DNA of 64,000 nt from Pyrinomonadaceae bacterium (GTDB lineage Bacteria; Acidobacteriota; Blastocatellia; Pyrinomonadales; Pyrinomonadaceae), in contig DASUNM010000005.1 in assembly GCA_036277115.1 (NCBI GenBank), forward strand, positions 62,001-126,000. The letters run 5' to 3'. The notes beneath the pieces were generated by a model, which saw nothing but the letters and a program-made list of their open reading frames with translations, searched no databases and was not told where the DNA came from. The translations under genes were made by a program, and so were the position numbers. Position 1 is the first letter of the stretch, and the number at the start of each line of letters is the position of its first letter. Positions 1 through 64,000 of this stretch are shown in pieces.

Positions 1-709
1 TCGGACTGATTACGGTAACGTCTCCGCCAAAGTTCAGATCATTGTTCTCTGAACTTCCGGCCAGAATCGCCGCCGCAATCGCACCACCAGCAGCCAGTAA
101 CAAGGCTGCCAAGGCGCCGCCACCAATGCCAGGCATGCCGGGCCGTGCTAGACGGGTGCAGCGTGTGCCGGGCTGAGGTGTTCCCGCAGTTTCAGTCGTT
201 CCAGCAGCGACAGCTGTCGTCTTGCCAGCGGCTCGCAGTTCAACCAAGCCTGCCTGAGCAGCGACTCTCATGTCGCCACATTCGACATCGACCATAAAGC
301 TTGACGCTTGGCTCGCATCGGCAACAGCCGCGCCGTCTTTGGTCGTGATGATGGCGGACGTACCTGCCAACGTCGAAGCCTGCAGACGACCGGCGTCGAG
401 ATTTCCTGAAATGCTGGCGTCGGTAAAGCTGAGTTTAACGCTCGTGTTCGGCAACAACTCTACGCGACCAAGTTTGCCGAGGCTCACAACCGCGCTGCTG
501 TTAGCCGCAGTTGTAATGACGCTGTCGGAAAATACTGTCGCACCCGAAATCGCCGCTTGACCGTTAACGGTGACTTGGCCGGAAACCGAAAGTTCTCCGG
601 AGTTCTTCTGGCCGGGTTTCGCCAACGCTACCATCGAGTAGACGCTGAGGACGGCTACTGTGACCGCAAATGCAATCGACTTGCGGCTCCAATTTCTGCT
701 AATCATCAT
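1..709 (-). CDS. FecR-like secreted protein, C-terminus cut by window edge
   Basis: The reading frame runs open from 709 to the left edge, so the protein end is missing (about 236 residues seen). Two ATG codons lie at 709 and 706; a GGGAGGA ribosome-binding site 3-6 nt upstream fits either. Residues 1-32 form a signal peptide (basic MMISRNWSRKS, then a hydrophobic core ending VALAK). The middle is a run of short beta strands (SVSGQVTVNGQAAISGATV, then SLGKLGRVELLPNTSVKLSF) like the FecR-type envelope domain, where glycine-turn strands build a ligand-binding sandwich. Near residues 190-220 a glycine/alanine stretch (GGGALAALLLAAGGAIAAAI) looks like a membrane or flexible segment. FecR assignment is by pattern only; probably a periplasmic or surface protein of unknown role. 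Confidence 0.7.
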   Translation of the reverse strand, partial: MMISRNWSRKSIAFAVTVAVLSVYSMVALAKPGQKNSGELSVSGQVTVNGQAAISGATVFSDSVITTAANSSAVVSLGKLGRVELLPNTSVKLSFTDASISGNLDAGRLQASTLAGTSAIITTKDGAAVADASQASSFMVDVECGDMRVAAQAGLVELRAAGKTTAVAAGTTETAGTPQPGTRCTRLARPGMPGIGGGALAALLLAAGGAIAAAILAGSSENNDLNFGGDVTVISP

Positions 710-840
710 TTCCTCCCGTACAAGTGACAAGATACCTTAGAAAACGCGCTGCTGACTCTTTCACATTTCGAGTCGCTATCGCTTGAGTTCTGTTGAAGAA
801 AGCTTTTTCGTGGTGTAGTGAAACCACTGAATCAGTGGCT

Positions 841-870
841 TTTGTACACGAAATCCAGCCCCCCTGTCAA
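841..870 (-). promoter_or_regulatory. Sigma-70-like promoter for the FecR-like gene
   Basis: On the reverse strand TTGACA (865-870) is followed after 18 bp by TACAAA (841-846), a perfect -35 and a fair -10. It would give a leader of about 125 nt before the start at 709. The leader contains a short hairpin, CCACTGA-A-TCAGTGG (824-838). The rest of 710-1045, between two genes on the same strand, shows nothing else that I recognise. Confidence 0.5.
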
Positions 871-1045
871 CAGGCAATTGATTGAAAACTCTAAAACTTA
901 GCCCAGAATTACTAGGTTCGGCGCACGATATCACGGCCTATAGGTGCTGTAAAGGGGTTTTTGGCCTGGCGGTGTCAAGATTGTGTGTCCTCGTCCCTCC
1001 GGTCAACGGCGAGGCCAAAAATCAGAAAATCGGAGGTCAGACGGG

Positions 1046-1612
1046 TCAGCGCGGACTACTCCGACGGGGACGCGTCGCGCTGTCGCCGACGCGTTGGCCC
1101 TTGGCGGCTGAAGAGTCCGGGGTTGTCGAACTCATCGGCCCGTCGACGCCGTTCCCGGATTCTATTAACGCGGCCTGCTCGTAAGGGTCAAGGCGCGCGA
1201 AGACATAAAAGACCTCTCCTGAAGTCACCGGGCCCAGGTAACGAAACGTATTCTTTACAATTTGACTGACGCGGAGGGTTCGGGGGCTTGGAGGCTCCTC
1301 AAACAGAATTCGCATCTCATCCGCCGCGACTGCTTCGAGCTCCGGCACATAGTCGTTGTCGGACTTCGTCACTAAACGGATGGCCATCTGCCGCAACGCG
1401 CGAATCCGATTCGAATTACGCCGGTAATAGTCTCCGGAAATCTCGTGCCGACTCGCCCGGTCATCAACGACTTCCTGTTCATTACGCAGGTAGCCAAGGT
1501 ACGCTTGCATGACGGGCCCGAACTGGGACTGCTCCGCGCGTTGTGCGTGCACAACTCCACCCGCCATTGCCAGCGCGAGAACCAACAACACGATTCGCTT
1601 TAAGTTACCCAT
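1046..1612 (-). CDS. Secreted protein of unknown function
   Basis: 188 residues. The N-terminus (MGNLKRIVLLVLALAMAGG, then VVHAQ) is a clear signal peptide with an AQ cleavage-type end, so the protein is exported. The mature part is charged and mostly helical (MQAYLGYLRNEQEVV, RALRQMAIRLVTKSDNDYVPELEAVA) and ends in a basic serine/arginine tail. No catalytic motif and no transmembrane helix after the signal is visible. I do not recognise the family. It stands alone, divergent from coaBC, and is separated by about 336 bp from the FecR-like gene downstream, so it is likely transcribed separately. Confidence 0.7.
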   Translation of the reverse strand: MGNLKRIVLLVLALAMAGGVVHAQRAEQSQFGPVMQAYLGYLRNEQEVVDDRASRHEISGDYYRRNSNRIRALRQMAIRLVTKSDNDYVPELEAVAADEMRILFEEPPSPRTLRVSQIVKNTFRYLGPVTSGEVFYVFARLDPYEQAALIESGNGVDGPMSSTTPDSSAAKGQRVGDSATRPRRSSPR

Positions 1613-1774
1613 TGAAGTCCACCTCTACTGATCGAGCCTGCTGACTGACGCGTATGCGTTACTTTAGCTCAGGGAACTTTGGTAAGCCAGTTTCGATTGT
1701 GCGGCGATTATACGCCCGCTCAAAATCCAGCAATATTGCACCCATAATTTGGCGGTGTTACATTTCGATTTCAC

Positions 1775-3037
1775 ATGGATAGCGATCCGATTGACGGCAA
1801 GTACCGCGTGGCGCTCGGCGTAACTGGCGGAATAGCCGCTTACAAGGCGATTGAGGTCCTCCGGGGCCTTCAACGCGCCGGTTGCGAGGTACGGGTGGCC
1901 ATGACCAGGCACGCTTGCGAGTTCATTCAGCCTCTCACCTTTCGTTCGCTTTCCGGTGCTTACGTCCTGGTTGACGACTATGCGCCGGATAATCCGGATC
2001 CGATTGCGCACATCACTTTCTCTCAAACCGTAGATTTGCTGATCGTGGCGCCGGCAACAGCCAACACCCTGGCGAAGTTCGCCAACGGCGTAGCCGACGA
2101 CTTCCTGACGTCCACATACCTGGCTTGCACCGCGCCGGTTCTGGTGGCGCCGGCGATGAACACCACAATGTTGGAGCATCCCGCCACGCAGCGAAACCTC
2201 GAAAAGCTCCGTGCTGACGGAGTCCGGATTATTGAGCCGGATGAGGGCGAGATGGCCTGCGGCACGATCGGCCCAGGACGTCTAAGCGAACCGGACAGGA
2301 TCGTGTCGGTGGCGTTGGACATGCTCAAGGCGTCAACGCACGCGGCCGATTTGGCCGGGGAGCGGATCCTAATCACGGCCGGTGCCACCCGCGAACCAAT
2401 CGACCCGGTGCGCTTTATTTCAAATCGATCGTCCGGCCGAATGGGATATGCGATTGCAAAAGCCGCCCACGCTCGGGGAGCCGAAGTGACGGTCGTTTCA
2501 GGCGTCACGAGTGTCGCGGCCCCCGGAGGTGTGAAACTCATCGAGACAACAGCCGCAAAAGAGATGCATAGCGCCGTAATGGAACGCGCCGGCGACGCGA
2601 CCATCTTTATTGCCGCGGCAGCAGTAGCCGACTACGCGTCCATTGACCCCTCTACTCAGAAGTTGAAGAAATCGGCAGACACGCTCGAGCTAAAACTGCA
2701 ACGCACTCCCGACATTCTCCGGGAAGTAGCGCAGGCGCGACGCAACGGCCAATTGATCATTGGCTTCGCGGCGGAAACTGAAAATCTTCTCGAGAACGCC
2801 TGGGAAAAATTGGTCAGCAAAGACCTCGACGCGATCGTGGCCAATGACGTTTCAAAAGCCGGTGGTGGATTTGACTCGGCTGACAACGCCATCGCGATTT
2901 TGTTTCGCGACCGACCCGACACCGTCGAACTGCCGCTCATGCCGAAAGAAGAAGCAGCGCATCGCATTCTTGATGAAGTCGTGAAAATGAGGAACAACCA
3001 AAGCAACGCACGTACAGCTGCCGCACAAAAAGAATGA
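1775..3037 (+). CDS. coaBC: Bifunctional phosphopantothenoylcysteine decarboxylase / phosphopantothenate-cysteine ligase
   Basis: 420 residues, the usual length for this two-domain enzyme of coenzyme A synthesis. The N-terminal flavoprotein (CoaC) half starts with VALGVTGGIAAYKAIEVLRG and carries the PAMNTTMLEHPATQRN segment and the flap cysteine in GEMACGTIGPGRL; it decarboxylates phosphopantothenoylcysteine. The C-terminal CoaB half (from about residue 193, ITAGATREPIDPVRFISNRS, GRMGYAIAKAA) joins phosphopantothenate to cysteine using CTP, with a KLKK lysine motif near residue 300. The stop overlaps the start of the next gene (ATGA at 3034-3037), so the two are translationally coupled and likely head an operon that reaches priA. 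Confidence 0.96.
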   Translation: MDSDPIDGKYRVALGVTGGIAAYKAIEVLRGLQRAGCEVRVAMTRHACEFIQPLTFRSLSGAYVLVDDYAPDNPDPIAHITFSQTVDLLIVAPATANTLAKFANGVADDFLTSTYLACTAPVLVAPAMNTTMLEHPATQRNLEKLRADGVRIIEPDEGEMACGTIGPGRLSEPDRIVSVALDMLKASTHAADLAGERILITAGATREPIDPVRFISNRSSGRMGYAIAKAAHARGAEVTVVSGVTSVAAPGGVKLIETTAAKEMHSAVMERAGDATIFIAAAAVADYASIDPSTQKLKKSADTLELKLQRTPDILREVAQARRNGQLIIGFAAETENLLENAWEKLVSKDLDAIVANDVSKAGGGFDSADNAIAILFRDRPDTVELPLMPKEEAAHRILDEVVKMRNNQSNARTAAAQKE

Positions 3038-3924
3038 CGTCAGATCAAACGAAAGAGTTGAGCGAACTGTTGGAGCAGACGAGAGAATACATTCGCTACT
3101 TCGGCGAACTCGGCGCGGAAACGATAGATGCGGAACCGGCGACGCTGAACGATTCAGCGCCGCAGAGCATCTCTTCGGCAAGGGTCGAAGAGCCGGGGGA
3201 GATCGCTACAGAATTACCGGCTGCCGCTCCGTCGCCGGCAAAATCGACTCTGTTTACACGAACAAATCCAACTCCGGCCCGTGTCAGTGCTCCAACGCCA
3301 GACAGTCTATTCGGCGAACTCCCTGCGCGACCGTCGTTGCCACCCTCAACTGAAACTCTCGAAGACATCTGGCGCGAGATTGGCGACGATTGCACCCGAT
3401 GCGCGCTGTGCTCAGGGCGCACGCAGGTCGTGAACACGCACGGCAATCCAAAAGCCCGTTTGATGTTCGTCGGCGAAGCTCCGGGCGCTGATGAAGACGC
3501 CCAGGGCAAGCCGTTTGTCGGCCGCGCCGGTCAGTTGCTGACAAAGATGATTGAAGCAATGGGTCTGAAGCGCGAAGAAGTGATCATCGGCAACGTCAAC
3601 CGCTGCCGGCCGCCCGGCAACCGGCAGCCGACGTTGGAAGAAGCTGCGATTTGCCGCCCGTTCTTATTCCGCGAAATCGCCGCGGTTCGCCCTGAAGTCA
3701 TCGTCGTGATGGGCAATACGGCGCTGCGAAATCTGCTTGAGGTAAAGGCCGGAATCAGCAGCGTGCGCGGTCAGTTCCGGGACTATCAAGGCATCAAGGT
3801 AATGCCAACTTTTCACCCTGCCTATCTCCTGCGCGACCCTTCCAAGAAGCGCGAGACGTGGGACGACCTGAAGAAAGTAATGGAATGTCTCGACAGTAAT
3901 TCGCACAAAGCGGCGAATGGCTGA
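3034..3924 (+). CDS. Type-4 uracil-DNA glycosylase (Fe-S)
   Basis: 296 residues. The first 105 or so are low-complexity, proline/alanine rich and probably disordered; the catalytic domain follows. It shows the Fe-S cysteines at the start (CTRCALCSGRTQVV), the active-site loop GEAPGADEDAQGKPFVGRAG, NVNRCRPPGNRQPTLEEAAIC with two further cysteines, and the C-terminal HPAYLLRDPSKK leucine-loop motif. The enzyme removes uracil from DNA in base-excision repair. It overlaps coaBC by 4 nt and precedes priA by 45 nt, which fits a shared transcript with genome-maintenance genes. An N-terminal extension of this length is seen in many family-4 enzymes. Family confidence is high; the extension has no assigned role. 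Confidence 0.93.
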   Translation: MTSDQTKELSELLEQTREYIRYFGELGAETIDAEPATLNDSAPQSISSARVEEPGEIATELPAAAPSPAKSTLFTRTNPTPARVSAPTPDSLFGELPARPSLPPSTETLEDIWREIGDDCTRCALCSGRTQVVNTHGNPKARLMFVGEAPGADEDAQGKPFVGRAGQLLTKMIEAMGLKREEVIIGNVNRCRPPGNRQPTLEEAAICRPFLFREIAAVRPEVIVVMGNTALRNLLEVKAGISSVRGQFRDYQGIKVMPTFHPAYLLRDPSKKRETWDDLKKVMECLDSNSHKAANG

Positions 3925-3969
3925 GATGCGCTTTGAATCGTTTCGCTCCCGCGATAACCTGCCGCACAA

Positions 3970-6525
3970 ATGTCTTTGCCCGCTCAAGCTCCGCAGGAAG
4001 ACTCCGCTTCACAGTTCGCCCAGGTAGCGCTCCCCGTCCATCTCCGAAAGCTGTTTACTTACCGTCTGCCCGTAACCATGCGACAAGCGGCGCGTGTCGG
4101 TTCGCGGGTCGTCGTGCGACTTGGCAATAAGCCCATGACGGGCTACATCGTCGCTCTCCTCCTTAAGCTGCGCGAAGGAACAAGCCTGATTGAGTCTGAT
4201 CTTAAGGAAGTTGAAGAGCTACTCGACGCCGAGCCGTCGCTGACACCTGAAGTGGTCGAGCTTGCCCGCTGGGTTGCTGAGTATTACGCCGCGCCTTTGG
4301 GCGAAGTCATGCGCGCGGCGCTTCCCGCCGGTATCAACACTTCAATCATGCAGGTTGTGTCGATCACGACGGAAGGTCATGAGGCATTGGCGACACTGAC
4401 CGATGGATCAACCAAGCAGAAGGCTTTGCAAATTCTGGCTGACGAAGGCGAAGCCGAGATTAACGCGTTCTGCCTGCGCCTGGGTTCGGCGCGCATTCCT
4501 AAATGGCTGCGAGAACTGGAGGCCGATGGCTACATCGAGCGGGCGGATCGGACGCGCACAACTGCTACACGCGCCAAACGACAGAAGTTGATCCGGCTGG
4601 TTCAAGATCGGTACGCAGGCGCCTCGCCTGCTGCCGGCTCGGATCAGACACCTGGGGAACAATCAACAAACGAGCAGGTGGGACGCCCGCGCACCGAACG
4701 CATTACCGACGCTCAACAACGCGCGATCGATAAACTTCAATCTCACAACCAGCAAATGCCGGCAAGCGAATTAATCGAGGCTGCCGGCATCAGCCCTTCG
4801 GTCATTGCCACGCTGAAGAAGCGAGGCGTGGTGGAAGAGTTCGAGCAGGACATTCGTCGCGATCCGCTGGCGCTCGCGGAACTTCCCGGGACCGATGAGT
4901 TCAAGCTGACAGAACATCAGGCGGCGGCCTTCCGAATGATCGAGACCGCCATCGGCAACCGCTCGTTCTCGCCCTTCCTGCTCCACGGTGTGACCGGCAG
5001 CGGTAAGACTGAGGTTTACATTCGCGCGATGCGGGCAGCGCTGCACGGCGGTCGGGGCGCGATGATGCTGGTCCCGGAGATTTCGCTAACGCCAATTTTG
5101 TCCCGTCGTCTGCGCGCGCACTTCGGTGATCAGATCGCCATCTTTCATTCTTCGCTTTCGCGCGGCGAACGTTTTGACGAGTGGTCGCGCCTGCGCACCG
5201 GTGAAGCGCGCGTCGTTCTCGGTACGCGCTCGGCTGTTTTCGCGCCCGTCAAGAATCTTGGACTCATTATTGTGGACGAAGAGCAGGACTCGTCGTACCG
5301 GCAGGAAGAGTCTCCGTTCTACAACGCACGCGACTCGGCAATTGTGCGCGCCCAGAAAGAATCCGCCGCGGTTGTGCTGGGGTCGGCCACGCCCTCGTTG
5401 GAAACCTTTCACAATGCGCAGACCGGCAAATACCAATACCTCGAGTTGCCGGATCGAATCGGCGAACGCCGCCTGGCGACCGCTGAACTCGTAGACATGC
5501 GCGACGTCTTTGCGCGGCATAAAAAGCCGGTTGTCTTCTCCGATCAACTGCTCGAAGCGATCGAGCAAACACACGCGAAGGGCGAACAGTCGATCGTTCT
5601 GCTGAACCGTCGGGGCTACTCGAGCTTCATTCTTTGCCGCTCATGTGGCGAGTCGATCATGTGTCCCAATTGTGAGGTGACGCTGACGTTTCATCGCGGC
5701 GATCGCGTGCTTGTCTGTCACTACTGCAATCACCGCGAGCGCGCCCCGGCGCAGTGCCCGCAATGCGAAAGCAAATACATCTACTACGTCGGCGAAGGCA
5801 CGGAACAGATCGAAGAGCTTCTGCGAAAGCGCTTTCCGCAACTACGCATCGGCCGCATCGATCGCGACACGAAATCTCGCCGCCGCGAATTTGAGCAGAC
5901 GCTGCTCGATTTTGAAAAAGGCAAGCTGGACATGCTGGTGGGCACGCAAATGCTCGCGAAGGGACATGACTTTCCGAACGTCACGTTTGTGGGAGTAATT
6001 TCGGTAGATGCCGGACTGGCCTTGCCGGACTTTCGCGCTGCCGAACGTGCATTTCAGTTGATTACCCAGGTCGCGGGCCGCGCGGGTCGTGGCGATCGGC
6101 CGGGACGAGTTTTTATCCAGACTTATCATCCGCATCATTACGCTCTGAAGCACGCGGTCGCGCAGGATTATTTCGGCTTTTACACGGAAGAAATCCGGCA
6201 CCGCAAGAACCATCAGTATCCGCCGTTCGTCGCGCTCGCCTTGCTGCTGACGCGTCACAAAGATGCGAATCGTGCCTACGAATTGGCCGGGGCAGCGAAA
6301 AAAGCTTTAGTTGAAGCTGATCCCGATCGTACGTGTCGCGTGCTGGGTCCGGCGCCGGCGCCGCTTGCTCGACTTCGCGCAGAGTTTCGCTTCCATGTGC
6401 TGGTCAAATCGCGTAGTCGTAAGCAGATGCGCGCCGTGATCGACGTCGCCCTTAAAGCGCTTGAGGACGCCGGGCACGATCTGCGGCACGTGAGTTTGGA
6501 AATTGATCCGATTAGCATGATGTGA
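3970..6525 (+). CDS. priA: Primosomal replication-restart helicase PriA
   Basis: 851 residues, slightly long for PriA (about 730-830). The N-terminal DNA-binding part (HLRKLFTYRLPVTMRQAARVGSRVVVRLGNK) is followed by a helicase core with Walker A GVTGSGKTE near residue 340, a DEEQD box (IIVDEEQDSSYRQE), GSATPS, and the PriA zinc region with eight cysteines near residues 555-605 (CRSCGESIMCPNC, CHYCNHRERAPAQCPQC). Late helicase motifs include GTQMLAKGHDFPNVT and QVAGRAGRGD. It reloads the replicative helicase at stalled forks. The insert around residues 200-240 is variable and polar. No strong ribosome-binding site precedes the ATG at 3970, so a nearby start is possible. Confidence 0.96.
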   Translation: MSLPAQAPQEDSASQFAQVALPVHLRKLFTYRLPVTMRQAARVGSRVVVRLGNKPMTGYIVALLLKLREGTSLIESDLKEVEELLDAEPSLTPEVVELARWVAEYYAAPLGEVMRAALPAGINTSIMQVVSITTEGHEALATLTDGSTKQKALQILADEGEAEINAFCLRLGSARIPKWLRELEADGYIERADRTRTTATRAKRQKLIRLVQDRYAGASPAAGSDQTPGEQSTNEQVGRPRTERITDAQQRAIDKLQSHNQQMPASELIEAAGISPSVIATLKKRGVVEEFEQDIRRDPLALAELPGTDEFKLTEHQAAAFRMIETAIGNRSFSPFLLHGVTGSGKTEVYIRAMRAALHGGRGAMMLVPEISLTPILSRRLRAHFGDQIAIFHSSLSRGERFDEWSRLRTGEARVVLGTRSAVFAPVKNLGLIIVDEEQDSSYRQEESPFYNARDSAIVRAQKESAAVVLGSATPSLETFHNAQTGKYQYLELPDRIGERRLATAELVDMRDVFARHKKPVVFSDQLLEAIEQTHAKGEQSIVLLNRRGYSSFILCRSCGESIMCPNCEVTLTFHRGDRVLVCHYCNHRERAPAQCPQCESKYIYYVGEGTEQIEELLRKRFPQLRIGRIDRDTKSRRREFEQTLLDFEKGKLDMLVGTQMLAKGHDFPNVTFVGVISVDAGLALPDFRAAERAFQLITQVAGRAGRGDRPGRVFIQTYHPHHYALKHAVAQDYFGFYTEEIRHRKNHQYPPFVALALLLTRHKDANRAYELAGAAKKALVEADPDRTCRVLGPAPAPLARLRAEFRFHVLVKSRSRKQMRAVIDVALKALEDAGHDLRHVSLEIDPISMM

Positions 6526-6526
6526 G

Positions 6527-6658
6527 ATGAACCTTATTTGGATTCATGGCGATTGGCGGATCGTGGTTCTGTACCCGGTCTTCTACGTCTTGCTGTTGTT
6601 GACATGGTTTGGCATCTGTTACGCCATTATTAAGTTCCTGGACCGCCGAAGAAAGTAG
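6527..6658 (+). CDS. 43-residue single-span membrane protein
   Basis: ATG at 6527 directly follows the priA stop (6523-6525) and reads 43 codons to TAG at 6656. The peptide starts MNLIWIHGDWRIVVLYPVFY, continues with a hydrophobic stretch (VLLLLTWFGICYAIIKFL) and ends in DRRRK, the arrangement of a one-helix inner-membrane protein with its basic end in the cytoplasm. The position one base after priA and the in-frame hydrophobic design argue for a real gene coupled to priA translation. I do not recognise a family. It could be a chance frame; conservation in relatives would decide. Confidence 0.5.
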   Translation: MNLIWIHGDWRIVVLYPVFYVLLLLTWFGICYAIIKFLDRRRK

Positions 6659-6719
6659 AACGACCCCAGTCAGCTAAACCGTACCGTCCAACCGGCGAAT
6701 GCGATAAACTCTTGCGCCA

Positions 6720-7757
6720 ATGAAACTTTCCGAGCTTGCTGAGAAAGCGCATGCGCGCTGCGAACCCAGCGACGGTGACATCGAAATCATCGGCGCCGCG
6801 GGCCTTGAACAGGCTGAGCCTGGCCAAGTGACCTTCCTATCGAATCCGCGCTACACCCCAAAAATTGCTACCACCGGTGCGACGGCAATTTTTGTGGGAG
6901 AAGAGGTCGAAGTACCGCGGGCTGATCTCGCTGTGCTGCGCGCGAAAGATCCGTATCTGGCTTTTACTCGAGCGCTGATAGCCTTCCATCCCCGCCCGGC
7001 AGTCGAATCAGCAATTCACGAATCAGCGGTGATCGACCAGACCGCGACCATTGGCGCGGAGTGCTTTGTCGGGCCGAACGCAGTGGTGGGAAAGAACTCG
7101 CGTATCGGCGATCGGGTCCGCATTCACGCGAACGCGACCATCTACGAGAACGTGATGATCGGTGATGACTCAGAGATTCATTCAGGCGTTGCCATTCGCG
7201 AGAACACCGTTATCGGCAAACGCGTCATCATTCATAACAACGCTGTGATCGGCTGTGACGGTTTCGGGTTCGCCAAAGATGAAGAGCGACACTGGCTTAA
7301 GATTCCCCAAGTCGGTCGCGTCATGATCGAGGATGATGTGGAAATCGGGGCGGGCACAACGATAGACAAATCATCGACTGACGAGACGCGCATCAAACGT
7401 GGCGCCAAGATCGACAACGTCGTTCAAATTGGTCATTCATGCACGGTGGGCGAAGACAGTTTGCTGTGCGCGCAAGTTGGGCTGGCAGGAAGTTCGGTCA
7501 TCGGCAACCGAGTGATTCTGGCCGGCCAGGCCGGAGTTGCCGGGCACAACACGATTGGCGACGACGTTATCCTCACCGCGAAAAGCGCTACCAGTCACGA
7601 CGTGCCGGCAGGAAAAATGATTTCCGGAATTCCCGCGTTCGACAATCGTGATTGGTTACGATCGATTGCTGCGTTCAGGCGCCTGGGAGAGATGGTCAGA
7701 ACGCTTAGGGGTTTGGAAAAGCGCGTTGAGGAAATCGAAAAGTCAGAAAAGAAATAG
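6720..7757 (+). CDS. lpxD: UDP-3-O-acylglucosamine N-acyltransferase
   Basis: 345 residues, the typical LpxD length. The N-terminal uridine-binding domain (to about residue 100) ends in the region PYLAFTRALIAFHPRP; then come left-handed beta-helix hexapeptide repeats (IGAECFVGPNAVVGKNSRIG, onward) including NAVIGCDGFGFA and the catalytic-histidine region QIGHSCTVGED. A C-terminal helix (FRRLGEMVRTLRGLEKRVEEIEK) closes the trimer. It transfers 3-hydroxyacyl chains from acyl-ACP to UDP-3-acyl-glucosamine in lipid A synthesis, so the host makes lipopolysaccharide. The neighbouring genes are not lipid A genes, unlike the usual bam-skp-lpxD-fabZ-lpxA cluster. Confidence 0.96.
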   Translation: MKLSELAEKAHARCEPSDGDIEIIGAAGLEQAEPGQVTFLSNPRYTPKIATTGATAIFVGEEVEVPRADLAVLRAKDPYLAFTRALIAFHPRPAVESAIHESAVIDQTATIGAECFVGPNAVVGKNSRIGDRVRIHANATIYENVMIGDDSEIHSGVAIRENTVIGKRVIIHNNAVIGCDGFGFAKDEERHWLKIPQVGRVMIEDDVEIGAGTTIDKSSTDETRIKRGAKIDNVVQIGHSCTVGEDSLLCAQVGLAGSSVIGNRVILAGQAGVAGHNTIGDDVILTAKSATSHDVPAGKMISGIPAFDNRDWLRSIAAFRRLGEMVRTLRGLEKRVEEIEKSEKK

Positions 7758-7792
7758 TCCACAGATTACGCAGATTCAAAGCTCTCGTTTTA

Positions 7793-7827
7793 ACTGCTCA
7801 CTGCTCACTGCCCACTGCCCACTGATT
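7793..7827. repeat. Heptamer tandem repeat, five units
   Basis: Period-7 array: ACTGCTC twice, ACTGCCC twice, then ACTGATT. It fills the gap between the convergent lpxD and short-chain dehydrogenase genes and touches the latter's stop codon (7826-7828). The same unit in the other orientation (CAGTGAG) occurs at 15525-15555 and 49960-49980. The arrangement resembles the short tandemly repeated heptamers known from cyanobacteria. Confidence 0.75.
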
Positions 7828-8578
7828 AAGTCACTGCCCCGCCATCAACAATCACAACTTCGCCGTTCATATACGAATTACGATCGCTGCACATGAAGAC
7901 CGCGAACTCGGCCAGCTCCATCGGCTTGCCCAGACGCCCGACCCAGAATTCGTGCATTTGCAGCCAGCGCTCCGGCAGAGCGCTCGCCAGATCCGTATCG
8001 AAAATTCCAGCCGCAATCGCATTGACCTTAATTCCAAACGTCGCCGCCTCACGCGACAGACACTTGGTGAACCCAATCATCGCCGCCTTTGAAGTTGCGT
8101 AATGAACCGCAGTCGGCAGCGCGCGAATCGCACCGATGGAAGTGATGTTGAGAATCGCGCCGGCCCGCTGGCGAATCATCTGTTTGTACATCGGCTTGGT
8201 GACGGCGAACAGACTGCCCACGTTGGTCCCAATGACTTCATCCCACGCGCGGTCGGTAGTCGTAGCGAAGTTGTCCCCGCGATTGATCGCTGCGTTGTTC
8301 ACCAGAATGTCCATGCCGCCCCATTCGTGCACCAACTCGCGCGTCAAATGCTTCATGCCGAACCGGTCGGTCACGGAGACCTTGAATGATTTCGCCTTGC
8401 GGCCGAGCGCTTCAATCTTTTGTTTAATTTCTTCGGCGAGATCGTCGCGCGAGTTATAGCTGAATGCGACGTCCGCGCCTTCGCGCGCGAACACCTCACA
8501 CAGCGCGGCGCCAATGCCGCGCGTGCCGCCAGTGATAAATGCTCGTTTTCCTTCGAGTAAAAGACTCATGCTAACCAT
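7826..8578 (-). CDS. Short-chain dehydrogenase/reductase (FabG-like)
   Basis: 250 residues, standard for classical SDR enzymes. The cofactor motif TGGTRGIGAALC sits near residue 16, NNAAINRGD in the middle (NAG-type motif), and the active-site set is visible as Ser in LNITSIGAIRALP and Tyr-x-x-x-Lys in HYATSKAAMIGFTK. The end (NSYMNGEVVIVDGGAVT) is typical of FabG-like 3-oxoacyl-reductases. Substrate cannot be read from sequence. ATGs at 8578 and 8569 are both possible; neither has a clear Shine-Dalgarno, and a palindromic repeat lies one base upstream of the first. It is last in a reverse-strand series with a glycosyltransferase and a radical SAM enzyme, possibly an envelope-lipid or glycolipid pathway. 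Confidence 0.9.
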   Translation of the reverse strand: MVSMSLLLEGKRAFITGGTRGIGAALCEVFAREGADVAFSYNSRDDLAEEIKQKIEALGRKAKSFKVSVTDRFGMKHLTRELVHEWGGMDILVNNAAINRGDNFATTTDRAWDEVIGTNVGSLFAVTKPMYKQMIRQRAGAILNITSIGAIRALPTAVHYATSKAAMIGFTKCLSREAATFGIKVNAIAAGIFDTDLASALPERWLQMHEFWVGRLGKPMELAEFAVFMCSDRNSYMNGEVVIVDGGAVT

Positions 8579-8579
8579 T

Positions 8580-8640
8580 GTGGCACAGACTTCAGTCTGT
8601 GATCATTCGGGAGGAAACCACAGACTGAAGTCTGTGCCAC
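8580..8640. repeat. Dispersed palindromic repeat, copy 1
   Basis: Two 22-bp arms (8580-8601 and 8619-8640) are perfect inverted repeats around a 17-bp spacer. Each arm core, CACAGACTTCAGTCTGTG, is itself nearly palindromic, so the element can fold as a long hairpin or as two small ones. A second copy sits at 9916-9980 in the next intergenic gap. It resembles REP/MITE-type intergenic repeats. The remaining gap to 8715 shows nothing else. Confidence 0.85.
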
Positions 8641-8715
8641 TTAATTGCTCAACTTGTTCGGAGTGTGGAACGACGGGATTAAACCGCGAACAGAGCGCGC
8701 CAGTCAAGAAGGGGG

Positions 8716-9909
8716 CTAAGCTGCACGTTCCGCGAGCACCTCAGCATTCGCCGTCGCCTGCTCGGGAATCAACGAAACGATCTCTTCAACAATCCGCTTG
8801 GTTGCATTGGGAATCCCGAGCGTGATCGTGGCCGCACGCAGAGACGCGTAGTGCCTTGAATCATCAATCATGCGACGAATAACGGGCACCACGTCCGCCG
8901 GTGTCTGCAGCATGACGGCGGCGCCGCTCTTAGCGACCATCGCAGCTGTCCCCGCTTCCTGCGGCATCGGTTCAGTTGTTGAATCGGCAATGATTGGAAC
9001 GCGACACGATAAAGCTTCAAATGTGGTAAGGCCGCCCAGCTTCGAAATCATCACGTTGGCCGCCCGCATCAGCTTTTCTACTTCGTCTGAGTAGCCGATG
9101 ACTTTCACCGGAAACTTTGCTTCGGAAGCGATTTGCTCGGCTTCGCCGCGCAGTTCTTCGTTCCGGCCGGCGAGAAAGATCGCCTGCACGTCGAGTTCCC
9201 CGCGCACGAGTTCGCGGAAGATGAGCGGAATGTTGCCGCCGCCTTCCCACCCGGCATTAACAAAAACCGTAAACTTGTCAGGGTCCAGACCTAAGGCGAC
9301 GCGCGCCGTTTGCGCGGCCTGCTCGCCGGGAAAATCAAACTTCGGATGCACGGGCATGCCGGAGATCTTGATCCGGTGAGGCGAGATCCCGTAATCGATC
9401 AGCTGCCGGCGCGCGTCATCGCTCGCGACGAGATAAAGCGTCACGTCATCGCACGCCCAACCCTTCCAGAATCCGTAGTAAGGATCGGTGACGACTGTGA
9501 CAAGGGGAATGCGATGCGCCAATCCCAGTTCCTTCAACACGCGCGCAAACATATGTTGGGTGAGCGGATGTACGCTCACCACGATATGCGGACACCACTT
9601 ATCAAAGTGGCTGGCGACGTATCCGACGGTGCGTTTGTAGAAAAATTCGCGAGTATCCGGACGAATCCGATTGATCAGCCAGTAGTAATACTTCATCCAG
9701 CCCTGGCGGTTACGGAGCAGCCAGTTGTAAACACCTACCAACTTCGCCGCCAGATGATGGGATTCTTCAACCGCGCGAATCGTGCGAATCGCGTAAGACT
9801 CGCCTTTCACGAAGCCCTGAATGCCGGCCACGATCGCCGCCGCCGCCGAACGATGACCGCCTCCGGTGTCGGAAGAGAGGATCAGGATTTTGGGATTGTT
9901 TGAGGTCAC
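8716..9909 (-). CDS. MGDG-synthase / processive diacylglycerol glycosyltransferase-like protein
   Basis: 397 residues of GT-B fold. The N-terminus ILILSSDTGGGHRSAAAAIV is the signature of the MGDG-synthase family (acceptor-side glycine loop and histidine); the C-terminal donor-binding half has VNAGWEGGGNIPLIFREL, VIGYSDEVEKLMRAANVMIS and KLGGLTTFEALSCRVPIIAD, the UDP-sugar site shared with MurG. Members move a galactose or glucose from UDP-sugar to diacylglycerol at the membrane. The acceptor is inferred from family only. It lies between a radical SAM gene and an SDR gene on the same strand, with a palindromic repeat 6 bp before its start. Confidence 0.88.
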   Translation of the reverse strand: MTSNNPKILILSSDTGGGHRSAAAAIVAGIQGFVKGESYAIRTIRAVEESHHLAAKLVGVYNWLLRNRQGWMKYYYWLINRIRPDTREFFYKRTVGYVASHFDKWCPHIVVSVHPLTQHMFARVLKELGLAHRIPLVTVVTDPYYGFWKGWACDDVTLYLVASDDARRQLIDYGISPHRIKISGMPVHPKFDFPGEQAAQTARVALGLDPDKFTVFVNAGWEGGGNIPLIFRELVRGELDVQAIFLAGRNEELRGEAEQIASEAKFPVKVIGYSDEVEKLMRAANVMISKLGGLTTFEALSCRVPIIADSTTEPMPQEAGTAAMVAKSGAAVMLQTPADVVPVIRRMIDDSRHYASLRAATITLGIPNATKRIVEEIVSLIPEQATANAEVLAERAA

Positions 9910-9915
9910 TTACTT

Positions 9916-9980
9916 AGTGGCACAGACTTCAGTCTGTGTTCCTTTTTCTCAACTAATCACAGACTGCAGTCTGTGCCACT
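9916..9980. repeat. Dispersed palindromic repeat, copy 2
   Basis: Arms 9916-9938 and 9958-9980 match as inverted repeats with one mismatch (core TTC against TGC) around a 19-bp spacer. The arm sequence is nearly the same as in the copy at 8580-8640, but the spacer differs, so only the arms are conserved. It fills the gap between the radical SAM gene and the glycosyltransferase gene. Confidence 0.85.
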
Positions 9981-9987
9981 TACTCGA

Positions 9988-11157
9988 CTACACATTCACG
10001 GTAATTCCGTCAGGCTGCTCAGCAGCACCACGCTTCTCCAGTTCCCTGCTCGCCTTTTTCATCTCGCGCTCAATCTTCTTGATCTGAATCAGGTGCTTCG
10101 GGTTAAAAGGCAGCGACGGGTAATAGCAGTTCGACTCGTGCGTGCAGAAGCAGCCATCCGCGGCCTGTTTACGGCGCGCCTTCATCGCGTCGGATAGCCA
10201 CAGTCCCTGAAAGTTCCAGTCGTGATCGCGGAGGTTTCCTATCGGCGCGAGGTTCTCGCACGATGACAGCGTGCCTTCATCGTAAATCACGGCGCCCGCG
10301 GTTCCGGCATAGCAAGTCAGTTGCGCCTGCTGTGTCTCCTGCGTCTTCGTAATCAGGCCGTGCATGTAAATGTCGATCGCCGCTTTGAAGTAACCGGCTT
10401 TGCCGCCGTAATTGTTCTTGATAGCGGCGTGACGCGAGTCGTCGTCGATCATCTGCGCGAGCTTTGCATACCGCGACTTATCGATGTCGAGTTCAATCGG
10501 ATCGGCTGAGGGCGGACGAATGTAATTAAAATTGACTTTGTCCGGCTTTAGATCGTGCTTGAGGAATTCGTACCAATCAAAGATCGTGTCCTGATTTGAA
10601 TGCATAAAGCAGGTGCACGTTTGCAGGTCGAGCTTCGGGTACTGCTTTTTCATCGCCTTCAGCTCGCGCGCGGTTTCAATCGCAATCTGCCACGAGCCGG
10701 GCTTCTGACGAATCTTGTCGTGCTGCTGCTCCAGGCCGTCGATGCCCATCGCCACGGTGACATTCAGGTTCGGACACTCTTCCAGGATGCGCGTGACGTC
10801 GGGATAGATGCGCTTCTGAATCTGCCCATTCGACATCAGGTAGACCGATTCCAGATTGTTGTGTCGGTAGAACGAGCTGACGATCTCGGGCAGGTCTTTA
10901 CGCGTGAAAGGCTCACCGCCGGCGAGAATCAACACGCCGAGGTTGCCGCCCAGCGTCTGAGCGATCCGATCAATCTCCTGCGTCTTCATCTGGAGTTTCT
11001 TGCGTGGACGATCATCGAGTTCATCCGTGAAGAAACAATGTGTACAACGCATGTCGCACACCGACGTAACCAGGATGTTCAGCAGCACCGGCGCGAAGGG
11101 TTGGCCCGTCGCCAGCTTTGCGTAACGCTTAAGTAATTCGCGAGTTGTGTAGTCCAT
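9988..11157 (-). CDS. Radical SAM enzyme
   Basis: 389 residues. The CxxxCxxC cluster motif is at Cys34, Cys38 and Cys41 (VTSVCDMRCTHCFF), followed by the GGEPFTRKDLPEIV SAM-binding stretch. The C-terminal third has several cysteines (CYAGTAGAVIYDEGTLSSCE, then GCFCTHESNCYYPS), which suggests auxiliary Fe-S ligands of the SPASM or twitch type. The protein would be cytoplasmic and cleave SAM to the deoxyadenosyl radical; the substrate is not apparent. It heads the reverse-strand group with the glycosyltransferase and SDR, which hints at modification of a lipid or glycan. ATG at 11157; upstream are 256 bp without a gene. Confidence 0.9.
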   Translation of the reverse strand: MDYTTRELLKRYAKLATGQPFAPVLLNILVTSVCDMRCTHCFFTDELDDRPRKKLQMKTQEIDRIAQTLGGNLGVLILAGGEPFTRKDLPEIVSSFYRHNNLESVYLMSNGQIQKRIYPDVTRILEECPNLNVTVAMGIDGLEQQHDKIRQKPGSWQIAIETARELKAMKKQYPKLDLQTCTCFMHSNQDTIFDWYEFLKHDLKPDKVNFNYIRPPSADPIELDIDKSRYAKLAQMIDDDSRHAAIKNNYGGKAGYFKAAIDIYMHGLITKTQETQQAQLTCYAGTAGAVIYDEGTLSSCENLAPIGNLRDHDWNFQGLWLSDAMKARRKQAADGCFCTHESNCYYPSLPFNPKHLIQIKKIEREMKKASRELEKRGAAEQPDGITVNV

Positions 11158-11370
11158 TTAATTCCAATACCACTGCTATAAGCAGCTAGCCTCAGGTTTC
11201 TTTGATGCGCCGCTCGAGGTGAAGTTGTATTCGCGGCCTCAGACAGCGCAAACCTCATCAACTGATAAGGGATTCGCACGACAATGTCAACGTGGATTTC
11301 TTTGAGAATTGAGTCTAAGTTCGTGTCGCGAGGGACATTAGCCGGCCAGCAAGCGAGGGCTTACCGGGTT

Positions 11371-11387
11371 GCGCGTTCAAAACGCGC
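11371..11387. other. Small hairpin in a gene-free gap
   Basis: GCGCGTT-CAA-AACGCGC forms a perfect 7-bp stem 27 bp beyond the stop of the zinc-ribbon gene (11414). It has no T-run in either direction, so it is at best a weak terminator. The rest of 11158-11413 shows nothing I can assign. Confidence 0.3.
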
Positions 11388-11413
11388 TAATAAGTTGGAG
11401 CCCCGCGCTCAAC

Positions 11414-12157
11414 TCAACGCATCTCGTCCTTCTGTTGCACCTGTGGCTGACGTTCGAGGATATTTGTTGTTCGATCCGTGACACTTCCGGGCGCCGAAGG
11501 TCTTGCGAACAGCGTCGCCTCATCGTCGTGACGCGGCACGAACCCTGGTGGCGGGTCGAATGCCGGCTCGACAGGTTCTCCGATGCGCAACGGTGTTGCG
11601 GCCGTAGTCGCAACTTCAGCAGGACGGTCGCGCCGAATCGTCAACCCGGCGATTATGTGTCCGAAGCCTGTTAACGCTGGAATCAGACCGACCATCCACG
11701 CCACACGAATCACTGGTTCAAGCTCGAATGGAATATCAGCAACCACGTCGGGGGGAAGTTTCAGCGCGATCGCGGTGCTGAGAAAATAGAGAAAAATCGA
11801 AAGACCCACGCCGGAAAACATCGTCACCAACCCGGCAGTCAAGTGCTTCTCACGACGCTGCTCCCAGGTCTTTTCCTTTCGCTTGCGATCGGTTCTCTCA
11901 CGATGCCAATCACGATGATCTTCGGCCGTATGCGTGATTTCCTGTTTGACCTTCTCCATGGCGCGCGCCACTTCATCGCTGACCTTTTCGATCTTCAGGT
12001 TCGTGACCAGGTCTTTGATCTTAGTAGGCACGCTGTCACTGCGCGCGATCGCTTCGCTGAGCGTGACCGCTTTACCAATCACACGCAGATTGGCGCCACA
12101 CATGCGGCAGAATTTTAGATCCGCCGGTGATTCAGTTCCGCATTGTGGACAGAACAT
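11414..12157 (-). CDS. Zinc-ribbon membrane protein of unknown function
   Basis: 247 residues. Residues 1-25 are a zinc ribbon (MFCPQCGTESPADLKFCRMC, CPxC then CxxC). A charged helical part follows (EKVSDEVARAMEKVKQEITH, then many Lys/Arg/Glu), then two hydrophobic spans (LVTMFSGVGLSIFLYFLSTA and VAWMVGLIPALTGFGHIIAG), and a proline-rich tail. The design, cytoplasmic zinc ribbon plus two membrane helices, is common in Acidobacteria and other phyla but without a known role. The gene is divergent from the dioxygenase at 12320, and the 162-bp gap between them must hold both promoters. Confidence 0.8.
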   Translation of the reverse strand: MFCPQCGTESPADLKFCRMCGANLRVIGKAVTLSEAIARSDSVPTKIKDLVTNLKIEKVSDEVARAMEKVKQEITHTAEDHRDWHRERTDRKRKEKTWEQRREKHLTAGLVTMFSGVGLSIFLYFLSTAIALKLPPDVVADIPFELEPVIRVAWMVGLIPALTGFGHIIAGLTIRRDRPAEVATTAATPLRIGEPVEPAFDPPPGFVPRHDDEATLFARPSAPGSVTDRTTNILERQPQVQQKDEMR

Positions 12158-12319
12158 AGCTTTTTCCCGGGAGATTGTACGCCCACCTGCGGGCAGTTGT
12201 TCACTCCGTTTCGCCGTTCCGGCCCGCCATGTCCGGAAGGGCTCTCGACGTTTCGTACGCCATCGCCTGAGCTTCCTCGCGGGGTGCGTCGCGCGACCCG
12301 AAAGCCTAGAATCGCTCTC

Positions 12320-13099
12320 GTGAGTTCACGGCTCCCCACCATTTTCTTCGGCCACGGCAATCCGCTGAATGCGATTACACACAACGCATATACCGCAGCC
12401 TGGGCGGAAATCGGCCAGGCGATTGAGAAACCGAAAGCTGTCCTGTGCGTCTCAGCACACTGGTACATTCCTGAAACTGCGGTAACCGCGATGGCGCAGC
12501 CGCGCACAATTCACGATTTTGGCGGGTTCCCGCGCGAGCTGTACGAAGTTCAGTATCCAGCGCCCGGCGATCCTGCGCTTGCGCAACGCGTGCGTGAGCT
12601 GTTAACTCCGATTCCCGTCGGCATGGATCAGCGTTGGGGACTCGATCATGGTACGTGGTCAGTTCTCTGTCACATCTTCCCCCAAGCAGACATCCCGGTA
12701 GTGCAACTGAGTATTGATGAAGCGCAGTCTCCGGCGTTTCACTACGAACTGGGCCAGCGACTAGCGCCTTTGCGCGAGGAGGGAGTGCTTATCGTTGGGA
12801 GCGGCAACCTGGTGCACAACCTGCACACGTACGCCTGGGGGCGCCAGAACGTTGACCCTTTCGATTGGGCGGTTAGGTTTGAGAATCGCGCGCGTGACTT
12901 GATGACGGGAGGCGACTTTGCGTCGCTCGTCGATTACGAATCGCTCGGCCGCGACGCGCTGCTTTCAGTGCCGACCCCTGATCACTACTTGCCTCTGCTC
13001 TACGTTCTCGGCGCTGTTCACTCGGACGATGCAGTCAGTTTTCCTGTCGAAGGCTTTGATGGCGGATCGGTTTCTATGCTCTCCGTGAAGTTCGGCTAA
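12320..13099 (+). CDS. 4,5-DOPA-dioxygenase-type extradiol ring-cleaving enzyme
   Basis: An in-frame GTG at 12320 gives 259 residues, matching the family (about 260), and the protein then begins at the conserved SSRLPTIFFGHGNPLNAI. An upstream ATG at 12143 would add 59 residues of non-conserved sequence, so I reject it. Metal and active-site regions are visible: FFGHGNP, SAHWY, HDFGGFPRELY, GLDHGTWSVL, GSGNLVHNLH and PTPDHYLPLLYVLGA. Family members (YgiD/DODA, LigB fold) bind a non-haem iron or zinc and cleave catechol rings; many bacterial ones have no known natural substrate. It stands alone, with a reverse-strand gene and terminator downstream. Confidence 0.9.
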   Translation: MSSRLPTIFFGHGNPLNAITHNAYTAAWAEIGQAIEKPKAVLCVSAHWYIPETAVTAMAQPRTIHDFGGFPRELYEVQYPAPGDPALAQRVRELLTPIPVGMDQRWGLDHGTWSVLCHIFPQADIPVVQLSIDEAQSPAFHYELGQRLAPLREEGVLIVGSGNLVHNLHTYAWGRQNVDPFDWAVRFENRARDLMTGGDFASLVDYESLGRDALLSVPTPDHYLPLLYVLGAVHSDDAVSFPVEGFDGGSVSMLSVKFG

Positions 13100-13125
13100 A
13101 GACTTTAGGGCGCTCGTCGCTTGCT

Positions 13126-13165
13126 AAAAAAAAGAGGCGGCCGCTGACAATCAGCGATCCGCCTC
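13126..13165 (-). terminator. Rho-independent terminator of the secreted Gly/Arg-rich gene
   Basis: Read on the reverse strand, GAGGCGGATCGCTGA and TCAGCGGCCGCCTC form a long stem (13134-13165) with a small loop, followed directly by eight T residues (13126-13133). It lies 23 bp beyond the stop at 13189. Confidence 0.85.
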
Positions 13166-13188
13166 GGAGTTAAGCAAGAGATAGTTAC

Positions 13189-13728
13189 TTACCAGGGGAA
13201 CGGAAACCGATTGTTGCTGCTTCGACTGCGATTGTAACCGCCATACTGTCGAAAGCCCTGGTCATATCCACGCAGGAATCCCTGACGATAAGCCTGCTGG
13301 AACTGGTAGCTGTTACCGTAACGGCCATAGCCACCGTTATCCCCGTGCCCGTTCTTGTAGAAATGCGAGCGCTGCGGATTGTAGCTCTGACCTCGCTGGG
13401 CGTCCCGCGAGCCAGTGTAAAGTCCGTCCTGAATGCCTTGATTCACTGCGGCCTGGCTAATATTGCCGTAGCCGGTATTGCCTCGATAACGCCAGTTATC
13501 GTCGTTCCGATTGCGTTCCCGACGCCGCCATTCCTCGTTACGCATACGCGCCCGTTCGCGCTGCATTTCGCGCTCCTGTTGGCGCCGATAATCGCGATCC
13601 CGCTGGCCAGTAGCATTTGGCCACCACTGTGCCTGAACTGCTGAGCTCGACACGAATCCGATACTGATTACAAAGAACAATGCCGCCAGGACTCTCCCGA
13701 TCTTCTGACTGAAATAGTGTGCCTTCAT
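13189..13728 (-). CDS. Secreted Arg/Tyr/Gly-rich protein of unknown function
   Basis: From the ATG at 13728 the protein has 179 residues and begins with a signal peptide (MKAHYFSQKIGRVLAALFFV, then ISIGFVSSSAVQAQ). An upstream ATG at 13788, with AAGGA before it, would add 20 residues in front of the signal and is less likely. The mature part is strongly charged (RDRDYRRQQEREMQRERARM) and then Asn/Gly/Tyr-rich with the pattern FQQAYRQGFLRGYDQGFRQY, a repeated aromatic-glycine design seen in exported acidobacterial proteins. There is no enzyme motif. It carries its own terminator, so it is probably transcribed alone. Confidence 0.75.
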   Translation of the reverse strand: MKAHYFSQKIGRVLAALFFVISIGFVSSSAVQAQWWPNATGQRDRDYRRQQEREMQRERARMRNEEWRRRERNRNDDNWRYRGNTGYGNISQAAVNQGIQDGLYTGSRDAQRGQSYNPQRSHFYKNGHGDNGGYGRYGNSYQFQQAYRQGFLRGYDQGFRQYGGYNRSRSSNNRFPFPW

Positions 13729-14001
13729 TTTGCTAAAAACCTCCGCTGCGGACTTTGGCAATTGCCATGCCTTTTGAGTGATGATCATAGTGTCCTTGGA
13801 GTTTCGCGCGATTTTTGGTGTGCACGATAACGTTCAGCACGATATCGGGTGAGATTCGTGCAGGTAATTGACGATATCCGACAAACTGGGAGCTCGGCCA
13901 TCTCGTTCGCGCGTGCTCGTTAAGGGAAGGCAAAAATCTAGAGACTTGACCGTCAGAAGCTATTGACTAAGATCACGGAGGCCACTCTTAAAGGAGCTTC
14001 A

Positions 14002-14319
14002 ATGAAAAGAATTCTGTCGCTGTTATCAATGCTCGTTGTCTTCGCTTCATGTTTGGTGGTTGCATCCGCTCAACCCAAGAAGCGCAGGCCTGTTACCCGC
14101 GGTGCCACGGGCACAGGCGCACGCGCGCGCAATCCTCAGTCACCCAAGCGAGCTATTGGTGCCGGAGGCGCCGGAACGTATGTTCGCAACGGGCAACGCG
14201 GTCGTTACGTCACGCGCAACGGCAAACGCATCTGGGTTCCGCAAGGCAGCCCTGTTGTTGAGAGAGAACAACTCGATGTCAAGACGAACAAACCGACGTC
14301 CAACACAAATCGGCCATAG
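14002..14319 (+). CDS. Small secreted basic protein
   Basis: The ATG at 14002 has a good ribosome-binding site (AAAGGAG, 5-6 nt upstream) and starts a signal peptide (MKRILSLLSMLVVFASCLVV, then ASAQ). The mature 80 residues are basic and rich in Arg, Gly, Asn and Thr (KKRRPVTRGATGTGARARN, then NGQRGRYVTRNGKRIWVPQG). No catalytic motif or known domain is visible. A cell-surface, nucleic-acid- or polysaccharide-binding role is imaginable from the charge but not shown. A strong terminator follows at 14343-14380, so the gene looks monocistronic. Confidence 0.75.
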   Translation: MKRILSLLSMLVVFASCLVVASAQPKKRRPVTRGATGTGARARNPQSPKRAIGAGGAGTYVRNGQRGRYVTRNGKRIWVPQGSPVVEREQLDVKTNKPTSNTNRP

Positions 14320-14342
14320 CAAAACAAACTCGCCATCACCAG

Positions 14343-14380
14343 AAAAAGGCCCCGCTGCACGCGAGGCCTTTTTCTTTTTC
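14343..14380 (+). terminator. Rho-independent terminator, probably bidirectional
   Basis: AAAAAGGCC (14343-14351) pairs with GGCCTTTTT (14365-14373), followed by a T-rich tail (CTTTTTC). It sits between the convergent genes ending at 14319 and 14398, and the A-run on the left provides a T-run for the reverse strand, so it can stop both. Confidence 0.85.
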
Positions 14381-14397
14381 AAACGCGCGCCGGCGAA

Positions 14398-14910
14398 CTA
14401 CTTCACATGAACACAGGCCACCGGCCTCTGTTCGAAGTGGTTAAAATTCGCGCCCACGCCGATTGGTTGATCCGACGTAACTCTGACGCTGAACGAAATG
14501 TTAGTTAAAGGGTCAGTGACCGTGTTAGGCGACAGCCAGGTCTCGACCCGAGTGGCACCTGCTGCTAATGGTGTAGTGGTTGCGCCTGCGTTGCCCGGAT
14601 AGTTATTCCCGGGCGCTGTTCCTGGGATTGGGACGCCTGCGAGGTTATTTCCATTCTTATCCAGAATGTTTAAGGCCACCGCGGCACTCGATCCGCTCCC
14701 ATTGAAAACGTAGATGTTGGTAGGGTGACCCGGACCCTGGTTCGGATAATGCGCGGGCGTGCAGACCCACACGAATGGCGGCCCACCGCCTGAACCCGGC
14801 GGCCCGGGAGGGCCCGCCGGTCCTGGGGGTCCCGCGGGTCCGGTACACGACATTAAAACTACAACTGAAGCAGCAAGTAGAATGCAGGCGGCGAAGGATG
14901 AGCGACGCAT
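14398..14910 (-). CDS. Lipoprotein with collagen-like GPP repeat
   Basis: The ATG at 14910 has AAGGAG 7 nt upstream; a start at 14964 would put 18 residues before the signal. The 170-residue product has a lipoprotein signal (MRRSSFAACILLAASVVVLM, then SC), with Cys21 as the likely lipidated residue. Immediately after comes a collagen-like run (GPAGPPGPAGPPGPPG) and then a beta-rich domain of about 130 residues (PPFVWVCTPAHYP, IYVFNGSGSSAAVALNILDK, ATRVETWLSPNTV). A short collagen stalk holding a small globular domain at the membrane surface is the natural reading. The globular part is not one I recognise. It shares the bidirectional terminator at 14343-14380. Confidence 0.8.
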   Translation of the reverse strand: MRRSSFAACILLAASVVVLMSCTGPAGPPGPAGPPGPPGSGGGPPFVWVCTPAHYPNQGPGHPTNIYVFNGSGSSAAVALNILDKNGNNLAGVPIPGTAPGNNYPGNAGATTTPLAAGATRVETWLSPNTVTDPLTNISFSVRVTSDQPIGVGANFNHFEQRPVACVHVK

Positions 14911-15031
14911 CGTTGTTCTCCTTGCGAAGGGGTACCTCGTATAAATCCCGTAGGCATCCAACACGGAGTTAACTAGAGCGCCCGCAATCTATCCACGGAT
15001 TGCACGTAAGTCAATCGTCCACTGACGGAAA

Positions 15032-15472
15032 TCACGCCGCGGCCGATTTGATCAGCGTCGCATTCAATTTAATCTCCGTACCCGCGAGCGCCTGCGACAC
15101 AGGACAATTCGTCTTCGCCGCTTCCGCGGCAGCGAGAAAGGTCTGCTCGTCAATTCCCGGCACTTCGCCTTCGGTTGTGATTTCAATCGTCGTAATCTTG
15201 AATCCTTCGCCAACCTTCTCGAGGCTGACGTTCGCGTTCGTGCTGATACGGGTGGGATTGTGACCGGCCTTCGTCAAGCCCGCCGCCAGAGCCATCGAAA
15301 AGCATCCGGCATGCGCCGCGCCGATTAACTCTTCGGGATTCGTCCCCGTGCCTTCTTCAAACCGCGATGCGAAGGAGTACTGACCTTCGAATGCTCCACT
15401 ACCGAGTTTTACTTTGCCGTTCCCTTCTTTGAGCGTGCCTGTCCAAACTGCGCTTGCTGTGCGTTTCGCCAT
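15032..15472 (-). CDS. OsmC-family peroxidase
   Basis: 146 residues, the usual OsmC length. The two redox cysteines of the family are visible: AAHAGCFSMALAAGL near residue 57 and TNCPVSQALAG near residue 122, with the glutamate of EELIGAAHAG in front. The protein would reduce organic hydroperoxides using these thiols, acting as a dimer in the cytoplasm. It starts MAKRTASAVWTGTLKEGNGK, which is more like OsmC than Ohr. It stands alone; the gap upstream holds a heptamer repeat and a small hairpin. Confidence 0.93.
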   Translation of the reverse strand: MAKRTASAVWTGTLKEGNGKVKLGSGAFEGQYSFASRFEEGTGTNPEELIGAAHAGCFSMALAAGLTKAGHNPTRISTNANVSLEKVGEGFKITTIEITTEGEVPGIDEQTFLAAAEAAKTNCPVSQALAGTEIKLNATLIKSAAA

Positions 15473-15524
15473 GATCGTTTTCTCCCTTGATGATTTGGTT
15501 TTGAATGATTGTAGCGCGTCCTAC

Positions 15525-15555
15525 CAGTGAGCTGTGAGCAGTGAGCAGTGAGCAG
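15525..15555. repeat. Heptamer tandem repeat, four to five units
   Basis: Units CAGTGAG, CTGTGAG, CAGTGAG, CAGTGAG and a partial CAGCG, period 7. This is the reverse complement of the unit at 7793-7827. It lies upstream of the OsmC gene start (15472). Confidence 0.75.
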
Positions 15556-15571
15556 CGCGATGAGGTCAGTA

Positions 15572-15591
15572 CCATCCACGTAAGTGGATGG
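15572..15591. repeat. Perfect 8-bp-stem hairpin
   Basis: CCATCCAC-GTAA-GTGGATGG, an exact inverted repeat with a GNRA-type tetraloop. It lies between the heptamer array and the terminator of the RRM gene. It may be a small dispersed palindrome; only this copy is seen in the window. Confidence 0.5.
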
Positions 15592-15623
15592 GTAAAGGAG
15601 CCCCATCAAGTCACCAAGAAATC

Positions 15624-15660
15624 AAAAAGCCCCCGGCGGATAAAATCACGCCGGAGGCTT
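15624..15660 (-). terminator. Rho-independent terminator of the RRM protein gene
   Basis: On the reverse strand AGCCTCCGGCG pairs with CGCCGGGGGCT (one mismatch) across a 10-nt loop and is followed by TTTTTGAT. It lies 34 bp beyond the stop at 15694. Confidence 0.8.
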
Positions 15661-15693
15661 GGTGAGAGCGGTAGGCCGCTACGTGGCCGCTAC

Positions 15694-15984
15694 TTAGTAG
15701 CCCGAGCCGCCGCCGCTGTAACGCTGCGTGCGATTTTCGCGCGGCTTGGCCTCATTGACCTTAAGCGGGCGTCCGCCGAACTCGGTGCCGTTGAATTTCT
15801 CAACTGCCGCCGTACCTTCTTCTTTGGTCTGCATTTCGACAAACCCGAAGCCGCGTGAGCGACCAGTTTCGCGATCTTCAATCAACGAGACGCTTTCGAC
15901 CGTGCCCGCTTCCGCGAACAGTGTTTTCAGATCGTCGCCCGTCGTTTCGAACGCGAGATTACCAACATATAGTTTCATAGACAT
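15694..15984 (-). CDS. Small RRM-type RNA-binding protein
   Basis: From the ATG at 15984 the protein has 96 residues. It is a single RNA-recognition motif: RNP2 is KLYVGNL at the start, RNP1 is RGFGFVEM near residue 44, and a short Gly/Ser-rich tail (YSGGGSGY) ends it. These small glycine-tailed RRM proteins are frequent in cyanobacteria, Acidobacteria and Proteobacteria, often cold-induced or abundant, and bind single-stranded RNA in the cytoplasm. An upstream start at 16038 would add 18 poor residues. A good terminator follows, so it is likely monocistronic. Confidence 0.92.
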   Translation of the reverse strand: MSMKLYVGNLAFETTGDDLKTLFAEAGTVESVSLIEDRETGRSRGFGFVEMQTKEEGTAAVEKFNGTEFGGRPLKVNEAKPRENRTQRYSGGGSGY

Positions 15985-16235
15985 TTTTTCTTTACCTTTT
16001 CCCCTGTGGGACCAACAGAAGCTACAAACGCTTCCCAATTTGCCAAGGTGTACACGAACCAGAAGAGAGAAGCCTTGGCTTTCTAACTGGGATGAGCTGT
16101 GGAATTCAGTTGAACTGGAAAAGTGACCAGAGGATCTGAGAGCAGAGTAAGCTCGAACTATGTTCGACTACGACCCTACGCTAATAGTAGGTATATGTCA
16201 AAGGCAGGATATAGCTGGGAGTGCGAACATCCCCC

Positions 16236-16294
16236 TGGGAGCGCGGGCATCTTGCCCGCTTGTCAGAACCGCCTGCGTGAGCGGGCGGGTTCTT
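16236..16294. repeat. REP-like palindromic repeat
   Basis: Two adjoining hairpins: GCGGGC-ATCTT-GCCCGC (16243-16259) and an imperfect one bounded by AGAACC (16265-16270) and GGTTCT (16288-16293). Strings of this GCGGGCATCTTGCCCGC type are common between acidobacterial genes. The gap 15985-16460 holds this and otherwise no gene that I can support. Confidence 0.6.
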
Positions 16295-16460
16295 CACGCT
16301 GAAGGCATGAAATAAAATAGGTTGGGGTAAGCGCCGCTTCGGCGCGCCACCCAGGATCACGATCCCATTCAAGTTAGCGAGGTGATATAAGCCGCGGGCA
16401 ACGACTCAAAGCGCAGAAGGGACAAGAGAAGCGCACTCGGAATTGAAAGGAGAACTTCAA

Positions 16461-16808
16461 ATGAGTCAAAAGAACGAAGCATTGATCCGTATCTTAAAAG
16501 TGGCTGTGTCGTTGGTACTGGCCGTGGCCGTGCTTGCGGTGGTCAGGACGAAAGGACAAGAAGAAGCCAATGCGAAAACTAACGCAGCGGCCGAACAGTG
16601 GGAATATTTGGCCGTCGCCGGCCCGAGCACAACCAACCTAACCTCGACTAACAACCCGCGCATGCGTAAGGAACCAAACGTCCCGTTTGCTCGCGAGGCA
16701 TTTGTCCTCGAACAACATCTGGACAAGCTTGGCGCCAACGGTTGGGAATTGGTTTCGGTCGCCGGCCCGGCAACGGATCCGGCGTATTATTTCAAGCGTC
16801 GGAAATAG
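16461..16808 (+). CDS. DUF4177-like membrane-anchored small protein
   Basis: The ATG at 16461 has AAGGAG 8 nt upstream and gives 115 residues; a TTG at 16443 would overlap that site. The N-terminus (RILKVAVSLVLAVAVLAVV) is one hydrophobic span, either signal peptide or anchor. The C-terminal 60 residues have the DUF4177 pattern: WEYLAVAG, a helix LEQHLDKLGANGWELVSVAG and a final YYFKRRK. This small domain is widespread, but its function is unknown. The gene stands alone between a repeat-rich gap and the convergent msrB. Confidence 0.75.
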   Translation: MSQKNEALIRILKVAVSLVLAVAVLAVVRTKGQEEANAKTNAAAEQWEYLAVAGPSTTNLTSTNNPRMRKEPNVPFAREAFVLEQHLDKLGANGWELVSVAGPATDPAYYFKRRK

Positions 16809-16842
16809 ATTCGGAGCACGCGAGGAAGGGTGTCCTCGTCTA

Positions 16843-17400
16843 TCACTCCTTCACAAACTTGAGCGCCACACCATTCATGCAATAGCGCAGCCCCGTCGGC
16901 TTTGGTCCGTCGTCAAACAAGTGTCCCAGATGGCCGTCGCACTGCGCGCACAGGACTTCGGTGCGCGTCATGCCAAGGCTCTTATCGACTTCTTCGATCA
17001 CGTTCTCTTTCTTGATCGGCGCCCAGAAACTCGGCCAGCCCGTGCCCGAATCAAACTTTTGTTCCGAACTGAACAGCGGCAACCCGCATCCGGCGCATTC
17101 GAACGTGCCTTTGTCGTGGAGGTCGGTATAAGGACTCGTGCCGGCATACTCAGTCCCCTTCTCACGCAAAACGTTGTACTGCTCCGGCGTTAATTGGGCC
17201 TTCCACTCCGCGTCTGTCTTGATCACTTTTTTGATTCCTTTTGATTTTGATTTTTCTTGAATACTTGAATTTGGACTATTGAATTCCGGATTGTGGTCGG
17301 CTCCTACAGAATTGCTGCTCCGCGCCCAACTCGGCAACTGCGTTAACAACGCTATCCCGCCGACCGCAACTGAAGATGAAAGAAAGAACCGTCTATTCAT
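16843..17400 (-). CDS. msrB: Peptide-methionine (R)-S-oxide reductase, exported
   Basis: 185 residues from the ATG at 17400. The N-terminus [20 protein letters not shown] has a twin-arginine motif, so the enzyme is probably exported by Tat, unlike the usual cytoplasmic MsrB. After a low-complexity Ser/Lys linker (residues 32-60) comes the full MsrB domain: zinc pairs in [11 protein letters not shown] and [23 protein letters not shown], and the catalytic cysteine in [11 protein letters not shown]. It reduces methionine-R-sulfoxide in proteins, here likely in the periplasm. The linker DNA is AT-rich and repetitive (17225-17275), unlike the rest of the gene. Confidence 0.93.
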
Positions 17401-17564
17401 GGATTCGCCTCGCAAGATGATATCGACTACACATGAATTACGTAAGCTGACGGCAGATTGGATTTGTTGAGTGACTGGAATTGGGGCTTATATCTGGGCG
17501 TCGCCCGACCGTGAGAGAGGGCTCTTGTTTTTCAGCGCATCACAATCAGCTAAAATGCATCGAC

Positions 17565-18170
17565 ATGATGGCGGAGAGAAACACTATCAAGGCCTTTACC
17601 TTTGCGCTGATATTGATGCCCGTGCTTGTCCTTGCTCAGGCACCAGATCTGAACATCAAGCTTCAACACAATTCGCAGCGTGAACATCTGCGCCGGGAAC
17701 AAATTCGACGGCTCGCCGCCAAGTACGATCTGAAGAAGTACACCATTACCCGCGATATAGTCATCGATGAAACGGCCATCAACCATTCTTACCCCGTGCT
17801 GACGCTGAATCTCCGCTTTGGCGACAACGACGACCGCGTGCTTTCCATTTACGTGCACGAACAGGCTCACTGGGTTTTAGGGGAGCGGCATCGAGGCCAG
17901 TGGCGCGAAATGATTCAGGAGTTGAAAAGGGCGTATCCGGAGCTTCGGATCGAGCCGCCACACGGCGATGGCAAAGAAGGTTCTTCATATATACACCTGA
18001 TCGTGATCATGCTCGAATGGCAAGCGCTAGAAGACCTGATCGGCGCCGGTCGCGCGCGCGACGTTTTGAAATTCAAGCGACAGCAGAACTACAAAGCGCT
18101 GTTTACGACGGTGCTGGACAATCGGGAACAGATGGAAATGCTTCTGAAGAAATATGACGTGAAATGGTGA
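17565..18170 (+). CDS. Exported protein with HExxH metallopeptidase-like motif
   Basis: 201 residues from the ATG pair at 17565. A signal peptide is clear (MMAERNTIKAFTFALILMPV, then LVLAQAP). The mature part has LSIYVHEQAHWVLG, in which HEQAH fits the HExxH zinc motif, preceded by a beta strand as in gluzincins. A third ligand is not obvious; candidates are the Glu residues in YPELRIEPPHGDG or IVIMLEWQALEDL. The rest is helical and charged. No ribosome-binding site stands out before the start. It may be a small secreted zinc protease or a degenerate relative. I do not know the family. Confidence 0.7.
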   Translation: MMAERNTIKAFTFALILMPVLVLAQAPDLNIKLQHNSQREHLRREQIRRLAAKYDLKKYTITRDIVIDETAINHSYPVLTLNLRFGDNDDRVLSIYVHEQAHWVLGERHRGQWREMIQELKRAYPELRIEPPHGDGKEGSSYIHLIVIMLEWQALEDLIGAGRARDVLKFKRQQNYKALFTTVLDNREQMEMLLKKYDVKW

Positions 18171-18190
18171 TGACGCCTGTAGGCACCGAA

Positions 18191-18306
18191 AACGGTAGAT
18201 CGCCCGTGTCAGAACTTTGATGAATCGGCGACCGGATCAGGTCCCAACGTTGAATAATTGATCCACTTCGAAACGCAAGTTGATTCATGATCCGGTCGCT
18301 ACCGTT
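18191..18306. repeat. Nested inverted repeat in a 483-bp gene-free gap
   Basis: Outer arms AACGGTAG / CTACCGTT (18191-18198, 18299-18306) and inner perfect 12-bp arms GCGACCGGATCA / TGATCCGGTCGC (18228-18239, 18288-18299). The whole is 116 bp, the size of a small MITE or a structured RNA. It lies at the left border of the defence island. The rest of 18171-18653 shows no gene; reading frames there open into the kinase gene only by upstream extension. Confidence 0.55.
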
Positions 18307-18653
18307 CCCGGTACTGACCCGAATCGCTGGTCGAACTGCGGCTCAAGGCTTCCGTTACTTTCAGTTGGATCTGAGCCTACTACTTACATTTAGACAGTGA
18401 GGGGCGTTGCAAACTGTATGCGGGATACAGTGACGCCAACCATTTGATTTCAGGCACGTTAAGGCCATACGTGCGGATGAAATACCTTAACTTTCAATTT
18501 TCTCGCTTAACGGTTGTTAGAAAACTAAAGGAAACTACAAACCGGTTCGGACTTCCGTCGTCAGAACGCACGCGAGAATCGCAAAATCGCAGGCTCGACC
18601 CACCCCCGGCATTTGTGAACTTGCGAAACTGTTTTTGGTATTATGGCGGAAAA

Positions 18654-20891
18654 ATGAACCCCACAGCGACTCAACTCAATCTGCTGCGCGAAATAGAGGG
18701 CGGCAAGAGAGCCTTTCAGGCAAACAGCAGGTCGGAAGAAGATGAGAAAGCCTTCCAACCTCAAGCGGAGGAATTAATTGAGCTTGGCGAAGACGGTTAT
18801 CTCAGTAGTTGTGCACCAAATCGCGAAACGAGTACGGGGAGAGCCTACATTGATTTCGTATTCGTTGGCGGCTTAACCGCGAAGGGAAGGAGAAAACTTC
18901 AAGAACTAGCAGCGACGGAACGCAATGGCGAAGAGTCCGCCGACTTCTCTTGTTCGGCATGCCACAACTCATTGCGACCGTCAGCCCTATTTTGTGACAA
19001 ATGCGGGTTTCGTTTGACCATGACCGAGGACGCAACTTTGAAGATGCCGACCGATAAATCAGCTACGGGAACTGACTCGCTGATTGGAACGATTCTGCGG
19101 GACACTTATCAAATAATCTCAGAAATCGGCAGCGGCGCAATGGGTCGAGTCTACCGCGGTCGAAACATTCGATTGGAAACCGACATAGCAATTAAAGTTA
19201 TTGACAAACGCCATTTGTCCGACGCAAGCGCGATTCTCCGATTCGAGCGTGAGGCTAAGATGGCGGCTAGTATTAGACATCCGAATGTGATCGTCATTCA
19301 CGATTTGGGAAAAACCGCCCAGCCGGACGCGCGCCTTTTCATTGTGATGGAACTCGCTGAAGGGGAGTCTCTAAAGGCGATCCTTCAGAGAGCAAGACGG
19401 CTCGATTTGGAAACAACCAATGTCCTCCTGAAACAAATCTGCGCCGCGGTAGGTGCTGCGCATGAAAAAGGAGTCATTCACCGCGACATAAAGCCAGATA
19501 ACATCATGGTCTCGCAAACAGGAGCAGTGAAAGTTCTCGACTTTGGTTTAGCGAAACTATTTAACTCACCCAACCAACCAGCGATTACCTACGTAGGCAC
19601 TCTCGTAGGCACTCCTGTTTATATGTCACCGGAACAGTGCCGCGTCGAAGAGTTGGACTCTCGCTCGGATGTTTATGGCCTCGCGACTATAGCGTATGAG
19701 ATGTTAACCGGTCGTCCTCCTTTTGAGGGTCCTGATGTTATTCGACAGCATCAGCTTGATGACCCACCACATTTTGATTCACACCTTGGTGTTCCTCCGT
19801 TAGTTGAAGAAGTTGTTATGAGAGGACTTTCGAAAAGAAGGGAAGATCGCCAAGCAAATGCCACCGTGTTTGGAGAAGAATTGCGAGCAGCGTTTGAAGC
19901 GGTCATCAAAATACGTCCCGATTCTGACCTCGCAGACACCGTTGAAGATGCGAGATCTACTATTGTTGACAGTGAGCCAGCGATCGCAATCTCCGGTGAC
20001 AAGATCGACACGGTGTCGAAGCTGGAAGATTACCTATTGGATCCGAACACGATTAAACGGGCTTGCCGCTTAATCGAAAGTACGGTGGAGCAACTGGCAA
20101 AAGATTTGGCCGAGATCAATGCTTCGCCAGTCGCAACGGATCAAACCCAAGACGGTGTACTTCATTTAATGACGACTTACGAACGCGCCTCAGCCTTAGC
20201 AGTGTGTCTCTATACGCACGCCGCGAACGACGGTGAACCAACCGTAACTGAGGCACTTGTACGAGGCCTAACGCTAGTCGGGCACATACCAAGGATTAAG
20301 AATGCGCGTGAGGAACCGCAGTTATATTCGGCGCTGCTGCTAACTTACGCGGCAGGTCTCGCAGCCGTTTCAGGAAAAAGGTTGCAGACGGCGGTTTCAT
20401 TATTGAGAACAAAGATTCGAACGAGAACTTATGGGAAAGGTCAACTTGCAGCCTATGTTCTGAACCCTTATCGCATATTTGATAAGCAAATAGTTCAGTC
20501 AATCGAAAACCATCATACGCCGATAAACAAACACCTGTTTACAGTTTTGCGCGAGCCTTTGAAGCGAGTTATTAGGGTGGATGCCGAGTATGATGAAACG
20601 TTCCTTCTTTTTGAATATCTATTAGCCCTCGTCAGTGCTCAAGCGCATGAGCAGGTTTGGGAAAATGCCGTTGCGCCTGACGGAAGCTACCTCTGGGAGT
20701 CGAATCTAAGGCAGCGGCCCTATGTGTTTGAAATAACTGACAACGAATTACAACGTCAAGGAGAGTCGTGGCCGTGGTTTAAAGCCGGAATCTTCGCCGG
20801 AAGTTTCGCCGAATTCTTGGAGTTCAAGAAAAAAGTTGACGAAAGCATCAAACGAGATATTCGTCACAAATACTCGGCAATTGCACTCTGA
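18654..20891 (+). CDS. Ser/Thr protein kinase with zinc ribbon and unassigned C-terminal half
   Basis: 745 residues from the ATG at 18654; the frame is open further upstream, but that part is unlike protein. Residues 1-95 are an unassigned N-terminal domain. A zinc ribbon follows (FSCSACHNSLRP then ALFCDKCGF, cysteines near 100, 103, 114 and 117). The kinase domain spans about 150-420: glycine loop GSGAMGRVY, Lys181 in AIKVI, HRDIKPDN near 276 and DFG near 296, all intact. The last 280 residues, starting around KLEDYLLDPNTIKRACRLIE, are helical and unknown to me. Unlike many bacterial kinases it has no membrane helix. It is convergent with the Qat operon, and its lower GC matches the island. 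It could be a housekeeping regulator or a defence kinase. Confidence 0.85.
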   Translation: MNPTATQLNLLREIEGGKRAFQANSRSEEDEKAFQPQAEELIELGEDGYLSSCAPNRETSTGRAYIDFVFVGGLTAKGRRKLQELAATERNGEESADFSCSACHNSLRPSALFCDKCGFRLTMTEDATLKMPTDKSATGTDSLIGTILRDTYQIISEIGSGAMGRVYRGRNIRLETDIAIKVIDKRHLSDASAILRFEREAKMAASIRHPNVIVIHDLGKTAQPDARLFIVMELAEGESLKAILQRARRLDLETTNVLLKQICAAVGAAHEKGVIHRDIKPDNIMVSQTGAVKVLDFGLAKLFNSPNQPAITYVGTLVGTPVYMSPEQCRVEELDSRSDVYGLATIAYEMLTGRPPFEGPDVIRQHQLDDPPHFDSHLGVPPLVEEVVMRGLSKRREDRQANATVFGEELRAAFEAVIKIRPDSDLADTVEDARSTIVDSEPAIAISGDKIDTVSKLEDYLLDPNTIKRACRLIESTVEQLAKDLAEINASPVATDQTQDGVLHLMTTYERASALAVCLYTHAANDGEPTVTEALVRGLTLVGHIPRIKNAREEPQLYSALLLTYAAGLAAVSGKRLQTAVSLLRTKIRTRTYGKGQLAAYVLNPYRIFDKQIVQSIENHHTPINKHLFTVLREPLKRVIRVDAEYDETFLLFEYLLALVSAQAHEQVWENAVAPDGSYLWESNLRQRPYVFEITDNELQRQGESWPWFKAGIFAGSFAEFLEFKKKVDESIKRDIRHKYSAIAL

Positions 20892-21036
20892 CTCAACGAG
20901 AGCCAAGTTCTACGACGCCCGACGTTGAAGATGGCCAACCACGGTTGCACGGCTGAAACCCACACAGCATGACGGAATGGTCTTTACGTTGATTCAGCAG
21001 GTCAAAGGTTGCAGCCCATTCTAGCCCACACCATCG

Positions 21037-21768
21037 TCATATGAACGAAGTTAGGGAGCGCAAGTTGTTAAGCAGCAACTGTTCTATCTCTGGCTTAGGC
21101 ATGTCCCAAACCTCCACCAAACGAGTAACGGCAAGATCCGCATCCCAAGGATAAGCAGGCCTTCCGTCAACCTGCGCAAAAGGGCCGTCCGACTCTGTCA
21201 GAACGCGGTCGCGCGGCATGTTCGCAACGAGTTTCCGCCCCTTCTCGCCAGCTAACATCGAAGGCCCAACAGTGAACCAGCAACCTATGTCTATCGCACG
21301 CAAGAGCTCACGTTGTGAGCCTGAAAACCAGTGCAAAATGGGAGTCCCGGCCCCAGGGACTTCCTCAAGACGATCCAGTACAGCGGCAGCAGCTCGCCGA
21401 CTGTGAATGGAGAGCATCCTGCCACCTATTGAACGACAAGCCTCGAGAATTCGGGTGAAAACTGTCACTTGGTCCCTCCAATGAGACTTGTATTCTGGTC
21501 CCCCGTCCAATCCTATCTCGCCAACATAGCGCGTCTCTGGCAAGAGGCGTTCGAACAGTGCTAACTCACTTTTTCGCTGATGCGCAAGCTGAGGATGCAA
21601 CCCAAGCGCGGTCTGTATCCTCAAGGCATCTCGAGCCAAAGCAACCGTGCCGGTCCATGCGGACGGTGCTGTGGTCACGGATAAGACATAGAGTCCTCGC
21701 GCTTGGCTCTCGTCTGCCACTTGCTGTGGCTTTGGGTATAGGTCTAAATGGCAATGCAGATCGATCAT
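21037..21768 (-). CDS. qatD: QatD, TatD-family DNase of the Qat antiphage system
   Basis: 243 residues, TatD-like metal-dependent hydrolase. Metal ligands are visible: HCH at residues 5-7 (MIDLHCHLDLYPKP), Glu in YVGEIGLDGG, His in LSIHSRRAA, His in ILHWFSG and Asp in TESDGPFAQ. Its start overlaps the qatC stop by 4 bp. A housekeeping TatD would not sit behind a QueC-like gene and a KAP ATPase, so the context defines it as the last gene of a Qat system (QueC-like, ATPase, TatD), which protects against phages. Its substrate in defence is not established. Confidence 0.9.
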   Translation of the reverse strand: MIDLHCHLDLYPKPQQVADESQARGLYVLSVTTAPSAWTGTVALARDALRIQTALGLHPQLAHQRKSELALFERLLPETRYVGEIGLDGGPEYKSHWRDQVTVFTRILEACRSIGGRMLSIHSRRAAAAVLDRLEEVPGAGTPILHWFSGSQRELLRAIDIGCWFTVGPSMLAGEKGRKLVANMPRDRVLTESDGPFAQVDGRPAYPWDADLAVTRLVEVWDMPKPEIEQLLLNNLRSLTSFI

Positions 21769-23042
21769 CTAACACCGTACGCATGGTGGAGTGCCGCCAG
21801 TTCGGCAAGTCCGCGACTCACTACTGCTTTCAACGAAGATACGTCACCCAGCAATGTCGAACTTAAGGTGACGCCAAGCCAGTCGTCGAGACCTATCGAT
21901 TCAACTTCAGCAATGGCCATAGCTGCCGAGCGGACATCATCAAAGCCGGCATAATCCGCGTCGTCTCTTCCGAGATCCTCATATATGTACTCGGTCGAAT
22001 CAGTAAACCCCCAGGCCCGGAAAGCAGCGCGTCGAATCTGACACGGCATGCACCGGCCACAATGTTTATAGCCGTACCGCATAAAGCGACCACAACTTGT
22101 CGACAAGGAGGCATGGGCCTCTAGCAGTGACTGGTTCGCGCAAGCGCTAAGCATTTCACCCTTAGTCATTAGCTGGTACGGATTCTCAATACGGACCCTC
22201 AGTCCGGCAGAGTCGATTAGGCTCTGAACTAGCCGCAGAAAGACAGGATTCATAGTGCGGGTGCTCAAACTCCCTAAACGAGCACCTGTTAATGGCGGAT
22301 TGATTGCAATGAAACCATTCTCACAAACATACAGAGTCACCATTTCTCCGCGACGGTAGGAAGCGAGCGTTGTCGCTACAAAGATGCCGTACGCGATGAA
22401 ATTGAGTGAACGTGCCCGCTGCGATGGCGGTTCCTCTGGGTCCGGCACAATCGCATTATGGTTTAGCTGGAGATGTCGCAACCCTCCACCTATGTTCCTT
22501 GCAAAGCTCACCTGTTTTTCTGCGTCGCCTCGGACAGTTTGACTCACCGCGAATGGTTTCTTGCCAGACGCGGACAGATCAATCGCGCCTACCAAGCTGT
22601 CCAGCCCCCCTGATAATAGGACGACGCTATCTTCGTCGGGTTGAATGGGTTCGTTGGGTTGCGGAGGGCGTGCGCCGCCACCAATGAAGTGAATCCTCCA
22701 ACGGTCGGTAGTCAAAAAATCCAGCGCTTTCTTGATCGTAGCAGTCTGAGTATTCCAAAACTCGGGATCACCAACGGCTACTTCGAGTTCAAAGTCACGC
22801 GTCCACCCCGTTTCCGTCCGAGAACGATGGCCCGCAAGATCCGCTGTTACAACGGAAAGAGCAAGTGAGAGTAGATCCCAAGCGCGTGCCTCACCCGCAA
22901 GCTTCTTACGAAAGATCTCGCGAAAAACTGCGGCGCCCACACTTCCGTTTTGCGATGCGTCTGCATTTCCGAAGAGACAAATTTTAAGAGCACTATCTTC
23001 ATTCGGAAATGAGGATGTGTTGGGAGTACAAATAAGTTTCAT
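21765..23042 (-). CDS. qatC: QatC, QueC-like enzyme of the Qat system
   Basis: 425 residues, about twice the length of QueC. The ATP-PP-loop motif SGGLDS is at residues 144-149 (VVLLSGGLDSLVGAID), and a zinc cluster follows near 315-335 (CGRFMRYGYKHCGRCMPC). QueC makes the nitrile of preQ0 using ATP; QatC keeps the nucleotide and zinc motifs but has an added N-terminal part of about 135 residues. It overlaps qatB and qatD by 4 bp each, so the three are translationally coupled. Chemistry in the defence system is not known; an amide or nitrile modification of a protein or nucleobase is conjecture. Confidence 0.92.
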   Translation of the reverse strand: MKLICTPNTSSFPNEDSALKICLFGNADASQNGSVGAAVFREIFRKKLAGEARAWDLLSLALSVVTADLAGHRSRTETGWTRDFELEVAVGDPEFWNTQTATIKKALDFLTTDRWRIHFIGGGARPPQPNEPIQPDEDSVVLLSGGLDSLVGAIDLSASGKKPFAVSQTVRGDAEKQVSFARNIGGGLRHLQLNHNAIVPDPEEPPSQRARSLNFIAYGIFVATTLASYRRGEMVTLYVCENGFIAINPPLTGARLGSLSTRTMNPVFLRLVQSLIDSAGLRVRIENPYQLMTKGEMLSACANQSLLEAHASLSTSCGRFMRYGYKHCGRCMPCQIRRAAFRAWGFTDSTEYIYEDLGRDDADYAGFDDVRSAAMAIAEVESIGLDDWLGVTLSSTLLGDVSSLKAVVSRGLAELAALHHAYGVR

Positions 23043-23860
23043 GAAGCATACGCCTCAAAAACATCAAAAGCCGCACGCAAGGCATCTCGGACGAGGTGCT
23101 CCATGCGCCTGGACGTCACACCCGTGGCGGCTTGGCGCAGTCTCCTGAACGCAGCCGCCACGGTCTCTTTTATATAATCGCGCACTTGCTTGAGACGAGA
23201 AAGTGCAGTAGCGGCGCTCGGTGCCTTATCACGAATTGTCTTACCAAGATCTAAGTCAAATCGACGGAATACATCAAACGCCACGTAACGCTCTACTGCA
23301 AACATTCGCTCCTCATCGTTGAGATTCAAAAGATCGGCTTCAGGGAATCGCGTAAGTAACTCGGAGAGCGCGTCGCCGATTGCTGCTCGGCCTGCTTCCG
23401 CATCCTGCGTTCCGTCTACCGGCTGAACAGCTTCAATCACAGCATCCATGACTTCTCTTGCAGTCTTCCCTCTCAAAAGCACCGGATCGATTCGAGTTCC
23501 CGCTGTAACCGGCTGGTCCGCTGCATCAAGCGCGAGAGCGTCATAAAGCATTCCCGCAGTCGACACTGCCCCTCCAAAACGTCGAACAGCGGTGCCCGCT
23601 CCGCCGTAGCCAGAGCGGACATAACTACCGACTCCTCTCCGCAGACTGTTGGCATCGCCACTTCGGGCGAAATCTCCCAAGTTTCGGCGAGCTCCACCGA
23701 AGCGGTTCGGCGGCGCAATTGTCGGTGTTGGGCTAGGTGTAGGCGCGGGAGCTTGCGGTAAGCCAGCGCCGGGTGTCTCGTCGCTCGGGATATCAGGAAC
23801 CCACGGGGGCACCATGGGCACGCCAGATGGAGGCCCCCCACTAGAACTAGACGTCCCCAT
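23039..23860 (-). CDS. qatB: QatB, structural or substrate component of the Qat system
   Basis: 273 residues. The N-terminus MGTSSSSGGPPSGVPMVPPW is the hallmark opening of QatB proteins, followed by a proline-rich disordered stretch and a Gly/Arg-rich segment (RFGGARRNLGDFARSGDAN). From about residue 100 the protein is helical (LLTRFPEADLLNLNDEERMF). It has no enzyme motif. It overlaps qatA by 14 bp and qatC by 4 bp. The exposed, conserved N-terminus next to a QueC-like enzyme makes it a possible modification target, which is my inference. Confidence 0.88.
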   Translation of the reverse strand: MGTSSSSGGPPSGVPMVPPWVPDIPSDETPGAGLPQAPAPTPSPTPTIAPPNRFGGARRNLGDFARSGDANSLRRGVGSYVRSGYGGAGTAVRRFGGAVSTAGMLYDALALDAADQPVTAGTRIDPVLLRGKTAREVMDAVIEAVQPVDGTQDAEAGRAAIGDALSELLTRFPEADLLNLNDEERMFAVERYVAFDVFRRFDLDLGKTIRDKAPSAATALSRLKQVRDYIKETVAAAFRRLRQAATGVTSRRMEHLVRDALRAAFDVFEAYAS

Positions 23861-25709
23861 TTTCGCTCCTTCGCCGCATTGCCGTTTTTACCGGACGCGA
23901 AACAGCGGCTGATTGCCACGCGCTGAAGACGGTCTCTGCCCAGGTTTCGTCACCTATCTTTGGCACAATGTTCGGTTGGATCTGTGCCGGTGGTCGATCC
24001 CGCAAGAATGCTGCTAGCCGAGCACCCTGTGGTGGATCCGCCTGTGACACAACTAGACAAGCTTCCAAAATAGGCGGCACCCCCCACTCTTGTTCTTTGC
24101 GCGCGCGATCAAGCAGTCGGTCCATTATGATCGTGATTTCGGCCCGAGGAACGCGAGCTAATCGGTCCTTGACACTCTCTGCCATGTCTGGATGTTGGAG
24201 TAACGCGGTGAGCAACTCCACCGATTCTGACGAAAGACGATCTTCAGGCGTAATAAGTGGAGCATGCTCACGACTGACGTAAAGCGCGCCCCGAAGATCC
24301 TGCTCTGCCAGACGGGGCGGGACGATGAGCCATTCCTGAACAAATGGATCATTCCACGGTTCCTTTAACGACAGCGCTGCACCAGCGTTTGCCTTCTCCT
24401 CCCATTCCGCCAAAAAGAGAGGTTGTCCTTGTTCGTTTGCGCTCACAGCCTTTATGAGTTCAGCGTACGCTTCGGGTCGACCGAGTCGCTCAAACAAAAG
24501 CATTTTAGCCAGGACAGCCTCATCGACGCCGACTCCTTGCGCGTTAGAAATAGTCATTCGGATGGCAAGGGCATTCAAGAATCGCTTAATCAAGCGCGGA
24601 TTTCCAATAATGCCTGTAGCCGTGGTCATCATAGGCGCAAGCCGATCCGCGGTGTCGAATTTTCCGACAAGTTCGTCTGGCAGATTGTTGTGTAACGTCT
24701 GAATAAAGGCCCGATCCACGCGTTTGCCCTGCCAAGTTTGCCTTAACTGTGCGCACACGCCGGCACGAATCTGCTCTTTGATATCGTCTGCTAAGTCACT
24801 ATTTTCAACGAATAGCAGCATTATGTAAGCACGCACTTCTTGAGTGCCGAGCGGAGGGACCCTAATTGGAACTTGGATTAGCTTGTCAAAATAGTTGGTG
24901 ACAAGAACATCATCGTTGATTCCTTCAAAGTGTTGCCGCACAGCGTGCTTGATCATTTCATTGTCGGCGGCAATCACAAATGCGGTGTTGCGCAGAAACA
25001 GAAAAAGACGGATCGCTTCCAGCGTCGCAATTGTCGTGGGTGGTAAGCATCGATCAAGATCATCAATCAACACCACGAGAGTCACTCCAAGCTCGTCCAA
25101 CGTTTCTTCAAAAGTGTCTCGAAGTGCCTGGATCTCTTTTGGGGGCGAGATTTCGGCTTTGGGTTTTAGCAGTCCTGTCCCCGCTGCAGCAACCTCGCCT
25201 ACCTTCGACTGACCCTCATTTATCAACGCCTCATTTACGCCGGCGCCAATAGCCCTATTCCCAAGTGACCAGAGTTCTCCCAGAAGCCCAACCGGCGGTA
25301 ATCCTAGCGAGAGGGCAACGGCCGAGCCTCCCACAAGTTTGGCAGCACGAAGCCAGTTAACCCGCTTCAAAAGGTCTTTGGCCTTATCAACTCCCCGCTC
25401 GCGGTTATGGGCTTCCTCCTGAAGTTTGGTGGCAATCACGTCCATCAGCGCTGCTCGTGCATCGTCGTACCCTTGGTACAGCCAAGCATTGAACTCAACG
25501 AAAATGAATTCCCGATCCTCTTCTTCTGAATGCCGGTTTGTTAAGGATTGCCGCGTGAGTTTTATCATCGACGACTTGCCTGAGCCCCAGGCACCAGACA
25601 CGCCGATCGAAATTGGCCGACCGCGCGCCTGTACAATTATCTCCGCGACGGTATCAGCGACACCCGCAAAATTTAGAAAATCTGTTGTGGTTTCTATATC
25701 AGACCACAT
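23847..25709 (-). CDS. qatA: QatA, KAP-family P-loop ATPase of the Qat system
   Basis: 620 residues. A KAP-type NTPase: Walker A GAWGSGKSSMIK near residues 39-50, the FVEFNAWLYQGYDD stretch that follows it in the family, and Walker B VVLIDDLDRCLPP near 213-223. A glycine-rich hydrophobic insert (LVGGSAVALSLGLPPVGLLG, about 125-145) between Walker A and B fits the membrane-associated insertion typical of KAP ATPases. It is first of qatABCD. The remaining C-terminal part (about 390-620) is helical. 220 bp without a gene lie upstream; no ribosome-binding site stands out. Confidence 0.93.
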   Translation of the reverse strand: MWSDIETTTDFLNFAGVADTVAEIIVQARGRPISIGVSGAWGSGKSSMIKLTRQSLTNRHSEEEDREFIFVEFNAWLYQGYDDARAALMDVIATKLQEEAHNRERGVDKAKDLLKRVNWLRAAKLVGGSAVALSLGLPPVGLLGELWSLGNRAIGAGVNEALINEGQSKVGEVAAAGTGLLKPKAEISPPKEIQALRDTFEETLDELGVTLVVLIDDLDRCLPPTTIATLEAIRLFLFLRNTAFVIAADNEMIKHAVRQHFEGINDDVLVTNYFDKLIQVPIRVPPLGTQEVRAYIMLLFVENSDLADDIKEQIRAGVCAQLRQTWQGKRVDRAFIQTLHNNLPDELVGKFDTADRLAPMMTTATGIIGNPRLIKRFLNALAIRMTISNAQGVGVDEAVLAKMLLFERLGRPEAYAELIKAVSANEQGQPLFLAEWEEKANAGAALSLKEPWNDPFVQEWLIVPPRLAEQDLRGALYVSREHAPLITPEDRLSSESVELLTALLQHPDMAESVKDRLARVPRAEITIIMDRLLDRARKEQEWGVPPILEACLVVSQADPPQGARLAAFLRDRPPAQIQPNIVPKIGDETWAETVFSAWQSAAVSRPVKTAMRRRSENGDV

Positions 25710-25929
25710 GTTGGTTTTCGACTACCGGTAAGGTGCGATCTCGAGCGGTTTCTTTTAATATGCGCCGGGAGTTTTTCGAGAAGACCCATTGGCTAACTGT
25801 GAGTCTGTCCATCCAAAAGCCGATAAGGCTCGTTGGAAAAACTTAGCCGAGCTTACTCATCAGGAATCTTGGACCCACGCGCCCGTGCCAGCGCAGTCAG
25901 CCGCTCTTAGTAAACCTCTATAAGCACAC

Positions 25930-26364
25930 TCAACGTCGATTACGATCCCAGTCAATGGCTTTGTCAATGCGATCCGCAACTTGCCCAAGACCATAGACCG
26001 CGCTCCCAACGGCGCCAACACCTAGCATCCAGCGGCTCTCAGGCGGCCAATAGGGTGCTAATTCAAACATCACCTGGTTGAAATTGTAAGAAGCCGGATT
26101 GGTTTGCTTCCACGCAGCTTTAGCCATTTCCCAGATCAGTTCTGAAATTAGATCGCCAAGCGACTTCTGCGGTTGCGGAGGAGGCACGACGGGGCCGAAC
26201 TGAAACGTAAGTGGATTTGTCGGTTCGATTTGCGACAGCGGCGGCAGACTCACTAATAATTCTGGCGTTATCGCATAAGAATGTAGAGAAGGTGTTTTGA
26301 CTAGCGGTTTCTTGATTTGTGATCGCTTATACCCGCCGCGTTTTCTTTGCGTTGTTCTATCCAT
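25930..26364 (-). CDS. Small protein of unknown function upstream of Qat
   Basis: 144 residues. A basic start (MDRTTQRKRGGYKRSQIKK) leads into a proline-rich stretch (PPLSQIEPTNPLTFQFGPVV), a helix (LGDLISELIWEMAKAAWK) and a glycine/valine hydrophobic segment (MLGVGAVGSAVYGLGQVAD) near the end. I do not recognise it. It starts 17 bp after the stop of the XRE-ImmA gene and ends 220 bp before qatA, all on one strand. It may belong to the regulator unit or be an accessory Qat gene. Confidence 0.65.
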   Translation of the reverse strand: MDRTTQRKRGGYKRSQIKKPLVKTPSLHSYAITPELLVSLPPLSQIEPTNPLTFQFGPVVPPPQPQKSLGDLISELIWEMAKAAWKQTNPASYNFNQVMFELAPYWPPESRWMLGVGAVGSAVYGLGQVADRIDKAIDWDRNRR

Positions 26365-26381
26365 ACAGTCGTTCCCCCTGA

Positions 26382-27614
26382 CTAGGCTGGTTTCTTTGGC
26401 TCGAAATCGACAACGTTTGCGCCCCTCTCGGCGTTTGTCGGCTGTGCAACTAGCTTCAAGGTGGGAAGATGCCTAACATTGCCGAAATTAGGATCGAAGT
26501 ATCCCTCCGGGAGGTTCATAAGCTTTTCTATGTCGCGCTGCTTGTAAGGTAGCTCATGCAGTATTTCTGCTTTCGTCTTAATGTTTGCGTCTATGATCAT
26601 GTCAAAGCAGTCTTTCATCAGACGCGGGCTTTCGAAAGGCATAATGTCATCTTTCGGTTCGGCGTGTTTCCATCGGCGGTTATAGTAGATATAGAGTCTC
26701 CGCGTTTGATCTTCGTCAATCATTCCCAGCTGGCTACACCGCATAATCATCGCTTTGACCGAGACCTTCCATCGTTCCTTCAGCGATAACAACGCCTCTA
26801 GGGATGTCATCCACACATCAGCACGGAAAGAATCGGCAGGCATCAGAAAAGCCGAAGCGAATCGAAACGCTTGATGCTCAACTAGAGAGTGTTTTTTCGT
26901 CTTGTCCTTATCTTCCAAGTACTTCTTGCTAAGGTGCGAATGCAAAATCAAATGTCCAAGTTCATGAGCGGCATCCAAACGCGAACGCACGGCCGTGCTA
27001 TCGTCAGTCCCCAAAAAGATATGAAAAGACTTGTCAAATTCAGAAACGTTTGAAAAGGCATCTAGCCTGCCAGATGCGAGATCGCCATAAGTCACCAAGA
27101 TCCCGTTGTTCTCTAATTCGCGAGTCAGATCGTCGATAGGCAGCATACCTAATCCCCAAAACCGCCTAAGCTTCAGCGTGATCTCTTCAACGTCACGATC
27201 CGTGAGTAAAAACGGATCGTCAGGGATCGCAAGTTCCTCTCGTGTTGGAAGATTCACGGGAGGCAATTCAAGAAACTGCTTTAGATATTCGTCAGCGATC
27301 CACTTTGCCCAATTTAGTTTGCGCTCTGCAGTGATGCGACTCGTCTTCGTAGCGGCATGTCGCGAACGCCAAAACACCGGATTGCTAATCTTGCGAGGGA
27401 TCGGAATAAAGAAAAAGGATTCCTTAACTTTCAGTTGCTCTGCCATTCGCATGACCATCTCATGACGGGGCTTCATTGCATTGCTTTCATAATGACTCAC
27501 AGCTTTAACGCTGAGATCGAGTAAGTCCGCAAGTGCAGACTTAGTCATGATTCCCCTGGCTTCTCTTGCTTCCGTCAGCCGTTCGCCGACAAATCCACTT
27601 ACACCAATGGTCAA
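26382..27614 (-). CDS. XRE-family regulator fused to ImmA/IrrE metallopeptidase
   Basis: 410 residues. An N-terminal helix-turn-helix (about 8-65, LTEAREARGIMTKSALADLL and VSHYESNAMKPRHEM) is followed by an ImmA/IrrE domain with the zinc motif AAHELGHLILH near residue 218 and a later helical part. In ICEBs1 ImmA and Deinococcus IrrE, such peptidases cleave a repressor on a stress signal; single-chain XRE-ImmA proteins are common in mobile elements and TA-like loci. It follows the unknown 235-residue gene by 20 bp and precedes the 144-residue gene and Qat. It could control all of them; a palindrome at 28364-28389 is a candidate site. Confidence 0.9.
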   Translation of the reverse strand: MTIGVSGFVGERLTEAREARGIMTKSALADLLDLSVKAVSHYESNAMKPRHEMVMRMAEQLKVKESFFFIPIPRKISNPVFWRSRHAATKTSRITAERKLNWAKWIADEYLKQFLELPPVNLPTREELAIPDDPFLLTDRDVEEITLKLRRFWGLGMLPIDDLTRELENNGILVTYGDLASGRLDAFSNVSEFDKSFHIFLGTDDSTAVRSRLDAAHELGHLILHSHLSKKYLEDKDKTKKHSLVEHQAFRFASAFLMPADSFRADVWMTSLEALLSLKERWKVSVKAMIMRCSQLGMIDEDQTRRLYIYYNRRWKHAEPKDDIMPFESPRLMKDCFDMIIDANIKTKAEILHELPYKQRDIEKLMNLPEGYFDPNFGNVRHLPTLKLVAQPTNAERGANVVDFEPKKPA

Positions 27615-27634
27615 CTTTGTTCTCCCCGAAATGA

Positions 27635-28342
27635 CTACTGTTGCTTTTTGATCTTCGGACTAATAATGCGCACCTTTGGCAGCGCGATACGTCGACGTTC
27701 GTTCTGGCAGGTCGTTACGTGATTGATCAGGCTGTACAGACTGTAACGCTCGACATATCGCAACTTCTTTTGCGCGTCCTCGGTGTTCTCCACATCCGCC
27801 ACGCACGGAAACGCAATCTGCATAAACCCGTCAGCCGTGAACGTATTTCCCGTTCCGCGACAACCATGAATGAAATTCCCGTAGATGTTGTTGGCCTTGC
27901 GCAGCTTGTTATTGTCGAATGGCGGTTCGAACAGATTGCCTTGCAGCAGCGACATGTTGATGTTCGAGTTTTGCGCCCGCATTAACGATGGATTCAGACA
28001 CTTCACTTCGGAAGGACTCGCTCCGTGATGATTTGTAAAATGAAAACGTCCCATTTTTACGACCGCGCTCGGAAACCCGTTCTGTTCACACCGATCTACC
28101 CACGACTCCAATCCGCAGTCACTGGCCAACTTCAGAAACATAGTCTGATGCAAATAAAAAAGCAGTTGCCCTTCATAATAGGGAGCGAAGTCTGGATGGA
28201 CTGAGCCGTCCCGTGCGGCAACATGCGCCTCGTTGTAAATCACTGCGCCGCGTTCGCCGTAGCCTTTGAGAAAACGTAAACCGTGTCTCGCCTCAAGCGT
28301 GTCCTCAACTAACATCTCGTAAAGCGTTGATTCTTTTGTCAC
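27635..28342 (-). CDS. Unknown protein paired with an XRE-ImmA regulator
   Basis: 235 residues, starting GTG at 28342 with GGGAG 6 nt upstream. The sequence is mixed alpha/beta (SLYEMLV-type start, then FLKGYGERGAVIYNEAHVAA, LVEDTLEARHGLRF, GRFHFTNHHGASPSEVKCLN) and ends strongly basic. Two histidine pairs (HFTNHH) and conserved-looking acidic residues exist, but no named catalytic motif. The gene is 20 bp ahead of the XRE-ImmA gene. In such pairs the partner is often a toxin or the regulated effector, but here this is only suggested by position. I cannot assign a family. Confidence 0.65.
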   Translation of the reverse strand: MTKESTLYEMLVEDTLEARHGLRFLKGYGERGAVIYNEAHVAARDGSVHPDFAPYYEGQLLFYLHQTMFLKLASDCGLESWVDRCEQNGFPSAVVKMGRFHFTNHHGASPSEVKCLNPSLMRAQNSNINMSLLQGNLFEPPFDNNKLRKANNIYGNFIHGCRGTGNTFTADGFMQIAFPCVADVENTEDAQKKLRYVERYSLYSLINHVTTCQNERRRIALPKVRIISPKIKKQQ

Positions 28343-28363
28343 AACAACTCCCGTAAAGCTGAG

Positions 28364-28389
28364 ACTTCAAAAAGCATACATTTTGAAGT
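28364..28389. promoter_or_regulatory. Palindromic operator candidate
   Basis: ACTTCAAAA-AGCATACA-TTTTGAAGT, perfect 9-bp arms, 21 bp upstream of the GTG start at 28342. Position and symmetry fit the binding site of a dimeric helix-turn-helix regulator, plausibly the XRE-ImmA protein encoded two genes on. No convincing -35/-10 pair could be fixed around it. The rest of 28390-28627 shows no gene. Confidence 0.55.
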
Positions 28390-28627
28390 ATCCTACGCTG
28401 CCGCGTGAAAAATGGGAAGTGTCAAGTTGACTGTCCGCAATTGTGGGAAGTATGTGGCTGACCGCTCTCTCGTGACATGCTCTACCAGACCGCAGTGCGG
28501 GTAGGAGCAATCACATCGTTTGATGACGTAGAATCCGTTGGAAGGGGGAGTGTAGGGCCTTTTGGTTGCACGGGCCGTAAAGATTATGACTTGGGAAGGT
28601 CAAACAATATGAAAGGAACGCGCATCT

Positions 28628-28858
28628 TCATCTTACCCCTTGCTCAACTCTCTCCAAATATTTCGTGATGTGTTCTTCGGAGAAGCGCAACGTTCGACGT
28701 GCGCGGTAACAGGCCAATCGTTTACGTCGGATCTCACGCATGACCGTAGACCGGGAGATGCCGCCACAGAGCTGCTGTACATCTTCAATGGTGTACTTCG
28801 CCCGCTTGAGCTCAAGATTCGGGTTAATCTGCAGTTGGTTAGAAGTGTTCGTTTCCAT
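28628..28858 (-). CDS. Excisionase-like helix-turn-helix protein 1
   Basis: 76 residues of the small MerR-type/excisionase winged-helix class: a helix-turn-helix near residues 20-42 (AKYTIEDVQQLCGGISRSTV), then REIRRKRLACYRARRTLRFS and the wing-helix EEHITKYLERVEQ. Such proteins bind DNA and direct tyrosine recombinases towards excision or act as regulators. It is the first from the left in a run of three similar small genes (28628-29449). I see no partner recombinase directly beside it; the nearest are at 34-39 kb. Confidence 0.75.
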   Translation of the reverse strand: METNTSNQLQINPNLELKRAKYTIEDVQQLCGGISRSTVMREIRRKRLACYRARRTLRFSEEHITKYLERVEQGVR

Positions 28859-28985
28859 GGTTCACTCGGCGCAAAGCGTGTTTTATCTCTTGGTGTTGAT
28901 ATTACGGAGATGTCTTGTTGTTCGAACACCCTCCCTTCTTAGAACTAAAAGCTGGCATTGGTTTCATCGCTCTTCGGTTCATGAG

Positions 28986-29207
28986 TCAGCGACGAGCGAT
29001 CGGCCTCTGCGCTTCCTTCTCCTGCCTTTCGGCGAGTGCAATTACTTCTTCAAGGATAAACCGTACCTGGCGCCGACCATTGCGAATGCGCGTGAGTTCG
29101 TCAGTGCCGGCGCCGCGGTTATACACAGTCTTTTCGGAGCACCCAATGATTTCGGCTACCCGCTTGGCGCTTATCCGGGTTTTTCGTTTGATTAAAGTCA
29201 TTGCCAT
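28986..29207 (-). CDS. Excisionase-like helix-turn-helix protein 2
   Basis: 73 residues. The helix-turn-helix is ISAKRVAEIIGCSEKTVYNR, followed by NGRRQVRFILEEVIALAERQ, where a basic turn precedes a beta hairpin and last helix, as in AlpA/excisionase-type proteins. The end is charged. It lies 20 bp after the third member of the run (29228-29449) on the same strand, so the two are probably cotranscribed. It diverges clearly in sequence from its neighbours, so the run is not a recent tandem duplication. Confidence 0.75.
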   Translation of the reverse strand: MAMTLIKRKTRISAKRVAEIIGCSEKTVYNRGAGTDELTRIRNGRRQVRFILEEVIALAERQEKEAQRPIARR

Positions 29208-29227
29208 TACGACGGCACTTGAAGAGA

Positions 29228-29449
29228 TTATCGGCGCTCGCTGTCTGTTCTCGCCTCCCGCTCAACCTGAGCTAAGTACTGGTCCAAGTGTATTTGTCCA
29301 ATTACGCGGCGGCGACCGATTTGGTAAAAGCCGAGTCTCCGACTCTCAAGAAGTCTCTCGACCGTTGACCGATGCACACAAATCAATTCAGCTACGGCAT
29401 CAATAGAAAAAGAAGGCGCGATCGTAATTGCTTTCTTCGTTTCTGACAT
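29228..29449 (-). CDS. Excisionase-like helix-turn-helix protein 3
   Basis: 73 residues. The DNA-binding unit is FSIDAVAELICVHRSTVERL followed by LESRRLGFYQIGRRRVIGQI and the last helix HLDQYLAQVEREA; this is the typical excisionase (Xis/AlpA) layout with the wing around GRRRVIG. It begins 15 bp after the stop of the small membrane-protein gene (29465) and is followed after 20 bp by the second excisionase-like gene. Regulation of the nearby mobile module is possible but not shown. Confidence 0.78.
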   Translation of the reverse strand: MSETKKAITIAPSFSIDAVAELICVHRSTVERLLESRRLGFYQIGRRRVIGQIHLDQYLAQVEREARTDSERR

Positions 29450-29464
29450 GAGTCCGGGATGCGA

Positions 29465-29806
29465 CTACCCTTTCTGAACACCGTAGATCCGCTTAGCTCC
29501 ATCGCTATGGAAGAACCACCAGCTGTATACGCCGGCCGGCCAGAAGAGGACTATTAGAACGCCGGCTGCGAAGAGACCCAATTTTCGGCCAATTGGTTTT
29601 TGGCGGCGCATCGCAATGGCTGTCGAAAACATCAGAGCCGCTACCAGGAAAACTGTTCCGAAGATGAACATCGCGAGCGGAATCTGCTCCACGTGTCTAA
29701 AATTTCGAGCGATGATCCACGGTGCCCCAATCAAGCCGAGAACAAAGACACTACCGATCAGTAAGTGGATCCCAACTAACGTCTCGTTATGGTCCTTTGT
29801 AGACAT
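29465..29806 (-). CDS. Small three-span membrane protein
   Basis: 113 residues with three hydrophobic spans (HLLIGSVFVLGLIGAPWIIA, LAMFIFGTVFLVAALMFSTA and LGLFAAGVLIVLFWPAGVYS) separated by short charged turns (NFRHVEQ, MRRQKPIGRK). There is no motif to give a function. It heads the unit with the excisionase-like genes, all on the reverse strand, and faces the XRE gene at 30059 across a 252-bp divergent region. In defence islands small multi-span proteins are often effectors, but nothing in the sequence shows this here. Confidence 0.7.
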   Translation of the reverse strand: MSTKDHNETLVGIHLLIGSVFVLGLIGAPWIIARNFRHVEQIPLAMFIFGTVFLVAALMFSTAIAMRRQKPIGRKLGLFAAGVLIVLFWPAGVYSWWFFHSDGAKRIYGVQKG

Positions 29807-30039
29807 CGCTTGGTGCAGACAGCCCTATCGACGAAACTGAACTTTTGATATCTTTAAGGCCTGTCTTCTTTGAAAACTGATCGTTCGAACCAAAATGACG
29901 TTCTTCGGCACCTCTACCAATGGAGGCTGTCGCTAAGAGCCAGAGGCTCGAAAACGCGGCAGAACGTTCTTTTGGGCGTATTCTAGGGACGTACATCCCT
30001 AAAGGCAAGGATTTAGGTCCGATAAACCGAGACTGCTTT

Positions 30040-30058
30040 CTCAGGAGGGAATCCTGAG
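30040..30058 (+). promoter_or_regulatory. Hairpin enclosing the ribosome-binding site of the XRE gene
   Basis: CTCAGGA-GGGAA-TCCTGAG is a perfect 7-bp hairpin ending one base before the ATG at 30059. The Shine-Dalgarno AGGAGGGA (30043-30050) is within the left arm and loop, so when folded the site would be hidden. The 29807-30058 gap also has a 6-bp palindrome TAGGGA / TCCCTA (29982-29999). Confidence 0.6.
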
Positions 30059-30379
30059 ATGGCAGGGACAAGAAAAAGTCGTTCGCGACCCAAGTCTAAG
30101 CGACGCAAACCGGCTAGACTGGCTGAAAAACTACTGCACATTCGGACCCAGCTCGGACTGTCTCAAGGTGAATTAATTAGACGCCTCGGACTAGAGAACA
30201 AGATTGAACGCGATTACATTTCGAAATATGAGCGCGGGATCTTAGAGCCAACGCTAGATGTGTTATTAGCTTACGCGCGAGCAGTATCGAGCGCGGGGCG
30301 TGGCGAGTTCCTTGAGGCGATTATTGACGACGAAATGGAACTGCCTAGTAAAATCCCAACGGTTAAGAAGTCCCGATAG
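30059..30379 (+). CDS. XRE-family transcriptional regulator
   Basis: 106 residues. A basic tail (RKSRSRPKSKRRKPARLAEK) is followed by a helix-turn-helix (LLHIRTQLGLSQGELIRRLG, then DYISKYERGILEPTLDVLLA), the classical lambda-repressor-like fold, and an acidic C-terminus. The ribosome-binding site is in a hairpin. It is divergent from the excisionase-like genes, so it may control them as well as itself. The only other gene on this strand nearby is the SIR2 operon at 39590. 231 bp without a gene follow, then the convergent nuclease-sigma gene. Confidence 0.85.
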   Translation: MAGTRKSRSRPKSKRRKPARLAEKLLHIRTQLGLSQGELIRRLGLENKIERDYISKYERGILEPTLDVLLAYARAVSSAGRGEFLEAIIDDEMELPSKIPTVKKSR

Positions 30380-30610
30380 TCCGCCACCTCCAAAAGTTTG
30401 CAATCTTATGAAGTTGAAGTCTTCTGCGTGATGCCCAGCGTTAGTGTTGGCTGTCCGAAAGTTGCTGCTCCCGCTGCACGCCTACGCAATTGTGAGCCAC
30501 CTCAAGCTACGAGCAGTGAAAAGGATTCCCAGAAACGACCACAATGCTTGCGGAGTGGCACTTGCCTCAGCTGAAATCGATTATGTTTCGCCACAAGCGG
30601 GTGCTTGCGC

Positions 30611-31927
30611 TTAGTATCCGTCACGGCCGGCACGAAGAAGTGCGTTTAGTTGAACGATAGCCTGCTCGTACTTTCGCCGCACGTTTCGAGGACTCAGGTC
30701 AAGTATCTGCGCGATTTCTCGGACATCAAATCCACCAAGAACCACCAGTTGTACTATATGTGCTAGGTCAGAAGGAAGACGACCGACAGCGTCCCACAGG
30801 TCGACTGATTTCTGTTGCCGTTCAAACTCACCAAAAATCGATAAGTCTATATAGTCACCAAACGTTCTGCCTTCGGACAGGACTTCGAGTGGAACGTGGG
30901 ACCGTTCATGCGGGCTGTGCCGCCTAGCGTCACGAATCTCCCTAGCGATGACTCTATCTAATAGGCCCCTTTCATCAGGGATCTTTGTCTGGCTCTGCAG
31001 GACCAGCAGTAATGCTTCCTGTGAAATGCTCTCATAATCCACGGTTTCGTCGCCGAAATCTCGCGCCAATTGGCGTGCCCGTCGCGTAGCGTAATCAAGC
31101 AGCGATTCTAAGTGGGTGCCGGAGTCTCTAATAGTATCTAAGAGGTTCGTTAGGCCTTCGGTACGGCCATCTCCGGGCGAAACGCCGGCGGTGCTTGACT
31201 GTGGAATGAGTGGCGCCAAAACGAGCAGCCTGTCAGGAATCGAAGATTCGAAGCGACGCAAGAGTTCGTCGTAAGGTAGGATCTGACAACCCATAGGTAC
31301 GAGTCCACCGGTTTGATTACGCACAAACTCGGAGCTGATAGTCTTGGTAAGGTGTGAAGACAAACCCATAATCACGAATAGGTGCTGAGATGCGCCGAGG
31401 AAAATCGCGCGCTCAGGGAGCTTTAACGCTCGGGCATAGTGGCTGGCCTGTCGGATGGCAGTGTCCGCTTCTCGGGTAAGAATAACGATATCGTTGCGCG
31501 GCGATGTTAGCACCCGGGAATCAGGACGTTTAAGCTCGATAACCCCGTATCCAGTGATGAGGGCTTTGCTGCGTTGGTAGAAGATGAAGTCAGCTTCGCT
31601 CTGTCCTGGCCGGCCTAGGGGAACTATGTCCGTAGGAGAAAGACGGAGAGGGAGGCTACGGGAAAGTACGTACGGGTGTTCAGTGAAGAGTGCCTGCCAT
31701 TCGGCTTCAGGTGCGTTTTGCAGTAAAAGTTCTCGAAACCGCTCTCTGGCCAAGCGAAGACGTGCGCTGAATGATGCGGGATGTTTCGAACTGGTACGCA
31801 CCGCATCAGCATAACGAGGCCTCAAGTTGACAGCAACTCGGCGGTTCTCATCCTCGTGCCTTACCGCACTCTCAGAAGCGGCATACGTCGACGCCAGTAA
31901 GATCTCATGATGCGTGTAAACTCGCAC
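30611..31927 (-). CDS. Shedu-like (DUF4263) nuclease fused to a sigma-70-like module
   Basis: 438 residues with a GTG start at 31927, inside the end of the SIR2 gene (67-bp overlap); a later GTG at 31801 is possible. Residues 55-240 resemble the DUF4263/Shedu nuclease: APEAEWQALFTEHPYVLSR, then the PD-(D/E)xK triad Asp113 (SEADFIFYQ), Glu131 and Lys133 (GYGVIELKRPDSRV). Residues 275-435 look like a sigma-70 ECF factor: region 2 RARQLARDFGDETVDYESIS, and region 4 RLPSDLAHIVQLVVLGGFDV with REIAQILDLSPRNVRRKYEQ. I know of no described Shedu with a sigma module. It follows the SIR2 gene on one transcript and may cut DNA or act as a DNA-bound switch. Confidence 0.8.
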   Translation of the reverse strand: MRVYTHHEILLASTYAASESAVRHEDENRRVAVNLRPRYADAVRTSSKHPASFSARLRLARERFRELLLQNAPEAEWQALFTEHPYVLSRSLPLRLSPTDIVPLGRPGQSEADFIFYQRSKALITGYGVIELKRPDSRVLTSPRNDIVILTREADTAIRQASHYARALKLPERAIFLGASQHLFVIMGLSSHLTKTISSEFVRNQTGGLVPMGCQILPYDELLRRFESSIPDRLLVLAPLIPQSSTAGVSPGDGRTEGLTNLLDTIRDSGTHLESLLDYATRRARQLARDFGDETVDYESISQEALLLVLQSQTKIPDERGLLDRVIAREIRDARRHSPHERSHVPLEVLSEGRTFGDYIDLSIFGEFERQQKSVDLWDAVGRLPSDLAHIVQLVVLGGFDVREIAQILDLSPRNVRRKYEQAIVQLNALLRAGRDGY

Positions 31928-33639
31928 GCGCGAAAATTAGTCAGCATCGAGTCAATGTAGTTGGCCTCTTGTCCACTGTCTAAGTCAAAGCAGGACCGCG
32001 ACGCGGCCCGTAGTTTCCACGATTGGGGCGCGATTCCTAATACATCGCAGTAATGCAACTGGCGACTGACAGCCAAAGCAAGTTCGGATCGTTCTATGGC
32101 CGTTCGACCATTAGGCGGACGCTTTTCGACCTCGTCCAGAAGCGCCATCGATTGCGCCAAAAAGTAGCCAAGTTGAAGATACCCCTCTCCAGGCTGGGGT
32201 GGGGGATAAAAATCGCCTTCTGCCAAGTCTTCCAGAGGTATTCCAAGTCGTAGTCCCACAAGACCCGCCTGTTGAAAATCAAGCCAGTTTCCTTTAGCCA
32301 GTGCCTCCATTGCACATTTGCGCAACACAAGGACTGAACAGTGACGCAACCATCGACGCAGTCGTGCGAACGTAGGCGGCAGGAAACCGTGCACAGCAAA
32401 GAGTAAGAGAGCTGACTTTAGGAGCATTTTGGCACGAGACTGTTTGTCAACGAGAAAAGCTGCGGCCGCGAATGTTATCCATGAGCGCGAGACTGCACCG
32501 TAGATCCTATAGGCATCGCAAACGTCAAGCAGCGCATCGCCCGCTGCCGCGCGCCCATGTCTCCTGTAGAGTTGCCAGCTCGCTTGTAGAAAATCTCCCG
32601 CGGCTGAGTGACACTTCCCGGCACTTACAAGAGCATGGCCACGCTGGCGTTTAGCGATTACACGATCCAAGGTCCCTGCCGTTTCGATTGTCCTTAGCGC
32701 TAATATGGGGGCTCCGATTCTCACAAGAATTGCCAGGCGCCACTCCTTTAATTGCTCGTGAGTAAATCGCTTTGATAGTGACTGCTGAGTCACAACATCC
32801 ATGCCAGTTGTCAACTTTGCGGGCGCAGAGCCTAGCCACTCGTGCAGGACTGCGTTCATATCGCCGCTCAAAATATGGCCGTCTGAATTTTGTAATAGTA
32901 ATTTGGCATTCACGCTTGGTGGGGCTGGGTTACGGCTGATCCAAACAATCTTCGAGGGTGCGATGCGAGATATCTCCGGACAAAGTTCGAAGTCGCGCCC
33001 AGAATACCCGATAAAGACAAGCGTCCTATGGTCTAGAAGATCTCTTAACACTGAACGCTTCCAAGCGGGTAGCAAATGTTCTTCACCGAGTGTGCGAATT
33101 GCCGTGTGTTCTAGTCCTGGTTCACTAGAGCCATGAATCTTGAAGTAAGTCGGCAGGGAGGGTGCGAACGTTTCGGCATCGTCTTCGGTGACTATTTTCC
33201 GGACTCGAAGCTGAAGTAAACTCAAGCTCGCTTCCAGGCAACAGTCATAATTGGTGGTTACCAATGATGCAACTTCGCCACCTCCCAGCGCTGCTGCTAA
33301 CGCTTTATGAAAGGCGTTTGGAACGTTTCTACCGTACAGTTCAACCAAAAGATCGCCGGCCGCTCGAGGATTCGGACATACTTCAAGAACGTGCTCAAAC
33401 GGCATTTCATTGAACAACTCATGAATGATGGGACGTTCTTCAGCACTAAGAGGAAAGGATGAATCAAACAGTAATGAGTAGAGTGAAGCTGTAAAGTCCT
33501 GTCCGCTTGGCATTCCCGAAGGCTCCCAAATCGACACTCCGGAACCTACGAAAGCCACGGGGGTTTCAGAACGCAGTGAGCGAATCAAGTCGCTCGCCTC
33601 AGGTGATCCGATAATGTGTACGCGTGGGGAGGGAATCAT
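31861..33639 (-). CDS. SIR2-domain protein with long helical C-terminus
   Basis: 592 residues from the ATG at 33639, 10 bp after the coiled-coil gene; the frame is open further upstream (to 33717) but would overlap that gene. The SIR2 fold is shown by PVAFVGSGVSIWEPSG (nucleotide-binding glycines), LVTTNYDCCLE (TNYD), YFKIHGSSEP (catalytic histidine) and TLVFIGYSGRDFE. In defence, such domains destroy NAD+ to stop phage growth. The C-terminal 290 residues are helical and repeat-like (AKRQRGHALVSAGKCHSAAG), like a TPR sensor. Behind the recombinase genes and ahead of the nuclease-sigma gene, it is likely island cargo. The NADase role is inferred. Confidence 0.85.
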   Translation of the reverse strand: MIPSPRVHIIGSPEASDLIRSLRSETPVAFVGSGVSIWEPSGMPSGQDFTASLYSLLFDSSFPLSAEERPIIHELFNEMPFEHVLEVCPNPRAAGDLLVELYGRNVPNAFHKALAAALGGGEVASLVTTNYDCCLEASLSLLQLRVRKIVTEDDAETFAPSLPTYFKIHGSSEPGLEHTAIRTLGEEHLLPAWKRSVLRDLLDHRTLVFIGYSGRDFELCPEISRIAPSKIVWISRNPAPPSVNAKLLLQNSDGHILSGDMNAVLHEWLGSAPAKLTTGMDVVTQQSLSKRFTHEQLKEWRLAILVRIGAPILALRTIETAGTLDRVIAKRQRGHALVSAGKCHSAAGDFLQASWQLYRRHGRAAAGDALLDVCDAYRIYGAVSRSWITFAAAAFLVDKQSRAKMLLKSALLLFAVHGFLPPTFARLRRWLRHCSVLVLRKCAMEALAKGNWLDFQQAGLVGLRLGIPLEDLAEGDFYPPPQPGEGYLQLGYFLAQSMALLDEVEKRPPNGRTAIERSELALAVSRQLHYCDVLGIAPQSWKLRAASRSCFDLDSGQEANYIDSMLTNFRACEFTRIMRSYWRRRMPLLRVR

Positions 33640-33649
33640 GGGGAAGTCT

Positions 33650-34183
33650 CTATCCTTTACCGGATGAGCCAAGATCGTCCTGAGCATCTTCCATAAGTGC
33701 TTTCGCTTGCTTTTCAAGGCGAGCGCTTAGGTCACGAGCCTTTGCAAAATCGCTACTGCTAAGAAACGATATGACGGTGCTCAGCATGGCGCGGAGTAGC
33801 CGCTTTTTACGGCTATCTTCTTCCTTCCCAGCTTCTAGTCTGACAATCCTCGCTTTGAGTTGGGGAATGGTCTTGACTTGGGTCTCCAGGCGCTCAATTT
33901 TGCGAGACTGCCGCTCAATCTGCGACTCGAGGAATTTGATTTCTAATGAGCCTTGTCGCTTCTGCGACGCCGCCGAAAACCGTGCGACATAGTCACTTAA
34001 TTCTCGGCGTAGAACCGGAAAATGGCGAAGTGCTGACTTATTCGCGTAACCGTTACGTCGAGCGAACCCAGCAATAGTAACCTTCTCTCCTTGGCTCTTC
34101 AAAAGCTGGAAGTCATCCAAAAGTTGTTGCTCACGCGCACTGACAATGGGAGCAGAAGGTTGTGATGTCTTAGGTTGACCCAT
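33650..34183 (-). CDS. Coiled-coil accessory protein of the recombinase module (TnpC-like)
   Basis: 177 residues from the ATG at 34183, overlapping the end of the third recombinase by 14 bp; a TTG at 34204 is the alternative. The N-terminal third may bind DNA (VTIAGFARRNGYANKSALRH looks like a helix-turn-helix), and residues 85-140 form a coiled coil (EIKFLESQIERQSRKIERLE, TQVKTIPQLKARIVRLEAGK). In Tn554, TnpC is a small protein of this design that helps orient transposition, which makes it the closest known analogue. Assignment is by position and architecture, not by recognised sequence. Confidence 0.7.
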   Translation of the reverse strand: MGQPKTSQPSAPIVSAREQQLLDDFQLLKSQGEKVTIAGFARRNGYANKSALRHFPVLRRELSDYVARFSAASQKRQGSLEIKFLESQIERQSRKIERLETQVKTIPQLKARIVRLEAGKEEDSRKKRLLRAMLSTVISFLSSSDFAKARDLSARLEKQAKALMEDAQDDLGSSGKG

Positions 34184-36515
34184 TGAGAGATCTAGCAGTT
34201 TCAAGAAGTGACTTGTAATGATCTAGCTTTGCTTCCGTGTGGGACTTCCATCCCCATTGATCCTCCTGCATGCGACTAAGCTGAGACTCCATGACTTCTA
34301 TATCCGCCGTTAGTTGTTCAACAGAATCAGGCAGTAGCACTAGGTACTTGCATCCACAACCTAGCACCGGGTCGGTACCTTTTGGCAAGATTCCGATTGG
34401 GCAAGGATTCGCTGTGGGGCAAGGCCCTGAATTCGCTTGTAACAAACATCCGCCATAGCGGGTAACATTAAAAACGACCTTTTGCGAGGCGAGTTTGCCC
34501 GCCTCCTGAGGACTCATAGGAATATCGTCGACTATGTCAGCTTGGAGAACTCTTCGCTTCGCTTCTTCAAATGATAGTTGATTCGGCGGCACAGTTATGT
34601 TCTTGGCCTCCTCCCCCATCGCCTCAGTTTTCATCCTAGCTACGCCGTCAAAAATCATCCCTGTTGCGGCGCCTCTTCGCAGCGCTTCGGCCGTTCTGTG
34701 CCTCATCTTGTCTGTGCCGCCAGCGAGATAAAAGGTCGCGGCCATTCTTGTACTTCCCCCGCCAAGAATGTGACCAAGGTAGCGAGCAACATCTTGAACA
34801 GTTCCGCCGGCCTCCATCATGTGAGTGGAGTGGGTGTGACGTGCGTGATGCAGCTGGAAGCTCAATAAATCGTCGAGTTTGTGACGACGAAGCAAGTCAA
34901 CTTTCCCAGGTTGATTGGTATATAGATACTCTGCCAAAACCTTCGTTGTAAGGGCGATCGCGGAGCCAATGGACCGCCCAGGTATAATAAATAGTCGTTT
35001 CTGCGCGTCCTCAGATGCCAGAGGTCTGATTTCAGCGGTGAGTCCTTGAGCGGTTCGAATTGCATCTTCCGCCATTTCTCCAAAGCCATCCACGCAAGGG
35101 ACCCATTCTAGTAAGCCCTCATCACCCCAAGTCTTACGGCTTCGGAACTGGATTTCTACTATTCGCCGACCTGCGATCGACTGAACTTTCACCTTGGGTT
35201 CCGATTCAAGCTCGAGAATGGCACTCACGCGTCTTGCTGCGGCAAGTTGTAGTCTCAATGCCTGGGCTTTGATCGCGCGAGAAAGATAACGCGGCAAGGC
35301 TTCGCGAATTGCCATTATTCGCCTACTCTTAGTCTCTCCAATCGACCGACGAAGCCCAGCGGATATTCTTCGCGAAACTGAAATCTCTGTCAGGCCCACT
35401 TGAGCGCCAATCGCTGACGCCGGATGCATACGATTACCCTTCAACCCAAAGTAAAGAACGATACAAAGGCTTGTCGGGCTTGCTGGAGCGGAGAGATCGA
35501 CGTTCGCCAGAATAGTACGCACGTAATCACGATTCTTTGTTACTTCACTGAGGTTTTGGCCGGCCTGGCCGAATTGGCTACGTAGTTGAAGGACTTCGGC
35601 AGCAAGTGGAGCGCCGAGTCGGTGGGATAGAAACTTCGAAATGCGGCGCGTTACGTCTGGCGCCGAGTTCGGCGACAGGCCTCTCAATGTAGCGACATCC
35701 TTCGCTCTGTGTTCTCGAAAGCCGTTTAACCCGAAATAGCGTTCAGTATCAAAACTCACAAGCGGACGAAATTCTGCTTTTCGCAAGTCAAGTGACTGAA
35801 GGTGCCGTTTTATTGTTTCCAGTCCCTTTCGGTAGCGCCGCAGATCCTGTCGAAGGGCATATTCGATATTTGCTATTTGGTCGGGACTAAGAACCTTGTC
35901 GGGATTGGCCGAACCTACGGATCGGGTTTCACACTGTTTTAGAAGCTTTGATCGTTTCAACCGGACTGGCACTGTAGTGCCGTCGATTTCTTCGTAGAGA
36001 ATTGCCGCCATATTGAATGCACTAATGGCATTCCGGGCAAACTTGGGTCCATGCAGTTTTGACTCACGTTGGATCCGTTTGTTTTCACGATCGCTCAGTA
36101 CACGCCCAGCTTTTGTCGCTGCCTCGTGCAGCGTGTCGCGATATCGAGTAATCTCTTGATCAATTCGACGCTGCAAAATCAGCTTATGTTCGTTCCTCAA
36201 ATCTGCCATCGAACCGCCATTAAAGTCTTCCAGCCATGTCGACATCTGTCGGAATGTTGAAACTAGGATTGCGCACCAGTTCGGAGATCTCCTTAAGCTT
36301 AGCCAACCATGACTCAGAGTGATTTTCACCGGCCTAACAAACCAAGCAGGCAGATCGCCAAATGAGACGCTCGTCCGATCCCCGATTGTGGGAGATATCA
36401 ACCATGAATCGTCGTCGAACATTACGAATTCGCCAGTGTGGTGGACATAAGGTTTACCACCGATAAAATCCAACGGAGCAGCTGTTAGATGTTGATGTTC
36501 GGTTGCAAGCGTCAT
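34170..36515 (-). CDS. Large tyrosine recombinase, third of trio
   Basis: 781 residues. The catalytic part is near residues 470-610: LHHARHTHSTHMMEAGG (HxxR-type with Arg and His), DVARYLGHILGGGSTRMAAT (LGH box) and the nearby Tyr in TFYLAGGTDKMR as nucleophile. About 450 residues before it are helical and unrecognised. After it comes a cysteine-rich stretch (CLLQANSGPCPTANPCPIG, later GCGC) and a coiled-coil tail. It starts 5 bp after the second recombinase. Such long recombinases with terminal Cys clusters occur in Tn554-type TnpB. The first catalytic Arg could not be pinpointed. Confidence 0.85.
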   Translation of the reverse strand: MTLATEHQHLTAAPLDFIGGKPYVHHTGEFVMFDDDSWLISPTIGDRTSVSFGDLPAWFVRPVKITLSHGWLSLRRSPNWCAILVSTFRQMSTWLEDFNGGSMADLRNEHKLILQRRIDQEITRYRDTLHEAATKAGRVLSDRENKRIQRESKLHGPKFARNAISAFNMAAILYEEIDGTTVPVRLKRSKLLKQCETRSVGSANPDKVLSPDQIANIEYALRQDLRRYRKGLETIKRHLQSLDLRKAEFRPLVSFDTERYFGLNGFREHRAKDVATLRGLSPNSAPDVTRRISKFLSHRLGAPLAAEVLQLRSQFGQAGQNLSEVTKNRDYVRTILANVDLSAPASPTSLCIVLYFGLKGNRMHPASAIGAQVGLTEISVSRRISAGLRRSIGETKSRRIMAIREALPRYLSRAIKAQALRLQLAAARRVSAILELESEPKVKVQSIAGRRIVEIQFRSRKTWGDEGLLEWVPCVDGFGEMAEDAIRTAQGLTAEIRPLASEDAQKRLFIIPGRSIGSAIALTTKVLAEYLYTNQPGKVDLLRRHKLDDLLSFQLHHARHTHSTHMMEAGGTVQDVARYLGHILGGGSTRMAATFYLAGGTDKMRHRTAEALRRGAATGMIFDGVARMKTEAMGEEAKNITVPPNQLSFEEAKRRVLQADIVDDIPMSPQEAGKLASQKVVFNVTRYGGCLLQANSGPCPTANPCPIGILPKGTDPVLGCGCKYLVLLPDSVEQLTADIEVMESQLSRMQEDQWGWKSHTEAKLDHYKSLLETARSLNGST

Positions 36516-36520
36516 CGTTG

Positions 36521-38056
36521 TTACGCCTGAGAAATAGCGTCGTCGATTCGATCAATTATTGCTTGATTGAGGGCAGCAAATTCGCGCAGGTTTTGCGCGT
36601 CACGAGTTAAGCCTAAATCGTTCTCCAGGTTGCTGGCATTACTCAAAGCTTCATCACGTTCTTGCACAAAAAACGACTTTCTAGAAATATGAATTCGAAA
36701 GAACGGACAGAGTCGACAATCTGAAGCGCGCCGACAAGAATAGTCTCCCGACACCGCCTGTTGACAATGACCACCGGGAACCTTCGCAGAGGCTGTCTGC
36801 GCGACCCCCTCATCTTGAGGGGATGCAATCTTGTTCGCTAATGAAATCCTGAACATCTCCGCGGAAGGCGCAAGGTAGGTGGCGATGTTTCTCAACCACT
36901 GCTCATGTGCCTCGTGTATGTAAAACTTCATCGTTGTATCGAACGTGAGATGCCGCGCAAATCGCATGACTGTCTCCGGATTACGCTCGTGGCGTGCGGC
37001 TTCGGTTATGGCTGCCCCGCGTAACGTCTTGAAGGGTAGGTGACATTTTTGAGGCGCCGGGTCTTGTTCAGATTTGGAAAAGGTATAAAGACACGGAATA
37101 CCGTCCGGATCGAGAAACTCAAAATATTTCTCATAGAATCTTTCGAGAGATTTGTTCAACCTCACGGTATCGAACCTGAAGAGTGTGTTTCTCCATGGGC
37201 CTCCGAGACATCGGATCATCATCAGTGGTTCCCCAGACCTTAAAGATGTGCGGTACTGCGACATCACCTTTTGGGCCAGTTCAAAACATGATCCGATGCT
37301 CGAGGTGAGGGCGACTTCGGATGGTTCCTTGTTTGGCGGTCTTAGCAAAAGCCGATCGCCCCGGAGATCACCAATTTTCATGTGATTAAATTCGACCGGA
37401 CGCACGGCTAGGTCTATTCCGAGAAGGATGGAAAACGGCAATAACGGAAAGCACGATTGACCATTGATCAACACCTCAGGATCTGTTTGCAGTAGCTCCT
37501 GACATTCTTCGTATTCGAGTCGGACAGCTTTTCGAAGCTGAATCAATCTCTCTGGCGGAATGGCATTTGCTCTCATCAACTCGAGCTTGCGAGCAGCACT
37601 GCCCTTAAAGGCAGCACGATGACGTTGGCGAGCGGCATGAGCGTCTCGTAAGCTAATTCTGCCGCCATCCGCTAGCCAGTCGATGAATTGAAGCAACAGA
37701 CTTCCGTAAAATCGACGACTCTCCTCCGTCAGTTTTGTTCCTTTGCATGATTGCGTAGCTTTCAACCATTCTGTGTAGGCTGCAAACGTCTCTGATGTAA
37801 GACTGGGTCGATCATGAGAAGCAGAGAAAGAAAGGAGCCGTTGAATGGCATGACAGTAACCCTGAAGAGTTCTACTCGTCCAATGAGGACCGCGATCAAT
37901 TAGAAACGCGCGAATGTCGTGCGAGAATGGAGTCGAACCGAACTCAAACTTGATCAAAAAAACTTTGTCGCGAACATTTATCTCAGCCTGGAGAGTAAAA
38001 GACCGAATCTCGACTCGACAAAGATCGGTTGTGAGGAATTCACAGTTGGTCGTCAT
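36521..38056 (-). CDS. Tyrosine recombinase, second of trio
   Basis: 511 residues. An N-terminal core-binding part (DIRAFLIDRGPHWTSRTLQG) is followed by the catalytic domain with Arg in LGIDLAVRPVEFNHMK, a KTLRGAAITEAARHE segment where HxxR is usual (the His is replaced), FARHLTFDTTMKFYIHEAHE with His and the likely Tyr nucleophile, and a C-terminal cysteine cluster (GGHCQQAV, then CRRASDCRLCPFF). The replaced first His is worth noting. It starts 6 bp after the first recombinase. Confidence 0.87.
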   Translation of the reverse strand: MTTNCEFLTTDLCRVEIRSFTLQAEINVRDKVFLIKFEFGSTPFSHDIRAFLIDRGPHWTSRTLQGYCHAIQRLLSFSASHDRPSLTSETFAAYTEWLKATQSCKGTKLTEESRRFYGSLLLQFIDWLADGGRISLRDAHAARQRHRAAFKGSAARKLELMRANAIPPERLIQLRKAVRLEYEECQELLQTDPEVLINGQSCFPLLPFSILLGIDLAVRPVEFNHMKIGDLRGDRLLLRPPNKEPSEVALTSSIGSCFELAQKVMSQYRTSLRSGEPLMMIRCLGGPWRNTLFRFDTVRLNKSLERFYEKYFEFLDPDGIPCLYTFSKSEQDPAPQKCHLPFKTLRGAAITEAARHERNPETVMRFARHLTFDTTMKFYIHEAHEQWLRNIATYLAPSAEMFRISLANKIASPQDEGVAQTASAKVPGGHCQQAVSGDYSCRRASDCRLCPFFRIHISRKSFFVQERDEALSNASNLENDLGLTRDAQNLREFAALNQAIIDRIDDAISQA

Positions 38057-38062
38057 GATGAA

Positions 38063-39361
38063 TCACACTAGGTTGTCACTGTAAGCTTTTGTCATTTCGG
38101 CAGTTCGGGTGCTTTCCAGCTTTGAGAGAAAATCGACGTAGCGTCTCCTGTATACTTTTCCGTACAAATCTGTGGTTTCTGGTTTTTTGTGACCAAGATG
38201 TCGTTGTCGTATGTCCCGGGGAACCCCCCAATCCTCGAAGAGGGACTCAACCGTGTGACGAACTGCATGTGGATGTGCGGTGAATTGCTCCTCCGTGAAT
38301 TCTCCACCAAAGATCGGAAACCTTGTGTTTAGGCTTTCAAATAGGCTATCCAACCCGTTCACGGTCAGCGGTCCACCATCACGGTTTGTTAAGAACATGT
38401 GATGGGACGTGTTGCCTGACCGTTTCCACTTATCGATTAACAGCGAACGACTTCGCACCCAGTTTTGCCAAGCGACAATTATTCTCGGATCCCAACCGAT
38501 GAAAATCGTGCGAGGGCCAGTCTTTGCTGTGCCAAGCCTCTGGGTCTCATTCCTTGGTCTCAAACAAACCCAAAGGTCCTCACCGTAAAAGCGTATGTCC
38601 TCATCCATGATTAGCGGAACTTCGCTGCGGCGCATGCCAGATCCGAGCATCAAAGCCCACAACATCTGTTGCCGGTGAAACCACGCGCGTTTATCTTTGT
38701 AAGTTTGTTGGGCAGCTTTCCAATTGACACTCTTCCGCGATGACCAACCACGCTTGGGTCCAAAGGGATGCTCCGAGAGAATAAAAGGCTTCTTAGGACG
38801 TGCTTCAGAGGTCAGGTAACTCCATATGGCTTCGACTTCGTTCGGCTCGAATACGTGGTTGAATTTCAGTTTTCGCCGCCCGCGCGGAACACCGATATTG
38901 AAGTAATCGGGCAGGGCTTTCGATGCGTTTTGCCACTGCGACTTGGTTCTGTAACTGTGTCGGCACGCTTCCGACTGAATAAGGCCCCACCAGGCACAAA
39001 GAAAGCCAACCTCTCCTAGCATGTGTGACGCACGCGCGTAATGGAGCGGCCGAGTTGGGTTATTGTCTATTCCGGTTTCTGACTGTCTTACGCGCCAGAA
39101 CAACTCATTTCGAAAATGCAGAATGAATGGCTTGAGCGTTCCTTCGGTAAAATCGAAAAAATTGAGTCCGTTGCGCTCGAGAAATCGGAAGAATGGAACC
39201 AAGGAGTACGCTTTGTCGGCAAGCGTAGCATCCTCTAACATCAGATTTGATCTGAGATAATTGTTCGCAGCAATTACCGGATGAGGTCCATCCCATAGTT
39301 CGTAAACAGTTCTTTCCCAGAACGGACAGTAGGTGCGAATTACTTGAATTCCTGAACCCAT
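38063..39361 (-). CDS. Tyrosine recombinase, first of trio
   Basis: 432 residues with an intact catalytic set: Arg in LMLGSGMRRSEVPLIM, HAVRHTVESLFEDWG (HxxR), RQRHLGHKKPETTDLYGKVY with the LGH box and the Tyr nucleophile. The N-terminal half (PHPVIAANNYLRSNLMLEDA) is the SAM-like core-binding region. It is the first gene of the reverse-strand run and the most canonical of the three recombinases. Its promoter must be in the 228-bp gap shared with the divergent SIR2 operon at 39590. Confidence 0.93.
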   Translation of the reverse strand: MGSGIQVIRTYCPFWERTVYELWDGPHPVIAANNYLRSNLMLEDATLADKAYSLVPFFRFLERNGLNFFDFTEGTLKPFILHFRNELFWRVRQSETGIDNNPTRPLHYARASHMLGEVGFLCAWWGLIQSEACRHSYRTKSQWQNASKALPDYFNIGVPRGRRKLKFNHVFEPNEVEAIWSYLTSEARPKKPFILSEHPFGPKRGWSSRKSVNWKAAQQTYKDKRAWFHRQQMLWALMLGSGMRRSEVPLIMDEDIRFYGEDLWVCLRPRNETQRLGTAKTGPRTIFIGWDPRIIVAWQNWVRSRSLLIDKWKRSGNTSHHMFLTNRDGGPLTVNGLDSLFESLNTRFPIFGGEFTEEQFTAHPHAVRHTVESLFEDWGVPRDIRQRHLGHKKPETTDLYGKVYRRRYVDFLSKLESTRTAEMTKAYSDNLV

Positions 39362-39589
39362 ATGCTTATATTCGCGACGACTCTCGCAAGCCTGATAGAC
39401 TTCGCGAACCGTTTCAGGAGCCCTAGGGAGATTTCGGCAGGAACGCCTCGGATTTTAGAATGAACATGGCTAGGCGAGAAGAAATAGGGTGTTTTTTATT
39501 TGGAAGCTTGCTGTTAACGGCCACGATCTTGGCAGGTGACAACCCTGATTTCCCGGTTCTCTACACACGCCTGAAATTCAAGGAAGACA

Positions 39590-40975
39590 GTGCCTTTACC
39601 CCCAGAACTGCTACAAGCAATATCCTCACCTGCCGGCGGTCAGGTGGCACTGATTCTTGGGGCTGGCTGCTCTGTTGAATATCCGACTAACATACCGATC
39701 TCTCGAGACCTATCACTTGAGGTTCATCGACGACTTGTTGCCGATTCAATACTCAACGAGGGCGAGTGTGCAAATCCTGAAGACCTTTCGGTCCTATGCG
39801 ATAAGGTGTTTGACAAGACTCGGCTCCAAAAACCGGTTGTCGATCGAATACTCTCCATATCTGATTTCAAAGTAGCTCCACCCAATGACGGCTATCTAAT
39901 CACCGCTGCATTGCTTGCTGAGGGGGCGATTTCGTCTGTCGTCACCCTGAATTTTGACGTGGCGCTTACAACTGCGCTTTCGCAGCTGGGACTTGGCTCT
40001 GTTGTTGGCGTGATTGAACGGCCCGAGGACTTGCAACTGCCCCATACCAAGCTCGTCAATGTTTATTACTTGCACAGAAACGCGAACTCTCCGGACCCTG
40101 AATTGTGGGTTTTGCGCACTTCTGTGCTCGAGGAGGACTGGAGAAATCATTGGGAAGCTCTCATCGCCGTCAGGGTGCTGACAGCCCCCGTCGTTGTCTT
40201 TGCGGGTTTAGGGACGCCCATAGCAGTCTTACTCGAGAGCAGTCGTCTAATTCGAGAAGCTCTCCCAATGCCGACCGTCGTTTATCAGGTAGGTCCCGGA
40301 GCACGCGTAGGATCGCGTTTTGCATTAGAAGCTGGTGTCGATGCACAACATTACATCCAGCTCGGGTGGGGTGAATTCATGACTGAGCTGGCAAAACGGT
40401 TGACAGTCGAATTCCGTAGTAAACTTGACCAATCGCTTCGCGAGAAAACCGAAGAAGAACAGCTACCAGCCGAGAATTCAGGGGACCTTGTGAATCAGAT
40501 CATGAATCTTGATTTTGTCACGCAGGGCATTCTTCGGGCGCATGTTCTACTCGCCAGCAAACCGTATGAGCCCGCAAGCGATGATGCGTTTCGACTCATC
40601 GGGGATCTATTGTTAGCGATCGCCATGATCGCGAGAATCTCAGCTTCGTCCGCTGTCATTTTGAAAAATGGTATGGTGGAATTTCGAAGAGATCATCGGA
40701 CCGTAGCTAGATATATTCTAGCCTCCGGTCGAGGTCATCGTGGAAGGGCGGCAGTGGAAGCGCAGCTGAGATCCCGACGACAGCGTGTTGACGAGATGGA
40801 AGCTAATGGCGTTTTAGTCGCCGGAACCTCAGAGCCCATTGAATTGCCAACCTTACCGAAAGACATTGCGCGAGGCGATATACCTTTTGATGATCTAATC
40901 GCGCCTGACACTCCTATGTACCACGTGAGTGTTATTCGAAGCGCGCCTGAAACCATTGGAGATATAGTTCCATGA
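39590..40975 (+). CDS. SIR2-like protein, first gene of a four-gene operon
   Basis: 461 residues from a GTG with AAGGA 5 nt upstream. The SIR2-like nucleotide site is GQVALILGAGCSVEYPTNIP near 17-36; VVTLNFDVALTTAL has the Asn/Asp of the family, with a His in VYYLHRNAN and VVFAGLGTPIAVLLESS later. The catalytic His region is less canonical than in the 31861-33639 protein. The C-terminal part is helical. It overlaps the next gene by 4 bp (ATGA), so the four proteins are made together. As with other SIR2 effectors it may consume NAD+ or cleave another nucleotide; this is inference. Confidence 0.8.
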   Translation: MPLPPELLQAISSPAGGQVALILGAGCSVEYPTNIPISRDLSLEVHRRLVADSILNEGECANPEDLSVLCDKVFDKTRLQKPVVDRILSISDFKVAPPNDGYLITAALLAEGAISSVVTLNFDVALTTALSQLGLGSVVGVIERPEDLQLPHTKLVNVYYLHRNANSPDPELWVLRTSVLEEDWRNHWEALIAVRVLTAPVVVFAGLGTPIAVLLESSRLIREALPMPTVVYQVGPGARVGSRFALEAGVDAQHYIQLGWGEFMTELAKRLTVEFRSKLDQSLREKTEEEQLPAENSGDLVNQIMNLDFVTQGILRAHVLLASKPYEPASDDAFRLIGDLLLAIAMIARISASSAVILKNGMVEFRRDHRTVARYILASGRGHRGRAAVEAQLRSRRQRVDEMEANGVLVAGTSEPIELPTLPKDIARGDIPFDDLIAPDTPMYHVSVIRSAPETIGDIVP

Positions 40976-41562
40976 CGGATGGATCTAGCGCATTCTCAAC
41001 CAGTGATCTACTGGCGGCAGCGACTCAAACGCTGGCTACAGGAGGCTACCAACAGATCCAGAAATTTCCCGATTGGGATACTTCTTCCTCACGACTCTTT
41101 GAGGACCCATACAATATCGTTGGTGTCGTTGTGTATGCCACATGCAGGGAACTTCTAGATGAGTGGACTGACAGACAAGGCTCGCTAGTTGACGTTATCT
41201 CGGGCGAAGTCGGTCGCATTGAATCAAAGTCTTGGGATGGGTATCTCATCCTCTTGACGCCCAGTATCCTCACTTCCGAGTCTGCGGAGATAGATGAGAT
41301 TAGACGTGACACAACGCGAATAAGAAAGTTCGTCGCCACTGGTAGTGATCTACAACAATCGAGTGACGTGGAACGCGTGTTACGGTCGCTATTACCACTC
41401 TCCGACGAGCGTAATCTGATTCCACAAGAGTCTGCGCTCGATCTTCTGCCTGAACTACTGGCTAATCAGGGAATTTCCGAACACGTCACACAAATTCTTG
41501 TTAATGCCTTCGCTGAACAATTGCCTCTATTAGAACAGCTGCATGAGAGAACGGATGAATAA
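40972..41562 (+). CDS. Small unknown protein, second gene of the SIR2-ATPase-HEPN operon
   Basis: 196 residues. Mixed alpha/beta: LFEDPYNIVGVVVYATCREL, then KSWDGYLILLTPSILTSESA, a strand-like stretch, and helices to the end (LLPELLANQGISEHVTQILV). No known motif. It overlaps the SIR2-like gene by 4 bp and abuts the ATPase gene with no spacer (stop 41560-41562, next ATG 41563). Small middle proteins between an effector and a Rad50-like ATPase are a feature of ABC-three-component systems, and this may be such a middle component. I did not recognise its family. Confidence 0.7.
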   Translation: MTDGSSAFSTSDLLAAATQTLATGGYQQIQKFPDWDTSSSRLFEDPYNIVGVVVYATCRELLDEWTDRQGSLVDVISGEVGRIESKSWDGYLILLTPSILTSESAEIDEIRRDTTRIRKFVATGSDLQQSSDVERVLRSLLPLSDERNLIPQESALDLLPELLANQGISEHVTQILVNAFAEQLPLLEQLHERTDE

Positions 41563-43701
41563 ATGGGCATGAGACTATCGTCACTTGAGCTCAATGGGTT
41601 TCGCGGCTTCTCGCGGAAACAATTCTTCGACTTTGATGCAGACGCCGTCATTCTGGTAGCAGCGAACGGCCATGGAAAAACATCTATTTTTGACAGCGTC
41701 CTGTGGGCATTGACCGGTCGAATTCCGCGACTCGGAGAAGACGATTCGCGTTTCGTGTCCTTATATTCTGAGACTGGTCAAGCACGAGTCGAGCTCAAAC
41801 TTAAAGAATCGACCACTGGCGAATCCTGCACCATCACGCGTAGTTATGATGGAAAGCAAACGCGCATAACCGCCCGGATTGCTGACAATCTTTATCATGG
41901 TCCTGTAGCTGAGGCGTATCTCCTTAGCCAAATCTGGCCGAGCGCCGCAACGGCGGCCAACGCACAAGATGCCCTGGCAGCTGTCCTAACTCGCAGCGTT
42001 TATCTTCAGCAGGACGTTATACGAGAATTCGTTGAAGCCGCTTCCGAGGTAGAGAGGTTCGAAACCCTGAGTGAGTTGGTCGGAACTGGACGCATAACGG
42101 AATTGCAAGCAAGTCTCGAACGCGCGAAGAAAGCCTGGTCCACTGCAACGAACCAACGTATGGAGGAATTGAAGCCGGTACGAGAACGGCGGGCTTTAGT
42201 TGACGCACGCATTAGTGAATTGACGCGTCGATCATCTGCGGCCACGGTCGCGATAACCGATAGCACATGGCAAGAGTGGTGGGAAGAAGTGGGCCGCTTG
42301 GGTATTGAGACCAAGCGCGTTGAGCCGTCATCACGAGAGGCATCTTTTTCAATAGATGCGGTTATTAATGAGCTGACTTCTCGTCGCAGACGCAGTGAAC
42401 GACGCGTTCAGGATCTCCGGTCGCTCTACGCTGAGAGCAAACGCATTAGCGACGAACCAGTACCGAGCCTAATCGAGTTGCGCAAATCAACTGAAGCAAT
42501 GCTCACTCGTCGCGAAAAGTTGAAGCAGGACATCGCTAGAGAACAGGCTCGCTTGTCCGACCTCAGAAGCCAACAGGCTGCGGTGAAGGAGAAGGGAGAA
42601 CAGCTCAAAACACTTGCCGTTCTCGCTCTAGATAATCTTGGTGAAGTTTGCCCAGTCTGCCATCAGGCTTACGATCAAGAATCAACAAGGGAACGCCTAA
42701 CGCACCTCGCGAATCAGCCCTTTGACATACCAGTTGATAAGGAGCCGGAGAGACTCCAGCAATTATTGGCTGAGATGTCTAAAACTGAGCAGCAGCTTCA
42801 ACAAGCCGAGACAGCCGTGAGATCAGCGGAACGGCAAGTTGCGGAACAAGAGAAGATGCGCGAACTGATTGGCACACAACTGAAAGAATTGGCGATCGAT
42901 GACTACACCGATCAAACAATCCAACAAGCATTAGCCCAAACAGAAGTTAGAATCACTGAGATGTCTGAATTGCAACGTCGCGGCGAATCTTTGGCGACTG
43001 GTCTTGCCCAGTCCTCAATGCTGGCAACGTTGGACGAAGTCAGGCGAGAAGCGGCGACATTACGCGAGGAGGACGAAATAGGTGAAAAGGTAATCGCTAG
43101 TCGTAATAGGACCGGCGACTTAGCACAAAGAGTCATTGAAGCACTCCGCGAGGCTTCGTTAGCGGTTGTCGAAAGGCGCCTAGAAGGGATTACGCCAATC
43201 CTGCAGAATGTTTACTCGAGAATTGATCCGCACCCAACTTTTCGCCTCGTTAGGTTTACCTCACGTATCTACAACAAACGCGGCTTGCTATCAACTGTGA
43301 TCAACGACCCCATTGAGTCTAAGGAGTGCGATGCGCCAGCTGCTGTGCTGTCCAGTTCTCAGATCAACGCATTAGCGGTATCCGTGTTCCTGTCGTTGAA
43401 TATAGGCGTAGGAAATCTGCCGGTTTCCGTAGCCATGCTCGATGATCCTTTACAGAGCTTAGATGATATCAATCTGCTAGGTTTAGTCGAATTGCTTAGA
43501 AGAACAAAAGATCAGAGGCAGCTAATTGTATCGACACACGACGAGCGATTTGGAAACCTATTATCACGTAAGCTGAGACCGGTCGATAAAACGACACGCA
43601 CGACCGTCATTGAACTAGACGGGTGGAGCCGTGAGGGACCTCGGGTGAGTCAGCGAAACGTTGAATGTGACCCCGTACGTTTGCGATTAATAGCCTCTTG
43701 A
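41563..43701 (+). CDS. Rad50-like ABC ATPase with zinc hook, third gene of the operon
   Basis: 712 residues. The N-terminal half-ATPase has ELNGFRGFSRKQFFDF and Walker A AANGHGKTS (33-41). Long coiled-coil arms surround a Rad50-type zinc hook (EVCPVCHQAYDQ, near residue 360), and the C-terminal half has the signature-like LSSSQINALAVSVFL, Walker B MLDDPLQSLDD near 624 and a switch His in VSTHDERFGNLL. The length is shorter than SMC and similar to the Rad50-like ATPases of defence and repair systems (RecF/RecN/Rad50 class). It probably senses DNA ends or unusual DNA and controls the SIR2-like and HEPN proteins, which is inference. Confidence 0.88.
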   Translation: MGMRLSSLELNGFRGFSRKQFFDFDADAVILVAANGHGKTSIFDSVLWALTGRIPRLGEDDSRFVSLYSETGQARVELKLKESTTGESCTITRSYDGKQTRITARIADNLYHGPVAEAYLLSQIWPSAATAANAQDALAAVLTRSVYLQQDVIREFVEAASEVERFETLSELVGTGRITELQASLERAKKAWSTATNQRMEELKPVRERRALVDARISELTRRSSAATVAITDSTWQEWWEEVGRLGIETKRVEPSSREASFSIDAVINELTSRRRRSERRVQDLRSLYAESKRISDEPVPSLIELRKSTEAMLTRREKLKQDIAREQARLSDLRSQQAAVKEKGEQLKTLAVLALDNLGEVCPVCHQAYDQESTRERLTHLANQPFDIPVDKEPERLQQLLAEMSKTEQQLQQAETAVRSAERQVAEQEKMRELIGTQLKELAIDDYTDQTIQQALAQTEVRITEMSELQRRGESLATGLAQSSMLATLDEVRREAATLREEDEIGEKVIASRNRTGDLAQRVIEALREASLAVVERRLEGITPILQNVYSRIDPHPTFRLVRFTSRIYNKRGLLSTVINDPIESKECDAPAAVLSSSQINALAVSVFLSLNIGVGNLPVSVAMLDDPLQSLDDINLLGLVELLRRTKDQRQLIVSTHDERFGNLLSRKLRPVDKTTRTTVIELDGWSREGPRVSQRNVECDPVRLRLIAS

Positions 43702-44699
43702 TCGCGCGACTGAGACTCTCCATACGCTTCATGTTCCTTCTTAACTCATTTCAAGACTTTAGTTTCGGCGATGAAATTGAGGAACCGTTTGAAATGGCTG
43801 ACGGGATCTATTTGGCGTGGACATCACCATTTATCGAAAGCCTGATATCAGACCGGATGAAATTGGCGATAGGGGGACTTGAATACCTTGATCTAATAGA
43901 AAGGCAGATTGCGGTTTTCACTCGCGGAATAGCCGATGAATCTCTTGAGCCTCTTCAGATTTTGTCGATATGGCATAACTCTCTTCTAGAGTTTGTTTTC
44001 TCATTGTGGTTGATTAAAGACAACTCCATTAACATCGGACTCGGTTTTCTGTTTTCTGTTGACCCAAGCGGCAAAGAAATTGGATCAAGCAATTCACGGG
44101 CATCCCTTTACACACTTGCTAATGGGTGCCGGCATCCTGAGAAATTCACCCGATGTGAACTATTACAAGCCCGTGGGCTGTACGAACGACTCCACAGGAT
44201 TGGTGCCAGGACAACGCGCCCCTCGACTCTGAACCCAGTTGAGCAAGTGCAACCTAGCGGAACCATAATAAGCGCCGATGAGGTACGTGCGCTTTCAAGA
44301 GCTACATTCTTTGCCGACTCTGCTCGCGATTGTACCGATCTCTCTGTCAAAATCTCCCACTACATGACTTGCCTAGAAGTCTTATTCTCAACAGGCTCAT
44401 CCGAGATCGTGCACAAACTCGCCGAACGAATTGCCCTATTCCTTGGTGGCAATTATGAGGAACGCAGACTTCTTTTCAACCGGGTTAAGAAGTTATACAA
44501 CATCCGCAGTAAAGTTGTTCACGGGGACGTAATGGGCTCCACTGCGGCAAGAACTTTGGCAGATGTTTCTCGCGATGCGGACTCGCTAGTGAGAGAGGTT
44601 CTTCGACGAATCATAGATTCGACTGAACTACTCGATCTATTTGAAGGAGATAAAACTACGCGCGAGGATTACTTCATTGACTTAGTTCTACGCCGCTGA
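43698..44699 (+). CDS. HEPN (Apea-like) protein, fourth gene of the operon
   Basis: 333 residues, starting with a TTG that overlaps the ATPase stop by 4 bp; a start at the ATG at 43731 is possible. The C-terminal third is an Apea/HEPN-like helical domain: HYMTCLEVLFSTGSSEIVHK, LAERIALFLGGNYEERRLLF, and KKLYNIRSKVVHGDV with the Rx4H motif (RSKVVH, near 270-275) that forms the ribonuclease site in HEPN proteins. The first 200 residues are unknown. With the SIR2-like protein the operon would have two potential effectors. RNase activity is inferred from the motif. Confidence 0.78.
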   Translation: MIARLRLSIRFMFLLNSFQDFSFGDEIEEPFEMADGIYLAWTSPFIESLISDRMKLAIGGLEYLDLIERQIAVFTRGIADESLEPLQILSIWHNSLLEFVFSLWLIKDNSINIGLGFLFSVDPSGKEIGSSNSRASLYTLANGCRHPEKFTRCELLQARGLYERLHRIGARTTRPSTLNPVEQVQPSGTIISADEVRALSRATFFADSARDCTDLSVKISHYMTCLEVLFSTGSSEIVHKLAERIALFLGGNYEERRLLFNRVKKLYNIRSKVVHGDVMGSTAARTLADVSRDADSLVREVLRRIIDSTELLDLFEGDKTTREDYFIDLVLRR

Positions 44700-44757
44700 G
44701 TCCTACCGACGACCGGCAACAAGTCTTCGCTTCATGGGCAAGCTTTCCAACCGAATA

Positions 44758-44906
44758 GCCTCCGCTGCGGAGGCAGTAAAGGGTCTCCGCTTCGCTCCGA
44801 TGAACTCCGCGAACTAAAAACAGTTCGCTCCGCCCTTGACTGCCTTCCTCGCTACGGCTCACGAGTAGTTATGAGCTGCTTCGCAGCTCAGAAACTAATA
44901 GTTTCT
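44758..44906. other. Cluster of perfect hairpins at the right border of the island
   Basis: Four exact hairpins within 150 bp: GCCTCCG-CTG-CGGAGGC (44758-44774), GCGAACT-AAAAAC-AGTTCGC (44809-44828), TGAGCTGC-TTC-GCAGCTCA (44872-44890) and AGAAACT-AAT-AGTTTCT (44890-44906). They lie between the last gene of the HEPN operon (ends 44699) and nrdJ. No T-run follows any of them, so ordinary terminators are unlikely. They could be a structured RNA, a recombination site or palindromic repeats. The 375-bp gap 44700-45074 contains no gene I can support. Confidence 0.5.
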
Positions 44907-45000
44907 AAGCAGAAGTTCACCTGACAATGGGCGGGGGTGGTCGAGGAAAAGGAAGACAAAAAGACTGATTTTAGTGAAGAGCAGAGAGGTGGATTTTGCG

Positions 45001-45059
45001 GTATACCCTGACCGCTCTAACTTGCTAGAAAGAAAGGCGAGTAGGAGATCAGGGTATAC
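45001..45059. repeat. Perfect 11-bp inverted repeat
   Basis: GTATACCCTGA (45001-45011) and TCAGGGTATAC (45049-45059), separated by 37 bp, end 15 bp before the nrdJ stop codon. There is no T-run, so it is not an obvious terminator. It may be a small mobile-element remnant or a 3' hairpin of the nrdJ transcript. Confidence 0.55.
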
Positions 45060-45074
45060 ATGATAAGAAAACAC

Positions 45075-47780
45075 CTAACGACACTTGCTGTACCCACAGT
45101 CCCGACAGAAATCACAGCCGCTCGCATGCTCCAGTTGGCCGTGGCATTCGGGGCAGGTGCTGATCATCGTGGACATGATCGCGCCGACCACATGTCGGGT
45201 GTCCGTCGAGGACTGAGGACTCAGGACTGAGGACTGAGAAGGCAGTCCGGAGGACTGTGTACCAAGCGAAGGCTGAGTCTTCATTGCACGCGCTGAATCC
45301 GGATGGCCCTTCAAGCGCCGGTTGGTGATCATGATGCATTCGGCGACGGCTTGTTCGGGTGACGTCAGCAGGCGTTCGTTGAACCAGACAGCGTGCGTGC
45401 CCGTCACTTTGTTCAAGCTGTAAGCGACTTCCGCTGCGTCGAATCCGCCACGCAGCATCTTCGAAGCCAGCATGCCCACGCCACCACTGATCGGGCCGGT
45501 GGCAAAGACTTCCTGAATCATCTCGTCGTCGTGATTCACCGTAACGTAGAGGTTCTGTCCATCGAACGGAATGCGCCAGGTCGCACCGCGCAGTTCGCGC
45601 GGCCGCTCGAGACGAATTGCGCCTTGCTTGCGCGCCGCAGCCTCAGCTTCCGCCAGACGACGCGCGGCAGCTTCGTTCTCAGATTCGGTCCTGCCTTCAG
45701 TCAGAACTGGAGAGTCTGGAGTCTGGAGTGCGGAGTCTGGAGTCGGATCGAGAATCGTCGTAGTTGTAACAATCGTTGGCGACTCGGTCTTGGCTTCAGT
45801 CTTCATCGAAGTCAGCACCTGGTTCTCGCGCGAGCCGTCGCGGTAATAACTCACGGCTTTGCAGCCAAGCTGGCGGGCCAAACGATAGAGATGATCGACT
45901 GATTCAATCGTGTCGTTCACCGCGCCGTTGCAGGTCTTGGACACGCTGTTGTCGACGTTACGCTGCGCGGCGGCGAGCACGTGCACGTGCTGCTCTGCGC
46001 TGATCGACATCGCGGAAATGAAATAGCCGGGCAGTTCGTGCTCATGCTCAACCACGTGAGCGGCGGCGGCATCGATCGAAGCCTGATCGGTTTGATCTAC
46101 ATCCATCCCCAGCGCTTGCGCGGCGAGCGTATGAACGTACGTGCGCGTGCCGAGAGTGTCCTTTCGCACGTAAGCCCATGAGAAGTTGGGTTCAACACCC
46201 GACGACGTCTCGGCAACCAGGGAAATCGTGCCCGTTGGAGCAATCGTCGTAACTTCATAGTTGCGCGGGGTGAGCGGAACTTCGCGTGAGATGCCGATGT
46301 CGTTGTACAGGAAATTCGCGTAAGCGTCGCGATTCGCTTCGAGCTCGGGGAAGACGCCGCGTTCGGCGCCAAGACGCATCGATTCAGTCCAGGCTTCCTT
46401 TCTAATAAATCCCATTACCTCATCCATTAGATCGATTGAGGCTGGCGAGCCGTAAGTGATCTTCAGATTCAAACAGAGGTCGGCAAAGCCCATGATGCCC
46501 AAGCCCACCGGACGCGTGCGCTTCACGACATCGTTGATTTCCGGAAGCGGCCAGGCGCACGTATCGATCACGTTGTCGAGGAAACGCGTCGTCCAGTGCG
46601 TGACTTCCGCCAGCCGATCCCAATCCACACGATTTTCGCGATTGTAAAACTTGTTGACGTCGATCGAGCCGAGGTTGCACGAGTTCGCAAAGTGCAGAAA
46701 CTGCTCGCCGCAGGGATTACTCGCCATGATCGGGCCCATCGAATTCATCATGTGATTGTGGCGATTCACTTCGTCGATGAACGCGATGCCCGGCTCGGCG
46801 TACTTGTGGGCGCTGGAAATAATTCGATTCCAGATGTCCGGCGCATAAACAAATCCCGGCGCCGGCGGCTCTTCAATCAAAGCGTCGGAGAGATCGGCAG
46901 TCTCGAATGTCTCTTTGTCGCGGAAGGTGACGGTCGAGCCGTCGGGACGGCGATAGACGACGTAGTTGCGGCCCGTGACGGGATCGAAAACCGGATCGTT
47001 CCAGGTCTCGCCACCGAACTCGAGCTGATACCACTCGTTCTTATCAACTGCCTCAAGAAATTTGTCGGTAACGTTGACTGAGATATTGAAGTTCGTGAGC
47101 GAGTGCTGATCGTTCTTCGCGTGAATGAAACGCAGCACGTCCGGATGCGTGACACGCATCATGCCCATGTTCGCGCCGCGGCGCACCCCGCCCTGCTTCA
47201 CCGTATCAGTCGTCGTATTGAAGATGTTCATGAACGACACCGGGCCGCTGGCGACGCCGTGCGTGGTGCTGACCATCGAACCGCTGGGACGAAGCTTCTC
47301 AAAAGTGAAGCCGGTACCGCCGCCCGTCTGATGAATAATTGCAGCGTCGGTGGCCGTCTTCATGATGCCGGCAATCGAATCCGGGACATCGAGCACAAAG
47401 CACGCGGCGAGTTGCCCGTTGGGCTTGCCCGCGTTGACCAGGCACGGCGTGTTCGGCACGAACTCGCGCGCCAACATGATGTCCGACATCGTGTTGTAGA
47501 AAAGATCGCGTTCGGCGGGATTGGTTTCGGCGACAGACACGTGCGCGACGACGCGAGCTACGATGTCGCTCCATTCTTCAATTGTGGTTCCTTTGGAGTC
47601 TTTCAGCGAGTAGCGTTTGGCGACCACCTTCCGCGCATTCAAACCCAACGGCTGAATCGCGCGGCGAAGAGTGGTACGCATGCCTCCGGCCTGCAGCACG
47701 CCGGAGGCGTGCGAACCGTTCGCCGGGAGGATCTCGTTTTCCGACACTTTTTCCATCTTCGCGCCACTCGCTGATTTCAT
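45075..47780 (-). CDS. nrdJ: Adenosylcobalamin-dependent ribonucleoside-diphosphate reductase (class II)
   Basis: 901 residues. It makes deoxyribonucleotides with coenzyme B12 and no oxygen requirement. Class II signatures are present: [20 protein letters not shown] (active-site cysteines), [51 protein letters not shown], and a C-terminal zinc-type motif ([19 protein letters not shown]). Between about residues 665 and 710 and again near 845-865, the linker is Ser/Pro/Thr-rich and encoded by heptamer tandem repeats. ATG at 47780 with AAAGG 10 nt upstream. It appears to be the only ribonucleotide reductase in the window, and no cobalamin riboswitch is seen upstream. Confidence 0.96.
45208..45238. 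repeat. Heptamer repeat inside nrdJ (GAGGACT)
   Basis: Units GAGGACT, GAGGACT, CAGGACT, GAGGACT and a partial unit, period 7. It encodes the [11 protein letters not shown] linker on the reverse strand. The length change of one unit is 7 bp, so only gains or losses of three units keep the frame. Confidence 0.8.
45707..45747. repeat. Heptamer repeat inside nrdJ (GTCTGGA)
   Basis: Units CTGGAGA-type then GTCTGGA, GTCTGGA, GTGCGGA, GTCTGGA, period 7. It encodes the [13 protein letters not shown] linker of NrdJ, in which TPDS recurs every 7 residues (21 bp). Confidence 0.8.
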
Positions 47781-47985
47781 TTCTATTTTACCTTTCTCGC
47801 GCGGGGAACCGCACGCGAGCCGATTTCGAGGAATAAAAAGCCACCGACGATTCCAGATCGCCGTTCAAAAAGATTCGATTTTTTGCAGGTACTACGGTCG
47901 GTTTGCGAAGTTAAAAATCCCTGCGGAGTTGGGTTCGGGACCCTTTCCGCCGCCGCCGCCAGCCGTCACAACCGAAGCAGGACGG

Positions 47986-48014
47986 ACTATACTCCTGAGT
48001 TTTCAGGATGTCAA
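47986..48014 (-). promoter_or_regulatory. Strong promoter of nrdJ
   Basis: Reverse strand: TTGACA (48009-48014), a 17-bp spacer and TATAGT (47986-47991). The spacer holds CCTGA-AAAC-TCAGG, a perfect 5-bp inverted repeat that could be a repressor site. Just upstream, ACAACATATTGACA loosely resembles an NrdR box, overlapping the -35; this is a weak match. The transcript would have a leader of about 200 nt. The rest of 47781-48175 shows no gene. Confidence 0.7.
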
Positions 48015-48175
48015 TATGTTGTGGTGACTTTTTTTTTCAACACGATAGAGTGGGTTTTCTGAGGAAATACTTGAGGGGTTAAGTGGCGGCAAATCAGTCG
48101 ATTGCGGGGCAGTAGCCCGACTGTTAGAGAGGCGTAGCCACGCCGTCTTGGTTGTCGCCCTCTGACACGGTCAGG

Positions 48176-49000
48176 CTACTGCCTCGAACCGCCAGAGAGA
48201 AGCAGATCCAGTTCTCGGTTTTGATTGTCGAGCATGCCAAATGTGTCCGCGGTTTCTTCCAGCATTTGACGGGTCATCGCAATCGAATCGCTGAGCTGTT
48301 CGAAGTGCAGGGCCGAAACCCGCTCAGGCGTCGGCAACGTCACCACCTGATCGTTGACCAATCCGAAGAAGTTTTCGATGGACTGCAATTGTCCTTCAAC
48401 GAGGCGCACTGAACGTTCGAGATCGTTAAAGGCCGCCACGCGCCGCTTGAGAATTTCCGCGTTGGCTTGTTGGATGCGCTTCTGCCGATCGTCGGTGGCG
48501 GTTTGGATGGCGTGTTCAGCTTGCTTCAGCTGGTTCTGAACAGCCTGACGATTGATTGAGCGAAGGTGATGCTTGCGGCGGCGATACACGTCGAGCAAAT
48601 CAACGAAGTCTTCCCAGCGCTGATCGAGGGTTTCCAGGTTGGAAGGAATTTCTTTGCTGTTGGTGAACTTGCGGTAATTCGAATAGATCTGATTTTTCAT
48701 CCACCGCAGGTACTCGACTGCCTCGCGTTCGCGCGGGTCAAGCGCCTTGATCAACTGTTCGCGCTGGGCTTCGCGCAGCTTATGCTGTCGCTGCTTCTCG
48801 CGGCGCTCAATATAACGGCGGTAGAAAGGACTGGCTGGCACAACTGTTAAATAAACCGCTTCGCCGCCCAGACCCATCAACAAAGGCGTGACATCCCAGA
48901 AAAAGGCGGCCGCGACGGCGAACCCTGCCATGCCCCAGAAATTCAGAGGCTCCTTGAACGCCTCTTTCACATATCGGAAATCGATCTTCGACAAGTCCAT
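48176..49000 (-). CDS. Membrane and coiled-coil protein next to PspA
   Basis: 274 residues. A hydrophobic N-terminal third (LNFWGMAGFAVAAAFFWDVT, LLMGLGGEAVYLTVVPASPF) gives two membrane segments, then long charged helices (RRYIERREKQRQHKLREAQR, KRIQQANAEILKRRVAAFND) form a coiled coil. The C-terminus contains a helical segment (FEQLSDSIAMTRQMLEETAD). I do not recognise the family. It follows pspA by 93 bp on the same strand and may tether the PspA coat to the membrane, as other Psp partners do. The partnership is inferred only from position. Confidence 0.8.
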   Translation of the reverse strand: MDLSKIDFRYVKEAFKEPLNFWGMAGFAVAAAFFWDVTPLLMGLGGEAVYLTVVPASPFYRRYIERREKQRQHKLREAQREQLIKALDPREREAVEYLRWMKNQIYSNYRKFTNSKEIPSNLETLDQRWEDFVDLLDVYRRRKHHLRSINRQAVQNQLKQAEHAIQTATDDRQKRIQQANAEILKRRVAAFNDLERSVRLVEGQLQSIENFFGLVNDQVVTLPTPERVSALHFEQLSDSIAMTRQMLEETADTFGMLDNQNRELDLLLSGGSRQ

Positions 49001-49093
49001 CTATCGTACGAAAACTGTTGGGCACTTGTTTCTAACTTGAGCCCTCCCTCGCGGTCGGGCTACTGCCAGCACGTTGGATGCTCGGAAACGGTT

Positions 49094-49831
49094 TTAGGGC
49101 TGGCGACTGGTTTCGCCCTGCGCCGGCAAAGCCTGCGGCGAGCCTGCCTCAGTTCCGGCCGGCAGCAAGCCCATCTCCTTCTTGTAGGAGAGCAGCTTGT
49201 CCTGCAACTGCATGTCCATTGCTTCGCGCTCGATCTCCTGCATTTGAGTGTCAACCGATGATGTGCCCAACTGCATCTTGGCTTCAGCGGCAGCCGCACG
49301 GCGGTCAATCTTGTCCCGCATCTCGTCGAATGTCCCGGCATCATCCCCAAGCTGGAAAGATGCCATCGTCTGTGCCAACTGTTCCTGCAACTTGGCTTGC
49401 TTGGATTGATTGATTAGCTGCATCGCTTCGGCGGTGCGCCGTTGCATCTGGAGCATGTAGTTGTCGCGGGCTTTGAGCGCCTGCTTCGAAGCGAGTTGCG
49501 CGTGTTCATGCTGATGGACGGTCTTCTGCAAATCGACCTGCGCCTGCTGAAGCTGCCCGATGTAGGCCGTGGCGATGTCATCGCGGCTCATCTTGATCGA
49601 CGCCTTAATCTTCGAATCAAGATCGACTACCTGCGCCTCAAGCCGCTCTTTGTTCTTGGCAAGCAGCTTTTCGGTTGCCATCACTTGCGCCACGGAATTA
49701 TTTAGATCGGGAATGCGATCCCGCATGTCGCGGATTGTCTGCTGGAGAATGAGTTCCGGATCCTCAGTCCTCTCGATCGCGCCGCCAAACAGCGCGCGCA
49801 TTGAACGTTTTAGTCTCGTCCACAGTCCCAT
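49094..49831 (-). CDS. pspA: PspA/IM30-family membrane-stress protein
   Basis: 245 residues, the normal length. The start MGLWTRLKRSMRALFGGAIE is the amphipathic helix of PspA/Vipp1 proteins, and then one long coiled coil runs to residue 210 (EDPELILQQTIRDMRDRIPD, LAKNKERLEAQVVDLDSKIK). ESCRT-III-like filaments of PspA repair and stabilise the inner membrane. The last 35 residues are loose and Gly/Pro-rich. It is followed by a membrane coiled-coil protein on the same strand; no PspF or PspBC homologue is nearby. Confidence 0.93.
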   Translation of the reverse strand: MGLWTRLKRSMRALFGGAIERTEDPELILQQTIRDMRDRIPDLNNSVAQVMATEKLLAKNKERLEAQVVDLDSKIKASIKMSRDDIATAYIGQLQQAQVDLQKTVHQHEHAQLASKQALKARDNYMLQMQRRTAEAMQLINQSKQAKLQEQLAQTMASFQLGDDAGTFDEMRDKIDRRAAAAEAKMQLGTSSVDTQMQEIEREAMDMQLQDKLLSYKKEMGLLPAGTEAGSPQALPAQGETSRQP

Positions 49832-49959
49832 GTTTTCATCCTCCAGAGGTTTAGATTTGCCGGTTTGACTTCACAAGCCACGCAATAGCGCCTTGGGTTG
49901 TACGTTAAGGGCGCGCAAACGGTTGCAGTCCGGGCAATTTTCGCGGTGAGTATAACAGA

Positions 49960-49980
49960 CAGTGAGCAGCGGGCAGTAAG
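49960..49980. repeat. Heptamer tandem repeat, three units
   Basis: CAGTGAG, CAGCGGG, CAGTAAG, period 7, same unit family as at 7793-7827 and 15525-15555. It lies 10 bp beyond the purD stop (49991). Confidence 0.6.
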
Positions 49981-49990
49981 AGCTGGCCCG

Positions 49991-51289
49991 TTAACCGCCC
50001 GGTGCCATGTTGGGTGCTGCCGGCCGGCCGATGTCCCGGCGATAGTGCATTCCGTCCCAGTGAATATCGCCCACAGCGGCATAGCAGCGGGCCAATGCCG
50101 CGTCGAGCGTTTCACCGGTTGCCGTCAACCCAAGCACGCGACCACCCGCCGTCAGCCGTTCGGCACTTGATCCGCGGGAGGTGGCCGCGTGAAAGATCTC
50201 CACGTTCTCGTGTTTAGCAGCGCGTTCGAGACCTTCGATTACGGTCCCGGTTTCAGGTTTGCCGGGATAACCCCGGGCCGCCAATACGACGCAGGCGGAC
50301 GAATCGTTCGACCATTGCACCTCGAGTTCGCCGAGACGCTGATCAACGATCGCCTCAAAAATGGCGGATAGATCAGTTTGCAGCCTTATCAGAATCGCTT
50401 GCGTCTCTGGATCGCCAAAGCGCACGTTGTATTCCAATACGCGCGGGCCGTCGCTCGTCAGCATCAGGCCGATGAAGAGAATCCCGCGGAAAGGAAAACC
50501 TTCCGCACGCGCGCCGCGTAGCGTCGGGTCGATTATTTCGCGAGCGACTCTCTTCAAAACATCGTACTCGATAACGCTTGCGTCGGTGATCGATCCCATG
50601 CCGCCGGTGTTCGGTCCGGTGTCACCTTCACCAACGCGCTTGTGATCGCGCGCGGCGGGCATTAACCGAAAGTCCTTGCCGTCGGAAAACAGAAGGACCG
50701 ATGCTTCTGGGCCAGTCAGTACTTCTTCAATGAGGATGCGCTCTGCTGCCGAACCCAGCGCGATAAGGTCAGCCAGGGCTTTTTCCGCTTCGTCGCGCGA
50801 GCGAGCCACGACGACTCCTTTCCCCGCAGCCAATCCGTCGGCCTTCACGACGATGGGTGAGCTTTCATCGCCGAACTCGCCGCTTCTCAGAATCTTGATC
50901 GCCTCGTCGGCAGAAGCTGCAACGCGGTAGCGCGCAGTCGGAATTCCATGACGCTGCATGAAGTCTTTTGCAAACACTTTGCTGGTTTCCAGTTGCGCTG
51001 CCTGCCTGCGGGGGCCGACGATCCGAAGTCCGCGACGTTCGAATTCATCAACGACGCCTTCGGCGAGCGACGCTTCCGGCCCGACCATCGTTAAGTCGAT
51101 CTGCTCGCGGTGGGCAAAATCAGCGAGCGCGCCAACATCCGTTACACCAATCGCAACGCATTGAGCAATCTCGGCGATCCCTGCGTTGCCGGGCGCACAG
51201 AAGACTTCCATGGGCTGCGTGCTCGTCTTTTTAAGAGCCCAAACCAGCGCGTGCTCGCGCCCGCCTGAGCCGACAACCAGAATCCTCAT
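49991..51289 (-). CDS. purD: Phosphoribosylamine-glycine ligase
   Basis: 432 residues, the typical length. The ATP-grasp enzyme of purine synthesis joins glycine to phosphoribosylamine. Signatures are visible: start MRILVVGSGGREHALVWALK, VVKADGLAAGKGVVVA, EEVLTGPEASVLLFSDGKDF, the HKRVGEGDTGPNTGGMGSIT loop and the VLEYNVRFGDPETQAI metal site. The tail beyond about 415 is short and proline-rich. No other purine gene is adjacent; it appears to be a single-gene unit followed by a heptamer array. Confidence 0.97.
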   Translation of the reverse strand: MRILVVGSGGREHALVWALKKTSTQPMEVFCAPGNAGIAEIAQCVAIGVTDVGALADFAHREQIDLTMVGPEASLAEGVVDEFERRGLRIVGPRRQAAQLETSKVFAKDFMQRHGIPTARYRVAASADEAIKILRSGEFGDESSPIVVKADGLAAGKGVVVARSRDEAEKALADLIALGSAAERILIEEVLTGPEASVLLFSDGKDFRLMPAARDHKRVGEGDTGPNTGGMGSITDASVIEYDVLKRVAREIIDPTLRGARAEGFPFRGILFIGLMLTSDGPRVLEYNVRFGDPETQAILIRLQTDLSAIFEAIVDQRLGELEVQWSNDSSACVVLAARGYPGKPETGTVIEGLERAAKHENVEIFHAATSRGSSAERLTAGGRVLGLTATGETLDAALARCYAAVGDIHWDGMHYRRDIGRPAAPNMAPGG

Positions 51290-51341
51290 TATTCTCTTCT
51301 CACTAAACGAATTTAGGCGATGATTTTCGCCGCAAAAACGC

Positions 51342-51368
51342 TTGACAGCACTGCGCCTTAGTTATAAG
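51342..51368 (+). promoter_or_regulatory. Possible promoter of the zinc-ribbon gene
   Basis: TTGACA (51342-51347), 15-bp spacer and TATAAG (51363-51368). The spacer is short for sigma-70, so this is tentative. The gap 51290-51528 has no other clear signal except the ribosome-binding site GAGGAGGAGA just before the ATG at 51529. Confidence 0.35.
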
Positions 51369-51528
51369 TTGCACGCGCTGTGGCCGTCAGTTTTTGAGTG
51401 CTCGCCCGTTATTCAAACCTGACAGCATTCAATCTAGTCTTTCTCGGCCTCCTCGTCAGTTAACTGATCCGTTCGTGCGAATCCGCTCCTGCCGGTCGCC
51501 GCGTGCATCCATGTGAGGAGGAGACAGT

Positions 51529-51891
51529 ATGTCAGACAGCGAAGTCCTCGCAACCAGCGACGTCCAGTCGTCTGAACTTCACGACGAGAACCTCAAGTGC
51601 GTCGACTGTGGTGAGAGCTTTCTGTGGACGGCCGGCGAACAGATCTTTTTTCACGACAAGGGACTGAAGAACCCGCCAAAGCGCTGCAAGGTTTGCAAGC
51701 AGGCAAAGAACGAGCGACTGGCGGCCGTCACCGCGTCCCACACTTCCGGGGTGCGCCAGCGTATCGAAGTCACGGTCGTCTGCGCGCAGTGCGGGCAACA
51801 AACGACAGTTCCCTTCTATCCTTCACAAGGACGTCCGGTTTATTGCCGCGCATGTTTCCTGGCCGGCAAGGCCTACAGCGCCAGCGCTTAG
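51529..51891 (+). CDS. Zinc-ribbon protein with two cysteine pairs
   Basis: 120 residues with GAGGAGGAGA 5 nt before the start. Two zinc modules: CVDCGESFLWTAGEQIFFHD with CKVCKQAKNERL after it (the probable zinc-ribbon type often labelled zf-trcl), and VVCAQCGQQTTVPFYPSQGR with YCRACFLAGKAYSASA. The second unit resembles the CxxC zinc domain of cold-shock-type and DksA-like proteins. No catalytic residues are visible; it may bind nucleic acid or a protein. It ends 9 bp before the convergent kimA-like gene. Confidence 0.85.
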   Translation: MSDSEVLATSDVQSSELHDENLKCVDCGESFLWTAGEQIFFHDKGLKNPPKRCKVCKQAKNERLAAVTASHTSGVRQRIEVTVVCAQCGQQTTVPFYPSQGRPVYCRACFLAGKAYSASA

Positions 51892-51900
51892 GACAGGCAT

Positions 51901-53940
51901 TTAGTGTTCGAGGTGGTAGGGCACGTTCGTCACCACAATTCCCTTCTTAAAAAGCAGAGCACCTTTCAAGAACAGAGTGTTCTGATTGTGCAGCAGATTC
52001 TGCCACCACTTGGCGGGAACGAATTCCGGGAGAACGATGGTAACTACGCCTTTCTTGGTGCGTTTGACGCGATCGACATAGTTCAAAAGCGGTCTGGCAA
52101 GCGAGCGGTACGGCGAAGCCACGACCACCAGGTTTACGCCCGAGCCCCACTGTTGCCACTTTTCGCGCAGCTTCTTCGCTGCTTCGTCATCCAGGTTCAC
52201 GTAAACAGCCGTGACGTGATGCGGCGCGATCGACTTTGCGTACTCAAGCGCCTCGATCACGCCCCGGTGTATTCCCGAGATGGGCACGATCACTTCGTGG
52301 TGTATGGGACGAAGCTGACTGAGGCCTTCGGTAGAAAGTTGTTCGGCGACTTCGATGTAGTGACGGTGAATTCGCTTGAACATGAAAACCATCAGAGGAA
52401 TCAATACCACGACGATCCATGCGCCATGGGTGAACTTCGTGACCAGGAAGACAGTGAGCACGAGGAAAGTCGCGAGGGCGCCTACCCCATTTATAGCAAG
52501 GTACTTTTTCCAATGCGATTTCTTTTCCAGTGCGGCCACCTCGGCGAGGGTCTTGGGCTCTTCGCCGGATTTGGTCAATCGGCTGGCGTCGAGTTTTCCA
52601 GTGGGCATTACCTCTGCCGATCGCTTTTTCTCGATCGGCATCTCGGCGCCGACATTGCCGGTGGCGACTACCGCGCGCATCGCTTTGAGCTGCTTTCCTT
52701 CTTTCCACCAATGTATGACCATGCCGGACTGTGACAAGGTGAAGCCTAGAAACACGCCCACCGCGTATAGGGGAATCAACCGGCTGGTGTCCGCGCCAAA
52801 CGCCCAGACGAGCGTGCCGGAAAAGACTGCAAGCACGACGATACCGTTTGAGAAAACGAGCCGATCTCCCAGGTTCGCAAGTTGGCGCGGCAGAAAGCGG
52901 TCCTTGGCGAGCAACGAGGCCAGGCGAGGAAAGCCGGAGAACGATGTATTGGCGGCCAGAATGAGGATTCCCGCGGTAGTTGCCTGCACCACGTAATAGA
53001 ACCATCCCACGGGCCCGGTAAAAACAGCGCGCGCGATTTGCGAAATAACGGTTTCACGGTGCTGCGGATGTACGCCGAAAAGGTATGCGAGCACGCTTGC
53101 GCCAATAAACATCGTCACCAATAGCCCGGCCATCACGGTCAGGGTGATCGCGGCATTCTTAGACTCAGGCTGTTTAAAGGCCTGGACGCCGTTTGATATC
53201 GCCTCGATACCCGTGAGCGCGGCGCAACCATTAGCGAAGGCACCAAGCAGCAGAAATAAACTCAACGATTGAACGCCATAACCCTCAGCGATTTTCATGT
53301 TCGCATCATCGGGAATGGGGGCAACGTCGGGACTTATGTAGTAACTGATCAACCCATAACTAATCAGACCGAGGAAACTCACGATGAACGCATAGCTGGG
53401 CGCGGCGAAAAATGATCCCGCCTCGCGAACTCCGCGCAAGTTCGCCAGCATGATGAAAGTGATGAAGAAAAAGCAGAGGGCTACTCGATGATCATGAAGC
53501 CAGGCGAAACGAGTGCCCACCATCGCTGAAGTGATCGCTTCAACCCCCGCCGAGGTGGAAACTGAAACCGTAAGACAATAATCGATCAGCAGCGACGCGC
53601 CGGCGATCAAGCCCGGCGTCGTGCCGAGATTCTCTTTGGCAACGATGAACGCTCCGCCCCCTGACGGATAGGCGCGAATGGTCTGCCGGTAACTCGTCGC
53701 AACGATGATCAGGAGCGCGCTGATCGCAAGCGAAATCGGAATAACTTTTCCGAAAGAACCCGTTTGCCCGGCCATGTATGCGGCGGCGAGCACGAGAAGT
53801 ATTTGTTCAGTGGCGTAGGCGGTAGATGAGAGGGCGTCTGACGCGAAGATCGCGAGCGCGATCTTCTTAGTGAGTCTCTCGTGTGTTAAGCGCGCTGTCT
53901 TGATCGGACTTCCGACCAACCAACGCTTAAATGAGGCCAT
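51901..53940 (-). CDS. kimA: KimA-like potassium importer (APC family)
   Basis: 679 residues. An APC-type permease with about 12 membrane helices followed by a cytoplasmic C-terminal domain (from about residue 540, LRPIHHEVIVPISGIHRGVI). Matches to Bacillus KimA in memory are close: ALAIFASDALSSTAYATEQI, IRAYPSGGGAFIVAKENLG, GCAALTGIEAISNGVQAFK and the C-terminal LLHNQNTLFLKGALLFKKGI. KimA takes up potassium by proton symport and is inhibited by c-di-AMP binding to its C-terminal domain in Bacillus. The function here is inferred. It has a strong promoter and a structured leader. Confidence 0.85.
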   Translation of the reverse strand: MASFKRWLVGSPIKTARLTHERLTKKIALAIFASDALSSTAYATEQILLVLAAAYMAGQTGSFGKVIPISLAISALLIIVATSYRQTIRAYPSGGGAFIVAKENLGTTPGLIAGASLLIDYCLTVSVSTSAGVEAITSAMVGTRFAWLHDHRVALCFFFITFIMLANLRGVREAGSFFAAPSYAFIVSFLGLISYGLISYYISPDVAPIPDDANMKIAEGYGVQSLSLFLLLGAFANGCAALTGIEAISNGVQAFKQPESKNAAITLTVMAGLLVTMFIGASVLAYLFGVHPQHRETVISQIARAVFTGPVGWFYYVVQATTAGILILAANTSFSGFPRLASLLAKDRFLPRQLANLGDRLVFSNGIVVLAVFSGTLVWAFGADTSRLIPLYAVGVFLGFTLSQSGMVIHWWKEGKQLKAMRAVVATGNVGAEMPIEKKRSAEVMPTGKLDASRLTKSGEEPKTLAEVAALEKKSHWKKYLAINGVGALATFLVLTVFLVTKFTHGAWIVVVLIPLMVFMFKRIHRHYIEVAEQLSTEGLSQLRPIHHEVIVPISGIHRGVIEALEYAKSIAPHHVTAVYVNLDDEAAKKLREKWQQWGSGVNLVVVASPYRSLARPLLNYVDRVKRTKKGVVTIVLPEFVPAKWWQNLLHNQNTLFLKGALLFKKGIVVTNVPYHLEH

Positions 53941-53959
53941 TCGTCTCTAACCGGAGCGA

Positions 53960-54042
53960 ACCCGCAACTGACTGAAGAGCGCAAAAATGCCACAGCGTGC
54001 AACTTCAAAAAGCGCCGACTGTGGCGTTGCTCACCTGCGGGT
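53960..54042 (-). other. Structured leader of the kimA-like gene
   Basis: Outer stem ACCCGCA / TGCGGGT (53960-53966 with 54036-54042) encloses a perfect inner stem GCCACAG / CTGTGGC (53989-53995 with 54019-54025). It lies in the transcript between the promoter at 54100-54127 and the start at 53940. I compared it by eye with the c-di-AMP (ydaO) and other riboswitches and saw none of their conserved cores. The class is unknown. The remainder of 53941-54398 shows no gene. Confidence 0.5.
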
Positions 54043-54099
54043 GGCTCGATGCTTCATTGTCCTTAGATAAAGCGGCCCGGGGGCTGATTATCCTGCGGT

Positions 54100-54127
54100 A
54101 TGTTATGCCCTTTAAACTGAATGTCAA
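54100..54127 (-). promoter_or_regulatory. Promoter of the kimA-like gene
   Basis: Reverse strand: TTGACA (54122-54127), 16-bp spacer, TAACAT (54100-54105). It gives a leader of about 155 nt before the ATG at 53940. Confidence 0.6.
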
Positions 54128-54398
54128 CCGCTGAAATGAGTTGTTGGATTGAAGTGATTAGTCGCGCGCGATTTAAGAGGCCCTGAAAATAAAAGCGGGC
54201 GGGGCCCTCCCACAAGCCCCACCCTAAGGCCACGTGTCCTCACCCCACGCGACCACTTCGTCCACCGGGGAGGCGGACGCGCGATGATTATGCACAACTC
54301 ACACTTTCGATGCAACCCAAAGAATACGTTTTTTACAAAACTTTTTTCTTAACAAAAAATGACGTAATTGCACAGCGCACGAGTGGCCCAAATCAAGT

Positions 54399-54605
54399 TC
54401 AACCGCGCGGCAAAATAGACTCAATGCTGTGCAAAAGTACGATGACATTGTCTGTTTCGCCATCCTGTCCACGCACTTTTAGCGCAACATAATCATTCGT
54501 GATATCTGCAATAATTCCTTCGTACACTGCGCCGGAAATTGTCTTGATGTCCACGGACTGACCACGGAATCTGATCAGAAGATTTTCCACGTGCTGATAG
54601 CCCAT
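54399..54605 (-). CDS. Small Sm-like (LSm-type) protein
   Basis: 68 residues with GAGGTGAGGAA before the ATG. The pattern VDIKTISGAVYEGIIADITN and NVIVLLHSIESILPR is the five-stranded Sm/LSm-like barrel seen in Hfq and small related bacterial proteins. It lacks the Hfq-specific KH motif. It is the last of three genes on the reverse strand (DnaJ-like, VOC, this), starting 4 bp after the VOC stop. It may bind RNA or act as a ring scaffold; the function is not known. Confidence 0.6.
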   Translation of the reverse strand: MGYQHVENLLIRFRGQSVDIKTISGAVYEGIIADITNDYVALKVRGQDGETDNVIVLLHSIESILPRG

Positions 54606-54609
54606 TTCC

Positions 54610-54990
54610 TCACCTCACTTCGGTTTGATTCGCATTCCATTCAACAAGCACCAGTCGATAATTGTCGGGATCGAGCACGCTGATAAATCTGCCACCCCAG
54701 CCTTCATCGCGTGGTGACGGAACACTATGATCGATAGCAGAGATTTTTGCGAAGAGCTCATCAACGTCCTCCACGCCCAGCACAAAGTGAACGCCCCGAC
54801 CGCGCTTCAACATCGTCTCGAGCTGCTGGACCAGATTGATTTTCAAAGCGCTCGCCCGCACAGTGGCCATGGGCGGCTCGGCGTCGGCGTTGTGCGACTC
54901 CAAAACGAAGCCAAGTTGGCCGCGATAAAAAGACAAAGACTCTTCGAGGTTGTTCACTTCCAGGAACAGCGCATCAAGACCTGTCACCAT
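54610..54990 (-). CDS. VOC-family (glyoxalase-like) protein
   Basis: 126 residues, one vicinal-oxygen-chelate unit of paired beta-alpha-beta motifs: MVTGLDALFLEVNNLEESLS, FYRGQLGFVLESHN at the start and GGRFISVLDPDNYRLVLVEW at the end, a typical VOC signature with a metal-ligand Glu at VLVEW. Members bind a metal and act as dioxygenases, lyases or resistance proteins; the substrate cannot be told. It lies between the DnaJ-like gene (gap 16 bp) and the Sm-like gene (gap 4 bp), a probable operon. Confidence 0.9.
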   Translation of the reverse strand: MVTGLDALFLEVNNLEESLSFYRGQLGFVLESHNADAEPPMATVRASALKINLVQQLETMLKRGRGVHFVLGVEDVDELFAKISAIDHSVPSPRDEGWGGRFISVLDPDNYRLVLVEWNANQTEVR

Positions 54991-55006
54991 TGTTGCGGAG
55001 TGTCCG

Positions 55007-55561
55007 TCACACGGCAGTGAGAATCAAGTAAAGACCGTAGACCGCGGCCAGCACGATCGTCCAGAACGCGAGTTCCTGTACCGCGCGAAGCCGGCGGACG
55101 GGATGCGCCGCCGGCAATGATTCGCGCAGGTTCCTCACTGCCGAATGCGCGATAAGAACACCGAACAACATAACGCCCATCGCGAGAATTCCCAGCGGCC
55201 ACAGAAACCAGAGTCCATTGAATCGAACCAGCAACAACAACATGAAGCCCGCGGCCAAACACCCCAACGCATTCAACGCCTGTCCATATGCGCCCACTTC
55301 ACGTGCGGGCGACGCCGTGTTGATAAAAGGCGTCGGCGCGATCGGTCGTCTTCTCTGTTGGTCATAATCCTTTCGCATCGTGTCATCGTGCAGCACCGCG
55401 TAAGCTTCGTTCAGCGCTTTCATTTCGTCTTCTGAGCCTCCGCGATCCGGATGTCGCCGGTGCGCCAGCCGCCGATACAGGCGTTCGATATCACGGCGCG
55501 AAGCGCCATCCTCAGCACCCAAAACTTCGTAATAATTCTTTTTCGGATCGAATTGGCTCAA
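55007..55561 (-). CDS. DnaJ-domain membrane protein
   Basis: 184 residues. The J domain is at the N-terminus (NYYEVLGAEDGASRRDIERL, then YRRLAHRRHPDRGGS with the HPD motif near residue 37, and AYAVLHDDTMRKDYDQQ). Three hydrophobic spans follow (LGCLAAGFMLLLLVRFNGLW, FLWPLGILAMGVMLFGVLIA and FWTIVLAAVYGLYLILTA). It recruits Hsp70 to the membrane in general; partner proteins are not evident. It heads the VOC / Sm-like unit. Confidence 0.9.
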   Translation of the reverse strand: MSQFDPKKNYYEVLGAEDGASRRDIERLYRRLAHRRHPDRGGSEDEMKALNEAYAVLHDDTMRKDYDQQRRRPIAPTPFINTASPAREVGAYGQALNALGCLAAGFMLLLLVRFNGLWFLWPLGILAMGVMLFGVLIAHSAVRNLRESLPAAHPVRRLRAVQELAFWTIVLAAVYGLYLILTAV

Positions 55562-55655
55562 CGGCTGGATTGTAGTTTCGCATTTCCACGTTTGGCAACG
55601 AACTCACTTACGGCTGACACTGGCTCTCTGTTAATCTGAGCGGCAGGAGACTTAG

Positions 55656-56012
55656 ATGGACGCACCGTTTGCGCCTGGCGATGATCTGATCTTTCAGCTC
55701 GAGAGTGGCTTCGGATTATTGCGAGTTATTGCCGTTGAAGAGCATGAGACCGATCGCGTCTGGCATTTGATGGCTTATGAAGAATTCTTCGCCGATCCGG
55801 AAAGCGCAGAAGCTGCTTTGACGAGTCCGGAATCGCTTCACGTGCGCAGAGCTCATATGGCGTTGACTGATCGCGCGTTCGAGCGGACGCCGGCGGCCAA
55901 GCTCGGCAATCGACCGGTGACGGAGACTGAACGAGCCGTTTATCAGAACTGGCGCGACACCGACGGACGCGTCTCCGATCGGTCCGCGCTTTTAATGCTG
56001 GGGATACGATGA
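55656..56012 (+). CDS. Small protein of unknown function coupled to an aminopeptidase
   Basis: 118 residues. Compact, soluble, acidic (MDAPFAPGDDLIFQLESGFG, LLRVIAVEEHETDRVWHLMA), with strands in the first half and helices in the second (TETERAVYQNWRDTDGRVSD). No motif is known to me. The stop overlaps the start of the M1 peptidase by 4 bp (ATGA at 56009-56012), so they are cotranslated, which suggests a shared role or regulation. Confidence 0.7.
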   Translation: MDAPFAPGDDLIFQLESGFGLLRVIAVEEHETDRVWHLMAYEEFFADPESAEAALTSPESLHVRRAHMALTDRAFERTPAAKLGNRPVTETERAVYQNWRDTDGRVSDRSALLMLGIR

Positions 56013-57721
56013 GAGACAGCATGACAATCGTCCGGGGCTTTCTGTTTTCACCGCGCGCCACGCGCATTTTCTTTGCAGCGATAGTTCTCGCTTGCTGCGC
56101 CACACTTGTTCCCGCGCAGCGCCGCGAACGCTCGGTCACCAACTGGCGCCCGCTTCATTACGACGTCTCGCTGTCTTTCAACGATGCGATGACCGAGATT
56201 TCGTCGGCCAGGACCGAAGTCACGCTGCGCGTGCTGAAGCCGAACGTCACGAAAATAGATTTTGATTTCGGCGAGATGCCGATCACTTCGGTCACAGTTG
56301 CCGGTAAGCCGGCGCGTTACCAGAGGACGTCCAACACGCTGGACGTTATGCTGCCTGTCGCTCCGCGGAACGGCGCTGAATTGAAAATTACGATTGGCTA
56401 TCACGGCCGGCCGAAGGACGGGCTGATTTTAGCGAATGATGGCGACGGCAAACCTTCCGCGACCGGGGACAATTGGCCTAACCGTGTCCATCATTGGATC
56501 CCAACGCTGGATCATCCCTCGGCTAAAGCAGCGGTTTCATTCAACGTAACTGCTCCTTCGGGTTATCAGGTGATAGCCAATGGAAAATTGTTATCTTTAA
56601 CCACCGTAGACGCTCCCTCGCCTGCCCAGCAACATCGTGAGCTTCGCAAGTTTGCTGAGACAAAACCGATTCCACCTTACTGCATGGTTGTGGCGGTGAA
56701 CCAGGGTGCGATCATCAACTCGCCCGACAAAAGCATCACAAACCTTTTTTATAACGTGCCGCATCGGGACGCGGAGTATGCGCCGAAAGGATTCTCGCCC
56801 GCGGCGCCATCGCTCGCCTACTTCAGTCAAACGATCGGCCCTTATCCGTACGAGAAGCTGGCGCTGATCGTGGGCGCCACTCAGTTTGGCGGGATGGAAA
56901 ACTCCAGCGCTATCGTCTTCGCCAGCACGGTGTTCAATCGGAACCCAGACGAAAAGATGAGCGCGCATTTCGGCATTCCTCAACGCATCGAGAGCCTGGT
57001 CGCCCACGAAATCGCACACCAGTGGTTCGGAGATTCGGTCACGCAATCGACATGGGCCGACCTTTGGCTGAGTGAAGGTTTCGCGACGTACTTTGCGGCG
57101 TTGTTCATCGAGAAACATGATGGCGAGGAGGCCTTTCGCGAGTACCTGCGTGATGCTGCGAGAGCTTACTTTGCCTATGAGGAGAAGCGGAATGCGCCGA
57201 TTCACGACACGGAAACCCAGAACTTAATGCAGCTGCTGAACCCGAACAATTACGAGAAAGGCGCCTGGGTCCTGCACATGTTGCGCAAGCAACTTGGTGA
57301 TGAAGCATTCTTCCGCGGACTGCGGAACTTTTACAACGCACATCGTGAAGGAAACGCGACGACCGAAGATTTAAGAGCCGCGTTGGAAAAGAGTTCAGGC
57401 AAGAATCTGCGTACGTTTTTCGCGCGCTGGATTTACGGCAGCGGCCATCCGGTTTACGAATGGTCTTCGCAAGCTGCGGAAATGCAAAATGGCAATAACT
57501 CAGTCACGATCATCCTGAAGCAGACGCAAGCCGGTGCGCCATTCTCGGATCCAGTTCCGGTCACAGTCACCAGTGAAGGCAAGACAACTTCTCTCACCCT
57601 GTTTCCGAAAGGCAAAGTCGCAACGGCGACACTGCGCACCGGCAGAGTTCCCATCTCAATTCAGATTGATCCTGAAGAGACGCTGCTTAAAGAAGTCGTC
57701 AGCGGTCAGATGGAAAAGTGA
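56009..57721 (+). CDS. M1-family zinc aminopeptidase, exported
   Basis: 570 residues. The signal sequence is ATRIFFAAIVLACCATLVPA with AQ at its end. The catalytic M1 domain has the substrate-anchoring GGMENSS (near 292), HEIAHQ with the zinc histidines near 331-336 and the third ligand Glu 18 residues on in WADLWLSEGFATY. The N-terminal beta-saddle domain starts NWRPLHYDVSLSFNDAMTEI. Such enzymes trim N-terminal residues from peptides in the periplasm or outside. It is shorter than full M1 enzymes (about 850) since the C-terminal helical domain is small. Confidence 0.93.
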   Translation: MRDSMTIVRGFLFSPRATRIFFAAIVLACCATLVPAQRRERSVTNWRPLHYDVSLSFNDAMTEISSARTEVTLRVLKPNVTKIDFDFGEMPITSVTVAGKPARYQRTSNTLDVMLPVAPRNGAELKITIGYHGRPKDGLILANDGDGKPSATGDNWPNRVHHWIPTLDHPSAKAAVSFNVTAPSGYQVIANGKLLSLTTVDAPSPAQQHRELRKFAETKPIPPYCMVVAVNQGAIINSPDKSITNLFYNVPHRDAEYAPKGFSPAAPSLAYFSQTIGPYPYEKLALIVGATQFGGMENSSAIVFASTVFNRNPDEKMSAHFGIPQRIESLVAHEIAHQWFGDSVTQSTWADLWLSEGFATYFAALFIEKHDGEEAFREYLRDAARAYFAYEEKRNAPIHDTETQNLMQLLNPNNYEKGAWVLHMLRKQLGDEAFFRGLRNFYNAHREGNATTEDLRAALEKSSGKNLRTFFARWIYGSGHPVYEWSSQAAEMQNGNNSVTIILKQTQAGAPFSDPVPVTVTSEGKTTSLTLFPKGKVATATLRTGRVPISIQIDPEETLLKEVVSGQMEK

Positions 57722-57762
57722 AACCCGACGCTCCTCAGCCTCTTCGCAAGTCCAAATACACA

Positions 57763-57794
57763 CAGGCGCCGCTCAAATGAAAACGACGCCTGTT
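57763..57794. terminator. Possible terminator between convergent genes
   Basis: ACAGGCG (57763-57769) pairs with CGCCTGT (57788-57794) around an 18-nt loop, between the aminopeptidase (ends 57721) and the TonB receptor (ends 57818). No T-run, so tentative. Confidence 0.35.
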
Positions 57795-57817
57795 GCATGC
57801 CCGGATTAACCGCCGGT

Positions 57818-60772
57818 TCAGAACCTAAACCGCAACCCAAGCTGAATCTGCCGCTCGCCGAGAAACGTGCGCGGCCCACCAAATGGTGTCGCGGCAGCGG
57901 GGTTGGTCAAGACAATTGCTGAAGAACTCGCAATGCCGTAACGGCCGGTGTTGACAGTCGCCAGGTTCGAACGGTTAAAGAGATTAAACGCTTCCGCGAT
58001 GAAACTAAGGTTGTACCGCTCGCCGAAACGGAAAGACTTAGTCACGCGCGTATCGAATATGTAAATACTGGGAGTCGTGAAGGCATTGCGCGCAGTGCCG
58101 GGGACCCGATCTGTCGCCGCGTTCCCGTCGCGATTTGCGTCGCCGGCAATCAAAGCGGAATACGCAAATCCACTTTGGAGCGTAATGATGCCGGAGAACG
58201 TCCAGTGACTAAGCAGGGCGCTGGCGAACGCATTGTTTTCGGCGACTCGGCCAATTTCGTAAATGGGACTGAAGACAAGTCGGTGACGAATATCAAGGTC
58301 GCTACGCGCCCAGTCCGCGTTGATGTCCTGATTGTTCATCAAACCTTTGATATCGTCGGTGCCGACGACCACCATCGTCTGTTCCGGTTTGTTGTCTTTC
58401 GCACTCGAGGCGGTGTACGCGGCGATGAACTGTAAATTGCGTACGAAGCGACGCTTCAACTCGATTGCCAGTCCGTTGTAACGCGAGTCTCCGGTACTCT
58501 CGAACAGAGTGATGCGTGTAAATGCGGTAATCGGTCGCGCCGCGGGATGGCGCAAAACAGTAAATGTTTGTCCCGCCGGATCGGTCACCACCGTCGGAAC
58601 CGGAGCACCCAGATTGATGTCCCGCGCGCGCGAAAGATGGACACCGCGGAAATACATCCAGGTGACTGACAAACTCGTGTTGGCCATGAGTTCGCGCTCG
58701 ATGCCGAGCCGGCCTTGCTGAACGTACGGCTGCGCGTAGTCTCTCGCAAACAGATAGAGACTCGGTGTCTGTGCTCCGGCCGCCGGTGGCGTCGTGAAGA
58801 TTGCCGGATAGGTCGGGCACGGATTCGGAACCAGTGTGCAATTCAGAGTCACGCCGGTGACCTGGATGCCGTTCTGCGAATGCGCGGTCCCGAGCATGAT
58901 TGCCGGGGTGCGGCCGAAGAAAATTCCATAACCGCCGCGCAAAACAGTCTTTTCGTTAAAGGCATAACTAAAGCCGAATCGCGGCGAAAAGTTGTTGCCG
59001 TCGCGCACCGGCGTCGTCGTGCTTAGTCCCAGCGCTGCCAGCGCCGCGCTCGGATTGTTCACCGTCGGGTCGGCCATCTTCTGGTAGTCATAGCGCAGAC
59101 CGAAGTTGAGCGTCAGGTTCGGCGTAGCGCGCCAGTCATCCTGAACAAAGAATCCATAGTCGCTCATGTCCGGATTCGTCGTCCCGCCGGAAGTATTCGG
59201 CCCCGCAAAATTTTGCGTGAAGGAAGCCGGAGTATTCGAAGCAAAGAGCGCGTATGAGTTGAACGTGTACTGGCCGGTGAACAAACCGGGGAAGAAGTTG
59301 AATATCCGGTCGAAGTTCAGGTCGGCTCCGAATTTCCAGCTGTGCGCACCGCGCGTGTAACTAAGGGTGTCGATGAACTGCCAACGCTTGATGGTGGTTT
59401 CGCGCGGGCTGAAGTTGTTGCGCCCCAACTGCAAGAAGCCGCCGCCCGTTTGAATACGCGCCTCAACGACGTCGCTATTGGCGGTGCCCGGCTCGCGGTC
59501 GCGGCCGAATTGGAAACGAAATTCGTTGACTACGCTGCTGGTCAGAGTCGAAGTCAACGAACCGGAGAAGGTAGTGGTCTTTGCCACGCTGTTGCCAGAG
59601 TGCTCCTCAACGCTGAGCGGGCCACCATTCTCGTTGTTGTTGCCGGTGAAGTTCTGCTGGTTGAAGCGAAACACCAGCTGGTTTGAGTCGTTCAACCGAA
59701 TGTCTGTCTTCACCATGAACACATTCTGATCGCGGCCAATGTTGTAAGTTCCCATCTTCGGCGAAAGCAGCGCCTGAATCGCCGCCGATTGGGCGGAGAA
59801 ATTCGGCGCGTCCACAACGTTGGGGATCGTCGAACGTTGCCCGTCGAAAGCGGCAAAGAAGAAGGCACGGTCGCGTTTGATCGGTCCGCCGAGCGTGCCG
59901 CCAAACTGGTTGATCTGGGACTTGGGTCGCTTGGCCCCGCGCGCGGTCAGAATGGGCGTGTTCGAATTCAGTGACTCGTCGCGGAAGAATTCGAAGGCAC
60001 TGCCGTGCCATTCGTTCGTACCGGACTTTGTGACGACGTTAATGATCGCACCGCCGGCCCGGCCGAACTCAGCCGAAAAGCCATTCTGATTAACTTGAAA
60101 CTCCTGGACCGACTCTTCGGAAAACTGATAGGGCGGGCGCGTCCCGGTGCGGCCGAATGACTGGCCGAAGAAAGTATTGTTGTTGTCGGCGCCGTCAACT
60201 TGCAGACTGTTGAGAGTTCCCTTTTGCCCACCAACCGACAGGTCGCCTGCGCGCGTTGGTTCGCGCACTACTCCCGGCGTCAGGGTCGCGAAGTCGAGAA
60301 AGTTGCGACCGTTGACCGGAAGGTTTTCGATTGCGCGCTCGTTGATGACAGACGAAACAGAAGTCCGCGTCGTCTCAACGATCTGCCCCTGCGCGGAGAC
60401 GTCGACCATTGCCGTCGTGGTGCCGACCTGAAGGTCGATGTCGAGCGGTGTCTTACTGCCGACCGTGACAATGACATTTCGGTATTCAGCGGAAGCAAAG
60501 CCCTGGCTGCCGGAAGTGATCACGCGGTACTTGCCCGGCGGCAGAAACGTAATCAGAAAAATTCCGTCGGTGTCTGAGGTGGCGGCTTTCTCGAATGCTG
60601 TGTCCTGGTTTGTGGCGGTTACGTTTACGCCCGCGACGGCAGCGCCATTCGGGTCAGTGACACGACCTTCGATGTTGCCAGTCGTGGCTTGAGACTGCGC
60701 GACAGCCACAGTTGCCGCGAACAAAGTGATTAGCAGAACACACAGCAGGGCAACGGGGGATTTGGTCTTCAT
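57818..60772 (-). CDS. TonB-dependent receptor, Oar-like with carboxypeptidase-regulatory domain
   Basis: 984 residues. Signal peptide (VALLCVLLITLFAATVAVAQ), then a carboxypeptidase-D-like regulatory domain (about 28-115, NIEGRVTDPNGAAVAGVNVT), a plug with ERAIENLPVNGRNFLDFATL and GRAGGAIINVVTKSGTNEWH, and an outer-membrane beta barrel ending LQLGLRFRF, with a C-terminal Phe as needed for barrel assembly. Such receptors are abundant in Acidobacteria and take up large substrates, often carbohydrates or siderophores. The start ATG has AGAGAGGAAA before it. The ligand is not known. Confidence 0.92.
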   Translation of the reverse strand: MKTKSPVALLCVLLITLFAATVAVAQSQATTGNIEGRVTDPNGAAVAGVNVTATNQDTAFEKAATSDTDGIFLITFLPPGKYRVITSGSQGFASAEYRNVIVTVGSKTPLDIDLQVGTTTAMVDVSAQGQIVETTRTSVSSVINERAIENLPVNGRNFLDFATLTPGVVREPTRAGDLSVGGQKGTLNSLQVDGADNNNTFFGQSFGRTGTRPPYQFSEESVQEFQVNQNGFSAEFGRAGGAIINVVTKSGTNEWHGSAFEFFRDESLNSNTPILTARGAKRPKSQINQFGGTLGGPIKRDRAFFFAAFDGQRSTIPNVVDAPNFSAQSAAIQALLSPKMGTYNIGRDQNVFMVKTDIRLNDSNQLVFRFNQQNFTGNNNENGGPLSVEEHSGNSVAKTTTFSGSLTSTLTSSVVNEFRFQFGRDREPGTANSDVVEARIQTGGGFLQLGRNNFSPRETTIKRWQFIDTLSYTRGAHSWKFGADLNFDRIFNFFPGLFTGQYTFNSYALFASNTPASFTQNFAGPNTSGGTTNPDMSDYGFFVQDDWRATPNLTLNFGLRYDYQKMADPTVNNPSAALAALGLSTTTPVRDGNNFSPRFGFSYAFNEKTVLRGGYGIFFGRTPAIMLGTAHSQNGIQVTGVTLNCTLVPNPCPTYPAIFTTPPAAGAQTPSLYLFARDYAQPYVQQGRLGIERELMANTSLSVTWMYFRGVHLSRARDINLGAPVPTVVTDPAGQTFTVLRHPAARPITAFTRITLFESTGDSRYNGLAIELKRRFVRNLQFIAAYTASSAKDNKPEQTMVVVGTDDIKGLMNNQDINADWARSDLDIRHRLVFSPIYEIGRVAENNAFASALLSHWTFSGIITLQSGFAYSALIAGDANRDGNAATDRVPGTARNAFTTPSIYIFDTRVTKSFRFGERYNLSFIAEAFNLFNRSNLATVNTGRYGIASSSAIVLTNPAAATPFGGPRTFLGERQIQLGLRFRF

Positions 60773-61127
60773 GATTTCCTCTCTATTCGGATTGAATGGG
60801 GACGGGCGAGCAATGGCACCTCTCAGGTTAAGAACATTGAGGGCGAATGTTAATTCAGTCGTGTCTTAAGACGCAATTAAGATCTTGAGATAAAACACTG
60901 GTCGATTCGTTAGGCGGCAGGCCACGACTCGTAGGACTGCAAACGCGTGGACGTTATGTCGCCGAAAAGTAGAAGAAGGGGTTGCGACCGAATTTGCGGA
61001 ACGGCTTGAGGTTACACGCGGATCGTCATTAGACGGGCACGGCGGGGCGCGTACTGCTCCGAAGTAAAGCACGGGGTGCGTATTCAAGTAGCCTGTGTCA
61101 GGCAAACTGGAACCACGCGACTAAACG
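60773..61127. other. Intergenic gap without a recognised feature
   Basis: 355 bp between the TonB receptor start (60772) and the end of the PQQ-type gene (61128). It must hold the receptor promoter. I see no repeat, RNA or convincing promoter match and no supported coding frame. Confidence 0.6.
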
Positions 61128-64000
61128 TCACGGCCCGAATCGTTGTCGATACTCAGTCGAAGTAATAAAGGCCTTCACCATCTCTGCCTTGACGAAATCG
61201 CCATTGAAGCTGTTGAGTTTTGTCAGCCAGAAGTTATAGCCCGCTGTGTCGGGATCGCGCCGGAGATAGCCGAAGTATTCCATTAAGACGAACGCGCGCC
61301 TGAATTCGTTCTGCTTCAGAAACGCTGATTCGGCCACCAGTCGCAGCGCCTGCGCGCGTGTGATCAATCCGGCGTCGAGCGCATTTAAAATCACGTCCCG
61401 CACAAATTGAACGTTTGGGAGTCGCGCACGGATTTCGCCTTCCGGAAAATTCGTTGTATGCACATCCACGTATAACTGCCCGCTCGCCAATTGCTGAGCT
61501 TGAGCCAGAGTAAGCGTAATTGGGAAGTTCACTACTTGGCCGTTCGGCAACGTGGCAATAATGGGGCCGTTTGCGTTTGTGGCCGCTGGCCCGTGAAGAT
61601 GCGCCACCGTTTCCGCGCTGCTTAGTCCGGTGAAAGACAGTGATGCCGAAAACGTTAAGCCGCTAATGGGCTGACGCACAGTCACGACGCCGGTTGCAGT
61701 TGACGCAGTTGGAGGTACCACTTGAGCGCCATTCAAGCCGGCGATCGTCAATTCGCCTGTTGTCGTAGCAACAGTCGCGGTCGCAAACAAGGTGTCTACG
61801 AAATCGCGATTCGATAAGGCGCCGTATTTCGCGACAAAGGCTGGACGAGTAACGAACTCGTTAAAGTACGCCTGCTTATTTGCCTCGAGCTGGGCCTCAG
61901 CCCCGGGTGCACCAAACACAAAGTCCTTTTGCAGTATCTGCGCGTCGTTGACGAATTGATTGTAGGTTAGCGGTACCGGCGGATTGGGCGCGCTCATATT
62001 TCCGAAGGCAGCGCGATTCGTCAGGTATGCCACCAGACCGGTCTCGTGAAATTCAATTGACTGAAAGAAAGCCGCCGACGTGTGGATGCGTTTGACTTCG
62101 CGGCATCCGGCATCTGCACCGCAGGATTCAATGTTATTGATCCAGAACGCGTAGCCACTCGGATCCGGCTGGCGATTCAGGAAATCAATGTAGTGCTGAT
62201 AAACAAAGAAGTCACTAGAGTCGATTGGGTTAGTGCCATTCGTAGTTTCGTTGTCGCTAATCGTGGTGGTCGCGACGTTCGGCGAGCCGAGCAATGCTCC
62301 GGTTGCGGACGTCAGAGACAAGGTGAAATTCTCATCGCCTTCTGCGTAAACATCGTTCGTGATGGGAATGCTGATCGTTTTGAGAGTCTCGCCGGCAGCG
62401 AAATTCAGTTTGCCGATGGTCGTGGTGTAATCACATTGCGCGGAGGCGTTACCCGAAACGACGTTACAGTTGTTGGGGCCGCCCGCAGAGTCGCTGGTGG
62501 CGTAACTCACAGCCGCCGCGCTGGAAATGTCGCCCAACCGTGTGACGTTGACCGTCGCCACGCCTGCAGACTCGCTGAAGCGATAAGTCGCGGCGTTGAA
62601 CTGGATGCTGCTCGCTGAGGATGATGTCCCAAACTGCCCGCGTATTTCACCGTTCGGGAAGTTGCTACTGTGAACGTTGATGTACAGCAACCCATTCTTG
62701 AGATTCTGCACGTCGGTTGGCGTCAGCGAGATCACGACGTCGCTCAAGCTCCCATTTGCCAGGTGGAACAAGATTGGCGCGGAGCTACCCGCGGCACCCG
62801 GGCCATGGATATGAGCTCCGGTTTGCGCGCTCGACAATCCGGAAAAGTCTAATGCCAGGCGCGCTTCGTCTTCGTTTGGATCCAGCAACAAGGTCGCTGT
62901 GCCTGTCGCCGTCGAACTGTTAGGCGGCACCTCCTGCGCGCCCGTGAGATTAGCCACGAACACTGTCGGTTGTTCGCTGGTAATGCGATAGATGGCGCCG
63001 TTCGAAAGCGAAACGACGTACAGGTTACCGTCTGGTCCGGTTTGAATATCGGTTGTGACCCCGAAGTTTTTGCCGATTAACAGACTGTCGCTTTCCGTAA
63101 CGTCGAACTTGTCCAGGTTGTCGGCGACTTTATCCTGCAACCGCGAATCGCTGAACGCGAGGGACTGCCGATCGCCCGACAACTTAAAGCGGAACAGGTA
63201 GCCCCCAAACAGCGTCGTCCGTGACGCGCCGACAAACAAATCTCCGTTGTATTCGGCGCCGAGTCCGTTGCCATTCACGAATCCAATTGGTGAGGGTGCG
63301 AGCGCATATTTCCACGAAAACTGTGGCTCGACGTACTGCGAACCCGGCAGCGAGTAGAGACGCGACAGCGCTTCTGCCGGCGTGTCGGCAATCAGAGTCG
63401 GTGGCCAACGCAATTGCTGCATCGTGCCATTACCGTAGGTTGTTTCAATTGATTTGTATTCGGCAATCCGGCTCGAGGGTCCAATCAATTGCACCCAACC
63501 CCCGTTGAATCCTGCGGGCACGCGATTAATCTCATCGAATGCATCGTCGCCATTCTCTTGCGTCCAAAGATTTCCCGACCACGGATCGAAAGCCATCCCA
63601 AAGCTATTGCGGATGCCGTACGCAAACAACTTGCGAATGTTGGCCGTAATCTCGGTCTCTTGCACGGTAGGAATGCCGGCATACGGGTTGTCCGCCGGCG
63701 TCGAACCGTCATCGTTCAGACGAAGAATTGCTCCGGTAAGGTGATTGTTATCGGGCTCTGGCCCTCCGAATTGATCGTCAGCAACCATCGGCCCGGGACA
63801 AGTCGCAGTCGGACCGCAATTCAGATTCTGCAGGAAGCCTCTGCGCCCTACATCACCGATCAGGATGTAAAGTTTTCCGTCGAGGCCGAACCGGACGATG
63901 CCGCCATTGTGATTCCCACGCTGCGGTTGACCCGCATCCTCCTGCACCGCGCGCAGCCTGATTAAGTTGCGATCGAACGTCAGGCTCGAGCCATTCCAGA
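61128..64000 (-). CDS. Secreted sugar-dehydrogenase-like protein with CHRD, Calx-beta and DUF4214 domains, N-terminus cut
   Basis: The frame stays open to the right edge (957 residues seen), so the start lies outside. Domains in order: PQQ-dependent sugar-dehydrogenase-like propeller (NHNGGIVRFGLDGKLYILIG, LFAYGIRNSFGMAFDPWSGN), first CHRD (FVANLTGAQEVPPNSSTATG, HIHGPG), Calx-beta (SIQFNAATYRFSESAGVATV, AEGDENFTLSL), DUF4214 start (YQHYIDFLNRQPDPSGYAFW), second CHRD (LNGAQVVPPTASTATGVVTV, HLHGPA) and DUF4214 end (FVLMEYFGYLRRDPDTAGYN). It looks like a secreted dehydrogenase with adhesive modules. The second CHRD appears inserted inside DUF4214. Confidence 0.85.
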   Translation of the reverse strand, partial: WNGSSLTFDRNLIRLRAVQEDAGQPQRGNHNGGIVRFGLDGKLYILIGDVGRRGFLQNLNCGPTATCPGPMVADDQFGGPEPDNNHLTGAILRLNDDGSTPADNPYAGIPTVQETEITANIRKLFAYGIRNSFGMAFDPWSGNLWTQENGDDAFDEINRVPAGFNGGWVQLIGPSSRIAEYKSIETTYGNGTMQQLRWPPTLIADTPAEALSRLYSLPGSQYVEPQFSWKYALAPSPIGFVNGNGLGAEYNGDLFVGASRTTLFGGYLFRFKLSGDRQSLAFSDSRLQDKVADNLDKFDVTESDSLLIGKNFGVTTDIQTGPDGNLYVVSLSNGAIYRITSEQPTVFVANLTGAQEVPPNSSTATGTATLLLDPNEDEARLALDFSGLSSAQTGAHIHGPGAAGSSAPILFHLANGSLSDVVISLTPTDVQNLKNGLLYINVHSSNFPNGEIRGQFGTSSSASSIQFNAATYRFSESAGVATVNVTRLGDISSAAAVSYATSDSAGGPNNCNVVSGNASAQCDYTTTIGKLNFAAGETLKTISIPITNDVYAEGDENFTLSLTSATGALLGSPNVATTTISDNETTNGTNPIDSSDFFVYQHYIDFLNRQPDPSGYAFWINNIESCGADAGCREVKRIHTSAAFFQSIEFHETGLVAYLTNRAAFGNMSAPNPPVPLTYNQFVNDAQILQKDFVFGAPGAEAQLEANKQAYFNEFVTRPAFVAKYGALSNRDFVDTLFATATVATTTGELTIAGLNGAQVVPPTASTATGVVTVRQPISGLTFSASLSFTGLSSAETVAHLHGPAATNANGPIIATLPNGQVVNFPITLTLAQAQQLASGQLYVDVHTTNFPEGEIRARLPNVQFVRDVILNALDAGLITRAQALRLVAESAFLKQNEFRRAFVLMEYFGYLRRDPDTAGYNFWLTKLNSFNGDFVKAEMVKAFITSTEYRQRFGP

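Follow-up and report, generated by a model that had tools for sequence, protein, structure and literature searches.

The fusion gene and its genomic setting

Within the window, that is, the whole 64,000-nucleotide stretch of acidobacterial DNA analysed here, the open reading frame at positions 30611-31927 encodes a protein in which a Shedu-type nuclease core is joined to an ECF-sigma module through a flexible linker. The coordinates of this frame had been given correctly in a preliminary description of the sequence, which did not state the strand; the gene lies on the minus strand. It is the last gene of a minus-strand run that proceeds in the order recombinase 1, recombinase 2, recombinase 3, coiled-coil protein, SIR2 protein and fusion, and the intergenic gaps along this operon, calculated from the ORF coordinates and probable starts, are 6, 5, -35, 10 and 59 nt.

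38063-39361, minus strand: tyrosine recombinase 1, first gene of the operon (Pfam Phage_integrase, E=5.9e-8)
36521-38056, minus strand: recombinase-like protein 2 (SAM-like N-terminal domain of phage integrases)
34170-36515, minus strand: recombinase-like protein 3, 781 aa (weak phage-integrase match)
33650-34204, minus strand: small coiled-coil protein, a putative counterpart of TnpC of Tn554-type elements, judged by its position
31861-33639, minus strand: SIR2-domain protein with a helical C-terminal part (Pfam SIR2_2, E=2.6e-10)
30611-31927, minus strand: Shedu-sigma fusion, 438 aa counted from GTG1

The ATG of the SIR2 gene is at 33637-33639, 10 nt past the preceding stop. The GTG at codon 1 of the fusion frame overlaps the 3' end of the SIR2 gene, and two further in-frame codons were considered as starts.

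31799-31801, minus strand: GTG43, the likelier start of the fusion gene, 59 nt past the stop of the SIR2 gene
31823-31825, minus strand: TTG35, an alternative start taken from the codon list

Because the SIR2 stop lies at 31861 and the closest relative (L021) begins shortly before the same helix, the true start is probably GTG43 or TTG35 rather than GTG1. This choice leaves both domains unaffected; at most approximately 50 residues, mostly of low confidence in the model, lie ahead of the nuclease domain.

Since the three recombinases and the small protein, as we take it, resemble Tn554-type modules, the SIR2 gene and the fusion gene look like the cargo of such a module. Recombinase-like protein 3 has a cysteine-containing C-terminal stretch; neither 199 genomes of the phylum nor plasmids yielded a relative of this protein. 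The SIR2 protein was also considered as an obligate partner of the fusion and rejected; around its relatives in two acidobacteria and on Agrobacterium plasmids, the stretches read contain neither a Shedu nor a sigma gene, and for this reason the SIR2 gene is not treated here as part of one system with the fusion.

The fusion gene sits in a rich defence island, which contains, in addition to the SIR2 gene, QatABCD, RmrAT and Lamassu-like genes.

21037-25709, minus strand: complete QatABCD system (QatD, QatC, QatB, QatA)
26382-28342: RmrA (HTH and M78 peptidase) with an adjoining RmrT-like gene
39590-43701: Lamassu-like set, divergent from the recombinase operon

The Lamassu-like set consists of a protein with weak SIR2-type matches, an ABC-3C middle-component-like protein and an LmuB-type SMC ATPase. 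Elsewhere in the window, the protein encoded at 18444-20891 carries a PD-T4-6-type kinase domain (217-490) and a C-terminal PDC-S65 match (524-804).

Nuclease core, sigma module and the junction between them

The fusion protein is divided as listed below, and Pfam, NCBIfam, a custom profile, AlphaFold2 and PDB searches all concur on this architecture.

31223-31780, minus strand: Shedu-type PD-(D/E)xK nuclease domain, residues ~50-235 (Pfam SduA_C; fold match to 8ti9_B)
31589-31591, minus strand: catalytic D113 (column nearly invariant in 10 Shedu domains)
31529-31537, minus strand: catalytic E131-L-K133 (E131 nearly invariant and K133 invariant in the 10 Shedu domains)
31154-31222, minus strand: linker, residues ~236-258 (pLDDT under 50 for residues 233-256)
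30908-31153, minus strand: sigma2-like part, residues ~259-340, with Q303-E304 of region 2.2 kept (ECF profile; conserved columns)
30620-30832, minus strand: sigma4 part with HTH, residues ~366-436 (Pfam Sigma70_r4_2; BldN 6dxo_A)

The preliminary description had read the protein as a Shedu/DUF4263-type nuclease followed by an ECF sigma factor, and family profiles, conserved catalytic residues and structure comparison bear out this two-domain reading. No Pfam family other than those of the nuclease and sigma parts was found in the fusion protein, the coverage of bacterial TRADD-N by Pfam being uncertain.

In the nuclease half, Pfam SduA_C (PF14082) matches residues 72-168 with E=2.8e-6, over the curated cut-off, and the PADLOC SduA model matches with E=1.1e-6. 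The AlphaFold2 model was built from a shallow alignment of acidobacterial Shedu domains that contained no sigma sequences; it matched B. cereus Shedu 8ti9_B (VIA Z=15.2, 163 residues, 3.7 A) over residues 53-234, and E. coli SduA was also matched in the PDB search. The proposed DUF4263-like layout with a PD-(D/E)xK triad thus agrees with the Pfam, PADLOC and fold matches, and the triad had been correctly assigned to D113, E131 and K133, all three of which show conservation in relatives. When the nuclease of the fusion was aligned with nine other acidobacterial Shedu domains (n=10), E74, G108, K133 and Q160 were invariant, and Q78, D113, E131, A157, G188, E200 and D220 were nearly so. The catalytic residues are intact, and the fusion protein is a putative active nuclease.

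In the sigma half, two Pfam families matched over their cut-offs, Sigma70_r4_2 (PF08281) at residues 376-426 (E=9.9e-9) and Sigma70_ECF at residues 367-423 (E=6.8e-5). The NCBIfam model TIGR02937 (sigma70-ECF) spans residues 274-428 with E=4.8e-10, but its score of 39.3 bits is 3.6 bits short of the curated cut-off of 42.9; by this cut-off, the fusion protein falls short of a plain ECF sigma assignment. Because Pfam gave no match to sigma region 2 in the fusion protein, a custom profile was built from 49 ECF sigmas of acidobacteria. These were chosen by similarity to the module of the fusion, and in this test, which is therefore somewhat biased in its favour, the complete protein scored 86.5 bits (the median of the 49 profile-building ECFs is 227), region 4 by itself 55.6 bits and region 2 by itself 29.7 bits; the best of 1000 shuffles of region 2 reached 11.9 bits.

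The first structure model had a mean pLDDT of 68 with unreliable interdomain placement, to which we attribute the large rmsd obtained for sigma2 and sigma4 combined. Two separate alignments were folded instead of one mixed Shedu-plus-sigma alignment, since the sigma rows were mis-aligned in the mixed one. In the PDB search, the model made without sigma sequences also hit SigH and SigL of M. tuberculosis, over sigma2 and sigma4 alike (prob 1.00, E about 5e-4), the fold match to sigma2 beginning at residue ~260, and sigma4 superimposed on BldN 6dxo_A at 0.6 A over 59 residues. Profiles and structure therefore both place ECF sigma regions 2 and 4 at the C-terminus, as had been claimed, with region 2 missed by Pfam; the two sigma motifs quoted earlier are present in the protein, and the concern that the C-terminal half might not be sigma-like is answered by the SigH/SigL matches of the AlphaFold2 model.

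The sigma fold is complete yet diverged. The fusion retains 58% of ECF consensus residues against a mean of 69% for real ECFs, which is the fifth lowest value of 49, and it ranks fourth lowest of 49 in region 2.1-2.2; several common consensus residues of region 2 are altered. The best conserved ECF columns (A288, R336, E404 and L427) are retained, as is the Q-E pair of region 2.2 (Q303 and E304), which presumably corresponds to the core-binding residues of sigma70. Given the divergence, the sigma module may have lost RNA polymerase binding.

It is very improbable that the fusion is an accident or artefact in which neighbouring genes were joined through a lost stop codon, by a genomic event or a read error, with no joint function. 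The Shedu-sigma fusion is carried by one genome only, and GC3 differs slightly between the halves (0.53 and 0.49), as such a merger might leave them; however, the reading frame is open along its full length, a flexible linker lies between nuclease and sigma, and the same nuclease domain in a relative is also extended C-terminally from about the same point. The junction lacks an ATG; the closest in-frame start codons are TTG237 and TTG287, of which TTG287 falls within the sigma fold. A merger of two genes by read error, against which the preliminary description had cautioned, is accordingly unlikely, with a slight chance of a single overlooked stop codon.

Relatives and distribution

The closest relative of the nuclease domain is encoded in an Acidobacteria gp7 MAG (L021/L023) and is 48% identical over the nuclease, with the same triad.

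6004-7059 of L023: closest relative, 351 aa, Shedu-type nuclease followed by a different C-terminal domain

The nuclease of this relative ends at about the same place as that of the fusion. No sigma signal was found in the C-terminal domain that follows, and this domain had no match among the profiles or the PDB; by eye, it is possibly TIR-like (DIVLLLLAAHHTNDWV). As the closest relative's nuclease continues into a different C-terminal domain, the C-terminal part behaves as an exchangeable module on the Shedu core. No obvious defence gene adjoins the gene of the relative, and a short tandem repeat lies beside it at 7566-8000 of L023 (minus strand), with MQVKQAR units in one frame and FHLHPGL in the other. 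Another protein, at locus L039, has a Shedu-type nuclease near its N terminus and then a C-terminal part without an identified family, and two proteins of approximately 605-611 aa (L037 and L040) seem to combine a GHKL-type ATPase at the N terminus with a Shedu-type nuclease region behind it.

In a Pfam survey, Shedu matches were present in 17 of 396 acidobacterial genomes, and no sigma module was found at the Shedu loci of these 396 genomes, either in ORFs or in the surrounding DNA read. The survey threshold missed the window's own fusion protein, so that further diverged Shedu members may have been missed as well. The search for the two-domain architecture, which the preliminary description had recommended, found the pairing in one genome only, with no second case in plasmids, phages, viral contigs, the organism's own order or the 396 genomes of the phylum. 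One scan reached beyond the phylum and recovered only the gp7 relative; since it used strict peptide patterns, the absence of the fusion elsewhere is weak evidence. The joined arrangement is thus known from a single occurrence.

Proposed function and comparison with known systems

On the simplest reading of this architecture, recognition or control would be the task of the sigma module, which would act through RNA polymerase, promoter DNA or an anti-sigma factor. We tentatively propose that the fusion is a single-protein defence effector, with the ECF sigma as an exchangeable specificity module that aims or gates the nuclease by contact with RNA polymerase or a promoter. The partner of the sigma part would be the RNA polymerase core, a promoter-like DNA site or both, and this binding would aim or gate the nuclease, which in a normal cell would be held back or low in activity; upon infection, DNA would be cut where transcription starts on the invading DNA, or once the relation between sigma and polymerase is disturbed. 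The C-terminal ECF sigma would in this manner replace the usual N-terminal Shedu sensor as the specificity-giving module. All of this is putative, RNA polymerase binding and phage defence by the fusion as much as the gating step, and so are the roles suggested in the preliminary description, namely placing the nuclease at promoters, sensing altered RNA polymerase and controlling the operon. Targeting or gating is given the largest share of our confidence because the nuclease residues are intact and domains beside the Shedu core are known as sensors. The stricter version, an active Shedu nuclease tethered to a working sigma, with transcription initiation complexes as the target of its cleavage or the licence for it (promoter-directed or polymerase-sensing), we consider somewhat unlikely.

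ECF modules have been published both as parts of proteins presumed to be immune (PMC8195603) and, in one case, as the output of a defence system (PMC10028731), which brings both targeting and transcriptional output into play. If the module were a true sigma factor, sensing or binding of DNA ends or of invader DNA might fall to the nuclease half, and the sigma half would then switch on its own operon, including the SIR2 and recombinase genes, or other genes of the island. The nearly complete ECF layout (TIGR02937 model 4-162 of 165), the retained Q-E pair of region 2.2 and the place of the fusion at the end of a tightly spaced operon that contains a SIR2 protein would fit such an output, for which CASP-sigma in type III-E CRISPR (PMC10028731) and the ECF-like HTH of TRADD-N conflict proteins, interpreted as a transcriptional response (PMC8195603), provide precedents. 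We nevertheless regard it as unlikely, as the sigma residues are diverged, an intact nuclease triad would be superfluous for a pure sensor, and canonical ECF promoter patterns, which may not be those of this sigma, are not enriched in the window.

The divergence of region 2 and its lack of a Pfam match would suit a sigma mimic or DNA-binding adaptor, in which the fold persists without holoenzyme function and an anti-sigma factor, possibly of a phage, or DNA binding switches the nuclease. Two further observations point in the same direction: Pfam weakly matches the module to the sigma-like domain of PhyR, and response regulators bearing a sigma-like domain were among its profile matches; the PhyR domain binds the anti-sigma factor NepR, and phage anti-sigma factors are well known. 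Region 2 is still detectable, however, several of the best conserved residues are retained, and a scan of neighbouring proteins revealed no anti-sigma factor; on balance, a mimic or adaptor seems to us quite unlikely.

The Shedu-sigma pairing, found nowhere else in these searches, points to a defence nuclease whose targeting or control runs through the transcription machinery of the cell. If the sigma part works, an immune nuclease would find or judge its target through the machinery that starts transcription, and no description of such a targeting principle for defence nucleases was found in the literature searched. Even without transcription initiation, the Shedu core accepts exchangeable C-terminal modules, beyond its N-terminal sensors. 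The compactness of the fusion allows RNA polymerase binding, DNA binding and cleavage to be assayed jointly.

A nuclease joined to a transcription-initiation module had been described as not known in defence. This stands for the Shedu-sigma fusion itself, of which no published case was found in the literature searched (the Shedu survey of Gu et al. 2025 lies outside its coverage), but the claim needs narrowing, because other ECF modules have been published in defence. ECF-like sigma HTH domains are fused to TRADD-N conflict proteins and have been read as a transcriptional response (PMC8195603); these, too, are presumed immune proteins to which an ECF-like module is fused, but they lack a Shedu nuclease, and their ECF part is N-terminal, occupying the place of effectors such as REase. 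CASP-sigma, the CRISPR-linked ECF sigma of type III-E systems, is likewise an ECF sigma within a defence system and serves as a defence output, but it is a separate gene with no nuclease fusion and is controlled by proteolysis of the inhibitor Csx30 (PMC10028731). With the ECF (group IV) sigmas, such as M. tuberculosis SigL and SigH and E. coli sigmaE, the fusion shares the order and spacing of sigma2 and sigma4, whereas its module sits behind a nuclease, is diverged in region 2 and scores just below the NCBIfam cut-off.

In characterised Shedu, an N-terminal clamp engages DNA ends and nicking occurs at a set distance; differences among the N-terminal parts are believed to govern specificity (PMC12904381). 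Shedu proteins combine a common core with diverse sensor domains, as stated in PMC12904381 and in the title of Gu et al. as cited in PMC12839542. The fusion shares the PD-(D/E)xK core with EcSduA (8ps4/8ps5) and B. cereus Shedu (8ti8/8ti9) by Pfam, PADLOC and fold (Z 11-15), and has the same kind of catalytic residues. The nuclease of the gp7 relative is closer still, but its C-terminal domain is not a sigma. In known Shedu proteins, such as the characterised type I, a variable sensor or clamp lies N-terminal to the nuclease, whereas the fusion begins with the nuclease and has its variable module, an ECF sigma, at the C-terminus. Because the N-terminal sensor or clamp is absent and the extra domain is C-terminal, the fusion is a protein with a Shedu core, rather than a classic Shedu.
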